Below are positions 1 through 64,000 of a stretch of 64,000 nt of DNA, one piece after another. The stretch spans positions 4,224,501 through 4,288,500 of the forward strand of contig NZ_CP011509.1 in NCBI RefSeq assembly GCF_001027285.1, read 5' to 3'. Within the stretch, counting starts at the first letter, position 1. Each line of letters opens with the position of its first letter. A program made the position numbers and the translations under genes. Below the pieces are notes generated by a model. It made no database searches and was not told where the DNA came from. It saw only the letters and a list, made by a program, of their open reading frames with translations. Origin of the DNA: Archangium gephyra (lineage in GTDB: Bacteria; Myxococcota; Myxococcia; Myxococcales; Myxococcaceae).

Positions 1-1346
1 TTCTGGCCCTTGGAGGCCTGGAGGGCGGCGATGACGGCGGCGCGCTCGGCGGTGGCGACGGCGTCACGCAGCGTCTGGACGGTGGGCCCCTCTCCCACCG
101 CCGAAGCCGAAGCCACCGCCGGAGCCGAAGCCGCGACGGGAGCCGGAGCCGGAGCCTCGCGCGGGGGCTGGGGCGCGCGGAGGGACTCGGAGTCGAAGTG
201 GCCGAGCACGACGGCGCGCTCGACGAAGTTCTCCAGTTCGCGCACGTTGCCGGGCCACGCATAAGCCAAGGCACGCCTTGCGGTCTCCGCATCGGGCCTG
301 GGAGGCGTGAGCCCCTTCCGCGTCGCATGCTTCTCCAGGAAGTGCTCGATGAGGCCGGGGATGTCCCGGGAGCGCTCGCGCAGGGGAGGCAGGTGGATGG
401 GGATGACGGCGAGCCGGTAGAGGAGGTCCGAGCGGAACAGCCCGCTGGAGGCCATGGCATCCAGGTCGCGGTGGGTGGCGGAGATGACGCGGAGGTCCAC
501 CTTCACGGTCTCGCGCCCGCCGATGCGGGTGATCTCCCGTTCCTGCAGCACGCGGAGGAGCCGCGCCTGGGCCTCCAGGGTCATGTCTCCGATCTCATCG
601 AGGAAGAGCGTGCCGCCCTCGGCCGTCTCGATGAGGCCCTTGCGGCGGGAGTGGGCACCGGTGAAGGCGCCGCGCTCGAAGCCGAACAGCTCGGACTCGA
701 GGAGGGAGGGGGGCAGGGCGGCGCAGTTGACGGAGACGAAGGGCCCGTCGAGCCGGGGCGAGGCGGCGTGGATGGCGCGGGCGACGAGCTCCTTGCCGGT
801 GCCGGACTCGCCGCGCACGAGCACGGTGGCATCCGAGGCGGCCACGCGGGGCAGGAGCGCGGCCACGTCCCGCAGCCCGCCCTCGGCGCCCACCAGCGCG
901 CGGCCCGTCTCCGAGTCCGGGGCGAGCGTGGGCGCGGCGAGCTCCAGCTCCACCAGCCGGCGTCCCGTCTCCAGAGCGGCCTCCACGGCGGAGACGAGCC
1001 GCTCGTTGGGGAAGGGCTTGACGAGGAAGTCGGCCGCGCCCGCGCGCAGGGCCTGGACGGCCCGTTCCACGGTACCGAACGCGGTCATCACGATGACGGG
1101 CGTGCGCAGTCCCTGCTTGCGCAGCCGGTCGAGCAGCACCAGCCCATCGCCGTCGCCCAGCTTCACGTCGAGCAGCAGGAGGTCCGGCGCATGCCGCGAG
1201 AGGTACGCCTCCGCGGCCGTCACCGAGTCGAGCGGAACGACCCGCAGTCCTCGCGCGCCCAGCACGTCCTGGTAGAGCTCGCGCAGATTGTGCTCGTCCT
1301 CCACGAGGAGCACCTCGGGCCCCTCCACCGCGGCATCCACCGTCAT
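1..1346 (-). CDS. NtrC-family sigma-54-dependent response regulator (C-terminus beyond window)
   Basis: The 448 visible codons encode an N-terminal receiver domain (about residues 10-125: acidic pocket in LLVEDEHN, phospho-acceptor Asp in LLLLDVKLGDG, conserved Lys in FLVKPF). An AAA+ sigma-54 activation domain follows (about 155-375), with Walker A GESGTGKE, the sigma-54 contact loop GAFTGA and Walker B FLDEIGDM. After it come an Ala/Pro-rich linker and the beginning of a probable Fis-type HTH. The DNA-binding end lies outside the window. The ATG overlaps the stop of the upstream membrane histidine kinase as ATGA, so the two form one operon and presumably a cognate pair. Inference: when phosphorylated it opens sigma-54 promoters that cannot be identified here. 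Confidence 0.95.
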   Translation of the reverse strand, partial: MTVDAAVEGPEVLLVEDEHNLRELYQDVLGARGLRVVPLDSVTAAEAYLSRHAPDLLLLDVKLGDGDGLVLLDRLRKQGLRTPVIVMTAFGTVERAVQALRAGAADFLVKPFPNERLVSAVEAALETGRRLVELELAAPTLAPDSETGRALVGAEGGLRDVAALLPRVAASDATVLVRGESGTGKELVARAIHAASPRLDGPFVSVNCAALPPSLLESELFGFERGAFTGAHSRRKGLIETAEGGTLFLDEIGDMTLEAQARLLRVLQEREITRIGGRETVKVDLRVISATHRDLDAMASSGLFRSDLLYRLAVIPIHLPPLRERSRDIPGLIEHFLEKHATRKGLTPPRPDAETARRALAYAWPGNVRELENFVERAVVLGHFDSESLRAPQPPREAPAPAPVAASAPAVASASAVGEGPTVQTLRDAVATAERAAVIAALQASKGQ

Positions 1347-2980
1347 CGCACGTCCTCCCTCGCCGGGGCGGGGCTCGCTGGCGCCACGGGCAGCTCCACG
1401 CGGGCCACGGCGCCTGGCCTGTCCTGGCGCGGCAGGAGCCTGAGCCTCCCGCCCGCGGCTTCAATGGCCGAGCGCGAGATGGCGAGCCCGAGCCCCGTTC
1501 CATCCGCCTTCGTCGTGTAGAAGGGCCGGAAGAGCCGCTCGCGATCCACGGCCTCGAGCCCCTTGCCCTCGTCACGCACCTCGACGACGACGCGGCCCTC
1601 CTCGCACCGGGCCACGACCTCGATGCGCCCGTCCCGCGTCTCCTGCATGGCCTCGGCGGCGTTCTTCAACAGGTTCAGCAGCACCCCGCGCAGCGCGTCC
1701 TCGTCGCCCACGGCCCTCAAGTCCGGGTCCAACCGGGGCACGAGCGTGGGGAAGTCCGGCTCGCCCTCGGCCACCGCCACCGCCTCCAGGACAATCCGCG
1801 ACACGTCGAGCGGGCTCGCCCCCCTCTCCCCCCGCGGCGCCCGGCCGAGGCTCAACAACTCGGCGACGCGCGCGTCGATGCGATCGCTCTCCTCGCGGAT
1901 GATGCGGACCGCCTTCTCGAAACGGGCGCGGTGCTCGGCGGAGACATGCCCGGCCTGCCCCGAGAGCAGCTCGGCATAACCCCGCACGGCGGCCAGCGGA
2001 TTCTTGAGCTCATGGGCCACGGAGGCGGCCAGTTCCCCGGCGATGGCGAGCCGCTCGGCGCGCTCCAGCCGGCCACGCAGGGCCGCTGCTTCGGCGCGGG
2101 AGGCGGAGAGCTGCTCGGAGAGCCGCACCTTCTGGGGGAACAGGAGCTGCTCGATGCCCCGGTTGAGCTGTTCGCCCAGGCCGATGAAGAGCAGGGAGGC
2201 CAGGAGCGCCACCATCACGGAGACGGAGACCTGGAGGAGGTCCACCGGGTAGCCGAGCACCCGGAACCCCGCGATGACGGCACAGGCCACGGCGATGGCG
2301 AGCACCGCCTGGGTGAGGGCCCGGGAGACGGACAGCTGCACGGCGACCCGCTCGTGGAGCGTATAGCTGAGCGTCGCCACCTCGGCGGCGAGCACGATGC
2401 ACAGGAGCACCCCATTGCCGGTGGGCGTGCCCTGGAACAGCTCGAGCGCCGTGCGGAGCAGGCAGACGAGCAGCGAGACGCCGATGAGCGCCGTCAGGTG
2501 CCGCGAGAGCCGGCGGACGGAGGCGTTCTCATGCCGGCACAGCACGAAGCGGAGCCCGCCGAGCAACCCCACTCCAGCGAGGCCCAGCACCTGGGGGAAC
2601 ACGGCCAGGAGCGGCTGGCCGAAGGCCACGGCCACCCAGGCCGACAGCCCGAGGAGCACCAGCCCGGCGGGCACGAGGGCCCCCGCGAGCCGCCGTCGCG
2701 CCCGGGAGGGCCCCAGGTCCACGAGGGCATCGGCGATGAACCCGGAGATGGACAGCAGCGCGGCGAGCCCGACGGCCACGCGGACGGACTCCCGGGTCCG
2801 GGGCTCCAGGAGGACGACGAACCACCCGGCGGCGAAGAGGGCGACTCCGGTGGGGCCGCAGGCGAGGAAGAGCTTGCGCCGCTCCCCTCGGGAGGAGGCG
2901 AGGACGTAGCCGGCCAGCAGGCCATTGAAGAGCGCCACGATGAGCGCGACGACGGATGAGGCGAAGAGATGCGCCGACAT
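1343..2980 (-). CDS. Multi-TM membrane sensor histidine kinase
   Basis: This 545-residue protein has about eight hydrophobic helices in its first 290 residues and no obvious periplasmic sensor loop. HisKA follows, with the phospho-acceptor His in SVAHELKNPLAAV (about residue 322), then a HATPase_c domain with the N box LLNLLKNAAEAM, G1 DEGKG and G2 GTGLGLAIS. The start MSAHLF was chosen because the hydrophobic region begins there; the frame stays open far upstream but that extension is the antisense of the next gene. The layout recalls the PrsK class of membrane kinases, a resemblance from memory only. It is translationally coupled to the NtrC regulator downstream. The ligand is unknown. Confidence 0.92.
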   Translation of the reverse strand: MSAHLFASSVVALIVALFNGLLAGYVLASSRGERRKLFLACGPTGVALFAAGWFVVLLEPRTRESVRVAVGLAALLSISGFIADALVDLGPSRARRRLAGALVPAGLVLLGLSAWVAVAFGQPLLAVFPQVLGLAGVGLLGGLRFVLCRHENASVRRLSRHLTALIGVSLLVCLLRTALELFQGTPTGNGVLLCIVLAAEVATLSYTLHERVAVQLSVSRALTQAVLAIAVACAVIAGFRVLGYPVDLLQVSVSVMVALLASLLFIGLGEQLNRGIEQLLFPQKVRLSEQLSASRAEAAALRGRLERAERLAIAGELAASVAHELKNPLAAVRGYAELLSGQAGHVSAEHRARFEKAVRIIREESDRIDARVAELLSLGRAPRGERGASPLDVSRIVLEAVAVAEGEPDFPTLVPRLDPDLRAVGDEDALRGVLLNLLKNAAEAMQETRDGRIEVVARCEEGRVVVEVRDEGKGLEAVDRERLFRPFYTTKADGTGLGLAISRSAIEAAGGRLRLLPRQDRPGAVARVELPVAPASPAPAREDVR

Positions 2981-3022
2981 ACGGGCCCCCGGGTCCGAGC
3001 GTATCACGCGGGGCGCGGTATC

Positions 3023-4042
3023 ATGCCCGTGATGCATGTCCTCGCCCTCGTCCTCCTGCTGGCCAGCGCCGTGGCCGCGGCCAGTGAGCCGGAGCTCACC
3101 GGACTCACCCCGCTGCCCTCGGATCCCGCGCCGGCCGAGCTCATCCGCGACAGCCACTACTGGATCTCCAACGAGGACCACCTCGAGCTCTTCCACGACG
3201 CGGTGAAGGACAAGGGCGGCGTCTACCTGGGGGTGGGCTCGGACCAGAACTACCTGCTGGGAGCCTGGGCCCGCGCGGAGGTGCTCGTGCTGATGGACTT
3301 CGATCAGTCCATCGTGGATCTCCACCGCGTCTACCGCCTCATCTTCCTGGCGGCGGAGACGCCCGAGGAGTTCCTGCGCCTGTGGCGGCGGGAGAGCCGC
3401 CCGGAGGTCCGCCGCCTCATCCAGCAGAGCCCCGGCTCCCGGTTCGAGAAGGCGAAGCTGCTCCGGGCGTATGGCACCGCGCGCTGGGCGGTGGAGCGGC
3501 GGCTGAATCGCGTGGTGGCGCAGATGGAGAAGGCGGCGCTGCCCTGCTTCGTGGTGGATGCGGGCGACTACGCGCACATCCGCGGCCTCTACGCGGGGAA
3601 CAAGGTCCTCATCGCGCGGGGCGATCTCACCGCCAATCAGACGGTGGCCTCCATCGGCCGGATCACGAAGCGGGCGGGGAAGAAGATGGGGGTGCTCTAC
3701 CTCTCGAACGCCGAGCAGTACTTCCCCTATGACGGGAACTACCGGAGCAACATGCGCGGGCTCCCGCTGGACGAGAACAGCGTGGTGGTCCGCACGAGTG
3801 GCCAGCGGGGCATCACCCACGTGAAGGGCACCTACTACCACTACAACACCCAGTCGGGTTCGAGCTTCCTGGCCTGGCTGGAGGACGCGAAGACGCGGGA
3901 TGTGCGCATGATGCTCCGGTACGCGCCGGACACCGGCAAGGCCCGCGGGCTGTCGCGGCTCGACACGGGGCCCGCCGAGGCGCGTGAGGTGTTCAAGCAG
4001 AAGCTCCTCGCGAAGCGGACGAGCCGGAAGGCGCGGCGGTGA
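3023..4042 (+). CDS. Secreted protein of unknown function with a Rossmann-like core (LIC_10091-like)
   Basis: The start MPVMHVLALVLLL gives a typical signal peptide (cleavage near VAAASEP); a longer in-frame start at 2969 would bury it. The mature protein is about 320 residues. It contains GVYLGVGSDQNYLL followed by VLVLMDFDQSIVD, a pattern like motif I and the acidic loop of a class I methyltransferase fold. This suggests a Rossmann-like core, although catalytic residues cannot be assigned. It resembles the LIC_10091 family annotated in Leptospira and deltaproteobacteria, from memory and unverified. It is divergent from the membrane kinase (42 bp apart) and overlaps the next gene as GTGA, so it is co-translated with the FGE-like protein. 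Confidence 0.8.
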   Translation: MPVMHVLALVLLLASAVAAASEPELTGLTPLPSDPAPAELIRDSHYWISNEDHLELFHDAVKDKGGVYLGVGSDQNYLLGAWARAEVLVLMDFDQSIVDLHRVYRLIFLAAETPEEFLRLWRRESRPEVRRLIQQSPGSRFEKAKLLRAYGTARWAVERRLNRVVAQMEKAALPCFVVDAGDYAHIRGLYAGNKVLIARGDLTANQTVASIGRITKRAGKKMGVLYLSNAEQYFPYDGNYRSNMRGLPLDENSVVVRTSGQRGITHVKGTYYHYNTQSGSSFLAWLEDAKTRDVRMMLRYAPDTGKARGLSRLDTGPAEAREVFKQKLLAKRTSRKARR

Positions 4043-4938
4043 GGCGCTCGAAGCGGCTCCTGCTCGTGCTCGGACTCGGGCTGCCGGGCGTGGCCGGAGC
4101 GGCGGCTCCATTCCCCGGGGCTCCCGAGGTGCTGCCCTGCCTCGAGGCTCCGGTGCCGGGCATGGCCTGCATCCCCGGAGGTCCCTTCCTTCGAGGCGTG
4201 AACACGGGGAAGCACGCGCCGGCCCGGCCCCAGGCGGAGGTCTGGGTGCAGACCTTCTACATGGACACCCACGAGGTGACGTACGGCGAGTACAAGGCCT
4301 GCGAGAAGGCGGGCCGGTGCGGCAAGGGCGGGCCGAACTACCGCGACTTCGACAACCCCCGGCAGCCCATCAACGGGGTGAGCTGGTTCAACGCGAAGGG
4401 CTACTGCGAGGCCCACGGCAAGCGCCTGCCCACGGAGGCCGAGTGGGAGAAGGCGGCGCGGGGCACGGATGGGCGGCTCTACCCGTGGGGCGACGAGCCG
4501 GCCACCTGCGAGCGCGCCGTCATCCAGGATCGCCGGGGGCGCAGCTGCGGGAAGAAGCAGCGCTCGGCGGCGCACGCCGACGTGGGACGCCCGGAGCCGG
4601 TGGGCACGCGGCCGCCCAACGCCCACGGGCTCTACGACATGGCGGGCAACGCCTGGGAGTGGGTGGCGGACTGGTACACGCCCTCGTGGAAGGACTGTGG
4701 CGAGGCGTGCCTGGGGGTGGACCCCAAGGGCCCGTGCGAGGGACGCGAGCCGTGCCCGGGCCACACGGAGAAGGTGGTGCGAGGCGGCTCCTGGTTCTGG
4801 CCGGCCTCGTACGCGACGGCGGTGTACCGGCGGCCGCACGTGCCCGCCAACCGGCCCATCTTCCACCACTTCGGCTTCCGCTGCGCCGCGAGCGTCGAGC
4901 AGGCGCGGGCGTCAGTGGTGGGCGAGGGCACCCGGTGA
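4039..4938 (+). CDS. Secreted FGE-sulfatase (SUMF1-like) domain protein, probably non-catalytic
   Basis: A 299-residue protein with an N-terminal signal peptide (cleavage near GVAGAAAP) and one formylglycine-generating-enzyme fold. Landmarks are CIPGGPFLRG, FYMDTHEVTYGEY, the LPTEAEWEKAARG signature (about residues 133-146), GLYDMAGNAWEWVADW and VVRGGSWFW, ending in GFRCA. In true FGE, two active-site cysteines lie in the segment after RGGS. Here that stretch reads SWFWPASYATAVYRR with no cysteine, so sulfatase activation is unlikely and a binding or structural role is more plausible. GTG start overlaps the preceding stop. Its last 27 bp overlap the end of the convergent histidine kinase. Confidence 0.88.
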   Translation: MRRSKRLLLVLGLGLPGVAGAAAPFPGAPEVLPCLEAPVPGMACIPGGPFLRGVNTGKHAPARPQAEVWVQTFYMDTHEVTYGEYKACEKAGRCGKGGPNYRDFDNPRQPINGVSWFNAKGYCEAHGKRLPTEAEWEKAARGTDGRLYPWGDEPATCERAVIQDRRGRSCGKKQRSAAHADVGRPEPVGTRPPNAHGLYDMAGNAWEWVADWYTPSWKDCGEACLGVDPKGPCEGREPCPGHTEKVVRGGSWFWPASYATAVYRRPHVPANRPIFHHFGFRCAASVEQARASVVGEGTR

Positions 4939-7134
4939 GCGCGGCAGCCGCACGGTGAAGGTCGTCCCCCGGCCCTGGCCGGACCGCGCGGCCACGGTGC
5001 CCCCGTGTGCCTCCACCAGGTGCTTCACGATGTAGAGGCCGAGCCCGATGCTGCGGCTCGCCCGGTCCGCCTGGAGCGTGCCGCGCTGGAGCGGCTCGAA
5101 GAGGCGGGGGAGGAGCTCCGGTGGAATGGGCGGCCCGTCGTTGTGCACCCACAGCTCCACGGCCTCGTCCCCGCCGCGCAGCTCCACGCTCACGGGCGTG
5201 TCCATGGGGCTGTACTTGAGGGCATTGGTCACCAGGTTGGACACCACCTGGGCCATGCGATCCGAGTCCCAATCGCCCCGGGTGCAGCCGCGCTGGCGCA
5301 CCTCGAGGTGGCGCTCCGGCCAGGCCACGCCCACCTCGTCCAGCACCTGGTCCACGAGGTGCCGCAGGTCCGTGGGCCGGCGCTCCAGCGAGATGCCTCC
5401 CCCCAGCCGGGCCTGCGTGAAGTCGAGCAGGTCGCGGATCATCCGCGTGGCGCGCTCGGCCGAGGAGAGGATGCGGCTGGCGGACTTGGTGGCGCGGGCG
5501 TCGAGCTCCTCGCGCCGCAGCAGGGCGTGGGCCGCCAGGGTGATGGCGTTGATGGGGTTGCGCAGATCATGGCTGACGATGCCGATGAGCTGTTGCTCGA
5601 ACTCCACGCGGCGGCGCAACTCGGCCTCCTGCTCCTTGTGCCGCGTCACGTCCCGGGTGATGGCCACGCCCGCGATGAGGCGGCCCTCGGGATCTCTCAC
5701 CGGGCTGGCGCTCACGCGCACCGTCGCGCGTTCTCCATCGTGGCGCTCCACCAGCAGCTCCTGGTCCGTCACCACCTCGCCCTGGAGCAGGGCGCGCACC
5801 AGCGGCCACTCCTCCGTCTGGAGGGGGCGGCCGTCCGGGTGGAAGCCGTGGAAGCCGGTGTACTCCGCCACGCTGTTGGCGCGGTGCATGGGGCCGCGCA
5901 CCAGCTCCTCCTGCTGGTGGTTGAAGAAGGTCATCCGGCCCGACGGCTCGGAGATGATGACGCCCGCGGGCATCTGCTGGAGCACCGCGTCCAGCAGCCG
6001 CTGCTTGGCCTCCAGCTCGGCCGCGTACCGCTGCTCGCGGCGCAGCGCGTCCTGGGTGGCCCGCTCCAGCTCGGCGAGCTGCTCGGCGCGGCGGCGCTCC
6101 GCCTCGTAGGCCTGGGCGTTGGCCACGGCCGAGGCCACATGCCCGGCGGCCATCTCGAAGAAGCTCCGGTAGGAGTCGTCCAGCGCGCGGCGCGGAGACA
6201 CGCCCGCCACCAGCACCCCGTAGGGCACCTTCTGTCCCGGCTGGGAGATGGGGAGCAGCACCGCCGTGTGCGGCGACTCGTCCCAGGGTCCTCCCGGCAG
6301 CGCTCCGAAGCGCGCATGCACGTCGGTGAGCACCTCCATGCGCCCGGTGGCCGCCACCTGCGCCAGGGGCCAGCGGCTGGCGTCCACGTCGGTCTCCAGC
6401 CCCGCGCTCCCCACCAGGGTGGCCTGGGCGTGTGGCTCGTCCCACTGGTAGAGCAGCGCGAAGGGCACATCCGCGGGGTTGGCCGCGAAGGTGCGGGCCA
6501 CCTGACGGCAGGCCGCCTCCGGGGTGCGGGACTCGCTGACGTGCTCGGCGAGCTGCCGCAGGGTGTGCAGCCGCCGCTCGCCGATGACGCGCTCGGTGGT
6601 GAAGTTCACCGCGTTGAAGACGCCCTCCACCCGGCCCGCCTCGATGCCGATGGGGCTGTAGGAGAACGTCCGGTAGGTCTCCTCCAGGTAGCCGTTGCGG
6701 TTGATGGCGAGCATCAGATCATCTGCCCACGTGGCCCGGCCCGTGGCGAGGACGCCCTCCAGCATGGGGCCGATGATGTGCCAGATCTCCGGCCAGGCCT
6801 CGCGGCCCGGACGGCCCAGCGCCAGCTCCGGGTGCTTGCGTCCGAAGTAGGGGATGAAGGCGTCGTTGTAGATGACGAGCAGCTCCGGCCCCCCGTAGAT
6901 GAGGATGGGGAAGCGCGAGGTGAGGCAGATGCTCACCGCGCTGCGCAGCGATTGGGACCAGCCCTCCACGGGGCCCAGCGAGGTGGCGGCCCAATCGAAG
7001 GCGCGCATGTGAGCGCCCATCTCGCCTCCGCCCGCGAAGAGATCTTCCGGTTCTCCGGGCAGGAGGTAGGGGGCCCGTCGGTACAGGGCTGGCTCGAGTT
7101 GGCTGGAGAGAGTCCCGTCGATGTGCTCGCTCAT
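4912..7134 (-). CDS. Cytoplasmic PAS-GAF-PAS sensor histidine kinase
   Basis: This 740-residue protein has no transmembrane segment. Order: an N-terminal PAS-like module (about 45-190, AATSLGPVEGWSQSLR), a GAF domain (about 205-345), a coiled coil rich in Glu/Arg (345-380), a second PAS (about 385-500, beginning near MPAGVIISEPSG), HisKA with IVSHDLRNPINAI (His about residue 520) and HATPase_c (LVTNALKYS, GLGLYIVKHL). There is no receiver domain and no adjacent regulator, so it is an orphan kinase. The 3' end overlaps the convergent FGE-like gene. The N-terminal PAS type is common in soil-bacterial kinases. The signal is unknown. Confidence 0.92.
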   Translation of the reverse strand: MSEHIDGTLSSQLEPALYRRAPYLLPGEPEDLFAGGGEMGAHMRAFDWAATSLGPVEGWSQSLRSAVSICLTSRFPILIYGGPELLVIYNDAFIPYFGRKHPELALGRPGREAWPEIWHIIGPMLEGVLATGRATWADDLMLAINRNGYLEETYRTFSYSPIGIEAGRVEGVFNAVNFTTERVIGERRLHTLRQLAEHVSESRTPEAACRQVARTFAANPADVPFALLYQWDEPHAQATLVGSAGLETDVDASRWPLAQVAATGRMEVLTDVHARFGALPGGPWDESPHTAVLLPISQPGQKVPYGVLVAGVSPRRALDDSYRSFFEMAAGHVASAVANAQAYEAERRRAEQLAELERATQDALRREQRYAAELEAKQRLLDAVLQQMPAGVIISEPSGRMTFFNHQQEELVRGPMHRANSVAEYTGFHGFHPDGRPLQTEEWPLVRALLQGEVVTDQELLVERHDGERATVRVSASPVRDPEGRLIAGVAITRDVTRHKEQEAELRRRVEFEQQLIGIVSHDLRNPINAITLAAHALLRREELDARATKSASRILSSAERATRMIRDLLDFTQARLGGGISLERRPTDLRHLVDQVLDEVGVAWPERHLEVRQRGCTRGDWDSDRMAQVVSNLVTNALKYSPMDTPVSVELRGGDEAVELWVHNDGPPIPPELLPRLFEPLQRGTLQADRASRSIGLGLYIVKHLVEAHGGTVAARSGQGRGTTFTVRLPRSPGALAHH

Positions 7135-7431
7135 TCAGGACCTGCTCCAACGCACTCGAAGCGCGGGAGATTCTCTCTCGTGGGCCTCCCTTGCGAGCGG
7201 CCGAGGGCGCTCCCCTGGCCGCTCGCTCCCCTCTGGACGCGGGGTCCCTGGGAGTGCGGGGGGCCCTGCAAGCGCCCGCCGGGCGGGGGAGCCCATGCAC
7301 AACCCCACAGGTCGTTCCCTCGGGGTGAATGTCTCCAGTAGCCTCCGCCGCACCTTCGCACCACTTCCCCAGTCTTCATCCTCCCGGGTGGGGCCGCCTG
7401 GCTCCGCCGCGACGGGAGAGGAGTGTCTTCA

Positions 7432-8592
7432 ATGTCTGACGCTGATTCGCGCAAGCACGGCCCTTCGGAGAGAAAGCGCCCCGTTCTCTTCTCCCACGGA
7501 GACACGGGGTACCTGCGGCTGCGGAAGCTGACGAATGGGCCGGGGGAGCAGAAGCGGTTCCTGGGCCTGCCTCGCACGGGGGACAAGGACGGGCCCCTGG
7601 TGGAGGTGGCGATGGTGGGCGCGTCCGCCGACTGGACGAGCCATGCGCGGCTCGAGGACGCGGCGGCGTTGGGCGTGCTGTTGTCACACCCGGCCATTCC
7701 CCGCACCCACGGGCTGTTCCAGCACCAGGGCGCCCGGTACCTGGTGACGGAGTATGTGTCTGGCATCAGCCTGAACATGGCGGGGCACTACGGCTGCGTG
7801 CGCGGGCGCCAGCTGTCCGAGGCCTTCACGCTCTACGTGGCCTCGGTGGTGGCGGACGTGTTGTCCTACGTGCACACCCTCACGGACGCGGCGGGGCGGC
7901 CCCTGGGCGTCATCCACCGGGCCGTGGATCCCTACAACATCATCGTGAAGCACGATGGCACGGTGATGTTGGCCAACTTCATGTCCGCGTGCTCGCTGCT
8001 GCCCGGACGCGCGCCGGTCATCCCGTTCATCGTCCAGGGGGAGATCGACTTCGCCGCCCCGGAGCGCCTGTGGCCCACGCCGGAGGGAGGGGTGGATGCC
8101 CGCTCGGATCTCTTCTCGTTGGGCATGGTGATGTTGGAGATGATCACCGGCCTGCAACTCTATGGCTCGGACGAGGTGGAGCAGGCCGCCGCGAAGCTCC
8201 CCCCGGGCCACCCTGGCTACGACGGGGAGGTGCCCTGGGTGTCCGAGGTGCGCAGCTGGACGACGGTGGAGCAGATGGCCCGGCGTGCCGCGGCCTTCCG
8301 TTCCGAGCACATCGATCACTTGATGCGGAAGGTCTCCGGCCCCGTGCGGCTCATCATCCACAAGCTGCTGCGCCGCGGCCCGTCGGAGCGGTACGCCACC
8401 GCCGCCGCGCTGAAGGGGGACCTGGACGCGTGTCTCGGCGTCCTGGACAGGCCCTATGGGGCGAGGGAGGCCATGGAGGAGCTGCTGAAGGCCCGGAGCG
8501 AGGCGATGGAGGTGAAGGAGCCCATCGAGCTCATCCCGTCCGACGAAGCCGAGCGCCGGGCGGGAGAGCTGCACCAGCCGACGAGCCACTGA
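7432..8592 (+). CDS. Protein-kinase-fold protein with degenerate active site (pseudokinase)
   Basis: A 386-residue protein; ATG at 7432 sits 9 bp after AGGAG, better placed than the in-frame GTG at 7423, which overlaps that site. It aligns by eye with Hanks-type kinases: an HPAIPRTHGLF beta-4/5 region, a hinge LVTEYVSG, a catalytic-loop equivalent HRAVDPYNIIV, an APE-like FAAPERLW and SDLFSLGMVMLEMITG (helix F Asp). The usual VAIK lysine is replaced (VEVAMVGAS), HRD has become HRA, and DFG has become ANF. All three catalytic motifs are therefore lost. It probably acts as a scaffold or allosteric partner of an active kinase, possibly the convergent zinc-finger kinase 9 bp away; that pairing is inferred from position only. 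Confidence 0.85.
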   Translation: MSDADSRKHGPSERKRPVLFSHGDTGYLRLRKLTNGPGEQKRFLGLPRTGDKDGPLVEVAMVGASADWTSHARLEDAAALGVLLSHPAIPRTHGLFQHQGARYLVTEYVSGISLNMAGHYGCVRGRQLSEAFTLYVASVVADVLSYVHTLTDAAGRPLGVIHRAVDPYNIIVKHDGTVMLANFMSACSLLPGRAPVIPFIVQGEIDFAAPERLWPTPEGGVDARSDLFSLGMVMLEMITGLQLYGSDEVEQAAAKLPPGHPGYDGEVPWVSEVRSWTTVEQMARRAAAFRSEHIDHLMRKVSGPVRLIIHKLLRRGPSERYATAAALKGDLDACLGVLDRPYGAREAMEELLKARSEAMEVKEPIELIPSDEAERRAGELHQPTSH

Positions 8593-8601
8593 CGGAGGGA
8601 G

Positions 8602-11586
8602 TCAGCGGCTGGGGGCGACGACGGGCGGGTGCTCGGTGAGCCAGCGCTCCAGGTTCTCCCGGTACTTCTGCGCACTGGGAGTCCGGTCCTCCTTCGCCAG
8701 GTCGAGCGCCTCGAGGATGAGCTGCCGGGCGCGGAGCCGGTCCTCGTTCGCGTCCCACAGGACCCGGGCGAGGCGGAAGCGGATGATGCCGCGTTGACGC
8801 TGGAGGGTGGGGGAGGACTTCTCGTGGGAGGACTTCTCCATGAGGGCCAGCGCGCGCTCCAGGGACGGGATGGCCTCGCGCGGCCTCTTGGCCAGGAGGT
8901 AGCCGTTGCCCAGGTCCATCAGCAGCTCCACCCGGGCGTTGTGGTAGTCGCTGGGCTGGGCCACGTGGATGGAGACGGAGCGCGCGAAGTAGGGCAGGGC
9001 CTCGTCGTGCCTGCCCTGCGCCTGCAGCGCGTTGCCCAGGCCATGCAGCGGGGAGCAGAGTGTGACGTGCTCGGGCCCCCGCTTCGCCTCCAGCTGCGCG
9101 ATGGCCTCGCGGAAGTGGTGCTCCGCCTCCGACATGCGGCCCAGTTTCATCTCGAGCTGAGCGAGGTTGCTGGTGAGCATGGCGGCGTTGGTGCTCTCCG
9201 GGCCCTCGGTGCTCTGGATGATGCGCAACGCGCGCAGCATCATCGGCATGGCCTCGTTCGCATCGTCCTGCGAGCCGTAGAGCAGGTTCATCGTGTAGTC
9301 GTTGAGCGCGTAGGCCACCGCCGGGTGGTCCGGGCCGAGGGCCTGCTCGAGCACCTGAAGGGCCTTGTGGGTGAGGCGACGGCCCTCGGCGGCATCGCGC
9401 CGCACCCAGGCGGCGGACGAGAGCGCGAGCAGGGCCTGGCCGGAGTCCGGGTGGGTGGCGCCCAGCTCCCGCTCCCGCAGCGCCAGGGCGCGCCGGAGGT
9501 GGACGAGCCCCTCCTCCACCTGTCCCTGGGTGAGCAGCGCGTGGCCCAGCTCGACGAGGACGTCCGCCACCGTCAGGGACTCGGGGCCCTGGCTCTTCTC
9601 CAGCAGGGCCAGGGCCTGCCGCTGCTGCCCGGCGGCCTCTTCGTAGCGGCCCTCGATGGCGAGGACGCGGCCCACGTTGTTGAGCAACCGGGCGCGCAGC
9701 ACGTCATCGCCGCCCATGCGGGTGAGGGCCGCGTCCGCGCGCTCCTGCCACAGGTGCGCCAGTTCGTACTTCTCCAGCCGCTCGCCGGTGATGCGCACCG
9801 CCAGGGTGGAGGCCCGTACGGCCACCGCGTCGTTGCGGCTGGCCTCGGCGGCCCAGATGGCCTCCTGGACGAGCTTCTCCGCGCTGCGGTAGTCCCCCGC
9901 CTGATCCCTCAGCTCCGCCACGAGCAGGAGGGCCTCCGCGCTGCCATACCGGTCTCCCGCGGCGCGGGCCTGCTCGGCCAGGGGGAGCACCCGGGCCGCG
10001 CCCTCCGCGTACCGGCCCGCGGCGCCGAGCATGCGTCCCTCCATCAGCGCCGCGTGCAGGGCCTCGGTGCGCTGGCGCGCCTCGGCGTCTTCCGGCGCGG
10101 GCCCCGCGGCCTCGAGCACCGCCAGGTCGGAGCACCCGGCCAGCGGGGAGAGCTGCTCGGCGGTGCGCGGGGCGTACTGCACCACGCGGGTGTCCGCCTG
10201 GGCGAAGAGGCGCGTGAGCGCGGCCACCTCCGCCAGCCGCTGGTCCAGGCAGCGCATGCGCCGGCCCAGCAGCTCCTCGGACTGCTCGCCGCGCACCCGG
10301 GTGGCCTCGCAGGTGGACGTGTGCAGCGTGGCCCAGGCGGTGGTGTACGCCTCCAGCGTGCGCCGCGCGCTGTTCCAGGCCTCCAGCGCGAAGGGCCGGC
10401 CGGTGGCGAGGAAGGCCGCTTCCGCCGCCTGCTGTTGCTCCGGGCCCCAGATGCCGACCACCTTGTCCGCCGAGCCCTCGCAGGCCCGGGCCCCGCGCGT
10501 GTGCACCGCGTGGGTGATGCCCACCGAAAGCAGCAGGGCCAGCGCTCCACCGAGCTGTGGCCACCACCGCCACCGCTTCGCCGGCTCTCCCTGGAGCGCG
10601 GTGAGCAGGGCCTCCATCGAGGCATGGCGTGCGGCGGGCTCCACCTCCAGTCCACGCATCACCAGGCGGTGCAGCCAGGGCGGCACGTCCGTCCCCCTGG
10701 GCACGGGGCGCACCCGGCCCGCGCGCATCTCCGCCACCAGCGTCCGCTCGGTGTCGCCCGCGAAGGGGCGCTCGCCGTACAGGGCCTCGTACAGGGTGAT
10801 GCAGAAGGAGAACTGGTCGCAGCGCGCGTCGGCGTGGCCGCCCGGGCCGAACTGCTCGGGGGCCATGTACGCCGGGGTTCCGCCCACCGCCCGGGGCGTG
10901 TCACCGGCGGCGCGGTGGGCGAGGCCGAAGTCGGTGACGCGCACGCGCGCGCCCACCAGGAGGTTCTCCGGTTTGAAGTCCCCGTGGACGAGCCCCGCGG
11001 CGTGGGCGGCGGCCAGCCCCTTGCCCGCGTCCAGGAAGACGTCGCGCACCTCGCGCCAGGAGCGCGGCGAGGCCCGCATCCACTGGCGCAGCGTCTGGGC
11101 CTCCACCAGCTCCATGGCGAGGAAGACCTGCTCGCCGAACGTGCCCACGTCGAAGACGGACACCACGTGCGGGTGGGAGACACGGGCCATGGCCTGGGCC
11201 TCGCGCAGCAGGTGAGCGCGGCCCTCGTCGGCCTCCAGTCCGAGCGCCGCGACGCGCAGCAGCTTGAGGGCCACGCGGCGATCCAACTCGGGGTCGTACG
11301 CCGAGTAGACGACGCCCATGCCGCCCGCGCCGAGCCGCTCCAGCACGAGGTAGCGCCCCACCGGGGTGCCACGTGGCAGCACGGCCTCCACGGAAGCGGC
11401 GGGGGAGGGGGAGTGGAGTGCGGGAGGCTCGGCGAGGCCCGTGGGCGTCCGGGCGCGGAAGGCCTCGGCCACGAGCCGGCGGCAGGCGGGGCACGCGTCC
11501 AGGTGCCGGTCCACCTCCGCGGCGCGCTCGGGCGGCAGGCCGCCGAGCATCAACTCCATGAAGGTGGACTCGTCGAGGCAGGCCAT
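8602..11586 (-). CDS. Zinc-finger / Ser-Thr kinase / TM / TPR signalling protein
   Basis: This 994-residue protein starts with an anti-sigma-type zinc-finger motif (HLDACPACRR, about residues 26-36). An active-looking Hanks kinase follows (about 75-345: GAGGMGVVY, VALKLL, HGDFKPENLL with intact Asp and Lys, VTDFGLA, AYMAPEQF). One transmembrane helix is seen near 365-385, then a long C-terminal region with several TPR-type units (about 560-940, for example GRYEEAAGQQRQALALLEK). It lies 6 bp downstream of an ECF-type sigma factor gene, so they form an operon. Inference: the zinc finger replaces a classical anti-sigma factor, and kinase activity or TPR ligands control sigma release. Confidence 0.92.
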   Translation of the reverse strand: MACLDESTFMELMLGGLPPERAAEVDRHLDACPACRRLVAEAFRARTPTGLAEPPALHSPSPAASVEAVLPRGTPVGRYLVLERLGAGGMGVVYSAYDPELDRRVALKLLRVAALGLEADEGRAHLLREAQAMARVSHPHVVSVFDVGTFGEQVFLAMELVEAQTLRQWMRASPRSWREVRDVFLDAGKGLAAAHAAGLVHGDFKPENLLVGARVRVTDFGLAHRAAGDTPRAVGGTPAYMAPEQFGPGGHADARCDQFSFCITLYEALYGERPFAGDTERTLVAEMRAGRVRPVPRGTDVPPWLHRLVMRGLEVEPAARHASMEALLTALQGEPAKRWRWWPQLGGALALLLSVGITHAVHTRGARACEGSADKVVGIWGPEQQQAAEAAFLATGRPFALEAWNSARRTLEAYTTAWATLHTSTCEATRVRGEQSEELLGRRMRCLDQRLAEVAALTRLFAQADTRVVQYAPRTAEQLSPLAGCSDLAVLEAAGPAPEDAEARQRTEALHAALMEGRMLGAAGRYAEGAARVLPLAEQARAAGDRYGSAEALLLVAELRDQAGDYRSAEKLVQEAIWAAEASRNDAVAVRASTLAVRITGERLEKYELAHLWQERADAALTRMGGDDVLRARLLNNVGRVLAIEGRYEEAAGQQRQALALLEKSQGPESLTVADVLVELGHALLTQGQVEEGLVHLRRALALRERELGATHPDSGQALLALSSAAWVRRDAAEGRRLTHKALQVLEQALGPDHPAVAYALNDYTMNLLYGSQDDANEAMPMMLRALRIIQSTEGPESTNAAMLTSNLAQLEMKLGRMSEAEHHFREAIAQLEAKRGPEHVTLCSPLHGLGNALQAQGRHDEALPYFARSVSIHVAQPSDYHNARVELLMDLGNGYLLAKRPREAIPSLERALALMEKSSHEKSSPTLQRQRGIIRFRLARVLWDANEDRLRARQLILEALDLAKEDRTPSAQKYRENLERWLTEHPPVVAPSR

Positions 11587-11592
11587 GGCGCT

Positions 11593-12483
11593 TCAGTCGA
11601 GGCGCGAGCGCAGCAGGCGGCTGAGGCTCACGTCGAGCTGGCTGGAGATGAGGCGCAGCACGCTGTCGAGCTGGGAGCCGGTGAGGCGCAGGCGCTCGGT
11701 GAGCAGGCGCCGCGTCTCCTCGAGGAGCGCCTGCTGGGCGGCCACCACCCACCGCGCGGCGGTGGCGCGGTGCACCCCATAGAGGGCGCCGAGCTGGTCG
11801 ATGCTCAGGCCATCCAGGTACTTGAGGCGCAGGGTGTTGCGCTCGCGCGGGGAGAGGTTGGCGAGCGCCTGGGTGAAGGCGGTGTTGAACTCGGCGCGGT
11901 AGGTCGTCTTGAGGTAGACGAGCTCGGGGTCATCGCCGGGATCCACGAGGAGGGAGAGCGTGCTGTCCTCCATGGACACGTCCTGGTTGGAGCGCTGGCG
12001 CTGCAAGTCGAGGGCGATCCACAGGGCGGCGGCGCGCACCCAGCCGGAGAGCGGGCCGGTGCCGGGGTAGGCGGCGAGCCGGGCGGGGGTGTCGGGGCCG
12101 GGGACGAGCATCTTCTGGCGCACGAGCTGCCGCACCTCATCCACGGAGGAGGGCGGCAGCTTGAGGCGGGACACCGCCACGTGCACCTCGGGGAGGACGC
12201 GGGCCTCGAAGGCGGCATGGGCCAGGGGCAGCCCTTCCGCGCAGGCGCAGGCGAGGTAGAGGTCCGTCAGGTGCAACTGCTCCAGGGCCTCGGAGGGGCT
12301 GTCCGCGGGCAGGTGCCGGGCGAGGTGGGCGGCGAAGCGCGCACCCTCCAGCTCCACCCCGGGCCAGGCGGCGCGGGCCGTGCTCAGCCCACGGCCGAGC
12401 CGCTCTTCCAACGCGGCCAGCGGTTCTCCAACGAGTGAGCCCTCACGGGCGGCGACGAAGGCTTGAGCGAGGCCCGGTGACAC
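11593..12483 (-). CDS. ECF-like RNA polymerase sigma factor of the myxobacterial gmx1 type
   Basis: A 296-residue protein. GTG at 12483 is preceded by AGGAGG with 8-bp spacing; upstream codons in the same frame have no ribosome site. The N-terminal region is helical and Leu/Glu-rich. The sigma-4 HTH is clear at the C-terminal part: LSPRERNTLRLKYLDGLSI then QLGALYGVHRATAARWV. This arrangement matches the long sigma subfamily found in myxobacteria beside Ser/Thr kinases (TIGR03001, from memory). It is co-transcribed with the zinc-finger kinase downstream. The 222-bp gap to the divergent DNA-repair operon holds its promoter, which I could not define. Confidence 0.9.
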   Translation of the reverse strand: MSPGLAQAFVAAREGSLVGEPLAALEERLGRGLSTARAAWPGVELEGARFAAHLARHLPADSPSEALEQLHLTDLYLACACAEGLPLAHAAFEARVLPEVHVAVSRLKLPPSSVDEVRQLVRQKMLVPGPDTPARLAAYPGTGPLSGWVRAAALWIALDLQRQRSNQDVSMEDSTLSLLVDPGDDPELVYLKTTYRAEFNTAFTQALANLSPRERNTLRLKYLDGLSIDQLGALYGVHRATAARWVVAAQQALLEETRRLLTERLRLTGSQLDSVLRLISSQLDVSLSRLLRSRLD

Positions 12484-12705
12484 CGAGCATTCCTCCTGAG
12501 GATGGGGCGGGCTGCGACGGACGCGGCAAGATAACACCTCCGCCCGGTTCTCAGGTTTTCCCGTGACCCTCCGGCAATCATTGTTTTCCAAGAATATTGC
12601 AAGGCTACAGCCGGGGCAGGCGACGTGCGCGGGCGACCCGATTTTCGCGGTCAGGTCCGAAAACGGCCAGACAGGGGGAGGCGCTCACGCTACGAAAGCC
12701 CCGTG

Positions 12706-14163
12706 ATGCGGACGCTGGAAACCGAAACCTGCTACCGGGCCCTGACCGCGCGAGACCGGCGCTTCGATGGGCTCTTCTTCGTCGGCGTGTCGACGACGGG
12801 CATCTACTGCCGGCCGGTGTGCACGGCGAGGACACCCCGCCAGGAGCGCTGTGCCTTCTACCGCACGGCCGCTGAGGCCGAGCACGCGGGTTTCCGCGCC
12901 TGCCTGCTGTGCCGCCCCGAGCTGGCCCCGGGCAGCGCGCCGGTGGACTCCGTGCCGAGGCTCGTGGCGGCGGCGGTGGCGCGCATCGAGGGGGGTTACC
13001 TCAACGAGTCGTCCCTGGAGGACCTGGCGGCGGAGCTGGGGGTGACCAGCCGGCACCTGCGCCGGGCGATGGAAGCGGAGCTCGGTGTCTCGCCGGTCGA
13101 GCTGGCGCAGTCACGGCGGCTCGCACTGGCGAAGCAGCTGCTCCAGGACACGGCGCTCCCGCTGGCGGAGGTCGCCTTCGCCAGTGGCTTCCAGAGTGTC
13201 CGGCGCTTCAACGCGCTCTTCCAGGAGCGCTTCGGCCGGCCGCCCTCGGAGCTGCGGCGCGCGAGTGACGAGGGCGTGGGCGCGCGCGCACTCGTGCTCC
13301 GGTTGGACTATCGCCCGCCGCTGGACTGGGAGCAGCTGCTGCGCTTCCTGCGTGGACGCGCCATTCCGGGAGTCGAGCACGCGGGGGAGGCCGAGTACCG
13401 GCGCACGGTGCGCCTGGGGGGCAGGACGGGCTGGCTCTCGGTCCGGAAGGACCCGAAGCGCCCCGCGCTGCTGGCCGAGGTCTCGCTGTCGCTGGCGGGC
13501 GTGCTGATGCAGGTGGCGGCGCGGCTGCGGTCGCTCTTCGACTTGGATGCACAGCCGGAGGTCATCGCGGAGTGCCTCGGGCGCGACGCGCTCCTGGCGA
13601 AGCACGTCCAGGCTCACCCGGGGCTGCGGGTGCTGGGGGCCTTCGAGCCCTTCGAGCTGGCGGTGCGTGCCATTCTCGGGCAGCAGGTCACGGTGCGCGC
13701 GGCGACCACGCTGAGTGGGAGGCTCGTCGCGCGCTTCGGCGAGCCCGTGGACAGTCCGCATGCGGAGGTCTCGCGGCTGTTCCCGCTGCCGGAGACGCTG
13801 GCGGCGGCGTCGGAGGATGACGTGGCGGCACTGGGAATGCCGGGGGCGCGGGCGAGGAGCCTGCTGGCGGTGGCGCGGGCGGTGGCGGAGGGCTCGGTGC
13901 GGCTGGAGCGGCACGCGGAGGTGGACGAGACGATGGCGGCGCTCGAGGCGTTGCCGGGCATTGGCGCCTGGACGGCGCACTACGTGGCCATGAGGGCCCT
14001 GCGCTGGCCCGATGCCTTCCCCGCGAGTGACCTGGGGATTCGCAAGGCGCTCGGAGGCGTGACGGCGAAGGAGGCCGGTGCGCGGGCCGAGGCCTGGCGG
14101 CCCTGGCGCTCCTATGCGGCGATACACCTCTGGACTTCTCTTTCGGAAGGAGCAGGCGGATGA
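12706..14163 (+). CDS. alkA: Ada-type regulator fused to AlkA 3-methyladenine DNA glycosylase
   Basis: A 485-residue fusion ([13 protein letters not shown] start; a GTG one codon earlier is possible). Residues about 10-85 form the Ada methylphosphotriester domain with the four zinc cysteines in IYCRPVC and RACLLC; the first is the expected methyl acceptor. Residues 85-185 are an AraC-type HTH ([35 protein letters not shown]). The rest is AlkA: an N-terminal AlkA domain, then the HhH-GPD motif [17 protein letters not shown] and the catalytic Asp in [12 protein letters not shown]. Repair of a methylated backbone probably triggers self-activated transcription and removal of alkylated bases. Its stop overlaps the ogt start as ATGA. 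Confidence 0.95.
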
Positions 14164-14681
14164 AGCTGTACACCACGATCCTGAAGAGCCCGGTGGGACC
14201 CCTCCGGCTGTACGCGAACGAAGGGGCGCTCACCGCCATCTACCTGGAGAACCACAAGGGAGCTCCCGCGCTCGTGGCCGGCGAGGGGGAGGCGCACCCG
14301 GTGTTGCGGGAGGCGCGGCGGCAGTTGGAGGAGTACTTCGCGGGCGAGCGCGTGACCTTCGATCTTCCCCTCGAGCCGGTGGGGACGCCCTTCCAGCAGA
14401 CGGTGTGGAAGGCCCTGCGGGAGATTCCGTTGGGGGTCACGTGGTCCTACGCGGGGCTCGCGCGCCACATTGGCAGGCAAGGGGCGTCGCGGGCCGTGGG
14501 GTCCGCGAACGCGAGGAATCCGCTCTCCATCGTCGTCCCGTGCCACCGGGTGGTGGGGACGAGCGGGAAGCTCACGGGGTACGCGGGAGGCGTGCCCACG
14601 AAACAGTGGCTGCTCGAGCACGAGCAGCGGATGCGGGGAGCAAGCGCCTCGCGAGTGGGCCAGGTCTCGCTCCCGCTCTAG
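14160..14681 (+). CDS. ogt: Methylated-DNA--protein-cysteine S-methyltransferase
   Basis: A 173-residue protein of normal family length. It carries the active-site signature VVPCHRVVG, the recognition-helix region [25 protein letters not shown] and the C-terminal [18 protein letters not shown]. The protein transfers methyl groups from O6-methylguanine to its own cysteine in a suicide reaction. The ATG overlaps the stop of the Ada-AlkA fusion, so both form a two-gene adaptive-response operon in which the Ada part senses alkylation and the two enzymes cover base removal and direct reversal. Confidence 0.96.
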
Positions 14682-15011
14682 TTGCTGGGGGGTGTGGCCC
14701 GATTCGCGGAGGCTGAGAAACATCGATGTCCTCGTTGCGGTGAGGGCCGCGCGTTCCGCTGGCTCGGAGCACCTCCGTCAATGCCAGTGTGCGTCGCGTG
14801 GCGGGTGCTTCTTTTACAAACATTGCCCTTCTTGACGCAGCGCGCGTTAATCTGGTTTTGCGATGATTGCATGAGTCTTTGATTGACTTCGTCCATCGTC
14901 CGAACGATTAGATCGCGCTCTTGAAAGGAAAGGACCGCTCGGACAACGCCGCTCATCGCGATAAGCACCTACAGCCCCCACCCCCCCTTTCTCCAGCGGT
15001 CCGCTTTTCTC
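14682..15011. other. 330-bp intergenic region, less G+C-rich than its surroundings
   Basis: No convincing gene. Short open frames on both strands lack ribosome sites and family features. The stretch 14830-14930 is clearly more A+T-rich than its surroundings and includes TTGACT at 14883 with GATTAG 17 bp later, a weak sigma-70-like candidate for the GH3 gene downstream. A run of C residues lies near 14975-14990. Confidence 0.4.
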
Positions 15012-18000
15012 ATGAGTGAGCCGACTCTTCGTGCGCATGGCGCGCATGGCCCTGGGCCCTGGGTGGCCAGGGTCTGTGCCATCGCGGCGGTATTGGGAGT
15101 GATGACGTGGTCTTCTGTCGCGGAGGCCCAGTCCGCGAACGTGAACCTGGCCTACAACCAGCCGACGGTGACGTCCTCCGCGGAAGGCCCGTTCGCCGGT
15201 AGCTTCGCGGTGGATGGCGACGGCGGGACGCGCTGGGGCAGCGGCTTCAACGCGACCGAGTGGATTCAGGTCGACCTCGGGCAGAACACGGCCGTCAACC
15301 GGGTGGTGCTCACCTGGGAGGCGGCCTATGGCCGGGGCTACACGGTCCAGGTGTCCAGCGACGCGGTGACGTGGCAGAACGCGCTCGTCATCACGGCCGG
15401 TGACGGTGGCGTGGATGACCTGGCGGTGAGCGGCACCGGCCGCTACGTGCGCATCCTCTGCCAGGCTCGCGCGCTTCCCGAATTCGGGTACTCGCTGTGG
15501 GAGTTCGCCGTCTACGGCACCGCGGCCCCGGCGGGTGACCTCGCGAAGAACCGGCCCGCCACGGCGTCGAGCGTCGAGGCCAACGCCGCCCACCTCGCTC
15601 CCGGCTTCGCGTTCGACGCGAATGCCACCACGCGCTGGTCCTCCGCGGCCGCGGATCCGCAGTGGATTCGCGTCGACCTCGGCACGTCCCAGCCGCTCGG
15701 CAAGGTGGTGCTGGACTGGGAGGGAGCGTACGCGAAGACGTACACCGTCGAGGGCTCCAACGACGACGTCAACTGGACGGCGCTGGCGCCCACCATCACC
15801 AACGGCGCACCGGGCCGCCGCGACATCCCCGTGACTGGCAGCGCCCGCTATGTGCGGATGCGCGGCACCGAGCGCGGGACGGGCTACGGTTACTCGCTCT
15901 GGTCCTTCGAGGTCTACGGGCCCGGTGGCGGCCCGCAGGATCCCCCCCGCAGACCACGAACCAGACGGTGAAGCTCATGTTCCCGGAGCTGGCCTACGCG
16001 AAGATCAACGTCTCGCCCGCGCCCCTCGGCGTCACGCCGGTGCCGGAGGAGGGCAACACGACGCCGTCGGTGCGCAACCCGCCCGGGCCGTTCACCTACG
16101 AGCTGACCTTCCCGCCCAACACCACCGTCACGATGTCGAAGAACCAGTTCTCGCCCACGGCGCCGAACACGGACATCCGCCTGTCGGTCACCACCTCCAC
16201 GGGCACGGTGCTCCGGGGACAGACGGTCTCCGCGCTGGCGGTGCAGGGGGCCGAGTGGAAGGTGGAGATCTTCTCCACGGGTGGTGGCGGCACGGATGGC
16301 CGCGACCGCACCATCATCCCGGATCCATACGTGGCGCCGGCTCCTCCCCCGGTTGCCGGGGCCTTCGCCGTCCTCGCTCCGGCCAATGGCGCGATGATCA
16401 CCAACACCCGCCGGCCCACGCTCCAGTGGGCGGCCGTCACGGGTGCCACGAACTACAAGGTCTACGTCAACATCAGCCGGAACGACTACGACTGGATGGC
16501 GCCCGGCAGCCTGCTGGATCGCTACACGCTGATGACCACGACCACGAGCACCTCGTGGACGCCGGCGGACGACCTGCCCGACCGCTGGACGTACAAGTGG
16601 TACGTGGTGGCCACCTTGTCGAGCGGTAGCACCAGCCGCTCCGACCTGCGCACCTTCAGTGTCTACCTGCCGGTGGTGGAGACCGCGGCGGATGGCGTGG
16701 CGCTCATCAACGGGATGAGAGACCTCAACAAGAACGGCACCATCGAGCCGTACGAGGACTGGCACAACCCCATCGCCACGCGCGTGAACGATCTCATGTC
16801 GCGCATGACGCTGCACGAGAAGGCGCTGCAGATGTTCTTCGATGCCAAGACGGTGCCCGAGGCGGGTTTCACCATGGGACCGCTCAGCCCGCAGGACATC
16901 GTGAGCTTCCAGCAGGCGTCCGCGCGGACGCGCCTGGGCATTCCGCATATCGACGCGGGTGACACCATCCACGGGTACAAGACGAGCTGGCCCACGCAGC
17001 CGGCGCTCGCGGCGTCGAGGGACCTGGACACCGTGTACGAGCTGGGCGACGTGCAGCGGCGCGAGCAGCTCGCGGTGGGCAGCCGGGGCACGCTCTCCCC
17101 GCTCGCCGAGGTGGGCACCAAGGTGCTCTACCCGCGCATCCAGGAGGGCAATGGCGAGGACGCGGACCTGTCGGCGGGCCTCACCCGCGCGCTCATCGCG
17201 GGCCTGCAAGGCGGCCCCGAGGTGAACCCGTACTCCATCTGGGTCACCACCAAGCACTGGCCGGGCCAGGGAGCGGGAGGGGAGGCCGGCATCACCTACG
17301 ACGGCACCACCATCCACTACCACATGCGCCCGTGGCACGCGGCGCTCGAGGCGGGCACCAGTGGCATCATGCCCGGCTACGCCGGGAGCTGGCTGCTGGG
17401 GCCGGAGGGCTACGGCGCGGGTGACAACCCGAGCATCATCAACTACCTGCGCCAGCAGCTCGGTTACACGGGCGTCGTCTGCTCGGACTGGTTGCCGTCG
17501 GGCGCGTGGTCGCGCTCGGCCAACGCGGGCTCGGATGTCATGGGCGGCGCCACGCCCACGCAGATGGGCAACTTCGAGAACGAGGTGAGCGCGGCCCGCA
17601 TCGACCAGGCCGTCCGCCGCATCCTGGACCTGAAGTTCCGCCTGGGCATCTTCGAGGACCCGTACCGCAAGGGCCCCGCCGGCACCTCCGAGTGGCACTC
17701 GGCGGATAGCAAGGCGCTGGTGCGCCGCGCGGCGCAGAACGCGATGACGCTCCTCAAGAATGACGGGGCCCTGCCGCTGCGCCTGCCCGCGGGGGCGAAG
17801 CTCGTCGTCGCCGGCCCGCGCGCGGACGACCCGTCCTGCATGGTGACGTGGCGCTCGGACTTCCACGGGACGGAGTTCGGCGACCTGACCATCTACCAGG
17901 CCATCAAGCAGCGCGCCGAGCGCGACGGCATCACCGTCTACAAGGACGCGGCGCCCGCGGGCGTCACGCCGGACGCGGCCATCGTGGTGGTGGGCGAGAG

Positions 18001-19483
18001 CTACTTCACCCACGGCACCGAGTGGGACAAGGAGAAGCCCTACCTGCCGGGCGACCCCATTGGCCCCGCGCATGACGCGAAGTGGGGAGACCAGTACGGC
18101 GTCATCACCAGCTTCAAGTCGCGCAACATCCCGACGACGACGGTGTTGATCCTCCCGCGCCCGTACATCCTGACCAACGTCGTCCCGCAGACCAACGCGC
18201 TGCTGGTGGCGTACCGGCCCGGCGACTCCGGAGGCCCGGCCGTGGCGGATGTGCTCTTCGGTGACGTGTTCCCGCGCGGCATGCTGCCGTGGCAGCTCCC
18301 GCGCTCGCTGGATCAGATTGGCACCGACGTGGAGAACAACCAGCTGGAGCAGTGGGACCTGCCGTTCGACCTGGGGGCCACCGCCGCGCAGCGCACGGAG
18401 ATCCGCCAGCGGATCGCCCAGGGCCTGCCCGTGCAGCCCATCTACGGCAACCCGCTCTTCCAGTACGGCGCGGGCATCCAGGGCTTCGGGCTCACCGACG
18501 CCACGCCGCCCACGTCCTTCTCGCTCCTCACGCCGACGCCGGGGTCCACCATCACCACGAAGCCGGCCTTCTCGTGGACGGCGAGCAGTGATCCGCAGAC
18601 GGGCATCCACCGCTACGAGGTCTTCCTCGACGGCAGCCCGTTCCCCGTGGCGACGACGCGGAGCACGTCCGCCTCGCTCACCAACGCGACGATTGGCAAC
18701 GGCCAGCACACGTGGTTCGTGAAGGCCTACAACTGGGCCGGGGGCGTGACCACGTCGGCCACGGCCACGTTCACGCTGAACGACACCACGCCGCCCGGGG
18801 CCTTCGCGGCGCTGATTCCGGCGGCGGGTTCGGCGGTGACGGGCACGAGCACGACGTTCATCTGGGAGCAGGCCACCGACGTGGGCGCGGGAGTCTCGCA
18901 GTACGTGCTCACGGTGGATGGAACGGACCGGACGCCAACGGTGACGCCGCACGCCTACGTGGGGACGACGACGAACCTCGCGCTCGGGCGCAACGTCGTC
19001 GCCACCTCCAACGAGTTCGGCAGCCCCAACGACGCGGTGGACGGCAGCGCCACCACGCGCTGGTCCAGCCGCAACGACGTGGCGAGCCCGGACACGGAGT
19101 CCATCACCGTCGACCTGGGAGCCATCTACTCCATCAAGCGCGTGGTGTTCAGCTGGGAGGCCGCCTATGGCCGCCAGTACGTCGTGGAGACGTCGCTCGA
19201 CGGGGCCACGGGCTGGAAGGCCCTGTACACGGAGGCCAACGGCAATGGCGGCCTGGATGACCTGGGCAACCTGAGTGGCGTCGGGCGCTACGTGCGGATG
19301 CGCGGCGTGCAGCGTGCGACGGTCTACGGGTACTCGCTGTGGGAGTTCGAGGTGTACGGCGTGGGCACGGAGCAGTTGTCCCTCACCGGCCTGAGCACCG
19401 GTAGCCACACGTGGCGGGTGCGCGCGGTCGACGGGGCGGGGAACACCACCCTCTCCAACGGCCCCATCACCTTCACGAAGTAA
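15012..19483 (+). CDS. Secreted family 3 glycoside hydrolase with three F5/8 type C domains, interrupted by a frameshift
   Basis: Two frames join into one protein of about 1490 residues. The first (15012-15971) has a signal peptide (cleaved near SVAEAQSA) and two F5/8C discoidin domains (about 40-175 and 180-310). The second frame continues through a Pro-rich linker, an FN3-like module, the GH3 catalytic domain (LGIPHIDAGDTIHGYK, TTKHWPGQG and the nucleophile motif VVCSDWLPSGA), the GH3 C-terminal domain, two Ig/FN3-like repeats and a third F5/8C domain (about 18970-19360). The break is at seven C at 15942-15948; an eighth C restores one frame across a natural linker. The second part alone lacks a signal peptide. 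Likely an extracellular beta-glucosidase-type enzyme bound to polysaccharide; the substrate is unknown. Confidence 0.85.
15942..15948 (+). repeat. Seven-cytosine homopolymer at the GH3 frameshift
   Basis: The frame ending at 15971 and the frame continuing to 19483 meet at this C7 run. Adding one C gives DPPPQTTNQ, joining F5/8C to the next module without loss. It could be a base-call error, a real mutation or a slippage-prone contingency tract. Confidence 0.8.
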
Positions 19484-19495
19484 TCATGGCAGCAC

Positions 19496-19529
19496 GGGGG
19501 CGGCCGTCGCGTTGGCGGCCGCCCCCTTT
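19496..19529 (+). terminator. Rho-independent terminator after the GH3 gene
   Basis: A perfect 11-bp G+C stem (19496-19506 with 19516-19526), 9-nt loop, followed by TTT. It lies 13 bp after the GH3 stop and before the ribosome site of the next hydrolase, so it separates the two transcripts. Confidence 0.75.
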
Positions 19530-19567
19530 CGTTGTGGATACCCCGCTCAGTCCTGGAGATGCGTGTC

Positions 19568-20887
19568 ATGGCCCCGGTCCGTTCCACCGCCCTCGTGTTG
19601 CTGATGGCGCTCGCTCTCGTTCCCGTTGCCCCGGTGTACGCGCACACCGCCATCGTCAAGGTGGAGGACCGCTGGCAGCTCCAGGTGGACGGGAAGCCCT
19701 ATGTGGCCCGTGGTGTCACCTTCAGTGGAAGCAGCAGCTCCGCCGCCTACGAGCAGGACTGCGCGCGCCTCGCCTCCATCGGCGTGAACACGCTTCGCAC
19801 CTGGGGAACCGGGAGCGAAACGCGGGTGCTGCTCGACGCCGCGCACAAGCACGGCTTGAAGGTGCTCGTCGGACTCTGGCTGCGTCAGGGGCGTCCGGGC
19901 GCCGAGAGTGATGATTCCTTCGATTACCTCCGCGACAAACAGGGCATGAAGAAGCAGTTGGCGGACACGCTCGCCCAGGTGCGCCACTTCAAGGATCACC
20001 CCGCGGTGCTCGCCTGGGGCATCGGCAACGAGGTGCTGCTCAACTCGCCGGATGATGCGGCGAAAGAGGCCTACGCGCGCTTCCTGGAGCAGGTCGTCCG
20101 GGAGGTGAAGAAGCTCGACGCCGGCCATCCCGTCATCTCCGTCGACGCGTGGACCTTCGGCGTGCCGTGGTGGGAGAAGTACACGCCGTCCCTCGATGCG
20201 TACGGCATCAATGTCTACGGCCGTGGCATCCACGCGCTCTCCGGCGAGCTCGCGAAGGCTGGAGTGGTCAAACCGTGGCTCATCACCGAATTCGGCGCGC
20301 AGGGGGAGTGGGATGCCCCCAAGGACGCGAACGGTGTCCCACGCGAGCCGGAGGACACGGAGAAATACGCCGCCATCGTCGATGGGTGGCGGAGTGCCCT
20401 TGCCCCGCACGTCGAGGCCGGCCGCTGTCTGGGCTTGTTCGTCTTCAACTACAGCGCGGCGTTCGATCACACCGCGCTCTGGCTCGGCATGTTGTCGGGT
20501 GGTTCCACCCGGCCCGCGTGGCATGCGGTGCGCGAGGCCTATACCGGTCAGAAGCCCGCCACGCCGTTGCCCACCATTGCCCGTGTCACGGTGGGGGACG
20601 TGAAACAGGACGAGTCCGGTACGTGGGCCCAGGTGCGTGTCGAGGCGAAGGACGCGGCGGGGGCACCGCTCGACGTCTCGTTCGCCTACAACTTTCGCGG
20701 TGCCTCCACACGCCACGAGCGCGACGAGGTGGTGCGGCTCCAGGCCCTGCCCGGCATGACGCCTGACACCTGGCTCGTGCGCATGCCCTCCGTGAGGGGC
20801 GCCATCAAGCTCTACGCGCTCGCGAAGGACCGCGCCGGCAATCTCGTGATGGCCACCACCTCCGTTGCCCTGCCTGTCGCTCGATAG
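19568..20887 (+). CDS. Secreted GH5/GH2-like TIM-barrel glycoside hydrolase
   Basis: A 439-residue protein. ATG at 19568 has GGAG 9 bp upstream; the ATG at 19559 abuts that site. A signal peptide ends near APVYAHTA. The barrel shows GVTFSGSS, IGVNTLRTWGTG, LKVLVGLW, the acid/base region AWGIGNEVLL and the nucleophile region PWLITEFGAQGEW, which are clan A glycosidase landmarks (beta-4 Asn-Glu and beta-7 Glu). A C-terminal beta-sandwich-like domain follows (about 345-439). It may act with the GH3 enzyme upstream on beta-1,3 or beta-1,4 glucans; the substrate cannot be decided. Confidence 0.85.
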   Translation: MAPVRSTALVLLMALALVPVAPVYAHTAIVKVEDRWQLQVDGKPYVARGVTFSGSSSSAAYEQDCARLASIGVNTLRTWGTGSETRVLLDAAHKHGLKVLVGLWLRQGRPGAESDDSFDYLRDKQGMKKQLADTLAQVRHFKDHPAVLAWGIGNEVLLNSPDDAAKEAYARFLEQVVREVKKLDAGHPVISVDAWTFGVPWWEKYTPSLDAYGINVYGRGIHALSGELAKAGVVKPWLITEFGAQGEWDAPKDANGVPREPEDTEKYAAIVDGWRSALAPHVEAGRCLGLFVFNYSAAFDHTALWLGMLSGGSTRPAWHAVREAYTGQKPATPLPTIARVTVGDVKQDESGTWAQVRVEAKDAAGAPLDVSFAYNFRGASTRHERDEVVRLQALPGMTPDTWLVRMPSVRGAIKLYALAKDRAGNLVMATTSVALPVAR

Positions 20888-20995
20888 GAGCAGTGCGCTG
20901 GGGGTCATGTGGCCTCCCTGGCAAAAAGAGGTTGCCCTGGCGCGTCCTCCGCGTTGATGCTCCGCCCTACCTCGGACGAGGGAGGGCAACACCGC

Positions 20996-21427
20996 ATGCG
21001 TGGGACGTTCGGACTGCTGTTGTTGATGGCACTGGCCGGCTGCACCTCGGTGAACGTGGCCCAGGTGCCGTCCATTCGTGACCGGCGGGACGTCTTCGTC
21101 TCCACGGGGGACGTGAAGGGTCCCTACCAGAGCCTCGGTGTGGTGCAGACCACGCGGCGCGGCGTGCTGCTCTTCGGCTTCGCGGACCCCGCGGGGACGG
21201 ACCTGGAGGCCGGGCTGCGCGAGTCGCTCCTCCCCGAGGTCCGGCGCCTGGGCGGGGATGGCATCATGAACGTGCGCTTCCAGCAGACGCAGTACACGGT
21301 GCCCACGCGCATCCTCTTCGCCCTGCTGTTCTTCATCCCGCTGCCGAGCGAGGTCACCCTCAGCGGTGAGGTGGTGAAGCTCGGTCCGGGTGCCGCGCCG
21401 CCGTCGGCCGGTACTCCCTCGCGTTGA
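20996..21427 (+). CDS. Short lipoprotein, paralogue 1 of 3
   Basis: A 143-residue protein starting at MRGTFGLLLLMALAGC behind GAGGGAGGG; the lipobox LAGC marks lipid attachment. The mature part contains DVFVSTGDVKGPYQSLGVVQ, GVLLFGFADPAGTD and LGGDGIMNVRFQQTQY, and ends with a hydrophobic IPLPSEVTLSGEVVKL. The same blocks recur in the gene at 21908, which is clearly a paralogue. The pattern of a small beta-rich protein with a GGDG(I/A)xNV(R) block recalls YbjQ-type folds, but this is weak. Envelope location is predicted; function is unknown. Confidence 0.8.
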   Translation: MRGTFGLLLLMALAGCTSVNVAQVPSIRDRRDVFVSTGDVKGPYQSLGVVQTTRRGVLLFGFADPAGTDLEAGLRESLLPEVRRLGGDGIMNVRFQQTQYTVPTRILFALLFFIPLPSEVTLSGEVVKLGPGAAPPSAGTPSR

Positions 21428-21452
21428 ACCCGCTGCGCTCCTGGAGAATCCG

Positions 21453-21896
21453 GTGAAACTCCCGCTGCTCCTTCCCGTGCTGTTGTGCGTCGGCTGCAGT
21501 GCCGTGTCGCACGGCTCGAAGCTGTCGGACCGTCCGCCCGAGGGCGGGCGCGGGCTGTACCTCAGCACCGGCGGTTCGCCGCGGCCCTATCGCACCCTCG
21601 GCTTCGCCCAGGTGCTGGGCTATGGCGTCACCGTGGCGGGCTACTCGGACCTGGGGGATGCCGCCATCGATGGCGCCATCAAGAAGTCGCTCGTGGACAC
21701 GGCCCTGCGGATGGGCGGCGATGGTGTCATCAACATCGAGTTCGAGGACGAGAATCCGCCCACCGGCGTGGAGCGCGCGTCCGAGCTGTCCGAGTCCATC
21801 TCCAATGTGGCGAGAGGCAGCGGTGGTGTGAAGGTCCGCAACCGCAATGTGATCGTCACCGGCGAAGTCATCCAGTTCATCTCTTCCCAACCGTGA
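21453..21896 (+). CDS. Short lipoprotein, divergent paralogue 2 of 3
   Basis: A 147-residue protein with GTG start 7 bp after CTGGAG. The lipobox is CVGC. It shares with its neighbours the plan lipobox, then YLSTGGSPRPYRTLGFAQV, then ALRMGGDGVINIEFED, then a C-terminal VIVTGEVIQF strand, but lacks the GVLLFGF block and is the most divergent of the three. It lies 25 bp after the first gene and 11 bp before the third, so they form one transcript. No function can be assigned. Confidence 0.78.
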   Translation: MKLPLLLPVLLCVGCSAVSHGSKLSDRPPEGGRGLYLSTGGSPRPYRTLGFAQVLGYGVTVAGYSDLGDAAIDGAIKKSLVDTALRMGGDGVINIEFEDENPPTGVERASELSESISNVARGSGGVKVRNRNVIVTGEVIQFISSQP

Positions 21897-21907
21897 GACT
21901 TCCTCCC

Positions 21908-22345
21908 ATGCGTCTCCTCGTCGCGTTCGCGCTCGTGGCGCTCACCGGCTGCACCGTCATCAACACCGCCTCCGTCCCGTCCGACCGCAGTGGCCGGGAC
22001 GTCTTCGTGACGGCGGGCGACATCCCCGAGCCCTACGAGACGCTCGGCATGGTCCAGGCCACGCGCTCGGGCGTGCTGCTCTTCGGCTTCGTGGACGTGA
22101 TTGGCACGGACCTGGATGCCGGCTTCAAGGACGTGCTCATCCCCCAGGTGCGGGCGATGGGCGGAGATGGGGCCATCAACGTGCGTTTCCGTCAGACGCA
22201 GTACCTGCCGGTGACGAAGGTGTTCGGCGCCATCTTCTTCATCTTCCCGCTGCCGAGCAGCGTGACGGTGACGGCCGAGGTGGTGAAGCTCCAGCGCCGC
22301 GCGGACCTGCCCGCCGGGGATGGGGCGCCCGTGGTCTCCCGCTGA
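21908..22345 (+). CDS. Short lipoprotein, paralogue 3 of 3
   Basis: A 145-residue protein (MRLLVAFALVALTGC start; lipobox LTGC). It is strongly similar to the gene at 20996: DVFVTAGDIPEPYETLGMVQ, GVLLFGFVDVIGTD, MGGDGAINVRFRQTQY, and FPLPSSVTVTAEVVKL. Tandem duplication is the simplest origin. Likely an outer-membrane or periplasmic lipoprotein co-expressed with its two paralogues; its role is unknown. Confidence 0.8.
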   Translation: MRLLVAFALVALTGCTVINTASVPSDRSGRDVFVTAGDIPEPYETLGMVQATRSGVLLFGFVDVIGTDLDAGFKDVLIPQVRAMGGDGAINVRFRQTQYLPVTKVFGAIFFIFPLPSSVTVTAEVVKLQRRADLPAGDGAPVVSR

Positions 22346-22408
22346 AAATGGGAGGGGGGTTGCCCGGATTTTCGCCTCGCGGGTCCAAGTGGACACACGA
22401 GGTGACAC

Positions 22409-23398
22409 ATGGTCCGAGTCCTTGCCGAGCTGAAATCCTTCGCGAGCACCCTGTTTGATTCGCCGGCCGCATCGGCCGAGGCCTCCGTCACCTGTTCCGT
22501 GGACGGGGCGCCGCCGATGCAGACCGTGGAGCCGGTGACCGTTCGCCCCCGTGCCGATGGCGGTGAGGTGCTCTCCTTCGTCCAGGAGGGGGTGACGCGC
22601 TATGCGTGCCTCAACCTGCCCGAGCAGGCCGCCGAGCCGGGCAGCGCCGGCCGCAAATGGCCGCTCCTCATCCACCTGCACGGCTCACGCGCGACGCCCG
22701 CGAGCATCTATTCGCTCGGCAAGGCGCTGTACGCGCTCCACGACACCGCCTCGCTGTCGAGCGATCCGGACGTCCGCGGCTTCCTGGTGCTCTCTCCCAT
22801 GGGGCGGCGCGCCCGTCCCTCGGGCGCCCTCAGCGGCACCGGCTTCCATTGGGACGAGTGGTATCGCAACCCCACCGCCAACCTCGACGCGCTCGCCATC
22901 GATCATTTCCTCGACGAGGTGGTGGCCCGAGGCCTGGTGGACACGAATCGCATCTACGTGTTCGGTTGGAGCAATGGCGCGTACATGGCGGCGCTCTACG
23001 GCATGTGGCGGGCGGATCGGATCGCCGCCATCGCCCAGTACGCGGGCGCCAATCCCTGGACGCGCCTTCCGTGTCCCGTGCCGATGACCTGGACGCGCGA
23101 GGTGCCCATCACCTTGATGCGCAATCTCTGTGACGCGCTGGTCCCTTATTCCGCCACGCAGGAGTGGATCGAAACCCTCCAGGCGCGCAATTGGCCTTTC
23201 GAATACCAGAGCCTCGATCTCCACGGAGCCGCGACCGCCCCCGACGCCGCCCCTCCCGCGCACAGCGGCAAGCTGCGTGGCCTCTATGAGCACGTCCGCT
23301 GGCCGGACCAGGCCGTCTTCGAGAAGGCGCTCGCGTTCCTTGCCCGCCATCCGCTCCCGCCCGCCGCGGCGGTCCGGAATCGTAAGGTTCTGGGCTAG
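22409..23398 (+). CDS. Alpha/beta hydrolase of the esterase/PHB-depolymerase type
   Basis: A 329-residue protein with ATG preceded by GAGGTG. There is no signal peptide. The oxyanion-hole region LLIHLHGSRATP and the nucleophile elbow VFGWSNGAYMAAL (GxSxG, about residue 191) are clear. The acid is probably the Asp in LCDALVPYS and the base His in YEHVRWPDQ, in normal order. It is similar in plan to polyhydroxybutyrate depolymerase and feruloyl-esterase families. A substrate cannot be named. It stands alone between the lipoprotein operon and the helical-repeat gene. Confidence 0.82.
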   Translation: MVRVLAELKSFASTLFDSPAASAEASVTCSVDGAPPMQTVEPVTVRPRADGGEVLSFVQEGVTRYACLNLPEQAAEPGSAGRKWPLLIHLHGSRATPASIYSLGKALYALHDTASLSSDPDVRGFLVLSPMGRRARPSGALSGTGFHWDEWYRNPTANLDALAIDHFLDEVVARGLVDTNRIYVFGWSNGAYMAALYGMWRADRIAAIAQYAGANPWTRLPCPVPMTWTREVPITLMRNLCDALVPYSATQEWIETLQARNWPFEYQSLDLHGAATAPDAAPPAHSGKLRGLYEHVRWPDQAVFEKALAFLARHPLPPAAAVRNRKVLG

Positions 23399-23495
23399 CC
23401 ATCTCCAGACGCGCCACCTCCGCGCGACGTCCGCCGCTCGCGTCCGGTAGGGTAGAGCTCGTCGGGGGTGGAACACTCACCTCGAGGAGGGCTCG

Positions 23496-26400
23496 ATGAC
23501 CCTGGAACGTCCAGACCGGCCTCGGCAGACTTCGGAGCCCACGCCCGAACGTCAAGGCGCGGCGCTCGCGCTCATCGCGACGCCTCAGCGCGCGGCGCAC
23601 CTGCACTCCCTCATTGCCACGAGCCTGCGCGAGGCGCGCACGTGTAGCGAGGAGGCCGCGGAGCAGGGAGCCACCCACCTCCTCGATTCCCTGCTCCAGC
23701 GTGGCTGGCTCGAGCGAGAGGGGCTGGACCTGGTCTCGGCGCAGGAGCTCGCGGTGGAGGAGGTGCTGGAAGAGCTCCTCCGTGAGCCCGAGCCTCCCTT
23801 CGTCCGGCGTCCCGTTCTCGCCGCCCTGCTCGATAGCGGACTCCACTCGCCCCGGACCCTGGGGCGGCTGATGGTGGGTCTCGAACGCCTGCTGAGCCGT
23901 ACCTCGGTGGGGAGCACGTTCGGGCGGGAGGTCCTGGACACCCTCCACCTCTGGTTCGAGCATCACGCGGGAGCCCTGGGCCAGGCGCTGCTCACCGTCC
24001 CAGCGGATGAGGCGTCCTATGCGCTCGGTGCCCTGGTCTCGAGACCGGTGGGACGAGCACTCGTGGCTCGCCATGGAGGGATGTTCCTCCAACCGTGGCT
24101 GGAGCGCTCGGGCTCGAGGCTCGAGGCGCGCCACCTGCTGTACCGGGGCCTCGAGAGAATGCCGGCGGACGAGCCCACCTCCCAGGCCCTCCTCACCGCG
24201 GCGATGCACTGGCTCGACCTCCACCGGCGGAACGAGAAAGCGTCATTCGTGCTCAGCGCGCTCCTGGCGCGGAGGGACCTGGGCGTGGCGGCCTCCCGGT
24301 GCCTCCAGTGGAGCCAGGAGTGGTTGGAGCTCCACACCCCGAGCGAGCATGCGTTGCATGTCTTGTCGCCGCTCTTGATGCGGCCGGAGCTTCGGGGCTC
24401 CCTGTCCGTTCTCTGGCCTTGCGTCCACCGGTGGCTCGAGGTTCATGGGCGGGACGCCGAGGCAGCTCCCATCCTCTCGTGGGTGCTCCGTCAGGCCGGG
24501 GCCACCGCTGCCTTTCCGTCATTCGTCCCGCATGTCCTGCGCTGGTTGGAGCTGCACACCCAGTCGGCCTCCGCCCCCGCGCTCCTGAAGCTCCTTCTCT
24601 CCGAGGAGTTCGAGGGACCGCACGTCCAGCCTTGCATGGAGCATGCGCTGCGGTGGCTGGAGGCCCATCCCCTGGAGCTCGAGGCCTCGTCCCTCTCGAG
24701 TGTCCTGCTCGGCCGGCTGGAGCCAGGCGAGGAGGCCACGGTGTGCATCGAATCCGCGCTCTGGTGGCTGGAGGCGCACGGCCAGAAGCCAGAAGCGGCG
24801 CGGGTGCTCCACGCCCTGCTGAAGCGCGACGACCTGGGAGAGGACGCGCGGGAGTGTATCCATCATGCACTGCACTGGTTGGAGGCGCAGGGACTGCTCC
24901 CCGATGCCTCCTCCGTGCTGTCCGTGCTGCTGTGGCGGGAGGATCTCGAGGAGTCTCAAGAGGCCTGTATCGAGCGCGCGCGGAGCTGGTTGAAGGCCCA
25001 CCCGAAAGGGGGTGGCGCGCCTTTCGTCTTCTTGCCGCTCATCATCCAGGCGAAGGTGGAAGGCAGCCAGCGCGCCAGGAGCAAGCCCGTCGCGGAGTGG
25101 CTCCGGAAGAATGGGCACCGGCCGGGCGCGGCGTGGGTCATTCAGCAGTTGCTGTCCCGGGGGCTGTTCGACTGCCTCGTCCCGAAGGACCTGGAGCAGT
25201 GGCTCAGGTGGCAGGATGCGCGGGGTCCGAAGCTCGAGGTGCGTGCCATCCTGCGGATGTTGTTGAAACGGCCCCGCCTGGGACATGAGGAGTCAGCCAT
25301 CCTGAGGCTGGTCGTGCGGTGGCTCGACACGCATGGGCACAGGGAGGAGGCCTCCGTCGTTCTCCAAGGAGTGGTCACGCGGCCGAATCTGGGGGCGTTC
25401 GCACACGCCTGCAGGGCACACGTGATGCGATGGCTGGACCTCCACGGCCAATGCCTGGAGGCACGCTCCGTTCTCCTGCCGCTCGTTCAGCGCAAGGACC
25501 TGGGTGAAGCCAGGCAGACCTGCCTGGACCATCTGGAGACGTGGCTGAGCGTCCATGGCCAGACCCTGGAGGCACTTCCCATCTTGTGCGACCTGTTGAC
25601 GCGCAAGGTTCCTCAGGAAGACAGACACCTCCACCTGCAATGGGCCGCGCGATGGTTGAAGGCGCAGGACCAGAGCCTCGAAGCGCATAAGCTCTTCTCC
25701 AGGCTCGAGGAGCTCATGGAGCGCCAGGAGGAATCCCTTCCCTTGCGCGAACACGTGCTGCGCTGGCTGGAGGTCCATGCGGGAGAATGGGAAGCCCATC
25801 ACTTCCTGCGTCTCGGGCTCACCGAGGAGGATCCGCGAGTTCCCACCACCGCCTTCATCCCGCCGGCCCTGCGCTGGCTGGAGTCGCATGGGAGCACCTG
25901 GGACGCGACCTCCGTTCTCTCACTCCTGTTGGAGCGACCCGACCTGGGGGCGGAGCGGGAGCGCTGTATCTCCCTCGCCCTGAAGTGGGTGGCCAAGTAC
26001 GGGATGAGCCGGTACGCCGGTTTCGACCTCGCGCGCTTGCTCCGCCAGGGGGCGCAAGGCGATCGTGACGCTGCCTGTCTTGGCCATGCCCTGCGCTGGT
26101 TGGATGAATATCCAATGGCCCTTGAGGCTGGCTTCGTGCTCCAAGCCGCGTTCGAGCGGCAGCGGCTCGGAGCCGAGCTCGAGGGATGGCTCGCGCGTGC
26201 CGTGCGGTTCTTGAGCACACATCCAGACGAGGACAGTGCATTGAACCTGCTCACGGCCGTGTTGAACTGGCGGGATCTGCCCAGGCCGGGCTCCCCCCTG
26301 TTCTCCTCCCTCCTCGAGAGCGCCATCCCCTGCTTGCGAGGTCATCGTCTCAACCCCAAGACGGTGCCGCTGCTCGTCGGCCTGCTGGAGGCGCCCCTGC

Positions 26401-26612
26401 CGGAACAGGAATGGGGGACGGTCGCGTCCGTCGCCATTCAGGTGCTGTCCAACACGCCGCTCCTGCCCAGCCATGGCCCGCTCCTCGCGTCCCTGTCGAA
26501 GCGGTTGAACCTCCTGGGCCGTGACTCGACGCGGGTGATGGCGTGGTTGGCGCGTGTGGGAACCTCCACCGCGGCTCACCCCGAGACGGCCTTCCTCACC
26601 GCCGGACGTTGA
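23496..26612 (+). CDS. Giant alpha-helical repeat protein (about 19 units of ~41 residues)
   Basis: A 1038-residue protein, ATG preceded by GAGGAGG. Residues 1-215 are a helical N-terminal region without recognised domains. From about residue 220 to 1000 a unit of roughly 41 residues recurs about 19 times: a (R/H/W)WLExH core, a short basic turn, EAxxVLxxLLxRxDL, then an acidic linker often with a Cys before the next WL. This is the look of a TPR/HEAT-like superhelix. There is no signal peptide, membrane segment, nucleotide-binding or enzymatic motif. Its 3' end overlaps the convergent GST gene by 37 bp. A protein-binding scaffold is inferred; the partner is unknown. Confidence 0.85.
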   Translation: MTLERPDRPRQTSEPTPERQGAALALIATPQRAAHLHSLIATSLREARTCSEEAAEQGATHLLDSLLQRGWLEREGLDLVSAQELAVEEVLEELLREPEPPFVRRPVLAALLDSGLHSPRTLGRLMVGLERLLSRTSVGSTFGREVLDTLHLWFEHHAGALGQALLTVPADEASYALGALVSRPVGRALVARHGGMFLQPWLERSGSRLEARHLLYRGLERMPADEPTSQALLTAAMHWLDLHRRNEKASFVLSALLARRDLGVAASRCLQWSQEWLELHTPSEHALHVLSPLLMRPELRGSLSVLWPCVHRWLEVHGRDAEAAPILSWVLRQAGATAAFPSFVPHVLRWLELHTQSASAPALLKLLLSEEFEGPHVQPCMEHALRWLEAHPLELEASSLSSVLLGRLEPGEEATVCIESALWWLEAHGQKPEAARVLHALLKRDDLGEDARECIHHALHWLEAQGLLPDASSVLSVLLWREDLEESQEACIERARSWLKAHPKGGGAPFVFLPLIIQAKVEGSQRARSKPVAEWLRKNGHRPGAAWVIQQLLSRGLFDCLVPKDLEQWLRWQDARGPKLEVRAILRMLLKRPRLGHEESAILRLVVRWLDTHGHREEASVVLQGVVTRPNLGAFAHACRAHVMRWLDLHGQCLEARSVLLPLVQRKDLGEARQTCLDHLETWLSVHGQTLEALPILCDLLTRKVPQEDRHLHLQWAARWLKAQDQSLEAHKLFSRLEELMERQEESLPLREHVLRWLEVHAGEWEAHHFLRLGLTEEDPRVPTTAFIPPALRWLESHGSTWDATSVLSLLLERPDLGAERERCISLALKWVAKYGMSRYAGFDLARLLRQGAQGDRDAACLGHALRWLDEYPMALEAGFVLQAAFERQRLGAELEGWLARAVRFLSTHPDEDSALNLLTAVLNWRDLPRPGSPLFSSLLESAIPCLRGHRLNPKTVPLLVGLLEAPLPEQEWGTVASVAIQVLSNTPLLPSHGPLLASLSKRLNLLGRDSTRVMAWLARVGTSTAAHPETAFLTAGR

Positions 26613-27190
26613 GTGTGGCGCTTGACGTACTCCACCAGCCGCGGATGCCCGTCGAGCAGCTTCAGCGTGTTCGCCAGGTGGAGGATGGACGCCATCACCA
26701 CATCGGCGGCGGTGAATGCCCCTGCTACGAGGAATTCACGGCCGCCGAGGCCCACGTTGATGACGTCGAGCACGGCCGTGAGGCGGCTCCTGTGCTTCGC
26801 GAGCGCTTCGTTCGAGGACGCGCTGGCCTTCTGCTCCTCGGGCAACTGCGCGTGCCTGTAGAACTCCATCACCACGGGCTCAAGGCTCACCTCGGCGAAG
26901 ACCATCCATTGGTAATAAGGGCCGCGCTCCGCGGAACCCATCCGCGGCGCCAGGTGCTTCTCCGGGAAGCGGTCGGCCAGATGGAGGCAGATGGCCAGGG
27001 ACTCGAGCAGTGTGACTTCCCCATCGGCCAGAGCGGGGACTTCGCCCAGCGGATGCACCGACAGGTACGCGGGGGTGGTGTTCTCCTGTCGAGCGAGGTC
27101 GAGCTTGACCAGCTCGTAGGGCACCCCGAGCTCCTCCAGCAGCCATCGGGCACGGGTCGATCGGGTCCTGGGGGCGAAGTAGAGCTTCAT
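26576..27190 (-). CDS. Glutathione S-transferase family protein
   Basis: A 204-residue protein of typical length. The N-terminal thioredoxin-like half begins KLYFAPRTRSTRARWLLEE with the cis-Pro region GEVPALADG and the glutathione-contact LLESLAICLHLADRF. The C-terminal helical half contains FLVAGAFTAADVVMASIL, the conserved N-capping box Asp. The likely activating residue is Ser or Thr in the TRSTRAR loop. It is divergent from a LysR regulator that probably controls it, and its end overlaps the convergent repeat protein. The substrate is unknown. Confidence 0.92.
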   Translation of the reverse strand: MKLYFAPRTRSTRARWLLEELGVPYELVKLDLARQENTTPAYLSVHPLGEVPALADGEVTLLESLAICLHLADRFPEKHLAPRMGSAERGPYYQWMVFAEVSLEPVVMEFYRHAQLPEEQKASASSNEALAKHRSRLTAVLDVINVGLGGREFLVAGAFTAADVVMASILHLANTLKLLDGHPRLVEYVKRHTQRPAVRKAVSG

Positions 27191-27246
27191 GTGTGACGCT
27201 CCTGAAGGTGGCGGGAGGCGGCAACATGCGGCAACCGGGGTGCCCC

Positions 27247-27276
27247 GACAATGCGGCTACGAGCGAACTCATTGTC
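27247..27276. promoter_or_regulatory. Inverted repeat in the GST/LysR divergent region
   Basis: GACAATG at 27247-27253 and CATTGTC at 27270-27276 form perfect 7-bp arms with 16 bp between. It lies in the 104-bp gap between the two start codons and could be the LysR operator; binding is inferred from position. Confidence 0.45.
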
Positions 27277-27294
27277 AGGCTAGGCTTGACGGTC

Positions 27295-28197
27295 ATGATC
27301 TCACCAGCCGACATGATGCTGTTCGCCGCGGTCGTTCGCGAGGAGAGCTTCACCCGGGCGGCGCGCCAGCTCGGCATCACCAAGCAGACCATCAGCGAGC
27401 GCATCAGCAATCTGGAGGAGCGGCTCGGGGTGCGGCTTCTCGAACGAACCACGCGGCGTCTGCGGGTCACCGGGGCCGGAGCGACGTACTACGAGCGCTG
27501 CTCCGCCATCGCCGCGCAGATCGACGAGGCGAACAGTGAGGTGCAACAGCGGCAGGCGGAGCCAGTCGGCCTGCTGCGGGTCTCCTCGCCGATGCTCTAT
27601 GGCCGGCGATACCTGACACCCGTGGTGTCGAAGTACCTCGCCCGCCATCCCCAGGCGCGAGTGGAGGTGGTGCTGGCGGATCGCCGTGTCCACCTCATCG
27701 AAGAGGGGCTGGATGTCGCCATTCACATCGGTCCGCTCGACGACTCGTCGCTCGTGGCGCGAAAGCTCGGCGAGAGTCCGTTCCATTTCGTCGCGAGCCC
27801 CCGCTTCCTGTCGAAGTACGGCACGCCGAGCGCCAGCGAGCTCCGCTCCGCGCGCTGCATTGGCTTCAGTGCGTTCGAGACGTGGGAGGCCGAGGGGGTG
27901 AAGTCTCGAATCGATCCGGTCCTGACCGTGAATGATCTCGAGCTGGCGTGTGAGGCGGCGATCGCCGGGGTAGGCATCGCGCGCGTCCCGGCCATCCTCT
28001 GCCGGGATGCGGTCCATGACGGCCGGCTGAAGGTCCTCTTCAGTCCCAAGCCCGCGATGCTGCGCGCCATCCACGCCGTCTACCCGAGCCGGCTGAATCT
28101 TCCGGCGAAGGTCCGGTTCTTCGTGGATGCCCTGGCAACGCTGGCCGAGCCGATGCTGCCGTTGCACAGCGCACCGCGGCGAAAGCGCGCGCTCTGA
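27295..28197 (+). CDS. LysR-family transcriptional regulator
   Basis: A 300-residue protein. The start MISPADMMLFAAVV fits the family N-terminus; the open frame upstream of it would only add intergenic sequence. The winged HTH is FTRAARQLGITKQTISERISNLEERLGVRLLERTTRR in pieces (about residues 18-55). The periplasmic-binding-protein-like effector domain (about 90-290) has HLIEEGLDVAIHIGPLDDSS, typical of the CrgA/DsdC-type branch. It is divergent from the GST gene, the classical LysR-target arrangement, so it probably regulates that gene and itself. Confidence 0.93.
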   Translation: MISPADMMLFAAVVREESFTRAARQLGITKQTISERISNLEERLGVRLLERTTRRLRVTGAGATYYERCSAIAAQIDEANSEVQQRQAEPVGLLRVSSPMLYGRRYLTPVVSKYLARHPQARVEVVLADRRVHLIEEGLDVAIHIGPLDDSSLVARKLGESPFHFVASPRFLSKYGTPSASELRSARCIGFSAFETWEAEGVKSRIDPVLTVNDLELACEAAIAGVGIARVPAILCRDAVHDGRLKVLFSPKPAMLRAIHAVYPSRLNLPAKVRFFVDALATLAEPMLPLHSAPRRKRAL

Positions 28198-28335
28198 AGA
28201 AGTCGAAGAGGCCCGGTGAATCCCGTTCCAGCTGGCGTGGGGGAGGGCGCACCACCCCGTTGAGCAGGGGAGACATCCGGGGGCGGCCTGGTGCAAGCTG
28301 TCTCTCACCCTGGACGTTGGGGGGGGAGGGAAACC

Positions 28336-29670
28336 ATGCGTTGTGGCTCGAAGGTCGTTCGGCCAGTCAGCTGGCTGCCGCTGCTTCTCACCGCCGTCAT
28401 CGGATGCGCTCCCGGTGGAAGTCGCCCGCCGGAGGCGCCGTCGGACACCCCCTCCGCCATGGATGCGGGCACTCCTGGCGGTGACGCGGGGACGAACGCC
28501 TCGCAGTACCTGAACGTGTCCCTCGAGGGGATGGCTCCTGGCTCCACCGTCTCGGCGATGCGCCTGCGCCCGGGAGTCCCCGCGGAAGAATCCCTGCTCT
28601 CCCTACTGGCGGAGGAGACGAACCTGACGCTGCCGTACCAACGGGAGGAGAGCCTCTCGGTCACGGTGAACGCACCGGATGGGACGGTGGCGCGACTGCT
28701 GTCTGGAGGCGGCGAGCCCCATGGCCCCTCGTCCTCCACGCGGGTCCGGCTCGTGCCGGCCGAGTATGCGACCATCCAGGCGGCCATCGATGCCGCGAAA
28801 CCCGGAGAGGTGGTCCGGGTGCTTCCGGGGACCTACTTCGAACATGTGAAGCTCAAGCGGGGCGTGCATCTCCAGGGCAGCGGAGCGTCGGTCACCCTCC
28901 TCGACGGACAGCAAGGAGCGTTGCCCCTCGTCGACCTGTCCAACGCGCCCGGCTCCGTGGTGTCTGGCTTCACCTTCCAGGGAGTCACCGAGCGGAACGG
29001 CAGCGCCTTCTGCTCCTCCGTCAACGCGGACGATTGCTTCTGCCTCCGGACTTCCGCTCTCTACGCGGATGGGCATGACTGGGTGTATCCGCCCCTGGGC
29101 GCCTATCACGTCATGGATCAGAGTACCTGGACCCTGCCCTCGGTCTCTCCTCCGGCCCTCGTCACCCAGAACATCTTCAGGGACAACTACATTGGCGTGG
29201 GGCTCTACTTCCATCCCCTGGTGCACGTGCGCAACAACCTCTTCCTGGGGAACGAGGGCGGCGTGGTGGCCAAGTGCTTCCAGGACCGGACGCTGATCGC
29301 CAACAACGTGTTCTGGGAGAACCGCCAGGCCGCCATCACCAGTCAGGCGGGCTACCTCGACATCCTCAACAACATCATCGCCCGCTCGCCCGTGGGCATC
29401 TCGTGGGATTACGTGCAGACGGGCCAGGTCCGCTGCAATCTCTTCTTCGACAACGGGGCGGCCGGTACGCGCGTGACCATCGGGACGGATGGAAACATCA
29501 TCGCCGATCCCCGCTTCGTGGCTCCGGAGCGGAGTGACTTCCACGTGGACCGGCTCTCTCCCGCCGTGGACAGCGGATGCTTCCAGGGCCAGGCCGTCGA
29601 CCCGGAGGATCGGTCCCCCCAGGATCGGGGGGCCTACGGCGGCCCCTGGGGTCATTGGACGGGGGAGTGA
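28336..29670 (+). CDS. Right-handed beta-helix lipoprotein
   Basis: A 444-residue protein, ATG after GGGGGGAGGG. The N-terminal signal ends in a lipobox (AVIGC), then a low-complexity Pro/Gly/Asp linker. From about residue 150 the pectate-lyase-like solenoid signature YATIQAAIDAAKPGEVVRVLPGTY appears, followed by parallel-beta-helix turns (NIFRDNYIGVG, NNLFLGNEGG, NNVFWENRQAAI, NNIIARSPVGI) and a typical C-terminal FHVDRLSPAVDSG. Catalytic residues cannot be assigned, so polysaccharide lyase or adhesin roles remain open. Envelope-anchored and exported by prediction. Confidence 0.85.
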   Translation: MRCGSKVVRPVSWLPLLLTAVIGCAPGGSRPPEAPSDTPSAMDAGTPGGDAGTNASQYLNVSLEGMAPGSTVSAMRLRPGVPAEESLLSLLAEETNLTLPYQREESLSVTVNAPDGTVARLLSGGGEPHGPSSSTRVRLVPAEYATIQAAIDAAKPGEVVRVLPGTYFEHVKLKRGVHLQGSGASVTLLDGQQGALPLVDLSNAPGSVVSGFTFQGVTERNGSAFCSSVNADDCFCLRTSALYADGHDWVYPPLGAYHVMDQSTWTLPSVSPPALVTQNIFRDNYIGVGLYFHPLVHVRNNLFLGNEGGVVAKCFQDRTLIANNVFWENRQAAITSQAGYLDILNNIIARSPVGISWDYVQTGQVRCNLFFDNGAAGTRVTIGTDGNIIADPRFVAPERSDFHVDRLSPAVDSGCFQGQAVDPEDRSPQDRGAYGGPWGHWTGE

Positions 29671-29691
29671 GACGGAAGCGGCGGGGAGGGT

Positions 29692-30519
29692 TCAGCGCGC
29701 GCGCGTCCCCACCACCGCCGAGCCGATGATCATGACCGCGGCGAGCACGACGCCGCTGCTCAGGCCCTGGCCCGTGACCAGCAGCAGCAGGCTGGTCGAG
29801 GCGAGCGGGGTGAGGTAGCTCAGGATGCCGATGTGCCGTGCGTCGCCCAGCTTGAGCGCCTTGTCCCAGAGGAAGAAGGCCGCGCCGAGCGGCCCCAGGC
29901 CCATCACCGCCAGCAGCAGCCAGTCGCGCACGGACAGGTCGACCGACGGCTCCAGGGCCCAGTGACACAGCAGGGCCAGCGCGCCGGAGACCAGCCCGAA
30001 CAAGCCGATGGCCGCCGTCGGGAAGTGGGCGACCCGCCGGGTCAGCAGCGAGTACGTGGCCCAGATGAAAGCGGAGCCGAGTGCCGGCAGGTAGCCCCAG
30101 TGCCAGGTGGCCTGCGCCGTGCCACTGCTGCCGCGCAGGATGGCCAGTCCGGCGCCCGCGAACCCCATCAGCGCTGCGCCAATGTGCACCGGACGCAACC
30201 GCAGTCCCGGTAGCACCACGGGGGCCAGCACCACGATCAGCAGCGGCCACAGGTAGTTGACCAGGTTCGCTTCCACCGGCGGAGCGAGCCGCAAGGCGAT
30301 GAACAGCAGGAAGTGATAGCCGAACAGGCCGTACACCCCGAGCGCCAGCGTCGAAGCCGGGACCTTCCATTGCCGCGCGAGAGGCCAGGCGGGAAGGCTG
30401 CCGAGCACCAGGGCGATACCGGTGAGCAGGAACGGGGGCACATGCCGCAAGGCCAGGCCGAGAGAGGCCAGGCTGGCCCACAGGGCGATGGCCCCCAGCG
30501 CATGGAAGTTCGCGTTCAT
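29692..30519 (-). CDS. EamA/DMT-family transporter, YddG-like aromatic amino acid exporter
   Basis: A 275-residue protein with ten predicted transmembrane helices in two EamA halves. The segment EANLVNYLWPLLIVVLAP closely matches the equivalent VNYLWP segment of E. coli YddG, and LTPLASTSLLLL matches its second half. Export of aromatic amino acids or related metabolites is therefore likely, though specificity is not proven by sequence. It is the last intact gene before the mobile region; a truncated DoxX-like fragment lies directly upstream of its start. Confidence 0.85.
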   Translation of the reverse strand: MNANFHALGAIALWASLASLGLALRHVPPFLLTGIALVLGSLPAWPLARQWKVPASTLALGVYGLFGYHFLLFIALRLAPPVEANLVNYLWPLLIVVLAPVVLPGLRLRPVHIGAALMGFAGAGLAILRGSSGTAQATWHWGYLPALGSAFIWATYSLLTRRVAHFPTAAIGLFGLVSGALALLCHWALEPSVDLSVRDWLLLAVMGLGPLGAAFFLWDKALKLGDARHIGILSYLTPLASTSLLLLVTGQGLSSGVVLAAVMIIGSAVVGTRAR

Positions 30520-30529
30520 CCGCGCGAGC

Positions 30530-30661
30530 TTACGCGGAGGTGCTGCCCGGGAAGACCGCGACGAAGAACGCGGCCACCACCCACCCGACGTGCGTGCTCA
30601 GGTGGCGTGCGAAGAGGAGCGCCGCGCCGAGCACGAGCTCGACCATGCCCGAAGCGACGGG
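30530..30661 (-). pseudogene. DoxX-like membrane protein fragment
   Basis: About 40 codons read SGMVELVLGAALLFAR then WVVAAFFVAVFPG, the central part of DoxX-type proteins (normally about 120-140 residues, continuing past the PAN/PGN motif). The 5' part is missing and similarity stops within a few bases of the 111-bp repeat at 30665; the 3' part stops after FPG. The open frame extends into the repeat but that portion is not DoxX. The fragment marks a deletion or insertion junction. Confidence 0.6.
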
Positions 30662-30664
30662 CTC

Positions 30665-30775
30665 GGAATCGCGAGTGAAATCGGGCACTTCGCATCCACG
30701 GGGCAGTTCCCACCAGTCCCGCCTGTCGCCCGGAGTCCCCTCCAGTTTTGGAGACATTCTGGAGACAGAACCAAG
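30665..30775 (+). repeat. 111-bp imperfect direct repeat, left copy
   Basis: Aligns over its whole length, with no net indel, to 33584-33694, from GGAATCGCGAGTGA to CCAAG. It contains the paired TGGAGAC motif at 30749-30766. Confidence 0.85.
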
Positions 30776-30940
30776 CGAAGGCGCCGCGGCTTCGCTCTGG
30801 GGCGCTTTGCTGCGTCATGCGGATTTCCTGCATCATTTTCTCATCCGCTGGCTCCTGAGTTTTACGGGAGACGGGATCGGCCCTATGGATGTGGACCCAG
30901 CACGAGCCCAATTCCCGGGTTCTCTCGGGAAGGTCCCCCC

Positions 30941-33298
30941 ATGACGCGAATGACAAAGCATGTGTGGCTGTACCTGATGACCACCCTCCTGGCCCTCGTG
31001 GCCGGTTGTGGGGCTCCCTCCCTGCAGGAGGAGGACACCACGGGCTCGGCCCAGCTGTTTGGCACCACGGCGCAAGCCATCACCTCCGCTGACGTCACCC
31101 TGGTGCGCGTCACGGTGTCCGCCGCCGACATGCCGGCGCGCACCGCCGAGCTCGTCAAGACGAACAACCAGTGGAGCGGGCTCATCGGCAAGCTGCCGGC
31201 GGGCAGCGGCCGCACCTTCTCCGCCGAGGCCTTCAACAGCAGTGGCACCAGGCTGTACGCCGGTTCGGCCACGGGCGTCACCATCCTCGCCAAGCAGACC
31301 ACCGCCGTGTCCATCATCCTGCAGGAAGTCAGCCCGGCGGCCCCCTTCACCAATGCCGCGCCCGTCATCACCTCGCTGTCCGCCGCGCCGGGCACCGTTG
31401 AGCCCGGCGGCTCGGTGACGCTCACCGCCACCGCCTCCGATGCCAACCCGGCCGACACGCTCACCTACGCGTGGAGCGCGCCCTCGGGCACCTTCGCCCA
31501 GCCCTCCAACCTCTCCACTGCCTGGACGGCTCCCTCGTCCGCCGCCACCGTCCCCCTCACGTTGACGGTGACGGATTCCAAGGGCCTGCAGGGCAAGGTG
31601 ACCTTCAACGTCAACGTCACCGTTGGCAAGGGGGACGCCGCCGTCAACGCCTCCCTCAATACCTGGCCGCAGGTGAGCAATCTCTCCGCCAGCGCCACCG
31701 CCCTGGAGGTGAATGAGTCCACCACCGTCTCCGCCACCGCTTCCGACAACGATGGTGACACCCTGGCCTACGGCTGGGCGGCCTCTTGTGCTGGCACGTG
31801 GAGCAACGCCACCTCCGCCACCGCGCACTTCACCGCCACGGCGCTGCCCGGCAGCAGCACGTGCAACAACTGCAACCTCACTGTCACCGTCACCGACTTC
31901 CGCAATGGTCAGGCCATTGGCGGCCAGACCACGGGTACCCTCTCCATTTGCGTGGGTCCCAAGAAGACGGCCCTCTTCCCGCCCGACATCACCGAAACCT
32001 TCCAGTCCGCCGCCTCCACCTCCGCCAATGGCCTCGTGTCCTTCCGGGTGAAGGCGGTGGATCCCCAGAGCAGTGCCATGAGTTTCTCCTGGGCCGCTAC
32101 CACGGGTACTATTGGCACGCCCACCATCACCGCTGACTCCAGCCAGGTGGTGTGGACGGCCCCCGCTTGCGTCCCGTCAGGCGTCACTCCCAGCGTGGCC
32201 CTCACGGTTACCAATGCCCTGGGCCTCTCCGCCTCTTACGCTTTCTCCGTCTCGGTAAACCAGACGTGTGCCGTCTCCACAGTGCTCAAACTCGCTTCGG
32301 GCGGCACCTACTCGCTGGCGCTCAAGCAGGACGGCTCCCTCTGGGCCTGGGGCGCCAACAACCAGGGACAATTGGGCGATGGCTCCACCACCCCACGCAC
32401 CACCCCCGTGCAGGTGCTCACGGGTGTCTCCTCCGTAGCCGCGGGCGATAGCCACACGCTGGCGCTCAAGCAGGACGGCTCCCTCTGGGCCTGGGGCTCC
32501 AACTACAAGGGACAATTGGGCGACGGCGCCACCTCCCCACGCACCGCGCCCGTACAGGTGCTCACGGGTGTCTCCTCCGTAGCCGCGGGCAATTTCCACA
32601 CGCTGGCGCTCAAGCAGGACGGCTCTCTCTGGGCCTGGGGCGGGAACCCCAACGGCGAACTGGGCGACGGCTCCACCACCCAACGCACCACCCCCGTGCA
32701 GGTACTCACGGGCGTCTCCTCTGTAGCCGCGGGCGGTTACCACACGCTGGCGCTCAAGCAGGACGGCTCCCTGTGGGCCTGGGGTGCCAACGGCGACGGC
32801 CAACTGGGCGACGGCTCCACCACCCCACGCACCTCGCCCGTCCAGGTGCCCGGCCTCTCCAACGTCATCGCCATCGCCGCGGGCGGTTCCCACACGCTGG
32901 CGCTCAAGCAGGACGGCTCCCTCTGGGTCTGGGGCGCCAACTTCCGGGCACAACTGGGCGATGGCTCCACCACCCCACGCACCCTCCCCGTGCAGCTGCT
33001 CACGGGCGTCTCCTCCGTGGCCGCTGGAACCTACCACACGCTGGCGCTCAAGCAGGACGGCTCCCTGTGGGCCTGGGGTGCCAACAGCGACGGCCAACTG
33101 GGCGATGGCTCCACCACCCAACGCAGCACCCCCGTGCAGGTGCTCACGGGTGTCTCCTCCGTAGCCGCTCGCGGCAATCACACGCTGGTGCTCAAGCAGG
33201 ATGGCTCCCTCTGGGCCTGTGGCTATAACTTCCAGGGACAATTGGGCGACGGCTCCAACACCACCCGTCCCACTCCAGTCCGGGTGCAGGAGTTCTAA
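30941..33298 (+). CDS. RCC1-repeat lipoprotein (seven-bladed propeller)
   Basis: A 785-residue protein, ATG after GGGAAGG. A signal peptide ends in the lipobox VAGC. Residues about 30-120 form a beta-rich domain, then two or three Ig-like/PKD-like modules (about 125-440: PVITSLSAAPGTVEPGGS, VSNLSASATALEVNES, DITETFQSAAS). The C-terminal 340 residues are seven RCC1 repeats, each with HTLALKQDGSLWAWG and QLGDGST, enough to close one seven-bladed propeller. It is probably exported and surface-anchored; binding partners are unknown. It sits between two mobile-element end repeats, so it is probably cargo. The blades are nearly identical at DNA level. Confidence 0.88.
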   Translation: MTRMTKHVWLYLMTTLLALVAGCGAPSLQEEDTTGSAQLFGTTAQAITSADVTLVRVTVSAADMPARTAELVKTNNQWSGLIGKLPAGSGRTFSAEAFNSSGTRLYAGSATGVTILAKQTTAVSIILQEVSPAAPFTNAAPVITSLSAAPGTVEPGGSVTLTATASDANPADTLTYAWSAPSGTFAQPSNLSTAWTAPSSAATVPLTLTVTDSKGLQGKVTFNVNVTVGKGDAAVNASLNTWPQVSNLSASATALEVNESTTVSATASDNDGDTLAYGWAASCAGTWSNATSATAHFTATALPGSSTCNNCNLTVTVTDFRNGQAIGGQTTGTLSICVGPKKTALFPPDITETFQSAASTSANGLVSFRVKAVDPQSSAMSFSWAATTGTIGTPTITADSSQVVWTAPACVPSGVTPSVALTVTNALGLSASYAFSVSVNQTCAVSTVLKLASGGTYSLALKQDGSLWAWGANNQGQLGDGSTTPRTTPVQVLTGVSSVAAGDSHTLALKQDGSLWAWGSNYKGQLGDGATSPRTAPVQVLTGVSSVAAGNFHTLALKQDGSLWAWGGNPNGELGDGSTTQRTTPVQVLTGVSSVAAGGYHTLALKQDGSLWAWGANGDGQLGDGSTTPRTSPVQVPGLSNVIAIAAGGSHTLALKQDGSLWVWGANFRAQLGDGSTTPRTLPVQLLTGVSSVAAGTYHTLALKQDGSLWAWGANSDGQLGDGSTTQRSTPVQVLTGVSSVAARGNHTLVLKQDGSLWACGYNFQGQLGDGSNTTRPTPVRVQEF
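32321..33290 (+). repeat. Seven tandem near-identical RCC1 DNA repeats, period 144 bp
   Basis: The start of CTCAAGCAGGA recurs at 32321, 32465, 32609, 32753, 32903, 33047 and 33191. The period is 144 bp except 150 bp between copies four and five. High DNA identity, not only protein identity, points to recent duplication or gene conversion. Confidence 0.9.
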
Positions 33299-33386
33299 GC
33301 CTCCCGAACCAGGTTCGCTCAGGGGGGACAACCGCTGAGGCCGAGAAATCGAGCCCTGGCGCGAGGTCCCCCTGAACGGAATCAGT

Positions 33387-33542
33387 CTGCTGGACACAGC
33401 GGGCCCCCAGCTTTCTGGAGACCTGCTGGAGACGGGCTCCGCGACGCCGGGAAAGGCAGGTGGGGGCCAAAAGGCGAAGGGCCCGGAACCTTGCGATTCC
33501 GGGCCCTTCTATTGGCGAGGAGTACGGGACTTGAACCCGTGG
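33387..33542 (+). repeat. attL-side copy: 156-bp exact repeat with int tail, terminator and tRNA-Asp 3' end
   Basis: Every base matches 41220-41375 (offset 7833). The last 30 bases (33513-33542) equal the tRNA-Asp 3' end and are the likely crossover core. The preceding part equals the int 3' coding region and tRNA terminator hairpin (33476-33509). It includes the paired TGGAGAC motif at 33416-33433. Confidence 0.93.
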
Positions 33543-33583
33543 ATGAGGGGTGTCCTAAACCCGCGACGGCACACGCCTTTCGA

Positions 33584-33694
33584 GGAATCGCGAGTGACTC
33601 CAGACACTTCGAGTCCACGAGCCAGTCCCCACCAGTCCCACCTGTCACCCGGAGTCCCCTCCAGTCCTGGAGACATTTTGGAGACGGCGCCAAG
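33584..33694 (+). repeat. 111-bp imperfect direct repeat, right copy
   Basis: Pairs with 30665-30775 at about 85% identity by eye and equal length. It lies 41 bp inside the left end of the intact element. TGGAGAC pairs occur at 33668-33685. Confidence 0.85.
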
Positions 33695-33809
33695 GGCGCA
33701 CAGTTGATCTATACAACTTGGGCGAGGTTTCTTGCGATGGGCGTGGATGCTGCTGGTAACGAATTTACTGCTTGGCTAATGGGCCATGGCAGATTGCCCT
33801 CACCGCTTA

Positions 33810-34708
33810 GTGACTGTTCCGGTAGGAATGAATGCGTGACCTCCTGGGTTAGCTGAACAGGAGGGCAAAGCCATGGGTGTGGTACGGGAAGATGACGGCT
33901 GGAGAGTGCCGGACGAGCTGTGGACGAAGTTGGAGCTCCTGCTCCCGCCGCGACCCGAGCATCCCCTGGGCTGCCACAACCCGCGCACGCCGGACCGACG
34001 GGCGATGGACGGCATCTTGTTGGTGCTGCGCACGGGTATGCAGTGGCGAGCATTGAAGGCCACAGGCGCGTGCGGGCCGTCCTCGGCCTACAGACGCTTC
34101 CGGGAGTGGTTGGAGGCTGGAGTGTTTTGGGAGTTCTGGCGCCAGGGACTGCTGATGTACGAGGCGCTGGGAGGCATCGACTGGGAGTGGTTGGCTGTAG
34201 ACGGGGCCCAGGGCAAAGCGCCGCTGGGAGGGGAAAAAAACCGGCCCCAACCCCACCGACAGAGGGAAAAAAGGGAGCAAGAGAAGCGTGCTGTGCGATG
34301 GGCGGGGCGTGCCTATCGGGCTCGTGGTGGGTGGCGCCAACACGAACGACCACAAACTGCTGCGCCAGACGCTCGAATCCATCCCCGTGCCGCGGCCTGG
34401 TTCCACGGGCCAACAACCGCAGGGCCTGTGTCTGGATGCGGGCTACGACTATGACGAAGTGCGGCGGGTCGCTGAGGACTTTGGCTTGACCCTGCATGTA
34501 CGTCCACGTGACTACCGCACGCGCGAGGTGGAGCGCAGCGCCCACAAGCAAGCGCGACGGTGGGTAGTGGAGCGAGCGCATTCCTGGCACAACCGCTTCC
34601 GGCGCATCTTGGTGCGGTGGGAGAAACGCGAAGACACCTGGCTGGCCATGCTCCACCTGGCCTGCGGTGTCATCGCGTGGTTTCACCGCGTCCTACCGGA
34701 ATAGGCTC
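33810..34708 (+). mobile_element. IS5-family (IS427-like) insertion sequence, 899 bp
   Basis: Terminal inverted repeats of 18 bp (33810-33827 and 34691-34708) match at 15 of 18 positions, the inner 11 perfectly (TTCCGGTAGGA). The element is flanked by a 3-bp target duplication TTA (33807-33809 and 34709-34711). It carries one transposase in two overlapping frames. Length, ends and duplication fit the IS427 group of the IS5 family. It has inserted at the stop codon of the neighbouring membrane-protein gene. Confidence 0.9.
33873..34704 (+). CDS. IS5-family transposase in two overlapping frames
   Basis: OrfA (33873-34454) starts at ATG after AGGAGGG and encodes the DUF4096-like N-terminal region (WTKLELLLPP, DGILLVLRTGMQWRALK) and the first catalytic Asp in WLAVDGAQGKAP. 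The reading then needs to move to the second frame (open 34288-34704 as an independent ORF) with CDGRGVPIGLVVGGANTNDHK (second Asp) and RRWVVERAHSWHNRFRR (catalytic Glu). The natural switch is the run of seven A at 34234-34240, after which the second frame reads TGPNPTDRGKKGSK as in relatives. Programmed or transcriptional slippage is typical of this IS group. Probably functional. Confidence 0.88.
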
Positions 34709-35458
34709 TTAGGGCCTCCTAACTGGACGTCGTTCTCGGGCCGTGCTCGCGATGTGACCACCTGCTGCACCAGGGTCTATAGGAACTGGAGCCTCGGGAG
34801 AGGGCATGAGATTGATAGCTTGGCCATTAGGCGGTGCAGCCACTTGCTCAGCGGGAGGTGGGATAGCCGTCGTCTGGCCGATAGGTGCTGCCACAATAGG
34901 GTTGGTCAGAGAGCGAACCGACTTGGCTCTTCGTGCCTTCTTGGGCTTCGGATTCTCGTAGGCAAGGGATCGAGAGCGCTCGGGTAAGTGGTGGAGGAAG
35001 TGTTCGTCGTCGAGGGCAGCACAGATACGCTTGTACTTCTCTTGCGACCATCGTCCGAGGAGAACGTAGAGCTTCGCCTGAAGGACGAGGAGCCAATAGT
35101 TGTCCGGGTCGCTCGACGGCGTTACTGATTCAGCAGTCGGCGAAGGAGATGAACTCCGAGTTGCCACGTGTGCCGTGATGAGAGAGCCCAGCAGGCCGAC
35201 CGATACTATCAAGGCCCGTGCAAGGTTCTGGCCAGTAACACCTTCCGGAAACACGTCCGGGAAGGATTGCACTAAGAGTGCAGCGAGGAGGCTCGAAAAG
35301 GCACCGCCGAGCAAACCAGGGCCGTACTTACGAGTTCGTCTCACAGCTGCAATTGCAGCATCCACGTCGCCGACCAAGACAGGGTCTACGACGGACTTTT
35401 GACGATCCCGCGCTTTCTTTGGCTCTTGTGGCGGTAGAGCGGCTGCCGACGTGCTCAT
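34709..35458 (-). CDS. Membrane protein of unknown function (second gene of element cargo pair)
   Basis: A 249-residue protein: a short basic N-terminus, a first hydrophobic segment (about 47-70, LLGGAFSSLLAALLVQ), a second (about 80-103, ARALIVSVGLLGSLITAHVA), then a soluble C-terminal half with a Trp/Tyr-rich helix (NYWLLVLQAKLYVLLGRW) and a Pro/Ala-rich tail. No family recognised. The ATG overlaps the stop of the upstream gene, so both are one operon. The stop codon TAA is itself the target duplication of the IS, so the coding region remains intact. Base composition is lower in G+C than host genes. Confidence 0.75.
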   Translation of the reverse strand: MSTSAAALPPQEPKKARDRQKSVVDPVLVGDVDAAIAAVRRTRKYGPGLLGGAFSSLLAALLVQSFPDVFPEGVTGQNLARALIVSVGLLGSLITAHVATRSSSPSPTAESVTPSSDPDNYWLLVLQAKLYVLLGRWSQEKYKRICAALDDEHFLHHLPERSRSLAYENPKPKKARRAKSVRSLTNPIVAAPIGQTTAIPPPAEQVAAPPNGQAINLMPSPEAPVPIDPGAAGGHIASTARERRPVRRP

Positions 35459-36237
35459 CGCGCCCTCCGAGAACTGTCGAAGAGATCGCCCGTCAGTCTT
35501 TCCTTGTCTCCTTCCAGTCTCCTCTTTGCTTCTTCCATGTAGCGCACCGCCTCCTCCTCGCGGAGCAGTGCAGCCTCATAGCGTGTCGACACTTCCATAA
35601 CGCGAGTCGCCTCGTGCAGGGCACGCTCGTTCGCATCCTTAGACTCGATCAGTAATGCCCGGGAGAGCCGCGAAGTGCTTCTCCAAAGAAGGAGTGCCGA
35701 GTAGCTCTCAAGCAGGCAGTAGGCTCCCACCGGGATAGTAAAGAGTGAGATGACGAAAAGGACGTTTGGCCCGTTCACACTGAGGAGGACGAAGGTAAAG
35801 GTGGCCAATACAATTCCAACCCGGAGGATCGTAGACTGCAGATGCTCGAAGGCACGGCGGGACGCAGCTACGAGGATGCGGTACGAATCAATGAGTTCAA
35901 AATGCCGCAGGTCCGCCTCATCGCGGGCTTGGACAGAAGACTCGTACAAGTCGAGAAAATGCTCAGACTCCTTACGCCTGAGATAGATATCGCGATTCAG
36001 CTCATCCAGAAACGCAGAGTCGAAAAAGGACGGAGATGAGGGGACGCTTGCAGGCTCAAGACGAGTTTGAATGCCTTCCCTGAGACCGTCCGAGAGACCG
36101 TCCGACGCTCGCTGGGACTCAAGACGAGTTTGAATGCCTTCCCTGAGACCGTCCGAGAGACCGTCCGACGCTCGCTGGGACGATAGCGTCGGTTCGACGG
36201 GCTGATCGGATGGCAAAAACTTGTCCACGGGCGACAT
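35455..36237 (-). CDS. Coiled-coil membrane protein of unknown function (first gene of element cargo pair)
   Basis: A 260-residue protein; ATG at 36237 follows AGGAG with 7-bp spacing, better than the open frame to 36312. Residues about 20-60 are a perfect 21-residue duplication (SQRASDGLSDGLREGIQTRLE in each copy). Then comes a charged helix (LNRDIYLRRKESEHFL), two adjacent transmembrane segments (about 140-195, VGIVLATFTFVLLSVNG and VISLFTIPVGAYCLL) and a long C-terminal coiled coil of Glu/Arg heptads. It resembles membrane-anchored sensors or effectors in overall shape only; no family recognised. Overlaps the next gene by ATGA. Confidence 0.75.
   Translation of the reverse strand: MSPVDKFLPSDQPVEPTLSSQRASDGLSDGLREGIQTRLESQRASDGLSDGLREGIQTRLEPASVPSSPSFFDSAFLDELNRDIYLRRKESEHFLDLYESSVQARDEADLRHFELIDSYRILVAASRRAFEHLQSTILRVGIVLATFTFVLLSVNGPNVLFVISLFTIPVGAYCLLESYSALLLWRSTSRLSRALLIESKDANERALHEATRVMEVSTRYEAALLREEEAVRYMEEAKRRLEGDKERLTGDLFDSSRRAR
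36055..36180 (-). repeat. Perfect 63-bp tandem duplication inside a coding region
   Basis: 36055-36117 and 36118-36180 are identical. The unit is 21 codons, so the frame is kept. Copy number may vary between strains. Confidence 0.9.
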
Positions 36238-36416
36238 GGAAGGACTCCTGATGACCTTGGGTGGGCACTCAAACGATGGAGAATCTACTCTGAATCCAGG
36301 GGGGGGGTTCACCTGATCTCGATAGCCCTAGCAATTGGCGAGGAAGGCGAAGAGGGTCGGGAAGGGCCAGCAGAACGAACCCGGGCCAGTCCACCAGGGC
36401 CGTTGCAACCGGGCTT

Positions 36417-37289
36417 CTACTTCACGAGGCGCAGCTTCACCCTCAACGCCTGCGTCTCGGACGTGTTCTCCGTCTTCGTGTTGGCCATCTCGGCGCGGAG
36501 CTGGTGGAAGATGGCGAGCTGCCGCTCCATGGTGGTCTCCAGGGTCCGACGGTGACGCTCCAGCTTCTTCAAGTCCGCGTCTTCGAGCAGCAACACCTCG
36601 GCGGCGAGTCGTTCACGCACAGGCCCAAGGGCGGCTTCTTCTTCGGCCAGCTTCAGGGCGAGGGCGCTCTTCACCACCTTGGCCATGTTGCCTAGGTGCT
36701 GGTAGCTGGCCGCGTCGAGCTGTTCCGCCTCCCCGTTCTCCTGGGCCGCATCGAGCGCGAAGGCCAGGGGCTCCACCACGGCCATCGGCAGGCCCGGCAC
36801 CTCTCGCAGCTCCCTCACCACCTGCTCCACTCCGGAGAGAAAGGCGCTCGTCCTGTCGAAGTCCTTCGGCGGCGAGGGAATGGCTTCCACTGTCATGGCC
36901 AGGGCCCCCACCATTTCCAGCGCCCGGAGGGTGAGCGCGAAGGTCTTGCCCTCGTCCGTCGTCTCCAGCTCCTCCTCCAACCGGGCCCGCATCCTGCCGT
37001 TCTCCACCCGGCTCAACCGCTCCAGCTTCCACGACGTGTCCGCGAGCTGCGCGACGCTGGCGGCCTCGGGCATGGTGCTGGGGGACAAGCTGGAGAACCA
37101 CTCGCTCACGAACGCCTCGTAGGCGTCTGGGTCTTCACCGGGGAGCAGAAGGTGCGAGGCGGAGAAGCCGTAGCGGACGGCGTTGAGCGAGGACGTCTTC
37201 TTACCCTCCTCGGTGCGAGGACCTTTCGAGCGGGCTCCGTTGAGCGCGCTGGCGGCGGCTTGTGCGGCAGTACGGACGGCGTTGTTCAT
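36417..37289 (-). CDS. Element-associated protein of unknown function
   Basis: A 290-residue protein from ATG at 37289 (the longer open frame upstream is an antisense artefact of the next gene). The N-terminus has the pattern NGARSKGPRTEEGKK followed by SLNAVRYGFSASHLLLPGEDPDAYEAF. This block is familiar from uncharacterised genes carried by integrated elements, but has no known function. The rest is mostly helical and charged, with a coiled-coil-like C-terminus (VLLLEDADLKKLERHRRTLE). The ribosome site is weak. It lies 65 bp downstream of the HNH-like gene on the same strand and is probably co-transcribed. Confidence 0.72.
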   Translation of the reverse strand: MNNAVRTAAQAAASALNGARSKGPRTEEGKKTSSLNAVRYGFSASHLLLPGEDPDAYEAFVSEWFSSLSPSTMPEAASVAQLADTSWKLERLSRVENGRMRARLEEELETTDEGKTFALTLRALEMVGALAMTVEAIPSPPKDFDRTSAFLSGVEQVVRELREVPGLPMAVVEPLAFALDAAQENGEAEQLDAASYQHLGNMAKVVKSALALKLAEEEAALGPVRERLAAEVLLLEDADLKKLERHRRTLETTMERQLAIFHQLRAEMANTKTENTSETQALRVKLRLVK

Positions 37290-37354
37290 GGGAGGATTCT
37301 CTGGCTGCGTCTGCTCGTGTGGGAAGGGCGAGGTGTGCGACTGCTTGTCGCGCT

Positions 37355-38230
37355 TCACGGCTTGCGCTCCTGCCAGGTCATGGGGGCGAAGACGGGCAGA
37401 CGTCGGTGCTCGCGCCAACGCTGGAGGGCCACGTTGACGCTGGGCCGCTGGTAGAAGGGCGCGAGGAGTTCCACCGGCTCGCCCACGTCCGCCGCCACGC
37501 GCTCCAGGTCGAAGCCGTTGCGGATGAGCAGCAGGACGAAGGCCGCCTCGCCCTCGGTGCAGCAGTAGCGGGGCATCTTCAACCCCAGCTTGCGCGTCTT
37601 GGAGTCCCGCCACTTCGACTTCGCCGTGGTGCGGGGGATGGACTCACCGCTGTCGAGGCCCTTCATCTCCCCCCACAGCGCGTCCACCCGCTGGGCCAGC
37701 TTCCACTCCACCCCGAGGACACGCTCACGCAAGGTGGGCACGCGCGGGGGCGTCCTGGACACGGGAGCGGGGAGGCCCACCAGCTCGGGATGGCTGACGA
37801 CGCGGGCGGGCTGGGGTGGGCGGTAGCGAAGGCCGCCGAGGTCGTGGCGCTCCCGAGGGCTGTAGCGTCGGGCCTTGGAGTTGTGCGCCCGAGCATGGCT
37901 GGTGGGATTCCCCCGGCCCAGGCGCTTGATGCGGGCGTCCAGCTTGTCGCACCGCTGGTGGTGGATGACGTCCCCCTCCTTCCGCTCGGGACGCAGACCA
38001 CGCACGGCGTAGAAGTCCCAGGCATAGTGATGCAGCCACATCATCCGCCTCGGGGCGCGAGGGTGGGCGCAAGACAAGGAGCCACACGAGGGGCAAACCC
38101 GTGGGATGTACGCCATCCACGGGTAGCCGTCCTCGCCCATGATGATGAAGAGTCCCTGGGCCTGGAGACTCGCCAGCACCTCGTTGTTCACCTTCACGCC
38201 GTTCACATCGGTCCAGTTCTGCCTGCTCAT
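37355..38230 (-). CDS. HNH-like / zinc-finger protein of the mobile element
   Basis: A 291-residue protein; ATG at 38230 preceded by GAGGAAAAGGAC. Residues 45-62 include CPSCGSLSCAH, a possible zinc site. Next is HHYAWDFYAVRGLRP, then GDVIHHQRCDKLDARIKRL (about 87-105), which matches the core of homing-type HNH nucleases (H-H near the D-x-x-N/D-R-x-x-N/R-L block). The Asn residues usual in that block are Asp/Lys here, so nuclease activity is uncertain. The C-terminus has a helix resembling a DNA-recognition segment (GEAAFVLLLIRNGFDLERVA). Role in element transfer or superinfection exclusion is possible but unproven. Confidence 0.65.
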   Translation of the reverse strand: MSRQNWTDVNGVKVNNEVLASLQAQGLFIIMGEDGYPWMAYIPRVCPSCGSLSCAHPRAPRRMMWLHHYAWDFYAVRGLRPERKEGDVIHHQRCDKLDARIKRLGRGNPTSHARAHNSKARRYSPRERHDLGGLRYRPPQPARVVSHPELVGLPAPVSRTPPRVPTLRERVLGVEWKLAQRVDALWGEMKGLDSGESIPRTTAKSKWRDSKTRKLGLKMPRYCCTEGEAAFVLLLIRNGFDLERVAADVGEPVELLAPFYQRPSVNVALQRWREHRRLPVFAPMTWQERKP

Positions 38231-38899
38231 GCCGTCCTTTTCCTCGGGGGGAGTGCGCCTGCTGGGGGGGCCATGGACGGGGACCTGGGCGTGGTGGATG
38301 ACGGGAGGTGAAGAACGCGAAGCGTTCACACCGCCGACCTATAGAGACACTCCGCCCAGGTCCCCGATCTATACAGATGGGAACCTCAACGAGACCCTCG
38401 GGGGCGTGCCGGAAGCTGCCTCGCTGCTGCATCGGGCCAGGATCGGGCTACTGCTTGCCGTCCGAGGGGAACCGCCGTGCGCCCCGGCCTATGGGAAGCG
38501 ACCCTGACGCACGATCACCAACAACGTGATGGGCGAACCATGGGCCTGCTCGGAAACGAGCACCATTGGGAGGCGAGCCGCGTTTCTCGGGCTGCAATCC
38601 TCCCCCCCTGGTGATGGGGCTCCAGCATCGGTGGAGAAGAGGGGGGAGACGTTGTGCAGTCTCGCGCCCTGCACGCTCCCCCCCACCCATTCGATGAGCT
38701 GGAGGGCTACGAGGAGGGGGGAGACAACGGGTCCGTTCCGATGCGGAGTGCTCCCCCTGCCCTTCATGCCCAGCCGTGCGAATGCTGGGGGCGGGGCTAG
38801 GGTTCGCGACCCGAAAGGCCGTCCTTCCTCGGCGGCTTGCCCCCCTTTCAACCCGAGGACCGCCGCGCCCGTCAGTGGCGCATGAGGAGGCGGATGCAC
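38231..38899. other. 669-bp divergent intergenic region inside the element
   Basis: No gene supported; overlapping open frames have no ribosome sites or recognisable products. Signals seen: a perfect 6-bp dyad GAACGC-GAA-GCGTTC (38313-38327), and two related 13-mers 30 bp apart (CGACCTATAGAGA at 38335, CGATCTATACAGA at 38365). The second contains GATCTATACA, also found at 33706 near the other element end. Promoters for the two divergent genes presumably lie here. Confidence 0.45.
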
Positions 38900-39694
38900 A
38901 TGGGTACTCCCCGTCCGGGCATGGGCCCCGTGCCCAAGAAGCCGAAGCACCGATTCAAGGCCCCGAAGGACGCCATGGAATTGCTTCTCCGGCGGCGCAC
39001 CGAAAAGCAGATCGTCAAACTCGCCCGGAATTCCGAGTTGGCCATCTGCTTGGCGAAGACGTTCGCCTGGGTGAATCGCCACGAGGAGGCGCTGCTCTCG
39101 GAGGACTACTTGCGAGCGTTTCCCGAGGTGCCGAGGGGAGTGTGTGGCACAGATACCAGCCAGCTCACGCCCCTGCTGGCTCCCCAGGCGCGTCTCCTCG
39201 CTCAAGGGCTGGAGGTCATCACGGCCTACTCCCACTTCCTTCAAGCGGGCGAGCAGCTCCGGGCCACCGTCAAACGCTTCTATGAGCAGCACCCGTGGGC
39301 TCGGGAGCACACGAGGCTCTGGCAGAGCGAGCAGCGGCTCTTCTGCGCATTCTCCCAGCTCGCGGTGGAGGCCGAGGGCATGGGGCCCAAGCTCTCGCCG
39401 CAGGAGATGGAGGCGCTGGCGCTCGTGGTGGGCATCCGATTCCCGCGCGAGGAGTTCGAGCAGGACCCCAAGTCCAACGAGAAGCGCAAGGCCGCGTGGA
39501 AGAGCATGATGCGGGAGATAGAAGACAGTGGCGTGCTGCCGCTTCTTCGGAGCATCGCCGCCGAGCACCGTCCACTCGGCCAGGAGGCCGGGCCGCCTGC
39601 GACTCCACCCGTGCAGCAATCGGTCGCCTCACCGCCGAGCACTCCACCGGAGGCCGCCGAGCATTCCGAGGGGGAAGGGGGGGATAAGAAGTAG
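38900..39694 (+). CDS. Unknown protein of the mobile element
   Basis: A 264-residue protein. Of three in-frame ATGs, the one at 38900 (MGTPRPGM) has AGGAGG 9 bp upstream and is preferred; 38882 and 38894 overlap that site. The N-terminal 20 residues are Lys/Pro-rich (VPKKPKHRFKAPKD), the middle is helical with several Trp/Arg, and the tail is a Pro/Glu-rich disordered segment. No motif, membrane segment or family recognised. It is the first gene of a plus-strand run leading to xis and int, 122 bp before xis. Confidence 0.65.
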   Translation: MGTPRPGMGPVPKKPKHRFKAPKDAMELLLRRRTEKQIVKLARNSELAICLAKTFAWVNRHEEALLSEDYLRAFPEVPRGVCGTDTSQLTPLLAPQARLLAQGLEVITAYSHFLQAGEQLRATVKRFYEQHPWAREHTRLWQSEQRLFCAFSQLAVEAEGMGPKLSPQEMEALALVVGIRFPREEFEQDPKSNEKRKAAWKSMMREIEDSGVLPLLRSIAAEHRPLGQEAGPPATPPVQQSVASPPSTPPEAAEHSEGEGGDKK

Positions 39695-39816
39695 GTCGGA
39701 GCGCATGGAGTCCTCCCGCTCCCCCTCACCCGGCGCCACGTCCACCATGTGCCTCGTCTTCACGAGGTTCAGATGCGGGACGTGATTCAGTTGAGCAGTG
39801 ATGGCGGGAGGCCACC

Positions 39817-40154
39817 GTGTCCAGCGTAGAGGCCGGGTTGCGCGAGTTCATCCGCGCCCTGGTGCGAGAGGAGCTGGCGGCGCTCCACGGGGATGCAGCT
39901 CACCGCGAGCTGGTGCAGGCGGGTCCTCCGAGCAGCACCACTCCAGAGGCCCAGCCCCCGTTGGACAAGGCCGTCTACACCGCCGAGGAGGTGGCCCGCC
40001 TTCTCGGGTGCAGCCCCAAGGCCGTGTACGCGAAGGTCTCGCGGGGCCAGCTTCCAGGCGCGTTCCGCGTGGGCCGCTCGCTGCGGTTTCGCGGGAGCGA
40101 GCTGTTACCGTTCATTCTCGAAGGGCGTGTGCCGTCGCCGAGGAGGTCTTGGCG

Positions 40155-40158
<4 letters not shown>
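39817..40158 (+). CDS. xis: Excisionase-type HTH protein
   Basis: A 113-residue protein with GTG start after GGGAGG. An N-terminal helix (residues 1-25) and Pro-rich linker precede a MerR/excisionase HTH (about 52-100): YTAEEVARLLGCSPKAVYAKV and LPGAFRVGRSLRFRGSEL, the helix-turn-helix plus wing of the HTH_17 class. It overlaps the integrase start as ATGA. It probably binds the element ends and directs the integrase towards excision, and may also autoregulate. Confidence 0.85.
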
Positions 40159-41422
<1,264 letters not shown>

Positions 41423-41458
41423 ACGACACCGCTGTGCTGCACTACCACGACCACTGCT

Positions 41459-41530
41459 TGGGCGGAACAGGGATTGAACCTGTGACCCTCGCCTTGTAAG
41501 GGCGACGCTCTACCGCTGAGCTATCCGCCC
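41459..41530 (-). tRNA. tRNA-Val (anticodon TAC)
   Basis: 72 nt on the minus strand without encoded CCA. Acceptor stem GGGCGGA/TCCGCCC, anticodon loop CTTACAA, T loop GGTTCAATCC. It lies 36 bp upstream of tRNA-Asp and is probably co-transcribed with it. Confidence 0.96.
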
Positions 41531-41723
41531 CTCGCTTGCGTCACCGCGTTGCGACGGGGCGGCCTTGTATCGGCCACGACCGTCACTGTCAAGCATACGT
41601 TTTGGACGGACGGATCATTCCGGACTGCCCTGACACGAGCGTTGACCCTGGCGATGGCACCTGACAACCCTCGCCCCCGCGCCCACTCCCCAAGGGAGAG
41701 CGGGCAGACACGGAGCCCACCCC

Positions 41724-42761
41724 TTGAACGACCGCCTCCTGCGAGCCGCCCGCCGCCAGCCCACCGACACCACCCCCGTGTGGCTCATGCGCCAGGCCGG
41801 CCGCTACCTCCCCGAGTACCGAGCCATCCGCGGCAACATCGGCTTTCTCGACCTGTGCAAGAACCCGGACCTCGCCGCCGAGGTCACCGTCCAGCCCATC
41901 ACCCGGCTGGGCGTGGACGCCGCCATCATCTTCTCGGACATCCTCATCCCCGTGGAGGCCATGGGGATCGAGCTGGAGCTCGGGGACAAGGGGCCGCACT
42001 TCCCCAATCCCGTGCGCACCGCCGCGGACATCGAGCGGCTGGGCGTGCCCGATCCCGTCCAGGGCACCGGCTTCGTCGCCGAGGCCATCCGCCGCACCCG
42101 CCGCGCGCTCAACGACTCGGTGCCCGTCATCGGCTTCTGCGGCGCGCCCTTCACCCTCGCCGCGTACATGGTCGAGGGTGGCGGCTCCAAGAGCTACATC
42201 CTCATCAAGCGGCTTCTCTTCGAGCAGCCGAAGCTCGCTCACACCCTCTTCGAGAAGCTGACGAGCACGCTCATCCCCTACCTGCTGATGCAGGTGGAGG
42301 CCGGCGCGAGCATCGTGCAGATCTTCGACTCGTGGGGCGGGGAGCTGTCGCCCTGGGACTACGAGCGCTTCTGTCTGCCGTACCTCACGCGCATGGTGAA
42401 GGAAGTGCAGGCCAAGGGCGTGCCCGTCATCGTCTTCGGCACCGGTATGTCCAACCACCTGCCGCTGCTCAAGCGCACCGGTGCGGATGTTGTCGGGCAG
42501 GACTGGCGCACGCCCATTGACGAGGCCCGGCGCGTGCTCGGGCCGGACGTGGCGGTGCAGGGCAATCTGGATCCGCTCCACCTCTTCCTGCCGCACGAGG
42601 AGCTGGAGCAGCGCGTGGTGGACATCCTCCGCCGCGCCGGGCCCGTGGGGCACATCTTCAACCTGGGCCACGGCATCCTCCCGCCCACGGATCCGGACGC
42701 CGCGAAGTTCATGGTGGACGCCGTGCACAAGCACGGTGCGGCCCTCCGCCAGGGGACCTGA
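41724..42761 (+). CDS. hemE: Uroporphyrinogen decarboxylase
   Basis: A 345-residue protein, full family length. It decarboxylates the four acetate chains of uroporphyrinogen III in haem synthesis. The N-terminal signature TPVWLMRQAGRYLPEYR is complete, and the second signature GFCGAPFTLAAYMVEGGGS is present. The catalytic Asp region IIFSDILIP and the C-terminal FNLGHGILP are intact. The start is TTG with GGAG 9 bp upstream, since no ATG lies before the signature. Monocistronic between the tRNA genes and the nuclease-like pair. Confidence 0.97.
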   Translation: MNDRLLRAARRQPTDTTPVWLMRQAGRYLPEYRAIRGNIGFLDLCKNPDLAAEVTVQPITRLGVDAAIIFSDILIPVEAMGIELELGDKGPHFPNPVRTAADIERLGVPDPVQGTGFVAEAIRRTRRALNDSVPVIGFCGAPFTLAAYMVEGGGSKSYILIKRLLFEQPKLAHTLFEKLTSTLIPYLLMQVEAGASIVQIFDSWGGELSPWDYERFCLPYLTRMVKEVQAKGVPVIVFGTGMSNHLPLLKRTGADVVGQDWRTPIDEARRVLGPDVAVQGNLDPLHLFLPHEELEQRVVDILRRAGPVGHIFNLGHGILPPTDPDAAKFMVDAVHKHGAALRQGT

Positions 42762-42843
42762 TGACGTGACCCCGTGAGTCATCCGGGGATGTCAGGGGCA
42801 CCCGGTAGGGTGGCGTGGAGGGTCGGGGAAGGGGACGGGTGCC

Positions 42844-43404
42844 GTGACAGACGAGGGCAGGGGCGGCGAGTACCAGCGCAGGGTGCTCGCGCTCGATCAT
42901 TCAAGGGTGCTGGCGCTGTGGCAGGGCCTTCGGGCGGGAATCTCGCCCCCCGAGTGGCCCGCCGGGGTGTTGCTGGAGTACCTCCTCTTGAGGGCGTTCC
43001 AGTTGGAGGGCGCCGAGGTGACCTGGCCGTACCGGGTCTACCGGAACGGTGTCCTCCTGGAGCAGATCGACGGGGTGGTCTATTTCGATGGGGTGTCCTG
43101 TCTGGTAGAGTGCAAGGACATGACCAATCCGGTAGATGCCTTGGCCCTCGTCAAATTGAAGTCCCAGCTCCTGCGCCGGCCGCGAACCACCATCGGGGCG
43201 CTGCTGTGCACGGGCAAGATCTCTGAGCCCGCCTCCTCGTTGATGGAGCTGCTGCCACCGCCAGATGTGCTGCTGTGGGAGGGCAAGGAGCTCGGGCAGG
43301 CCCTCCGGGAACACCGGCTCCTCGAGGGAATGAGGAGGAAGCTGCGACATGCGGTGGAGATGGGGTTCGCGGAAGTGAAACCGCCAGACGGGAGGAATCA
43401 GTGA
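42844..43404 (+). CDS. PD-(D/E)XK nuclease-fold (Mrr/restriction-like) protein
   Basis: A 186-residue protein with GTG start. After a helical N-terminus, residues about 40-110 form a minimal restriction-endonuclease core: LLEYLLLRAFQLEGAEV (helix with conserved Glu), LEQIDGVVYFDGVSCLVECKDM (Asp, then Glu-x-Lys), as in Mrr and Holliday-junction-resolvase folds. Residues 130-160 continue with a Rossmann-like strand (TTIGALLCTGKISEP). No DNA-recognition domain is seen. The stop overlaps the next start by one base (TGATG), so the two are translationally coupled and probably act together, perhaps in genome defence. Confidence 0.75.
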   Translation: MTDEGRGGEYQRRVLALDHSRVLALWQGLRAGISPPEWPAGVLLEYLLLRAFQLEGAEVTWPYRVYRNGVLLEQIDGVVYFDGVSCLVECKDMTNPVDALALVKLKSQLLRRPRTTIGALLCTGKISEPASSLMELLPPPDVLLWEGKELGQALREHRLLEGMRRKLRHAVEMGFAEVKPPDGRNQ

Positions 43405-43976
43405 TGAGTGTGACCATCGTGACCCCAGGAGACGTGGCTGGGAAGCTCATGCGGCGTCTGGTGGAGGGTCATCCCCGTCTGAGGGGGCGGGGCATTCAGA
43501 TCATTTCGACCGATGGCAATAGCGGAGCCTCGAGATGGGCGCGGGAGCTCCTTTACAAGGAGCGAGTGCCCGTGGCCGTGGTGCGCGATGCCCAGACGTT
43601 TTCTCCAGAGCTGATCGCGGAGCAGTGCGGTTGGGTGCATCTGTTCCTGTCGCAGGCCGCGCCTCCCAGCGAATGGCTCATCCTGCCGATCGCGCCCGAG
43701 ATCGCCGTGTTCCTCTTCCGGGACGAGCACCTGCTGCGCCCCCTGTTGCCGGTGAGTCCCTCGTTCGAGCAGCTCATCCGGGGCCGATACGAGCCCAACA
43801 AGGTGCTCGCCGAGATCTTCGCGCAGGCGGGCGAGCAGCCCTTCCCCGAGGCCCTGCGGCGTCGGCTCGACCAGGCGGATTTGTCCTCGCTGTGGGCCGT
43901 CGCCCCGGAACTCCGCCCCCTGGAGGAGTTCCTCCTCGGGAAGTTGGCTGCTCAACAGCCGGGCACCGCTCCCTGA
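43404..43976 (+). CDS. Unknown partner of the nuclease-like gene (possibly degenerate TOPRIM fold)
   Basis: A 190-residue protein; ATG at 43404 after GGGAGG, coupled to the upstream nuclease-like gene. The sequence has alternating strands and helices: MSVTIVTPGDVAGKLMRRLV, IQIISTDGNSGASRW, VPVAVVRDAQTFS and LILPIAPEIAVFLF. The last two blocks resemble the DxD and PEIExxLF segments of TOPRIM-like DUF4276/OLD-associated domains, but the acidic residues expected for catalysis are mostly replaced. That comparison is tentative. No membrane segment. Function is unknown; a two-component toxin, defence or DNA-processing module is possible. Confidence 0.6.
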   Translation: MSVTIVTPGDVAGKLMRRLVEGHPRLRGRGIQIISTDGNSGASRWARELLYKERVPVAVVRDAQTFSPELIAEQCGWVHLFLSQAAPPSEWLILPIAPEIAVFLFRDEHLLRPLLPVSPSFEQLIRGRYEPNKVLAEIFAQAGEQPFPEALRRRLDQADLSSLWAVAPELRPLEEFLLGKLAAQQPGTAP

Positions 43977-44016
43977 GCCGCCCACCGAGGGGCCGGGAGG
44001 CCCTTGGTTCACCGCG

Positions 44017-44032
44017 TTGACTCCGGAATCAA
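44017..44032. promoter_or_regulatory. 16-bp palindrome upstream of fadIJ (candidate operator)
   Basis: TTGACTCCGGAATCAA matches its own reverse complement at 14 of 16 positions. It lies 8 bp before the candidate -35 box and 70 bp before the fadI start, where a TetR-type fatty-acid repressor could bind. No such regulator is in the window. Confidence 0.5.
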
Positions 44033-44039
44033 TCTTCCG

Positions 44040-44068
44040 TTGACGCGATGCGACACGGCCCATTAGAT
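44040..44068 (+). promoter_or_regulatory. Sigma-70-like promoter candidate for fadIJ
   Basis: TTGACG (44040-44045), 17-bp spacer, TTAGAT (44063-44068), 34 bp before the ATG. The -35 box is good, the -10 weak. Confidence 0.4.
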
Positions 44069-44101
44069 GCGCCTCATCTACGTCGTGAAGGTGAGGCACA
44101 C

Positions 44102-45406
44102 ATGGCTCGCGAGAAGCAGCGTAACGGTCACCGCAGGGTGGCCATCGTCCGCGGATTGCGGACGCCCTTCGTGAAGGCGGGAACCGACTTCGCGAAGCTC
44201 ACCGCGCTGGACCTGGGCCGCATGGTGGTCCAGGAGCTGGTGCAGCGCGCGGACATCGATCCCCAGGAGATTGATCAGGTGGTGTTCGGCCAGGTCATCC
44301 CCACGCTCACCGCGCCGTCCATCGCGCGCGAGGTGGTGCTGGCCGCGGGGCTGCCGCGCAAGATTGAAGCGTTCACCGTGGCGCGCGCCTGTGCCACCTC
44401 CATCCAGGCCATGACGACGGCGGCCAACGCCATCTCGGTGGGCGAGGCGGACGTGGCGCTCGTGGGGGGCACCGAGTCCATGTCGGACGCGCCCATCTTC
44501 ACCAGCCGTCCGCTGGCCCAGGCGCTGGTGGCCGCCTCCAAGGCGCGCAGCCTTCCGGAGAAGCTCAAGGCCTTCCAGACGCTCAAGCCGCGCGACCTGG
44601 TGCCCGTGCCCCCGGCCATCGCCGAGTACTCCACCGGCCTCACCATGGGCGAGAGCGCCGAGAAGATGGCCAAGGAGAATGGCATCTCCCGCCAGGAGCA
44701 GGACTCCATCGCCTTCACCTCGCACCAGAACGCCGCGCGCGCCTGGAAGGACGGCTTCTTCGACGCCCAGGTGATGCACGTCGTGGTGCCGCCCAAATAC
44801 GAGAAGGTGTCGCAGAAGGACAACATCGTCCGCGAGGACACCAGCCTGGAGGCCCTTGCCCAGCTGCGGCCCGTGTTCGATCGCAAGTACGGCTCCGTCA
44901 CCGCCGGCAACGCCTCGCCGCTCACCGACGGCGCCGCCGCGCTGCTGCTCATGAGCGAGGAGAAGGCGAAGGCGCTCGGTCTGGAGCCGCTCGGCTACCT
45001 GCGTGCCCATGCCTATGCCGCCACCGACCCGGGAGATCAGCTGCTCCAGGGCCCGGCGTACGCGGCTCCCATCGCGCTGGAGCGCGCGGGCATGAAGCTC
45101 TCGGACATCGACCTGGTGGAGATGCACGAGGCCTTCGCCGCGCAGGTGGCCAGCAACATCCAGGCGCTGGCGTCCAAGGAGTTCGCCCGGAAGGCCGGCT
45201 GGAGCGCGCCGGTGGGCGAGGTGGACCGCACGCGCCTGAACCTGTCGGGTGGCTCGATCTCCATCGGCCATCCCTTCGGGGCCACGGGGGCGCGCATCGT
45301 CACCCAGGCCCTGCATGAGCTGAAACGTCAGAACAAGAACACGGTGCTGTGCACCGTCTGCGCCGCCGGTGGCCTCGGAGCCGCGGTGGTCCTGGAGCGT
45401 GCGTGA
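44102..45406 (+). CDS. fadI: Acetyl-CoA C-acyltransferase (3-ketoacyl-CoA thiolase)
   Basis: A 434-residue thiolase, ATG at 44102 after a GAAGGTGAGG site. It performs the last step of beta-oxidation. The nucleophilic Cys is in FTVARACATSIQAM; the C-terminal signatures are VEMHEAFAAQ, GGSISIGHPFGATGAR (catalytic His) and VLCTVCAAGGLGAAV (second Cys). The long loop region and length match FadI rather than FadA. It is directly coupled to the multifunctional FadJ-type gene (stop and start share one base), giving a trifunctional-protein-like operon. Confidence 0.96.
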   Translation: MAREKQRNGHRRVAIVRGLRTPFVKAGTDFAKLTALDLGRMVVQELVQRADIDPQEIDQVVFGQVIPTLTAPSIAREVVLAAGLPRKIEAFTVARACATSIQAMTTAANAISVGEADVALVGGTESMSDAPIFTSRPLAQALVAASKARSLPEKLKAFQTLKPRDLVPVPPAIAEYSTGLTMGESAEKMAKENGISRQEQDSIAFTSHQNAARAWKDGFFDAQVMHVVVPPKYEKVSQKDNIVREDTSLEALAQLRPVFDRKYGSVTAGNASPLTDGAAALLLMSEEKAKALGLEPLGYLRAHAYAATDPGDQLLQGPAYAAPIALERAGMKLSDIDLVEMHEAFAAQVASNIQALASKEFARKAGWSAPVGEVDRTRLNLSGGSISIGHPFGATGARIVTQALHELKRQNKNTVLCTVCAAGGLGAAVVLERA

Positions 45407-47640
45407 TGGCTGCGATGATTGCTCAGGAGCTCGAGGCGAAGCAGGGCTTCACCTACCAGGTCGAGGACGGTGTCGCGCTCCTCGTGTTGGACCTGCCGGG
45501 CGAGGCGGTGAACACGCTCTCCCCGGAGACGGGCGAGGTGTTCGCGAGTCTGCTCACCCGCGCGGAGAAGGACCCCGCGGTGAAGGCGGTCGTCTTCATC
45601 TCCGGCAAGAAGGACAGCTTCGTGGCCGGAGCGAAGATCGACTTCCTCCAGACGCTCAAGTCGGCCGCCGAGGCCACCGCCGCTTCGCGTCAGGGGCAGC
45701 AGGGCTTCGACAGGCTGGAGGCGTTCTCCAAGCCGGTGGTGGCGGCCATCCACGGCGCGTGCCTGGGCGGCGGCCTGGAGTGGGCGCTCGCCTGTGACTA
45801 CCGCATCGCCACCGACAGCCCGAAGACGACGCTCGGGTTGCCCGAGGTGCAGCTGGGCCTCATCCCGGGCGCCGGTGGCACCCAGCGGCTGCCGGCCCTC
45901 ATCGGCGTGCAGGCCGCGTTGGACCTCATTCTCACCGGCAAGAACGTGAAGCCGTCCAAGGCGAAGAAGCTGGGCCTGGTGGACGAGGTGGTGCCCGCGC
46001 CCATCCTCCGCACCCTGGCCGTGCGCCGCGCCCGCGAGCTGGCCGAGGGCCTGAAGGTGGAGCGTCCCCGGGGCCAGGGCCTCAAGGCGGTGGCGCAGCA
46101 GGGCAAGAAGGGCCTGGGCGGACTGCTGCTGGGGCTGACCAACAAGGAGATGTGGACCGAGGTCGCGCTCGAGGACAACCCGGTGGGCCGGAAGATCCTC
46201 TTCGACCAGGCGCGCAAGCAGCTGCGCAAGAAGACGCGCGGCAAGTACCCGGCGCCGGAGAAGGCGCTCGAGGCCATCCGCGTTGGCGTGGAGTCCGGCC
46301 GCGCGGCGGGCCTGGAGGCCGAGGCCCGGTTCTTCGGCGAGCTGGTGGTGTCCGACGTCTCCAAGCGGCTGGTGGAGATCTTCTTCGCCACCACCGCGCT
46401 CAAGAAGGAGAACGGCACGGCCAGCGCGGACGTGAAGCCCCGCGAGGTGAAGAAGGTGGGTGTGCTCGGCGGCGGTCTGATGGGCGGTGGCATCGCCTAC
46501 GTCAGCTCGGCGCTGCAGGGCGTGCCGGTGCGCGTGAAGGACAAGGACGACGCGGGCGTGGGCCGGGCCCTCAAGCAGGTGCAGGGCCTCTACGATGAGC
46601 GGGTGAAGAAGCGCTCGCTCACGTGGCGCGAGGCGGCCTCGAAGATGGCGCTCGTCACCGGCGGCACCGGCTACGAGGGCTTCAAGAGCGTGGACGTGGT
46701 CATCGAGGCCGTCTTCGAGGACCTGGCCCTCAAGCACCGCATCATGGGCGAGGTGGAGCTCGTCACCCGCGAGGACTGCATCTTCGCCTCCAACACCTCC
46801 AGCATCCCCATCACCGAGCTGGCCAAGGGCTCGCGGCGGCCCGCGCAGGTCATCGGCATGCATTACTTCAGCCCGGTGAACAAGATGCCGCTGCTGGAGA
46901 TCATCACCCACAAGGGCACCGCCGACTGGGTGACGGCCACCTGCGTGGAGGTGGGCAAGAAGCAGGGCAAGACGGTCATCGTCGTCAACGACGGGCCGGG
47001 CTTCTACACCTCGCGCATCCTCGCGCCGTACATGAACGAGGCCGCGCACCTGCTGGCCGATGGCGCCGACATCGCCGAGCTGGACAAGGCACTCGTGGAG
47101 TTCGGCTTCCCCGTGGGCCCCATCACCCTGCTGGACGAGGTGGGCATCGACGTGGCGCAGAAGGTGGGCCCCATCATGGAGACCGCCTTCGGCAAGCGCA
47201 TGGCCGCGCCCCGCGCCCTGGAGAAGGTGGTGGCCGACGGACGGCTCGGCCGCAAGAACAAGAAGGGCTTCTACACCTACGACGGCAAGAAGAAGGAGGT
47301 GGACCCCACCGTCTACGAGCTCCTGCCGCACGGGAAGAACCGCAAGAGCCTCGACGCGCGCGAGATGGCCGAGCGGTGCGCCCTCCAGATGGTGAACGAG
47401 GCGGTGCGCTGCCTCGGCGAGGGGATTCTCCGCAGCGCGCGGGACGGCGACGTGGGCGCCATCTTCGGGCTCGGCTTCCCGCCGTTCCTCGGAGGCCCCT
47501 TCCGCTACGCGGACAGCCTCGGCCCCGCCGAGCTGCTGCGGCGCCTGGAGCACTTCCAGGACAAGTACGGCGAGCGCTTCACCCCCGCGCCGTCCCTCGT
47601 GGACATGGTGAAGGCGGGCAAGACGTTCTACCCGCGCTAG
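45406..47640 (+). CDS. fadJ: Multifunctional fatty-acid oxidation alpha subunit
   Basis: A 744-residue protein of full length. The N-terminal enoyl-CoA hydratase/isomerase domain (about 15-215) holds SGKKDSFVAGAKIDFL, HGACLGGGLEWALACDYRI and LGLPEVQLGLIPGAGGTQRL with both catalytic Glu positions. The NAD-binding 3-hydroxyacyl-CoA dehydrogenase domain starts at KVGVLGGGLMGGGIAYV (about 350) and includes NTSSIPIT and GMHYFSPVNKMPLLEII (catalytic His). The C-terminal HAD domains contain FGFPVGPITLLDEVG and LGFPPFLGGPFRYAD. Together with FadI it converts 2-enoyl-CoA to acetyl-CoA. Both genes share one transcript behind the palindrome at 44017. Confidence 0.96.
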   Translation: MAAMIAQELEAKQGFTYQVEDGVALLVLDLPGEAVNTLSPETGEVFASLLTRAEKDPAVKAVVFISGKKDSFVAGAKIDFLQTLKSAAEATAASRQGQQGFDRLEAFSKPVVAAIHGACLGGGLEWALACDYRIATDSPKTTLGLPEVQLGLIPGAGGTQRLPALIGVQAALDLILTGKNVKPSKAKKLGLVDEVVPAPILRTLAVRRARELAEGLKVERPRGQGLKAVAQQGKKGLGGLLLGLTNKEMWTEVALEDNPVGRKILFDQARKQLRKKTRGKYPAPEKALEAIRVGVESGRAAGLEAEARFFGELVVSDVSKRLVEIFFATTALKKENGTASADVKPREVKKVGVLGGGLMGGGIAYVSSALQGVPVRVKDKDDAGVGRALKQVQGLYDERVKKRSLTWREAASKMALVTGGTGYEGFKSVDVVIEAVFEDLALKHRIMGEVELVTREDCIFASNTSSIPITELAKGSRRPAQVIGMHYFSPVNKMPLLEIITHKGTADWVTATCVEVGKKQGKTVIVVNDGPGFYTSRILAPYMNEAAHLLADGADIAELDKALVEFGFPVGPITLLDEVGIDVAQKVGPIMETAFGKRMAAPRALEKVVADGRLGRKNKKGFYTYDGKKKEVDPTVYELLPHGKNRKSLDAREMAERCALQMVNEAVRCLGEGILRSARDGDVGAIFGLGFPPFLGGPFRYADSLGPAELLRRLEHFQDKYGERFTPAPSLVDMVKAGKTFYPR

Positions 47641-47659
47641 TCACGGGGAAGGGGAGGGC

Positions 47660-47680
47660 AGGGGGCTCGTGTGCTCCCCT
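47660..47680. terminator. Possible bidirectional terminator hairpin
   Basis: AGGGG-GC pairs with GC-CCCCT (one bulged T) between the convergent fadJ and hydrolase genes. There is no T tract, so termination is only suggested by position. Confidence 0.3.
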
Positions 47681-47694
47681 CCCTCCCGTCCGCG

Positions 47695-49623
47695 TCAGTC
47701 GTCCACCGCGGGCAGCACGCTCACCTTGAGCGAGCTGGGGTGCGCCGCCGAGCGGTACACGCGGTGGAAGGCGCGCACGAAGTCCTCGTCCTTCGCCTCG
47801 AAGATGTTGGGCACGAAGGTCTGCGGGTTCCGGTCGATGAAGGGAAACCAGCTCGACTGCACCTGGATCATCACCCGGTGCCCACGCTCGAAGGTGTGGA
47901 AGACGTCGTTGATGACGAAGCGCACCTTCGTCACCTCGCCCGGCTTGAAGGGCTTGGGCTCGCTGTAGCTGTCGCGGAAGCGGCCGCGGAACGGCTCGCC
48001 GCGCACCAGCGTCTGCTGGCCCCCGCGGTTGTGCCTGCCTTCCTCGGACTCGCCCCACACGGGGCCGGGCATCTTGCCCGGGTTGACGTCCACGAGCTTC
48101 ACCACCCAGTCCGCGTCGGTGCCGGTGGTGGACACCCACAGCTCGGCCTCCAGCGGGCCCGCGAGCGTCAGGTCCTTCTCCAGCGGCTCCGTCTGGTAGA
48201 CGAGCACGTCCGGCCGGCGCGAGGCGAAGCGCTGGTCCTCCGTCATGTAGTTCTTGCTCCAGCCCGTCGTCAGCTCCGTGGTGTAGGGCACCGGCTTGCT
48301 GGGGTCACTCACGTACTCGTCGAAGGAGGCCTCGGCGGACGCGGGCGCGGTGTAGGAGAGGCCGCCCCTGGGCTGGAAGTAGAGCCGCGCCTCGCGCACG
48401 CCCTTGGGGGGCCACGTGTCGAAGCGCCGCCAGCGGTTGGCGCCCGTCTCGAACATCAGGGCCTCGGGCAGCTCCGGCTTGTCGCCCCCCTTGAGGTGGT
48501 GCTTGAAGAAGGCGAGCTCCAACTCCTGGTAGAGCGCGCTCGTGCGGAAGCCGAAGTCCACGTCGCCCAGCGAGGTGCTGTCCCCGCGCGTCCAGCCGCC
48601 GTGCGGCCACGGGCCCATGACGAGCGTGTTGGAGATGCCCGGGTTCTGCTTCTCGATGGCGGCGTAGGTGCGCAGCGGGCCGTACAGGTCCTCGGTGTCG
48701 TACCAGCCGCCCACCACCAGCACCGCGGCCTTGATGTTCTTCAGGTGCGGCAGGAGGTTGCGCGCCTGCCAGAAGGCGTCGTAGTTGGGGTGCGCGACGA
48801 TGTCCTTCCAGAAGGCGATGTCGCCCTTGAAGTGGCGCGTGTCCGCGTTGGCCAGCGAGCCCAGGTCGAGGAAGAACTGGTAGCCGTCCGGCGTGCCGTG
48901 CTCGAAGCGGGGCCAGGACTCGTTGGCGACGGGCTGCGGCCGGGGCTTGCCGAAGCCCGCGAAGAAGTTGAACGACAGCGCCAGGTTGAAGGCGCCATGG
49001 CGGTGCATGTCGTCCCAGAACCAGTCGGCGATGGGGGCCTGCGGCGACACCGCCTTGAGCGCCGGGTGCGAGTCGATGACGCCCGCCGAGGCGTAGAAGC
49101 CCGGATACGAGATGCCCCACTGGCCCACGCGGCCGTTGTTGCCCGGCACGTTCTTCACCAGCCACTCGATGGTGTCGTACGTGTCGGTGCTCTCGTCGAT
49201 GTCCTTGGGCCCGCTCTTCTTCGCCAGGTGCGGGCGCACGTTGATGAACTCGCCCTCGGACATGTTGCGGCCGCGCACGTCCTGCAAGGCGAAGATGAAG
49301 CCCTGCTTCTCGTACTCGGCGGTGGGGCCGAGCCCGCGTGCGTACCGGTCCTGGCCGTACGGCGCCACCGAGTAGGGCGTGCGCGTGAGCAGGATGGGGT
49401 AGCGCTTGCCGGGGCTCGCGTCGTTGGGGATGTAGACGGACGTGAAGAGCCTCGTGCCGTCGCGCGTGGGAAGGCGGTACTCGAACTTGGTGTAGCGCGA
49501 GCGGATGTAGTCGGCGCGCTCGGACTCGGCGGTGGGCGGCTGGGGCTTCGCGGCCTGGGCCCTCGCGGGACCAGCGAGCGCCACAAGCACGAGCACCAGG
49601 AAGCTGCGGAACATGAGGTGCAT
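47695..49623 (-). CDS. Secreted CocE/NonD (X-Pro dipeptidyl-peptidase S15) family hydrolase
   Basis: A 642-residue protein; ATG at 49623 lies 5 bp after AGGAG. The signal peptide is cleaved near GPARAQAA. The S15 alpha/beta core shows LPTRDGTRLFTSVYIP, ILLTRTPYS, DVRGRNMSEGEF, the nucleophile elbow GQWGISYPGFYA (GxSxPG, about residue 165), the acid region GGWYDTED and the His in MGPWPHGGW. A C-terminal jelly-roll follows (PLEAELWVSTTGTDADW). Homologues hydrolyse esters, beta-lactam side chains or N-terminal X-Pro dipeptides; the substrate is not predictable. It is a probable nutrient-scavenging exoenzyme. Confidence 0.9.
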   Translation of the reverse strand: MHLMFRSFLVLVLVALAGPARAQAAKPQPPTAESERADYIRSRYTKFEYRLPTRDGTRLFTSVYIPNDASPGKRYPILLTRTPYSVAPYGQDRYARGLGPTAEYEKQGFIFALQDVRGRNMSEGEFINVRPHLAKKSGPKDIDESTDTYDTIEWLVKNVPGNNGRVGQWGISYPGFYASAGVIDSHPALKAVSPQAPIADWFWDDMHRHGAFNLALSFNFFAGFGKPRPQPVANESWPRFEHGTPDGYQFFLDLGSLANADTRHFKGDIAFWKDIVAHPNYDAFWQARNLLPHLKNIKAAVLVVGGWYDTEDLYGPLRTYAAIEKQNPGISNTLVMGPWPHGGWTRGDSTSLGDVDFGFRTSALYQELELAFFKHHLKGGDKPELPEALMFETGANRWRRFDTWPPKGVREARLYFQPRGGLSYTAPASAEASFDEYVSDPSKPVPYTTELTTGWSKNYMTEDQRFASRRPDVLVYQTEPLEKDLTLAGPLEAELWVSTTGTDADWVVKLVDVNPGKMPGPVWGESEEGRHNRGGQQTLVRGEPFRGRFRDSYSEPKPFKPGEVTKVRFVINDVFHTFERGHRVMIQVQSSWFPFIDRNPQTFVPNIFEAKDEDFVRAFHRVYRSAAHPSSLKVSVLPAVDD

Positions 49624-49774
49624 GCACTCTCCTGCTGGGGAAGGCGGGCATTGTCGGTGAAGGGCGGCGGTGCGGAAAGCGCTGTCTCGTGCTCGCGAGG
49701 CGGAAGCGCCCTGGCACTCCGCGTCCCGGTTCCGTCCTTGACCCCAGCGCCTTTCTGGACGATGCCTGCGCCGC

Positions 49775-50902
49775 ATGTCCCGCTCCGCCTCCCGCACCCT
49801 GGCCCTCGTCATCCTGGCCGCCGTCCTGGCCTGTGCCGTGTCGGGGGGGCTCGCCGCCTGGCGCTTCCACCACAAGAATCCCCAGGCCCCGGTGGTGCGG
49901 CTCGACGAGTACGTCGTCATGGGCTGGGTGGGCTGGGACTCCAGCTGGTACATGCGCATCGCCGAGGAGGGGTACAGCTTCACGCCCGGCGAGCAGAGCT
50001 CCGTGGCCTTCTTCCCGCTCTACCCCCTGGCCATCCGCGCCGTCGAGGCGCTCGGTCCGGACGTGTACCAGGCCGGGGTGCTCGTCACGCTGTTGTGTGG
50101 ACCGCTCGCCATCCTCCTCTTCCTGCGCTGGGCCCGCTTCCGGGCCGAGGAGCCCCTCGCCTTCCAGGCCTCGCTGCTGCTCGCCCTCTACCCCTTCACC
50201 TTCTTCCTGTACGGGGTGATGTACTCCGACGCGCTCTTCCTCCTGCTGGTGGTGGGCGCCTTCCTCCTGCTGGAGAAGGGGCACCTGGGGCTGGCCGTGC
50301 TGCTCGGCGCGGTGGCGACGGCGGCGAGGCCCGTGGCGCCCGCGGTGGTGCTCGGCCTGCTGGCCCGCCGGCTCGAGTGGAAGCGCGAGCGGGGAGAGCG
50401 CTGGACCGTGCTCGACTTCCTGCCCGTCCTGTCCGCGCTCGGCTTCCTCCTCTACATGCTCTACCTGGACAAGCAGTTCGGCGCGCCCTTCGCCTTCGCC
50501 GAGGCCCAGGCCGGGTGGGGACAGGAGCCCGGCTGGCGCTCCGTGCTGAAGCTCTCCTGGTTCAAGACCGTCTTCTTCTCCCACGCCAACGCGGAGACGG
50601 TGTCGCGGCTGTGCCTCCATGCGCTGCTGACGCTGGGGGCGCTCGTGCTGGTGGGGCCCACCTTCCGCAAGCTGGGGTGGGGCTATGGCGTGTACTGCGC
50701 CGTGCTGGTGGGCATCCCCGCCGTGACCACCAAGGACTTCATGGGCATGGGGCGCTACCTCATCTCCGCCTTCCCCCTCTTCCTCACCCTCGCGCTGCTG
50801 TTGCGCGACCACCCGCGCGTGCGGCAGGGAATCCTCGCCGTGGGCGCCGTGTCGCTCGTCCTCCTGTCGGCCGCCTTCGGCCTGGACCACTACATCTCGT
50901 GA
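49775..50902 (+). CDS. PIG-V/GPI mannosyltransferase-like integral membrane protein
   Basis: A 375-residue protein with about nine hydrophobic helices. The luminal loop after helix 1 carries GWDSSWYMRIAEEGYS and VAFFPLYPLAIR, the W-D-(S)-x-W-Y and FPLYP pattern of PIG-V-like (Gpi18) GT-C transferases, with the acidic residue expected for the lipid-sugar donor. A second region, GVMYSDALFLLL (helix 4), fits the family as well. It probably transfers a sugar from a polyprenyl-phosphate donor at the membrane outer face; the donor could be made by the GT2 gene at 52417. It overlaps the methyltransferase start as GTGA. Confidence 0.82.
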   Translation: MSRSASRTLALVILAAVLACAVSGGLAAWRFHHKNPQAPVVRLDEYVVMGWVGWDSSWYMRIAEEGYSFTPGEQSSVAFFPLYPLAIRAVEALGPDVYQAGVLVTLLCGPLAILLFLRWARFRAEEPLAFQASLLLALYPFTFFLYGVMYSDALFLLLVVGAFLLLEKGHLGLAVLLGAVATAARPVAPAVVLGLLARRLEWKRERGERWTVLDFLPVLSALGFLLYMLYLDKQFGAPFAFAEAQAGWGQEPGWRSVLKLSWFKTVFFSHANAETVSRLCLHALLTLGALVLVGPTFRKLGWGYGVYCAVLVGIPAVTTKDFMGMGRYLISAFPLFLTLALLLRDHPRVRQGILAVGAVSLVLLSAAFGLDHYIS

Positions 50903-51591
50903 ACGCTCCGCTCGCTCCCGCCCTGGCGCTGTTCTCCCACCTCCCGTTGAGCGAGCGCTTCCACGTGCACGCCCGGGCCTTCTCCGCGCCGCTCGAGGCC
51001 GTCGCCTCCCGCGTGCCCGCCGGTGGCACGGTGGCGGATGTGGGATGTGGGCACGGCCTGCTCTCCGCCCTCCTGGCCCTGGGTGACTCCCGGCGCATCG
51101 TGCATGGGGTCGATCCCGACCCACGTAAAATCGAGTGGGCGCGGAGTGGCCCCGGCCGTCTGCCCAACGTGCGGGCTGAGGTGGGCACCGTGGAGTCGCT
51201 CGCCGAGCGGCTCTCCGGCCAGTTCGACGCGGTGGTGGTGAGCGACGTCCTCTATCTGCTGCCCGTGGAGCGCTGGCCCGGCTTCCTGCGCGAGGCCCGG
51301 CGCCTGCTGCGTCCCGGGGGACGGCTGCTCCTGAAGGAGGCCGAGGGGGACCGCTCCTGGAAGCACTACAAGTGCCTCGCCCAGGAGGTGGTGATGGTGA
51401 AGCTGCTCGGCCGGACGAAGGCTGGCGGCGCGCTCGTGCTCCAGCCGCGCGAGGCGATGGAGGCCCTGCTGCGTCAGGCCGGCTTCACCCCGCGCGAGAC
51501 GGTGGCGCTGGGGACGGGCTACTCCACGCCCCACATCCTCTACGTGGCGGAGGCCACCGCCGGAGACGGGGCGGCTGCCAGCGCGCCGTAG
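50899..51591 (+). CDS. Class I SAM-dependent methyltransferase
   Basis: A 230-residue protein from GTG overlapping the previous stop. Motif I is GGTVADVGCGHGLLSALLA, the acidic loop is VHGVDPDPRKIEWAR, post-I FDAVVVSDVLYLLP and motif III LLRPGGRLLLKEAEG. This is a complete AdoMet-binding core. The acceptor is unknown; coupling to the PIG-V-like gene suggests a lipid or glycan target. Its last 52 bp overlap the convergent ChbG-like gene. Confidence 0.88.
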   Translation: MNAPLAPALALFSHLPLSERFHVHARAFSAPLEAVASRVPAGGTVADVGCGHGLLSALLALGDSRRIVHGVDPDPRKIEWARSGPGRLPNVRAEVGTVESLAERLSGQFDAVVVSDVLYLLPVERWPGFLREARRLLRPGGRLLLKEAEGDRSWKHYKCLAQEVVMVKLLGRTKAGGALVLQPREAMEALLRQAGFTPRETVALGTGYSTPHILYVAEATAGDGAAASAP

Positions 51592-52412
51592 GTGGTCAGC
51601 TCCACCCCGAGCTGCTCGAGCCGGGCCCGCACCCGGGGACTGGTGAGTGCGTCCAGCTCGGACTGCCAGCCGTAGGTCCAGGCCGGGTCCTCCGGCACGT
51701 GCGGGCGGCCCTCACCGGGGTGGCAGCCCAGCTCGAAGTCTCCCGGGGGCAGCGACTCCAGCAGCGAGAGCAGGGCGGACTCGGTGAGCTGGCCCGCCTC
51801 GAAGATGCCACCCGCGCTCACCCGCCGGACTCCCGGCCGTGGCCCCGGCGCGCTCCGGGCGAGCAGCGACAGCAGCGACGTCTTCACCGCCGGTCCGGGC
51901 GCCCGCAGCCAGGACATCCTCGGCAGCCGGTCCGGCCAGCGCAGGGGCAACCCCTCCCGCAGCGCCAGGGCCTCCACCAGCGGGCGCACTCCAGGCAGCA
52001 GGTGCAGGTGCTGGTGGCCGTCCAGGTGGTCCACCTCCGCGCCCAGCTCGCGCGCGCGCCGCACCTGCGCGGCCAGCTCCAGCTCCAGCTCCTCGCGGCG
52101 CACTTGCCCGGTGAGCCACGCCCGTGCGAAGTCCGCCCAGCTCCCGCGCAGGCGCCCCTCGGGGGCCATCGTGGGCACGTGCGAGGCCGGCGCCGCCGGG
52201 GGCAGCCGGGTGCAGAAGGCCAGGTGGACACCCAGGGCCAGGCCGCGCTTCCGGGCCTCGGGCACCGCTTCCGGCGCACTCGGGCCGCTCACCAGCACGG
52301 TCGCGCTGGTGACGATGCCCTCGCGGTGGGCCCGGAAGATGCCCGCGTCCAGGGCCGGGTGCAGCCCCAGGTCATCCGCGTTGACGACGAGGCGTGTGCG
52401 TGCCCGTCCCAC
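51540..52412 (-). CDS. ChbG/HpnK (YdjC) family carbohydrate deacetylase
   Basis: About 290 residues; GTG at 52412 starts VGRARTRLVVNADDLG, matching the family start and lying 4 bp after the GT2 stop. ATG at 52460 is possible but overlaps that gene. The catalytic and metal residues are in LVVNADDLGLHPALDAGI (Asp-Asp), LALGVHLAFC (His) and EVDHLDGHQHLHLLP (His). PGDFELGCHPGEG is a further family block. YdjC proteins remove acetyl groups from N-acetylated sugars (diacetylchitobiose, or the sugar of hopanoids). The GT2 neighbour supports a glycolipid or hopanoid role, as in hpnK clusters; this is inferred. Confidence 0.87.
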   Translation of the reverse strand: MGRARTRLVVNADDLGLHPALDAGIFRAHREGIVTSATVLVSGPSAPEAVPEARKRGLALGVHLAFCTRLPPAAPASHVPTMAPEGRLRGSWADFARAWLTGQVRREELELELAAQVRRARELGAEVDHLDGHQHLHLLPGVRPLVEALALREGLPLRWPDRLPRMSWLRAPGPAVKTSLLSLLARSAPGPRPGVRRVSAGGIFEAGQLTESALLSLLESLPPGDFELGCHPGEGRPHVPEDPAWTYGWQSELDALTSPRVRARLEQLGVELTTYGALAAAPSPAVASAT

Positions 52413-52416
52413 CGCG

Positions 52417-53217
52417 CTATCCGTGGCCGCGCGCCTTGTCGCGCTCGCGCGCCGAGCCATGGAGCGGGGCCACCGACGGCGGCAGCCGCACCGGACGCTT
52501 GGCCGCCTGCGGATGGCGCGTCTCCGGGTACAGCTTCACCAGCTCCCGCACCATCTTCGCGATGACGGCGGGCGAGGACAGCGTGGAGATGCCACGCGTG
52601 CGCGGGAAGTAGTCCACGCCCATCTGGAACACCTTGAAGCCCTGGTGGATGGCCTTCACCACCAGCTCCGCGTCGATGAAGGAGCCCTGGCTGTTGAGCT
52701 CCACCGCCTCCAGCACCCGCCGGTGCATCACCTTGAAGCTGAAGTTGATGTCCTTCACGTGGACACCGAACAGCGTGCGGATGAGCATGTTGTAGGCAAA
52801 GGAGTACACGATGCGCTTGGGCCCCTCGCTCGTGCGGTCGAACCGGAAGGCGCAGATCATGTCCGCCTCCAGGTACTTCATCAGGTGCAGCGCCCGCTCC
52901 AGCTCCTTCAAGTCGAAGGGCAGGTCCATGTCCGAGTACACCACGATGTCCTTGGTGGACGCGGACAGGCCGGTCCTCATGGCCCCGCCCAGCTTCAAGT
53001 TGACTGGGTGCGTGATGACCCGGAGCTGGGGGATGCGCGCGGCCAGCGCCTCGCAGACCTCCTGGGTGCGGTCCGTGGAGGCGTCGTTGACGACGATGAT
53101 CTCGAAGTCGTCCGACAGCCGGGGGAGCACCTCCATGGCGCGCGAGACCGTGCGCTCCACATAGTCCTCCTCGTTCCAGGCGGGAAGAAAGAGGCTGATG
53201 CTGGGAGATTTACCCAC
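52417..53217 (-). CDS. Family 2 glycosyltransferase (dolichyl-phosphate-mannose synthase-like)
   Basis: A 266-residue protein, GTG at 53217 preceded by GAGGT. It has SISLFLPAWNEEDYVERTV, FEIIVVNDASTDRT, the DxD-type donor site VVYSDMDLPFDL and the acceptor loop INFSFKVMHRRVLE. There is no membrane helix, so it is a soluble DPM1-type enzyme that would load a sugar onto a polyprenyl phosphate. Neighbours include a ChbG-like deacetylase downstream and a PIG-V-like transferase across the convergent junction, suggesting a common lipid-sugar pathway. Confidence 0.9.
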   Translation of the reverse strand: MGKSPSISLFLPAWNEEDYVERTVSRAMEVLPRLSDDFEIIVVNDASTDRTQEVCEALAARIPQLRVITHPVNLKLGGAMRTGLSASTKDIVVYSDMDLPFDLKELERALHLMKYLEADMICAFRFDRTSEGPKRIVYSFAYNMLIRTLFGVHVKDINFSFKVMHRRVLEAVELNSQGSFIDAELVVKAIHQGFKVFQMGVDYFPRTRGISTLSSPAVIAKMVRELVKLYPETRHPQAAKRPVRLPPSVAPLHGSARERDKARGHG

Positions 53218-53349
53218 GATGTGACCTCGGTGATGTGCCCCTGTGACAGGCGCGACGGAAACAGGCCGGGTGGCTATCAAACATTGCAGGGCAAGCGCAA
53301 TCCAACGGTCGCGAGTCCTCGCTGGGCCGTGATAGCGTGAGGGCTTGGG

Positions 53350-54309
53350 TTGGTTTCGGGGATAGATGTGGGAGACAGGCGCCTCATTCTGTTGGTGGAC
53401 GAGCTGCCCGAGCGGCAGGCCGAGCTGGCAAGCACACTGGAGCAGGGGGGGTTCTCCGTCCGATTGGTGTCGGCCGGCCCCGAGGCGCAACGGCGCCTCG
53501 CCGAGACGGATCTCGTCCTCCTCGCGCTGGGGCCTGCCGGTGCGCCCTCGCGCGCGCTGCTGCAGCACTTGATGGCCCGGGACGACGATGGGACGGGACC
53601 CGGCATCATCGCGTTGGTGCCCGCCGAGGAGCGTGCCGCGGTCGTGGCCGTGCTGCGCCTGGGGGCGGAGGTGGTGCGCACCCCGGTGGAGCCCGATGAG
53701 TTGATGGCCCGCATGGAGCGCTGCCTCCGCGAGCGCCAGCGCCTCAACGAGCTGCTCACCCGCGTCACGTCGCTGGAGCGCCTGTCCGTCACCGACGGCC
53801 TCACCGGCGTCCACAACCACCGCTACTTCCAGGAGCGGCTGCGCGAGGAGTTCCGCCGCGCCCAGCGCTACGACGACACGCTGTCGCTCATCCTCATCGA
53901 CCTGGACCACTTCAAGGCCTTCAACGACACCCACGGCCACCAGGTGGGCGACATCGTGCTGTGCGACGTGGCCGCCTCCCTGCAGCGCAGCGTGCGCGAG
54001 ACGGACCTGCTCGCTCGCTATGGAGGCGAGGAGTTCGCCATCCTCCTGCCGCGCACCCCGCTGGCTGGCGCCCTCACCGTGGCCGAGCGTGTCTGGCGTG
54101 AGCTGGGCCAGCTGCACACCGGGCCTCAACGCACCCTGCGCGTCACCGCCTCGCTGGGCGTCTCCACCTTCCCCCACCACGCCGTCAACAGCGCCGAGTT
54201 GCTGGTACGCTCCGCCGACCAGGCCCTCTACCGCGCGAAGGACGAGGGGCGGAATCGCATCTGCCTCTACGTCGCCTCCTCTCCCTTCGATAGGCCGACC
54301 CCCCGCTAG
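53350..54309 (+). CDS. Diguanylate cyclase with a degenerate receiver domain
   Basis: A 319-residue protein; TTG at 53350 has GAGGG 7 bp upstream. Residues 8-125 look like a receiver fold (LILLVDELPERQAEL) but the phospho-acceptor strand reads DLVLLALGPAG and the usual Lys position is RTPVEPDEL, so Asp and Lys are both lost. The GGDEF domain (about 150-310) is intact with SVTDGLTGVHNHRYF, the active site YGGEEFAILLP and an I-site RETD located five residues before it. It should make c-di-GMP with product inhibition, with regulation by a non-phosphorylated pseudo-receiver. Confidence 0.9.
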   Translation: MVSGIDVGDRRLILLVDELPERQAELASTLEQGGFSVRLVSAGPEAQRRLAETDLVLLALGPAGAPSRALLQHLMARDDDGTGPGIIALVPAEERAAVVAVLRLGAEVVRTPVEPDELMARMERCLRERQRLNELLTRVTSLERLSVTDGLTGVHNHRYFQERLREEFRRAQRYDDTLSLILIDLDHFKAFNDTHGHQVGDIVLCDVAASLQRSVRETDLLARYGGEEFAILLPRTPLAGALTVAERVWRELGQLHTGPQRTLRVTASLGVSTFPHHAVNSAELLVRSADQALYRAKDEGRNRICLYVASSPFDRPTPR

Positions 54310-54330
54310 CCCTTTTCCCATACTCCGAGT

Positions 54331-54368
54331 GGGTCAACATTGACCCGATTCGTGGGTCGGGGTATGGA
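54331..54368 (+). promoter_or_regulatory. Dyad-overlapped sigma-70-like promoter before the kinase/NtrC operon
   Basis: GGGTCAA-CA-TTGACCC (54331-54346) is a perfect inverted repeat. Its right arm supplies TTGACC as -35, followed by a 17-bp spacer and TATGGA (54363-54368). A further GTGGGTC half-site is at 54352. A repressor on the dyad would block the -35. An 8-bp hairpin with GGAA loop follows at 54392-54411. Confidence 0.55.
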
Positions 54369-54486
54369 GGGACCCAGGGTGGTCGCAAGCCCCGGGTGCG
54401 GAAGCACCCGGTATCAATAGGGTTTGCGAGGTGGCGGACGTTGGCAGCGTCATTGCAAATGCTCGGGTCTCGGACCCAGGACGAGG

Positions 54487-56079
54487 TTGCCACTGGAACT
54501 GGCGCAGACACAGGGAGCGGTGCCACGCGGTCGGCTGCTGCTGGTGGACGACGAGGAATACATCCTGAAGTCCATCCGGCGGGTGCTCCGTCGAGGCGAT
54601 TGGCAGATCGAGACGGCCTCTGATGCGGAGGAGGGCCTCAAGGCCCTCGAACGCTTCACGCCCGAGGTGGTGATCTCCGACTTCAGGATGCCGGGGATGA
54701 ATGGCGTGGAGTTCCTCAGCCGGGTGAAGGCGCAGGTGCCCCGGGCCCAGCGCATCATGCTCACCGGGCAGGCGGATCAGCAGGCCATCGAGGAGGCAAT
54801 CAACCGGTCGGAGATCTTCCGTTTCATCTCGAAGCCTTGGAACGACAGCCATCTGGTGCTGACGGTCAAGAGCGCGTTCGAGCAGTACGCGCTCCAGGCG
54901 GAGAACGAGCGGCTGTTGCGGGTGACGCAGCAGCAGAACGAGGAGCTGCGGCGGCTCAACGCGGAGCTGGAGACCCGCGTGGCGCTGCGCACGCACCTGC
55001 TGAGCCAGGCCAAGCGCGAGTGGGAGCTGTCGTTCGACTCCATCGAGACGCCGCTGGCGGTGGTGCGCCGCGACTTCGGGGTGCGCCGCGCCAACCGGGC
55101 GTACACGGACCTGGCGGGGGAGCGGCTCAAGGAGCCGCTGTCCGAGCTATCCGAGGAGGGCGCCGAGCAGCTGTGCCACAAGCTGTTGTTCGACCGGGAC
55201 ACGCCGTGTCCGGGCTGCCCGCTGCCCGAGGCGCTGCACAGCGGCAAGGGCGCGCGCGCGGAGATCAGCCAGCGGGGGCGCACCTATGCCATGGCGGCCT
55301 ACCCGCTGACGACCGAGGGGCGTGCCGTGTGCTCCTACCGGGACATCAGCGACGAGCGCGAGATGACGCGCCGGCTCATCGACACCGAGAAGATGGCGGC
55401 GGTGGGCCAGCTCGCCGGGGGTGTGGCGCATGAGATCAACAACCCGCTGGGCGGCATCCTCGCCTTCGCGCAGTTGATGAAGCGCGACGAGGGCCGCAAC
55501 GCCTCCGATCTGGAGTCGTTGGATCTCATCGAGGAGAGCGCGCTGCGCTGCAAGCGCATCGTCGAGAGCCTCCTGAAGTTCAGCCGCCACAGCCGGACGG
55601 AGGATCGCCGGGCCTTCCAGCTCAACAAGTGCGCGGAGGACTCGGCGGTGCTCTTCGGGGCCCAGCTCAAGGCGTACTCCAAGGTGCGGCTGGAGCTGCG
55701 CCTGGCGCCGGAGCTGCCGGAGCTGTTCGGAGATCCGAGTCAGCTGTCGCAGGTGATGCTCAACCTGCTGCAGAACGGGCTGCACGCCCTGCCCGCCGAG
55801 GGCGGCGTGCTGTGCCTGGAGACGGGGAAGGAAGGCGACCGGTGCTACTTCCGGGTCGCCGACACGGGCACGGGTATCGAGGAGAGGTACCTGGGGCACA
55901 TCTTCGAGCCGTCGTTCACCACCAAGCCGCCCGGCCAGGGCACGGGCCTGGGCCTGTCGATCGCCTACCGCATCGTCGAGGACCACGGCGGCATCATCAA
56001 GGTGGACACCCAGATGGGTGAGGGCTCGCGCTTCACCGTCTACATCCCCATTCCCCTGCAGCTCGAGAGGTTGCCATGA
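54487..56079 (+). CDS. Receiver-PAS-histidine kinase hybrid
   Basis: About 530 residues. The TTG at 54487 or GTG at 54520 are both possible; the receiver begins just after the latter at [18 protein letters not shown]. The receiver has Asp in [13 protein letters not shown] and Lys in FISKPWND, then a coiled coil (about 145-195), a PAS domain (200-310) containing the Cys pair DTPCPGCPL, HisKA with [16 protein letters not shown] (His about 345) and HATPase_c with [12 protein letters not shown] and GTGLGLSIA. It is translationally coupled to the NtrC-type regulator downstream. The PAS cysteines could bind metal or sense redox; this is inferred. Confidence 0.92.
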
Positions 56080-57554
56080 CGCCACAGCCAGTTGCTGCAC
56101 CCGGCGCCAGGCGCGCCAAGATCCTGGTCGTGGATGACGATCCGATCGTCCTCAAGGCGGTCACGTCCATCCTCAAGCGGGAGGACTACCAGGTCGTCTC
56201 CATCGACGACGCCGTGGAAGGCCTGACGGCGGCGAAGGACCCGTCCATCGACGTGGCCGTCCTGGACATCAAGATGCCCAACCTGTCCGGCATGGACCTG
56301 CTGCGCGGAATCAAGGCGGCGCGTCCGGACGTGGAGGTCATCATGATGACGGCCTTCGCCACCGTGGAGACGGCGGTGGAGGCGGTGAAGGCCGGCGCGT
56401 ACGACTACCTCACCAAGCCCTTCGAGAACATCGACGAAGTGAGCATGACGGTGGCCAAGGCCGCCGAGCGCAAGGCGCTGCGGGACAGGGCGCGGGCGCT
56501 GGAGGAGGCGCTCACCGCGCGCAACCAGTTCGAGGAGCTCATCGGCCAGTCGTCGCAGATGCGCAGCGTCTTCAAGCTGGTGGAGACGGTGAGCCACTCG
56601 ACGGCCACGGTGCTCGTGCAGGGCGAGAGCGGCACGGGCAAGGAGCTGGTGGCCCGGGCCATCCACTACCGCAGCGCGCGCAAGGACAAGCCCTTCGTGG
56701 CCGTCAACTGCTCGGCGCTGTCGGACACGCTGCTGGAGAGCGAGCTGTTCGGCCACGTGAAGGGCAGCTTCACCGGAGCCACGTCCAACAAGAAGGGCCT
56801 CTTCGAGGCGGCCGACGGCGGCACCATCTTCCTGGACGAGATTGGCGACGTGCCCCCCGCCACCCAGGTGCGCCTCTTGCGCGTGCTGCAGGAGGGCGAG
56901 GTCAAGCGCGTGGGCGCCAACGAGCCGGTGAAGGTGGACGTGCGCGTCATCGCCGCCACGCACGTGGACCTGAACCGGGCCAAGGAGCAGGGCAAGTTCC
57001 GCGAGGACCTGTTCTACCGGCTCAACGTCATCACGATTGATCTGCCGCCGCTGCGCGACAGGCCCGAGGACGTGCCGCTGCTGGCGCACCACTTCCTCAA
57101 GCTGTACGCGGCGAAGGTGGGCAAGCGGGTGACGGGCTTCACGCCGCGCGCGATGGAGGCGCTCACCTGCAACCGGTGGACGGGCAACGTGCGCGAGCTG
57201 GAGAACGTCATCGAGCGCGCGGTGGTGCTCACCTCCAAGGAGGTGCTGGACGTCGACGACCTGCCGCCAGGCTTCCAGGACGCGCCGCAGGCCGGGGCCC
57301 AGGTGGAGGTGTTCAGCCTGGCGCACCTGCCGTACGCCCAGGCGAAGCGGCTGGCCATGCGCGCCTTCGAGCGGCGCTACCTCACCGCGCTGCTCGAGAA
57401 GCACAACCACAACGTCTCCAGCGCCGCGCGCGCCGCGGGCGTGGATCGCTCCAACTTCCGCCGCCTGCTCAAGCAGTACGAGGTGGCCGGGCGCTCCATG
57501 AAGCGCGGCAAGGACGGCGACGGCGACGACGACGCGCTCGAGGCCGCCTCCTGA
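56076..57554 (+). CDS. NtrC-family sigma-54 response regulator
   Basis: A 492-residue protein; ATG overlaps the kinase stop as ATGA. Receiver: ILVVDDDPIVLKAV, Asp in AVLDIKMPNLSG, Lys in YLTKPFEN. AAA+: Walker A GESGTGKE, the sigma-54 loop reads GSFTGA in place of GAFTGA, Walker B FLDEIGDV, arginine finger region FREDLFYRLNV. Fis HTH at the C-terminus: SSAARAAGVDRSNFRRLL (about 450-470). It is the cognate output of the hybrid kinase upstream. The Ser in the loop still occurs in active regulators, so function is expected. Confidence 0.94.
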   Translation: MTPQPVAAPGARRAKILVVDDDPIVLKAVTSILKREDYQVVSIDDAVEGLTAAKDPSIDVAVLDIKMPNLSGMDLLRGIKAARPDVEVIMMTAFATVETAVEAVKAGAYDYLTKPFENIDEVSMTVAKAAERKALRDRARALEEALTARNQFEELIGQSSQMRSVFKLVETVSHSTATVLVQGESGTGKELVARAIHYRSARKDKPFVAVNCSALSDTLLESELFGHVKGSFTGATSNKKGLFEAADGGTIFLDEIGDVPPATQVRLLRVLQEGEVKRVGANEPVKVDVRVIAATHVDLNRAKEQGKFREDLFYRLNVITIDLPPLRDRPEDVPLLAHHFLKLYAAKVGKRVTGFTPRAMEALTCNRWTGNVRELENVIERAVVLTSKEVLDVDDLPPGFQDAPQAGAQVEVFSLAHLPYAQAKRLAMRAFERRYLTALLEKHNHNVSSAARAAGVDRSNFRRLLKQYEVAGRSMKRGKDGDGDDDALEAAS

Positions 57555-57562
57555 GTTTCGAG

Positions 57563-57581
57563 GGCTGAGAAGGGCTCAGCC
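57563..57581. terminator. Shared hairpin between convergent regulator and rarA
   Basis: GGCTGAG (57563-57569) and CTCAGCC (57575-57581) form a 7-bp stem with 5-nt loop in the 21-bp gap, reaching into the rarA stop. It could terminate both genes; no T tract. Confidence 0.4.
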
Positions 57582-58907
57582 GTCCTCCCCCGGCTCGCGG
57601 GAGCGCTCCGCGAGCTGGCGTTGGATGTCCTCGTAGCGCTCGGCCAGCTCCCGCTCGAGGCCATTGTGCGTGGGCTGGTAGAAGCGCCGGCCGCGCAGGG
57701 CCTCCGGGAGGTAGTCCTCGGGGACGTAGTGGCCCTCGAAGTTGTGGGGGTACTTGTAGCCGGCGCCGTACCCCAGCGACTTCATCAGCTTCGTGGGCGC
57801 GTTGCGCAGGTGCAGGGGCACGGGCAGCGGCCCTCTCTCCGTGACGGCGGCGCGTGCCGCGGCGTACGCGGTGAGCACGGCGTTCGACTTGGGCGCCAGC
57901 GCCAGGTACGTCACCGCCTGGGTGAGCGGCAGGGTGCCCTCGGGCAGGCCCACCAGCTCGAAGGCCCGCAGCGCGTCCACCGCCACGCTCAGGGCCCGGG
58001 GGTCCGCGTTGCCAATGTCCTCCGAGGCGAAGATGACCATGCGCCGGAGGATGAAGACGGGATCCTCGCCCGCCTCCAGCATGCGCGTCATCCAGTAGAG
58101 CGCGGCGTCCACGTCCGAGCCCCGCATGGATTTGATGAAGGCGCTGATGACGTTGTAGTGCTCCTCGCCGCCCTTGTCGTACAGCAGCGCCTTGTGCTGC
58201 AGGGCCTCCTCGGCGCTGGCCTTGTCCACCCGGGAGCCCCCGTGCGCGGCCGCCGCCTCCAGCGCGGTGAGCGCCCGGCGCGCGTCGCCTCCGGAGGCCT
58301 GGACGATGAAGGTGAGGGCCTCGTCGTCCACCTGCACCCGGCCTCCGAGGCCCCGGGGGTCCATCACCGCTCGGCGCAGCAACGCCACCAGCTCCTCCTC
58401 TTCCAGCCCTCGCAGGGTGACGACGCGGGCGCGGGACAGGAGCGCGGCGTTCACCTCGAAGGAGGGGTTCTCCGTGGTGGCCCCGATGAGGGTGACGGTG
58501 CCCTTCTCCACGTGGGGCAGCAGCGCGTCCTGCTGCGCCTTGTTGAAGCGGTGGATCTCATCCACGAAGAGGAGGGTGCGCTGGCGGTTCATCCTCCAGC
58601 GCTCCTGGGCGCGGGCCACCGTCTCGCGGATGTCCTTCACGCCGGAGAGCACGGCGGAGAGGGACTCGAAGGCGGAGCCGGTGGAGTGGGCGATGACGTG
58701 GGCCAGCGTCGTCTTGCCCGTCCCCGGGGGGCCCCAGAGGATGAGGGACGGCACCTGGTCCTGCTGGATGGCCCGGCGGAGGAAGCGGCCCTCGCCCGTC
58801 AGGTGCTCCTGCCCGACGAAGTCCTCCAGGCGGGTGGGGCGCATCCGCTCGGCCAGGGGGGCCAGGGCGGCCTGGTCCTTCTGGCTGGCATGCTCGAAGA
58901 GGTCCAT
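57576..58907 (-). CDS. rarA: Replication-associated recombination protein RarA (MgsA)
   Basis: A 443-residue protein; ATG at 58907 (MDLFEHAS) has AGGA 7 bp upstream. AAA+ motifs: LILWGPPGTGKTTLAHVIA (Walker A), TLLFVDEIHRFNKAQQD (Walker B with the family's HRFNKAQQD), sensor 1 LIGATTENPSFEVNAALLSR and sensor 2 GGDARRALTALE. The C-terminal tetramerisation region ends FEGHYVPEDYLPEALRGRRFY. RarA acts at stalled replication forks and interacts with SSB. A monocistronic core gene divergent from nadK. Confidence 0.96.
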   Translation of the reverse strand: MDLFEHASQKDQAALAPLAERMRPTRLEDFVGQEHLTGEGRFLRRAIQQDQVPSLILWGPPGTGKTTLAHVIAHSTGSAFESLSAVLSGVKDIRETVARAQERWRMNRQRTLLFVDEIHRFNKAQQDALLPHVEKGTVTLIGATTENPSFEVNAALLSRARVVTLRGLEEEELVALLRRAVMDPRGLGGRVQVDDEALTFIVQASGGDARRALTALEAAAAHGGSRVDKASAEEALQHKALLYDKGGEEHYNVISAFIKSMRGSDVDAALYWMTRMLEAGEDPVFILRRMVIFASEDIGNADPRALSVAVDALRAFELVGLPEGTLPLTQAVTYLALAPKSNAVLTAYAAARAAVTERGPLPVPLHLRNAPTKLMKSLGYGAGYKYPHNFEGHYVPEDYLPEALRGRRFYQPTHNGLERELAERYEDIQRQLAERSREPGEDG

Positions 58908-59008
58908 GGAGCAATCCTGTCGTCCGGGTCCCACGTGTCACAGGGTCATCGAAGCGGCCATTTCGTCCAGCGCTTCCCTGGCCGCCTGGACTAGAACCTG
59001 GGCCCATC

Positions 59009-59854
59009 GTGCAGACCCTGTTGCTCGTCGCCAAGAAGGACAAGCCCGAAGCGGCGGAGCTGGCCGCTCGCATCCGGGAGCGCTACCCCTCGCATGACGT
59101 GCTGGGGGACCGGCTCCTGGCCCATACGCTCGGCTGGCCCCGGGTGGACGACCGCGAGCTGGCCACCCGGGCCGACCTGGTGGTGGTGCTGGGGGGAGAT
59201 GGCACCCTCATCCACGCGGCCCGGTTGCTGGACGGACGCCCCACGCCCATTCTCGGCGTCAACCTGGGCAGCCTGGGCTTCATGACGGAAATCCCCGTCG
59301 AGGAGCTGTTCCTCTCGCTGGACGAGGTGCTCGCCGGCCGCTTCAAGACGGACTCGCGGATGAAGCTCTGCTCGCGGCTGGTGCGCGACGGCAAGGTGCT
59401 GGTGCAGGACGAGGTCCTCAACGACGTGGTCATCAACAAGGGCGCGCTGGCGCGCATCGCGGACCACGAGGTGTCCGTCGAGGGCGTGCCCATCGCCACG
59501 TACAAGGCGGACGGCGTCATCCTGGCCACGCCCACCGGCTCCACCGCGTACTCGCTGTCGGCGGGTGGCCCCATCGTGCACCCGTCGGTGGACTGCACGG
59601 TGCTCACGCCCATCTGCTCGCACGCGCTCACGCACCGCCCCATCGTCGTGCCGGCGGACCGGACCATCCGCATCACCCTGGCCAGCGAGACGGCGGACAC
59701 CTTCCTCACGCTGGACGGGCAGACGGGCCACGGCCTGCAGTGCGGCGACAGCATCGAGGTGGTGCGCTCGCCCAACCGGGTGAACCTGGTGCGCAACACC
59801 CGCGTGGGCTACTTCACCATCCTCCGGCAGAAGCTCCACTGGGGCGAGCGGTAG
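59009..59854 (+). CDS. nadK: NAD kinase
   Basis: A 281-residue protein of normal length with GTG start. It phosphorylates NAD to NADP. The family signature LVVVLGGDGTLIHAARL (catalytic Asp in GGDG), ILGVNLGSLGFMTEI and the substrate loop ADGVILATPTGSTAYSLSAGGPIV are complete. The C-terminus contains PICSHALTHRPIVVP. It is followed after 7 bp by the ElyC-like gene, probably in one operon. Confidence 0.97.
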   Translation: MQTLLLVAKKDKPEAAELAARIRERYPSHDVLGDRLLAHTLGWPRVDDRELATRADLVVVLGGDGTLIHAARLLDGRPTPILGVNLGSLGFMTEIPVEELFLSLDEVLAGRFKTDSRMKLCSRLVRDGKVLVQDEVLNDVVINKGALARIADHEVSVEGVPIATYKADGVILATPTGSTAYSLSAGGPIVHPSVDCTVLTPICSHALTHRPIVVPADRTIRITLASETADTFLTLDGQTGHGLQCGDSIEVVRSPNRVNLVRNTRVGYFTILRQKLHWGER

Positions 59855-59861
59855 CGCGGGC

Positions 59862-60632
59862 GTGTTCGTCTTCCTGTCGAAGGTGTTGGATCTGCTGCTC
59901 GCGCCACTCTCGTGGGGCCTGCTGCTGGGCGTGGTGGGCCTGCTGCTGCGCCGGAGACGGGCGCGGCTGGCGGCGGGGCTGCAGGGGCTGGGGCTGCTGG
60001 TGGTGTACGTCTTCTCGCTCGAGCCGGTGGCCAATGGCCTCCAGCGGTGGGTGGAGGCGGGCGCGGTGTCCACGTACCGGCCGGACACGGTCTATGACGC
60101 CGTCATCGTGCTGGGCGGCGCGGTGGACGCGGACGCCACCGAGCGCTCGGGACTGCCCGAGTACACCCACCCGGTGGAGCGGATCCTCCGCGGCTACGAG
60201 CTGCTGCGGCAGGGGAGGGCGCGCCAGGTGCTGATCTCGGGAGGCACGCTGGACACGCGGCCCGGGGCGCTGGTGGAGGCGGACATCCTGGCGCGGCAGC
60301 TGCGGCTGTGGGGCGTCGAGCCGGAGCGCATGGTGCTGGAGGGGCGCAGCCGCAACACGCGGGAGAACGCGGTGGAGTCCGAGCGCCTCATCCGGGAGAA
60401 GGGCTGGCGGCGGCTGGTGCTGGTGACGAGCGCGGCGCACATGCCGCGGGCGCTGGGGACCTTTGAAGCGGTGGGGCTGAAGCCGGACACGCTGGTGGTG
60501 GACGTGCGCGCGCACGACTGGCACCTGCGCGGGACGTGGTGGCAGCCGCGGGCCTCCAACCTGTCGGCGGGGTCGGACGCCCTGCGCGAGCTCTTCGGGC
60601 GCCTCGTCTACCGGCTGCGCGGCTGGGCCTGA
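59862..60632 (+). CDS. ElyC/SanA/YdcF-family (DUF218) membrane-associated protein
   Basis: A 256-residue protein with GTG start 7 bp after nadK. Two N-terminal membrane helices (about 1-50) are followed by the DUF218 domain: YDAVIVLGGAVDADA, VERILRGYELLRQG, VLISGGTLDTRPG, MVLEGRSRNTRENAV and LVLVTSAAHMPRALGTF. The order and residues match ElyC, an envelope biogenesis factor involved in peptidoglycan and lipid-carrier homeostasis in E. coli. Enzymatic activity for the family is not established. Confidence 0.88.
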   Translation: MFVFLSKVLDLLLAPLSWGLLLGVVGLLLRRRRARLAAGLQGLGLLVVYVFSLEPVANGLQRWVEAGAVSTYRPDTVYDAVIVLGGAVDADATERSGLPEYTHPVERILRGYELLRQGRARQVLISGGTLDTRPGALVEADILARQLRLWGVEPERMVLEGRSRNTRENAVESERLIREKGWRRLVLVTSAAHMPRALGTFEAVGLKPDTLVVDVRAHDWHLRGTWWQPRASNLSAGSDALRELFGRLVYRLRGWA

Positions 60633-60659
60633 GCCCTTCCGAGGTGCTCGGGAAACCCC

Positions 60660-62351
60660 CTACGGGTGCGCGCTCGCCGTGCCCGGGCAGGACAGGACGT
60701 GCTTGCCGTCCTCGTGCTCCTTGTCGTCCTTCCTGGCGAGCTCCCGGGCCCCCCCGCGCAGCCGCTCGATGCGGCCCGTGGTGGCGGGGGCGATGGACTC
60801 GGCGGAGGCGAAGGCATCGCGCAGCACGTCCTGCGTGGTGCGGCCCTTGTCGGGCGAGACGCGGTACTTCGCGCCCTTGAACATGCTGTACCCGTCACCG
60901 CCGCCGGACATGTACGAGTTGGTGGCGAGCGAGTACGTCCGCTTCACATCCAACGGCTCGCCATTCACGGTGACGCGGACGATCCGGTCGCCCGGGGGGC
61001 GGCACACGTCGAAGGCGTACTGGATGCCGGAGACCTGGGGGAAGCGGCCGGGGTCCGTCTCCTCGGCGCTGCGGCTCACGCCGTGCTCGAGCGCCTGGCG
61101 CAGCACCGCGCCCGACACCTCGATGCTCACCACCGAGCCCGGGTAGGGGTGGATGGCCAGCACGTCGCGCCGGGTGAGCGGGCCCGGCCTCAGCACCGAG
61201 TCCGAGCGGATGGAGCCCCCATTGATGAGCGCCACCTCCGCGCCGGCGGCCTGGCGGTAGGCGTCCGCGACGAAGGAGGCCAGGTTCGTCTCGTGGCTGC
61301 GGTTGGATTCCTCGAGGGCATCCAGGGGCACCCGCGTGCGGCCCACGGGCTGGGACAGCTCGGCCATCATCGCGTCGTACTCGCGCATGGCCTTGGCGAA
61401 GGCGGGGTCCTCCGGCACCTCGGGCGTCACCGGCAGCATGTCGAAGTCCATGCTCTTGAGCTTGCCGCTCTGGGTGCCCACGTGCAGGGTGACGCGCCCC
61501 AGCTCCCGCGCCTCGGAGGACATCTTGATGATGGGCGTGCCGTTGGACACCGCCTGCATCATCACGTGCTCGTGGCCACCGATGATGAGATCGATGGGGG
61601 CGCAGCGGGCCAGCACCTTGTCCTCGGCGACGAACAGGTGCGTGAGGCCGATGATGATCTGCGCGCCCTGCTTGCGCATCTGCGGCACCAGCTCGCGCGC
61701 CTTGGCGCAGGTGTCCGTGAAGTACACGTCCGGGCCCGGCTTGGAGCTGTACTTCGTCTTGCCCAGCAGCACCCCGAAGATGCCCACCTTCACGCCGCCC
61801 ACCTCGCGGATGACGAAGGGCGGGGTCTCGCCGAAGGTGCGGCCCGTCTTCTTGTCCATGACGTTGGCGCCCAGCCAGGTGAAGCGGGACTCCCGGATGC
61901 GCTCGAGCATCACGTCGGGGCCGAAGTCGAACTCGTGGTTGCCCAGCACCGCGAAGTCCAGGCCGAGCGCGTTCCACGCGTCGATCATCTGCTTGCCCTT
62001 GTGGAAGGTGGACTCCACGGAGGGCCCCAGCGTGTCACCGGCCATGAGGAACAGCGTGTTCGGCGACTCGGCGAGCACCTGCTTGCGCAGGGTGGACAGC
62101 CGCCCCAGTCCGCCCCGGGCCCCGAAGTCCACCGGGGTGAACTGGTACACGTCGTTGACGTGCAGCAGCGTGAGGGTGACGGTGGGTTCCTCTTCCTGCT
62201 CCGCCTCGGAGGCCGCGTTCTCGGCGGGTCTGGACTCCGCGGCCGGGGAGGACGTGGGTGCGCTCCCAGGGAGCGAGGCGCAACCAGCGGCGAGAAGCAG
62301 GGCGGCCAGGAGGGTGGCCAGGGGGCTCGGCGGGCGGAACGGGAAGGACAT
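60660..62351 (-). CDS. 5'-nucleotidase / 2',3'-cyclic phosphodiesterase lipoprotein
   Basis: A 563-residue protein; ATG at 62351 gives a signal peptide ending in the lipobox LAAGC. Calcineurin-like phosphoesterase domain (about 60-330): LLHVNDVYQF (Asp; the usual His is Tyr), AGDTLGPSV, VLGNHEFDFG (catalytic Asn-His) and LIIGGHEHVM. The C-terminal 5'-nucleotidase domain (about 360-530) has ALINGGSIRSDS and TNSYMSGGGDGYSMFKG. The protein releases phosphate from extracellular nucleotides. It is predicted to be anchored in the outer or inner membrane facing the periplasm. Confidence 0.92.
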   Translation of the reverse strand: MSFPFRPPSPLATLLAALLLAAGCASLPGSAPTSSPAAESRPAENAASEAEQEEEPTVTLTLLHVNDVYQFTPVDFGARGGLGRLSTLRKQVLAESPNTLFLMAGDTLGPSVESTFHKGKQMIDAWNALGLDFAVLGNHEFDFGPDVMLERIRESRFTWLGANVMDKKTGRTFGETPPFVIREVGGVKVGIFGVLLGKTKYSSKPGPDVYFTDTCAKARELVPQMRKQGAQIIIGLTHLFVAEDKVLARCAPIDLIIGGHEHVMMQAVSNGTPIIKMSSEARELGRVTLHVGTQSGKLKSMDFDMLPVTPEVPEDPAFAKAMREYDAMMAELSQPVGRTRVPLDALEESNRSHETNLASFVADAYRQAAGAEVALINGGSIRSDSVLRPGPLTRRDVLAIHPYPGSVVSIEVSGAVLRQALEHGVSRSAEETDPGRFPQVSGIQYAFDVCRPPGDRIVRVTVNGEPLDVKRTYSLATNSYMSGGGDGYSMFKGAKYRVSPDKGRTTQDVLRDAFASAESIAPATTGRIERLRGGARELARKDDKEHEDGKHVLSCPGTASAHP

Positions 62352-62545
62352 GGGTGTTCGTCTGGGAGTCCAATGTCCCATGTCCGGCCCGCTTGTGCAT
62401 CCTTTCACGTGACCTCCCCGTGACGCGGTGTGGCGAGGTGCGTCTCCCTCCTCGCCTGGGAGGTTGCACGGGTCCGCGGACGCTTCACTACGGGTGGGGG
62501 ACGGGGACGGAGATGGAGCACGCCGGCTCGCTCGGGGAGCGGCGC

Positions 62546-63292
62546 TCAGACGGTGTAGCGGCGCCCCTGTGCGAGCGGCTCGATGTTGCTCGCCCCGAGC
62601 TCGAAGTCATCCGGGTAGTGGATGAGCCGCATCTTCGCGCGCAGGGCGGCGGGCAGCGCGGCCAATTTCTCGTAGGGCGTGTGCACGCCGTAGTTCGTCT
62701 CGTGCACCACGAGGTCCGCCTCGGCGAGCCAGGAGATGAGGCCCTCGTCGTAGGCGGTGTCGGCGCTGTAGCCCAGGCAGCGGCCCCCGGCGCGGATGCG
62801 CAGGGCCGTGGTGGGCACGTGGTGGTAGGTGAGGCGGCTCTCGATGGAGAAGGGCCCGAAGCGCACGGCGGCCTCGGTGGAGAGCGGGTGGGGCTCGAAG
62901 TAGTCCTCGAAGCCATGGCGCTGGGGCTCGCCGCCGGGCTTGCGGATGAGGTCCTCCATGCCCGCGGCGAGGTGGCCCTCCCAGAGCCGGCGCGTCACGT
63001 CCGGGTGGGCGAGCAGCTTCAACTTCCGCTTGAGGACGAAGAAGGAGAAGTAGCCGAGCCCCTCCACGCCCGAGCTGTGGTCCGCGTGCAGGTGGGTGAG
63101 GACGAGGCCCGACACCCGGTCCGCGTCCAGCTGCACGCCCGAGGAGAGGCTGGCCTCGCGCATCATCTTGCGGATGGGGTGGGGGCAGTCGATGAGGAGT
63201 ACCTGGCCCTCGGCTTCGAGCGCCAGACACGAGGAGTAGTTCAGCGCGGAGAAGGCATCGCCAACGCCGAGGGTGACGAAGGACAGGCTCAT
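62546..63292 (-). CDS. Metallo-beta-lactamase-fold hydrolase (RNase Z-like)
   Basis: A 248-residue protein; ATG shares one base with the coaD stop (TGATG); a GTG one codon earlier is also possible. The metal motif THLHADHSSGVEGL is complete (HxHxDH), with further ligands in YHHVPT, SADTAYDEG (Asp) and HETNYGV (His). VTLGVGDAFSALNYSSCL at the start matches the RNase Z-like/arylsulfatase AtsA branch. The substrate is unknown. It is the last gene of the MFS-coaD-MBL operon. Confidence 0.88.
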   Translation of the reverse strand: MSLSFVTLGVGDAFSALNYSSCLALEAEGQVLLIDCPHPIRKMMREASLSSGVQLDADRVSGLVLTHLHADHSSGVEGLGYFSFFVLKRKLKLLAHPDVTRRLWEGHLAAGMEDLIRKPGGEPQRHGFEDYFEPHPLSTEAAVRFGPFSIESRLTYHHVPTTALRIRAGGRCLGYSADTAYDEGLISWLAEADLVVHETNYGVHTPYEKLAALPAALRAKMRLIHYPDDFELGASNIEPLAQGRRYTV

Positions 63293-63789
63293 CACGGGCT
63301 CCGGAGGGAAGGGGGACTCAAGCGGGACCGCAGCTTCGCCGCGACCGCGGGCGGGCAGAAGTCCGAAACGTCCTCGCCGCGCGCCAGCTTCTCCTTGAGG
63401 CGGCTGCTGCTCACCTCGGCGAGATGGGACTCGGCGGGGAGGAAGAGGGTGGACAGGTCCGGGGCGAGCGCGCGATTGGCCTGGGCGAGCGTCGTCTCGA
63501 ATTGGGCATCCGTGGCGCCGCGCACCCCGCGCAGCAGCACGCTGGCGCCGATGGCCCGCGCGTAGTCCACGATGAGGCCCTCGGTGCTGGCCACGGTGAC
63601 GTTGGGGTGGAGCGCCACCACCTCGCGCAGCAACTCCATGCGCTCGGCCACGGTGAGGAGGGTGCGCTTGTCGGGGTTGATGGCCACCACCACCACGACA
63701 TGGCCGAAGAGGCGCGCGGCCTGACGGACGACGGAGAGGTGGCCAGCGGTCACCGGATCGAAGCTGCCGGCGTAGACGGCGATGGTCAT
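63292..63789 (-). CDS. coaD: Phosphopantetheine adenylyltransferase
   Basis: A 165-residue protein; ATG 4 nt-coupled to the upstream MFS stop (TGATG) after GAGGTG. The nucleotidyltransferase motif AVYAGSFDPVTAGHLSVV (the TxGH His), GVRGATDAQFETTLAQANR and the C-terminal ISSSxxK-like VSSSRLKEKLARG are all present. It makes dephospho-CoA from 4'-phosphopantetheine in the penultimate step of CoA synthesis. Placement between a transporter and an MBL hydrolase suggests co-transcription without an obvious shared pathway. Confidence 0.96.
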   Translation of the reverse strand: MTIAVYAGSFDPVTAGHLSVVRQAARLFGHVVVVVAINPDKRTLLTVAERMELLREVVALHPNVTVASTEGLIVDYARAIGASVLLRGVRGATDAQFETTLAQANRALAPDLSTLFLPAESHLAEVSSSRLKEKLARGEDVSDFCPPAVAAKLRSRLSPPSLRSP

Positions 63790-64000
63790 CACGACACCTC
63801 CGGATGAGCCCCGGACGCGAGTGTCCGGGGAGGATGGAAGGTGAGGGCTACCCAGACGACGGCCAGGGCGCAGACGGCCGCCGAGAGCGTGAAGTGCCAC
63901 GCGTAGCCGAAGGCCTGGGCGCTGAAGCCACTCACGGCCGCGGCGGCGCCGGTGGCGAGCACCACGAGCGAGGCCTGCAGTGTGTAGTCGGACGCGGCGT
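63789..64000 (-). CDS. MFS transporter, C-terminal part (extends beyond window)
   Basis: The last 70 codons are visible and end with the TGA that shares one base with the coaD ATG. They include ASDYTLQASLVVLATGAAAA then SGFSAQAFGYAWHFTLSA, the last two helices and loop typical of AmpG/FptX-like major facilitator proteins, and a final helix AVCALAVVWVALTF. The rest lies beyond the window edge, so the substrate cannot be judged. Confidence 0.8.
   Translation of the reverse strand, partial: AASDYTLQASLVVLATGAAAAVSGFSAQAFGYAWHFTLSAAVCALAVVWVALTFHPPRTLASGAHPEVS

Follow-up and report, generated by a model that had tools for sequence, protein, structure and literature searches.

A decayed, att-armed segment in tandem with an intact tRNA-Asp element of Archangium gephyra and the conserved left att arm of its Myxococcaceae element family

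Sequence comparison supports well that the segment 30665-33542 of the window (the whole stretch of 64,000 nucleotides of Archangium gephyra DNA analysed here) is an integrase-less, att-armed remnant located in tandem with an intact tRNA-Asp element. Its status as a decayed tandem element is well supported because both arm motifs survive in it, and in this respect the earlier note, which had proposed a second degenerate element in tandem, was right. The suggestion that this element is older holds only by half, since its left arm has diverged by 16% while its integrase tail differs from that of the intact neighbour at one position of 162. The 111-bp repeat that marks both elements very probably belongs to the conserved left att arm (~165 bp) of small tRNA-targeting tyrosine-integrase elements in the Myxococcaceae, of which it forms the core-distal part.

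The intact element is bounded by two copies of the tRNA-Asp 3' end (33519-33542 and 41352-41375) and carries an excisionase-like gene and an integrase gene near its right boundary; an integrase, a displaced tRNA fragment and an intact tRNA at the ends are the marks of a tRNA-targeted integrative element. Its left core, on the + strand, represents a chimeric att site common to the remnant and the intact element, and is followed by the left att arm (33543-33694, + strand), which includes the right 111-bp copy (33584-33694) and an arm pair at 33668-33686. This copy lies just inside the left end of the intact element, as had been claimed: it starts at base 42, the left tRNA-Asp core ending at 33542. 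The excisionase-like HTH_17 protein (39817-40158, + strand; Pfam HTH_17 2.5e-12; TIGR01764 excise) overlaps the start of the tyrosine integrase (40155-41387, + strand; Pfam Phage_integrase, PHROG 1), the frame of which reads through the hairpin and the core. The right copy of a 162-bp repeat (41214-41375, + strand) comprises the integrase tail, an arm pair (41249-41267), the hairpin and the core (41352-41375), and the target gene, an intact tRNA-Asp (gtc), is located at 41346-41422 on the - strand.

No transfer genes (conjugation, relaxase) were recognised among the scanned proteins of the intact element, most of which match nothing, and the PHROGs scan, which covered seven element proteins, detected no phage structural protein. 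All 967 records matched in the phage collection share less than 60% identity (25-28% among the matches listed). A non-exhaustive integrase scan of genome contigs with short peptide patterns gave at least 21 loci, the close ones being in Archangium and Pyxidicoccus. Two overlapping frames (DUF4096 and DDE domains, 33873-34704) inserted close behind the left arm of the intact element encode an IS4/5-type transposase, and an open frame of this element contains a perfect 63-bp tandem duplication (36055-36180). A match to the int-alpA RNA family (RF02996) at 38790-38858 reaches 33.2 bits against a gathering score of 35.8; at the gathering threshold this RNA had no match in six related elements.

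The decayed segment begins with the left att-arm remnant (30665-30775, + strand), which lacks the tRNA core and arm bases 1-41 but keeps the arm pair TGGAGAC-N4-TGGAGAC at 30749-30767. No tRNA core was found to the left of it, the best match in 28000-30700 being 16 of 27 bases; because of this, the left end of the remnant is placed from the arm alone and should be taken as presumptive. It is followed by a putative lipoprotein gene with RCC1 repeats and PKD (30941-33298, + strand), already noticed from the sequence and now confirmed by Pfam; the gene is probably cargo. Three paralogues in the genome are 75-81% identical in amino acids, and the homology with them starts at 30799, 30828 or 30906 and continues to the gene end. 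At the right end of the segment are the integrase-tail remnant, the right arm pair (33416-33434) and a hairpin which by eye resembles a tRNA terminator (33381-33518, + strand). This tail, too, had been reported correctly: it belongs to the 162-bp repeat 33381-33542/41214-41375, the copies of which are 99% identical, and the tail at 33378-33542 is the sole integrase homology in the segment.

The truncated DoxX-like gene suggested for the left flank is real. The fragment at 30537-30657 (121 bp, - strand) matches six other places at 89-94% nucleotide identity, and the homology ends at 30657, so that the 5' part of the gene is missing at the arm junction; the gap between fragment and arm copy is 7 bp and not 4 bp, as the earlier note had it. 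Truncation is also seen in the 42-residue piece, the 29 other matches of which lie in stop-to-stop frames of 142-429 codons. The name DoxX, given in the earlier note and kept here, is tentative, and Pfam gave no match on 43 amino acids. The fragment is best interpreted as flanking DNA, truncated by the deletion that also took the left core, rather than as part of the element. An origin of the DoxX-like fragment and the RCC1 gene as a duplicate of the 7.09-7.10 Mb region was considered, but gene order and orientation differ; in this region an RCC1 paralogue and a DoxX-like gene are ~14 kb apart, and the blast match is limited to the 121-bp DoxX piece.

To place the 111-bp unit, we compared its occurrences throughout the family. 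The search with core plus arm as the query revealed the arm in 39 of 96 family genomes, representing 7 of 26 genera. It listed 81 matches (3 in the window's genome and 78 in relatives); with the 21 weakest copies excluded, 57 relative stretches were examined, from which L094 was dropped (its unit is identical to that of L082), and the 56 remaining together with the third copy of the window's genome (L018) gave 57 units. In 46 of these the copy stands directly after an antisense 3' end of tRNA-Asp, -Glu or -Pro, and no tRNA core could be recognised in 11. Sixteen elements have a second copy of the core downstream, at an intact tRNA (tRNA-Asp 3, tRNA-Glu 7, tRNA-Pro 6). Recurrence of the unit at the ends of tRNA-targeted integrase elements, the check proposed for it, was thus observed, for tRNA-Asp and for tRNA-Glu and tRNA-Pro as well.

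The left arm starts directly at the core and usually ends with TGGAGACATTYTGGAGAC, the direct pair TGGAGAC-N4-TGGAGAC; of the 57 left arms, 35 contain the GGAGAC pair exactly and 22 do not. Many right ends have a similar pair, then the hairpin, then the core. Genome-wide, the pattern TGGAGACNNNNTGGAGACR has seven matches, with none for the backward control. Six of them, all on the same strand, correspond to the two ends, left and right arm, of the intact element, of the segment 30665-33542 and of the element of the third copy; around the seventh, at 309086, there is no tRNA inside the 3-kb locus. The pair may represent an arm-type binding site of the integrase. The left tail of L062 and the tail of the genus mate G006 both lack exactly 11 bp at the same place, that is, one unit of the TGGAGAC pair, as would result from slippage between its two halves.

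Arms cluster by tRNA target and not by genus. In 25 of 44 cases an arm and its nearest neighbour had the same target, a number that 10 of 2000 shuffles reached (mean of the shuffles 15.4); they came from the same genus in 7 of 44 (mean of the shuffles 8.8). The test used 44 of the 47 cored units, the window's included, with L076, L113 and L118 excluded. Such clustering would be expected of elements moving between genera.

Within the decayed segment, the two ends imply different ages, because the integrase tails of segment and intact element are identical at 161 of 162 positions while the left arms differ at 18 of 111 (84% identity); the nearest aligned arm, from a genus mate (L073), is 89% identical. 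A uniformly old element fails to account for this combination of a near-identical tail and an arm diverged by 16%, and the segment is probably composite or had its tail homogenised by gene conversion. We give about an even chance to the composite version, which refines the main reading: an older element would have supplied the left arm and the RCC1 gene, and the tail would stem from a tandem copy of the intact element that arose recently and had its body deleted. The contrast between tails and arms speaks in its favour, the more so as both tails have lost the stop codon present before the core in six other intact integrases, and the integrase tails of genus mates differ by 8-11% where they are well alignable (L107 and L113-L118 were excluded from the tail comparison). 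Gene conversion between the tails gives the same picture, however, and at another tRNA-Asp locus, in the genome of G005, two tails are only 93% alike.

For the main reading, a decayed tandem element, the following order of events can be proposed. Elements of the family would insert at a tRNA gene's 3' end and repair the gene with their own copy of the tRNA end and hairpin; insertion would leave the tRNA core and left arm on one side, and the integrase tail, right arm, hairpin, core and tRNA on the other. At tRNA-Asp, an earlier insertion would have been stripped of the integrase, of the left core and of the adjoining 41 bp of left arm, and an intact element would later have integrated into the right att site of the remnant, resulting in the observed tandem. 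The loss of the core, of 41 bp of the arm and of the 5' part of the DoxX-like gene would be explained most simply by one deletion. The anatomy, the recurrence of the unit, its linkage to tRNAs and the presence of the paired motif at both ends are direct observations, whereas this order and the role of the RCC1 gene as cargo are inferred.

Integration into a resident att site followed by decay is already a known process: in the accretion model outlined in PMC5704250, an element integrates and decays to a CIME, and a newcomer enters its attR. The segment resembles a CIME as outlined there, as it has lost its integration genes, retains sequences of the attR side (arm pair, hairpin and tRNA-Asp core) and forms a tandem with a related integrative element next to it at the end of a tRNA gene (3' side), with a chimeric att site between them. 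We call it CIME-like rather than a CIME because retention of attL, a defining feature in this outline, fails: the arm remnant has no core to its left. Descent from an ICE or IME would be conjectural: among the scanned proteins of the intact relative, genes for conjugation or a relaxase were not recognised. With the tRNA-targeted genomic islands of the Islander type (PMC4383910), the family has in common the integrase gene, the displaced tRNA 3' fragment and the restored tRNA gene opposite. It differs from such islands by a strongly conserved left arm of ~165 bp common to three tRNA targets.

Integrase-tail homology occurs directly outside 14 of the 46 cored units (L062, L064, L076, L078, L080, L081, L082, L087, L088, L092, L093, L097, L099 and L103), so tandems are common; in L076 and L088 this outer homology extends only just past the hairpin. 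In 20 other delimited elements, among which L073, L076 and L111 are not counted owing to doubtful core repeats, HMM search detected a full integrase in 6, a partial one in 2 and none in 12, and 3 of these 12 (L082, L098, L103) retain degraded tail DNA. The element of the third copy (about 16852-19256 of L018) is also without integrase; it consists of a tRNA-Glu-type core, the arm, a gene without Pfam match, a gene for a small cysteine-rich protein, the right arm pair and a degraded core, and no tRNA gene was found near it in the 20-kb stretch. An orphan att scar (G000:C1:10764704; L119, L029), located between genes of secreted-looking proteins, joins a truncated integrase tail to the core of a tRNA-Asp 3' end; the 3.1-kb locus yielded no tRNA gene.

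It could be imagined that integrase-less cassettes of the Myxococcaceae, down to one gene between two att arms, are moved between tRNA genes in trans by related integrases and spread genes of secreted or surface proteins, but we consider this improbable. Two of the three armed elements in the window's genome lack an integrase, one carrying the RCC1 lipoprotein and one the small cysteine-rich protein, and the segment as it stands has no left core to recombine with. The right arm pair is kept in L018, L064, L065, L072, L075, L091, G002 and the segment 30665-33542, and was not found in L066, L077, L081, L082, L098, L099, L100, L103, G003, G004, G005 and G006. Random decay can explain this mixed retention in integrase-less elements, and because it is mixed we claim no selection for the arms.

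A coding role of the 111-bp unit, as an alternative integrase C-terminus in the circular form, is very unlikely. This idea takes its model from phage Mx8, the attP of which is located within int (PMC6070905), and the joined form of the window's element does read 54 codons beyond the core, through the 111-bp unit. In six other intact elements, however, the integrase stops 19-29 codons ahead of the core, so the idea is contradicted by six of seven elements and was rejected. A broader likeness to the temperate myxophages Mx8 and Mx9 (PMC6070905) is their site-specific integration, carried out in a myxobacterial host by an integrase of the phage; an int spanning the crossover core, the Mx8-type feature, occurs only in the window's copy, the other six of the seven integrases stopping before the core.

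Chance presence of an ordinary dispersed intergenic repeat at both places, which was to be feared for the unit from the beginning, is extremely improbable. The copies 30665-30775 and 33584-33694 match without gaps at 93 of 111 positions (83.8%, close to the 85% of the earlier note), and the best other sites in the window reach 50 of 111 on the + strand and 48 on the - strand, the + strand background being 29.9 matches on average (SD 4.5). Compared with the whole genome, the window pair gives E = 1.1e-27, and among 12,489,432 bases (12.49 Mb) there are three strong copies, the third at 4182893-4183001, ~72 kb left of the window pair; the next match has E = 0.029. The 11 of 57 copies without an adjacent tRNA core would fit a dispersed repeat, but each of the three strong copies has an arm pair at an element end and 46 of 57 copies are at tRNA cores, so this explanation was rejected for low copy number and tRNA linkage. 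A known structured RNA was likewise rejected, because in the scanned region 28000-42000 neither copy is overlapped by an Rfam match with E <= 0.1.

At the orthologous tRNA-Asp locus of five genus mates, the right flank is 92-96% identical, and integrase-tail or terminator homology is present in all, as remnants that differ in length: G002, G003 and G006 retain pieces of the integrase, and G004 and G005 have nothing beyond tail or terminator homology. The G005 remnant (75 bp) could be the host's own terminator. No empty site for dating was found among these five. The stretch left of tRNA-Asp is variable, because the left flanks of the genus mates are unmatched or only partly collinear: the collinearity of G004, the nearest, with the window ends at 22346, the matches of G005 are confined to 12633-14632, and the 20-kb stretches of G002, G003 and G006 gave no left-flank matches. 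The EamA gene (29692-30519) had no match at E <= 1e-60 in the five genus mates. About 22346-41346 of the window thus appears as a variable hot spot left of tRNA-Asp.

The segment belongs, in decayed form, to an element family for which no paper was found among titles and abstract openings of the literature on tRNA-integrating elements of the Myxococcaceae, and it follows known principles: it is an ordinary decayed element and a new example of the known layering of foreign genes at a tRNA gene. The left-arm sequence and the TGGAGAC-N4-TGGAGAC pair serve as a tag by which elements of this family and their fossils can be recognised; within a single genome, the pair marked both ends of three elements, with one stray match. 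By this tag, the history of integration at myxobacterial tRNA hot spots could be read even where no intact integrase is left.
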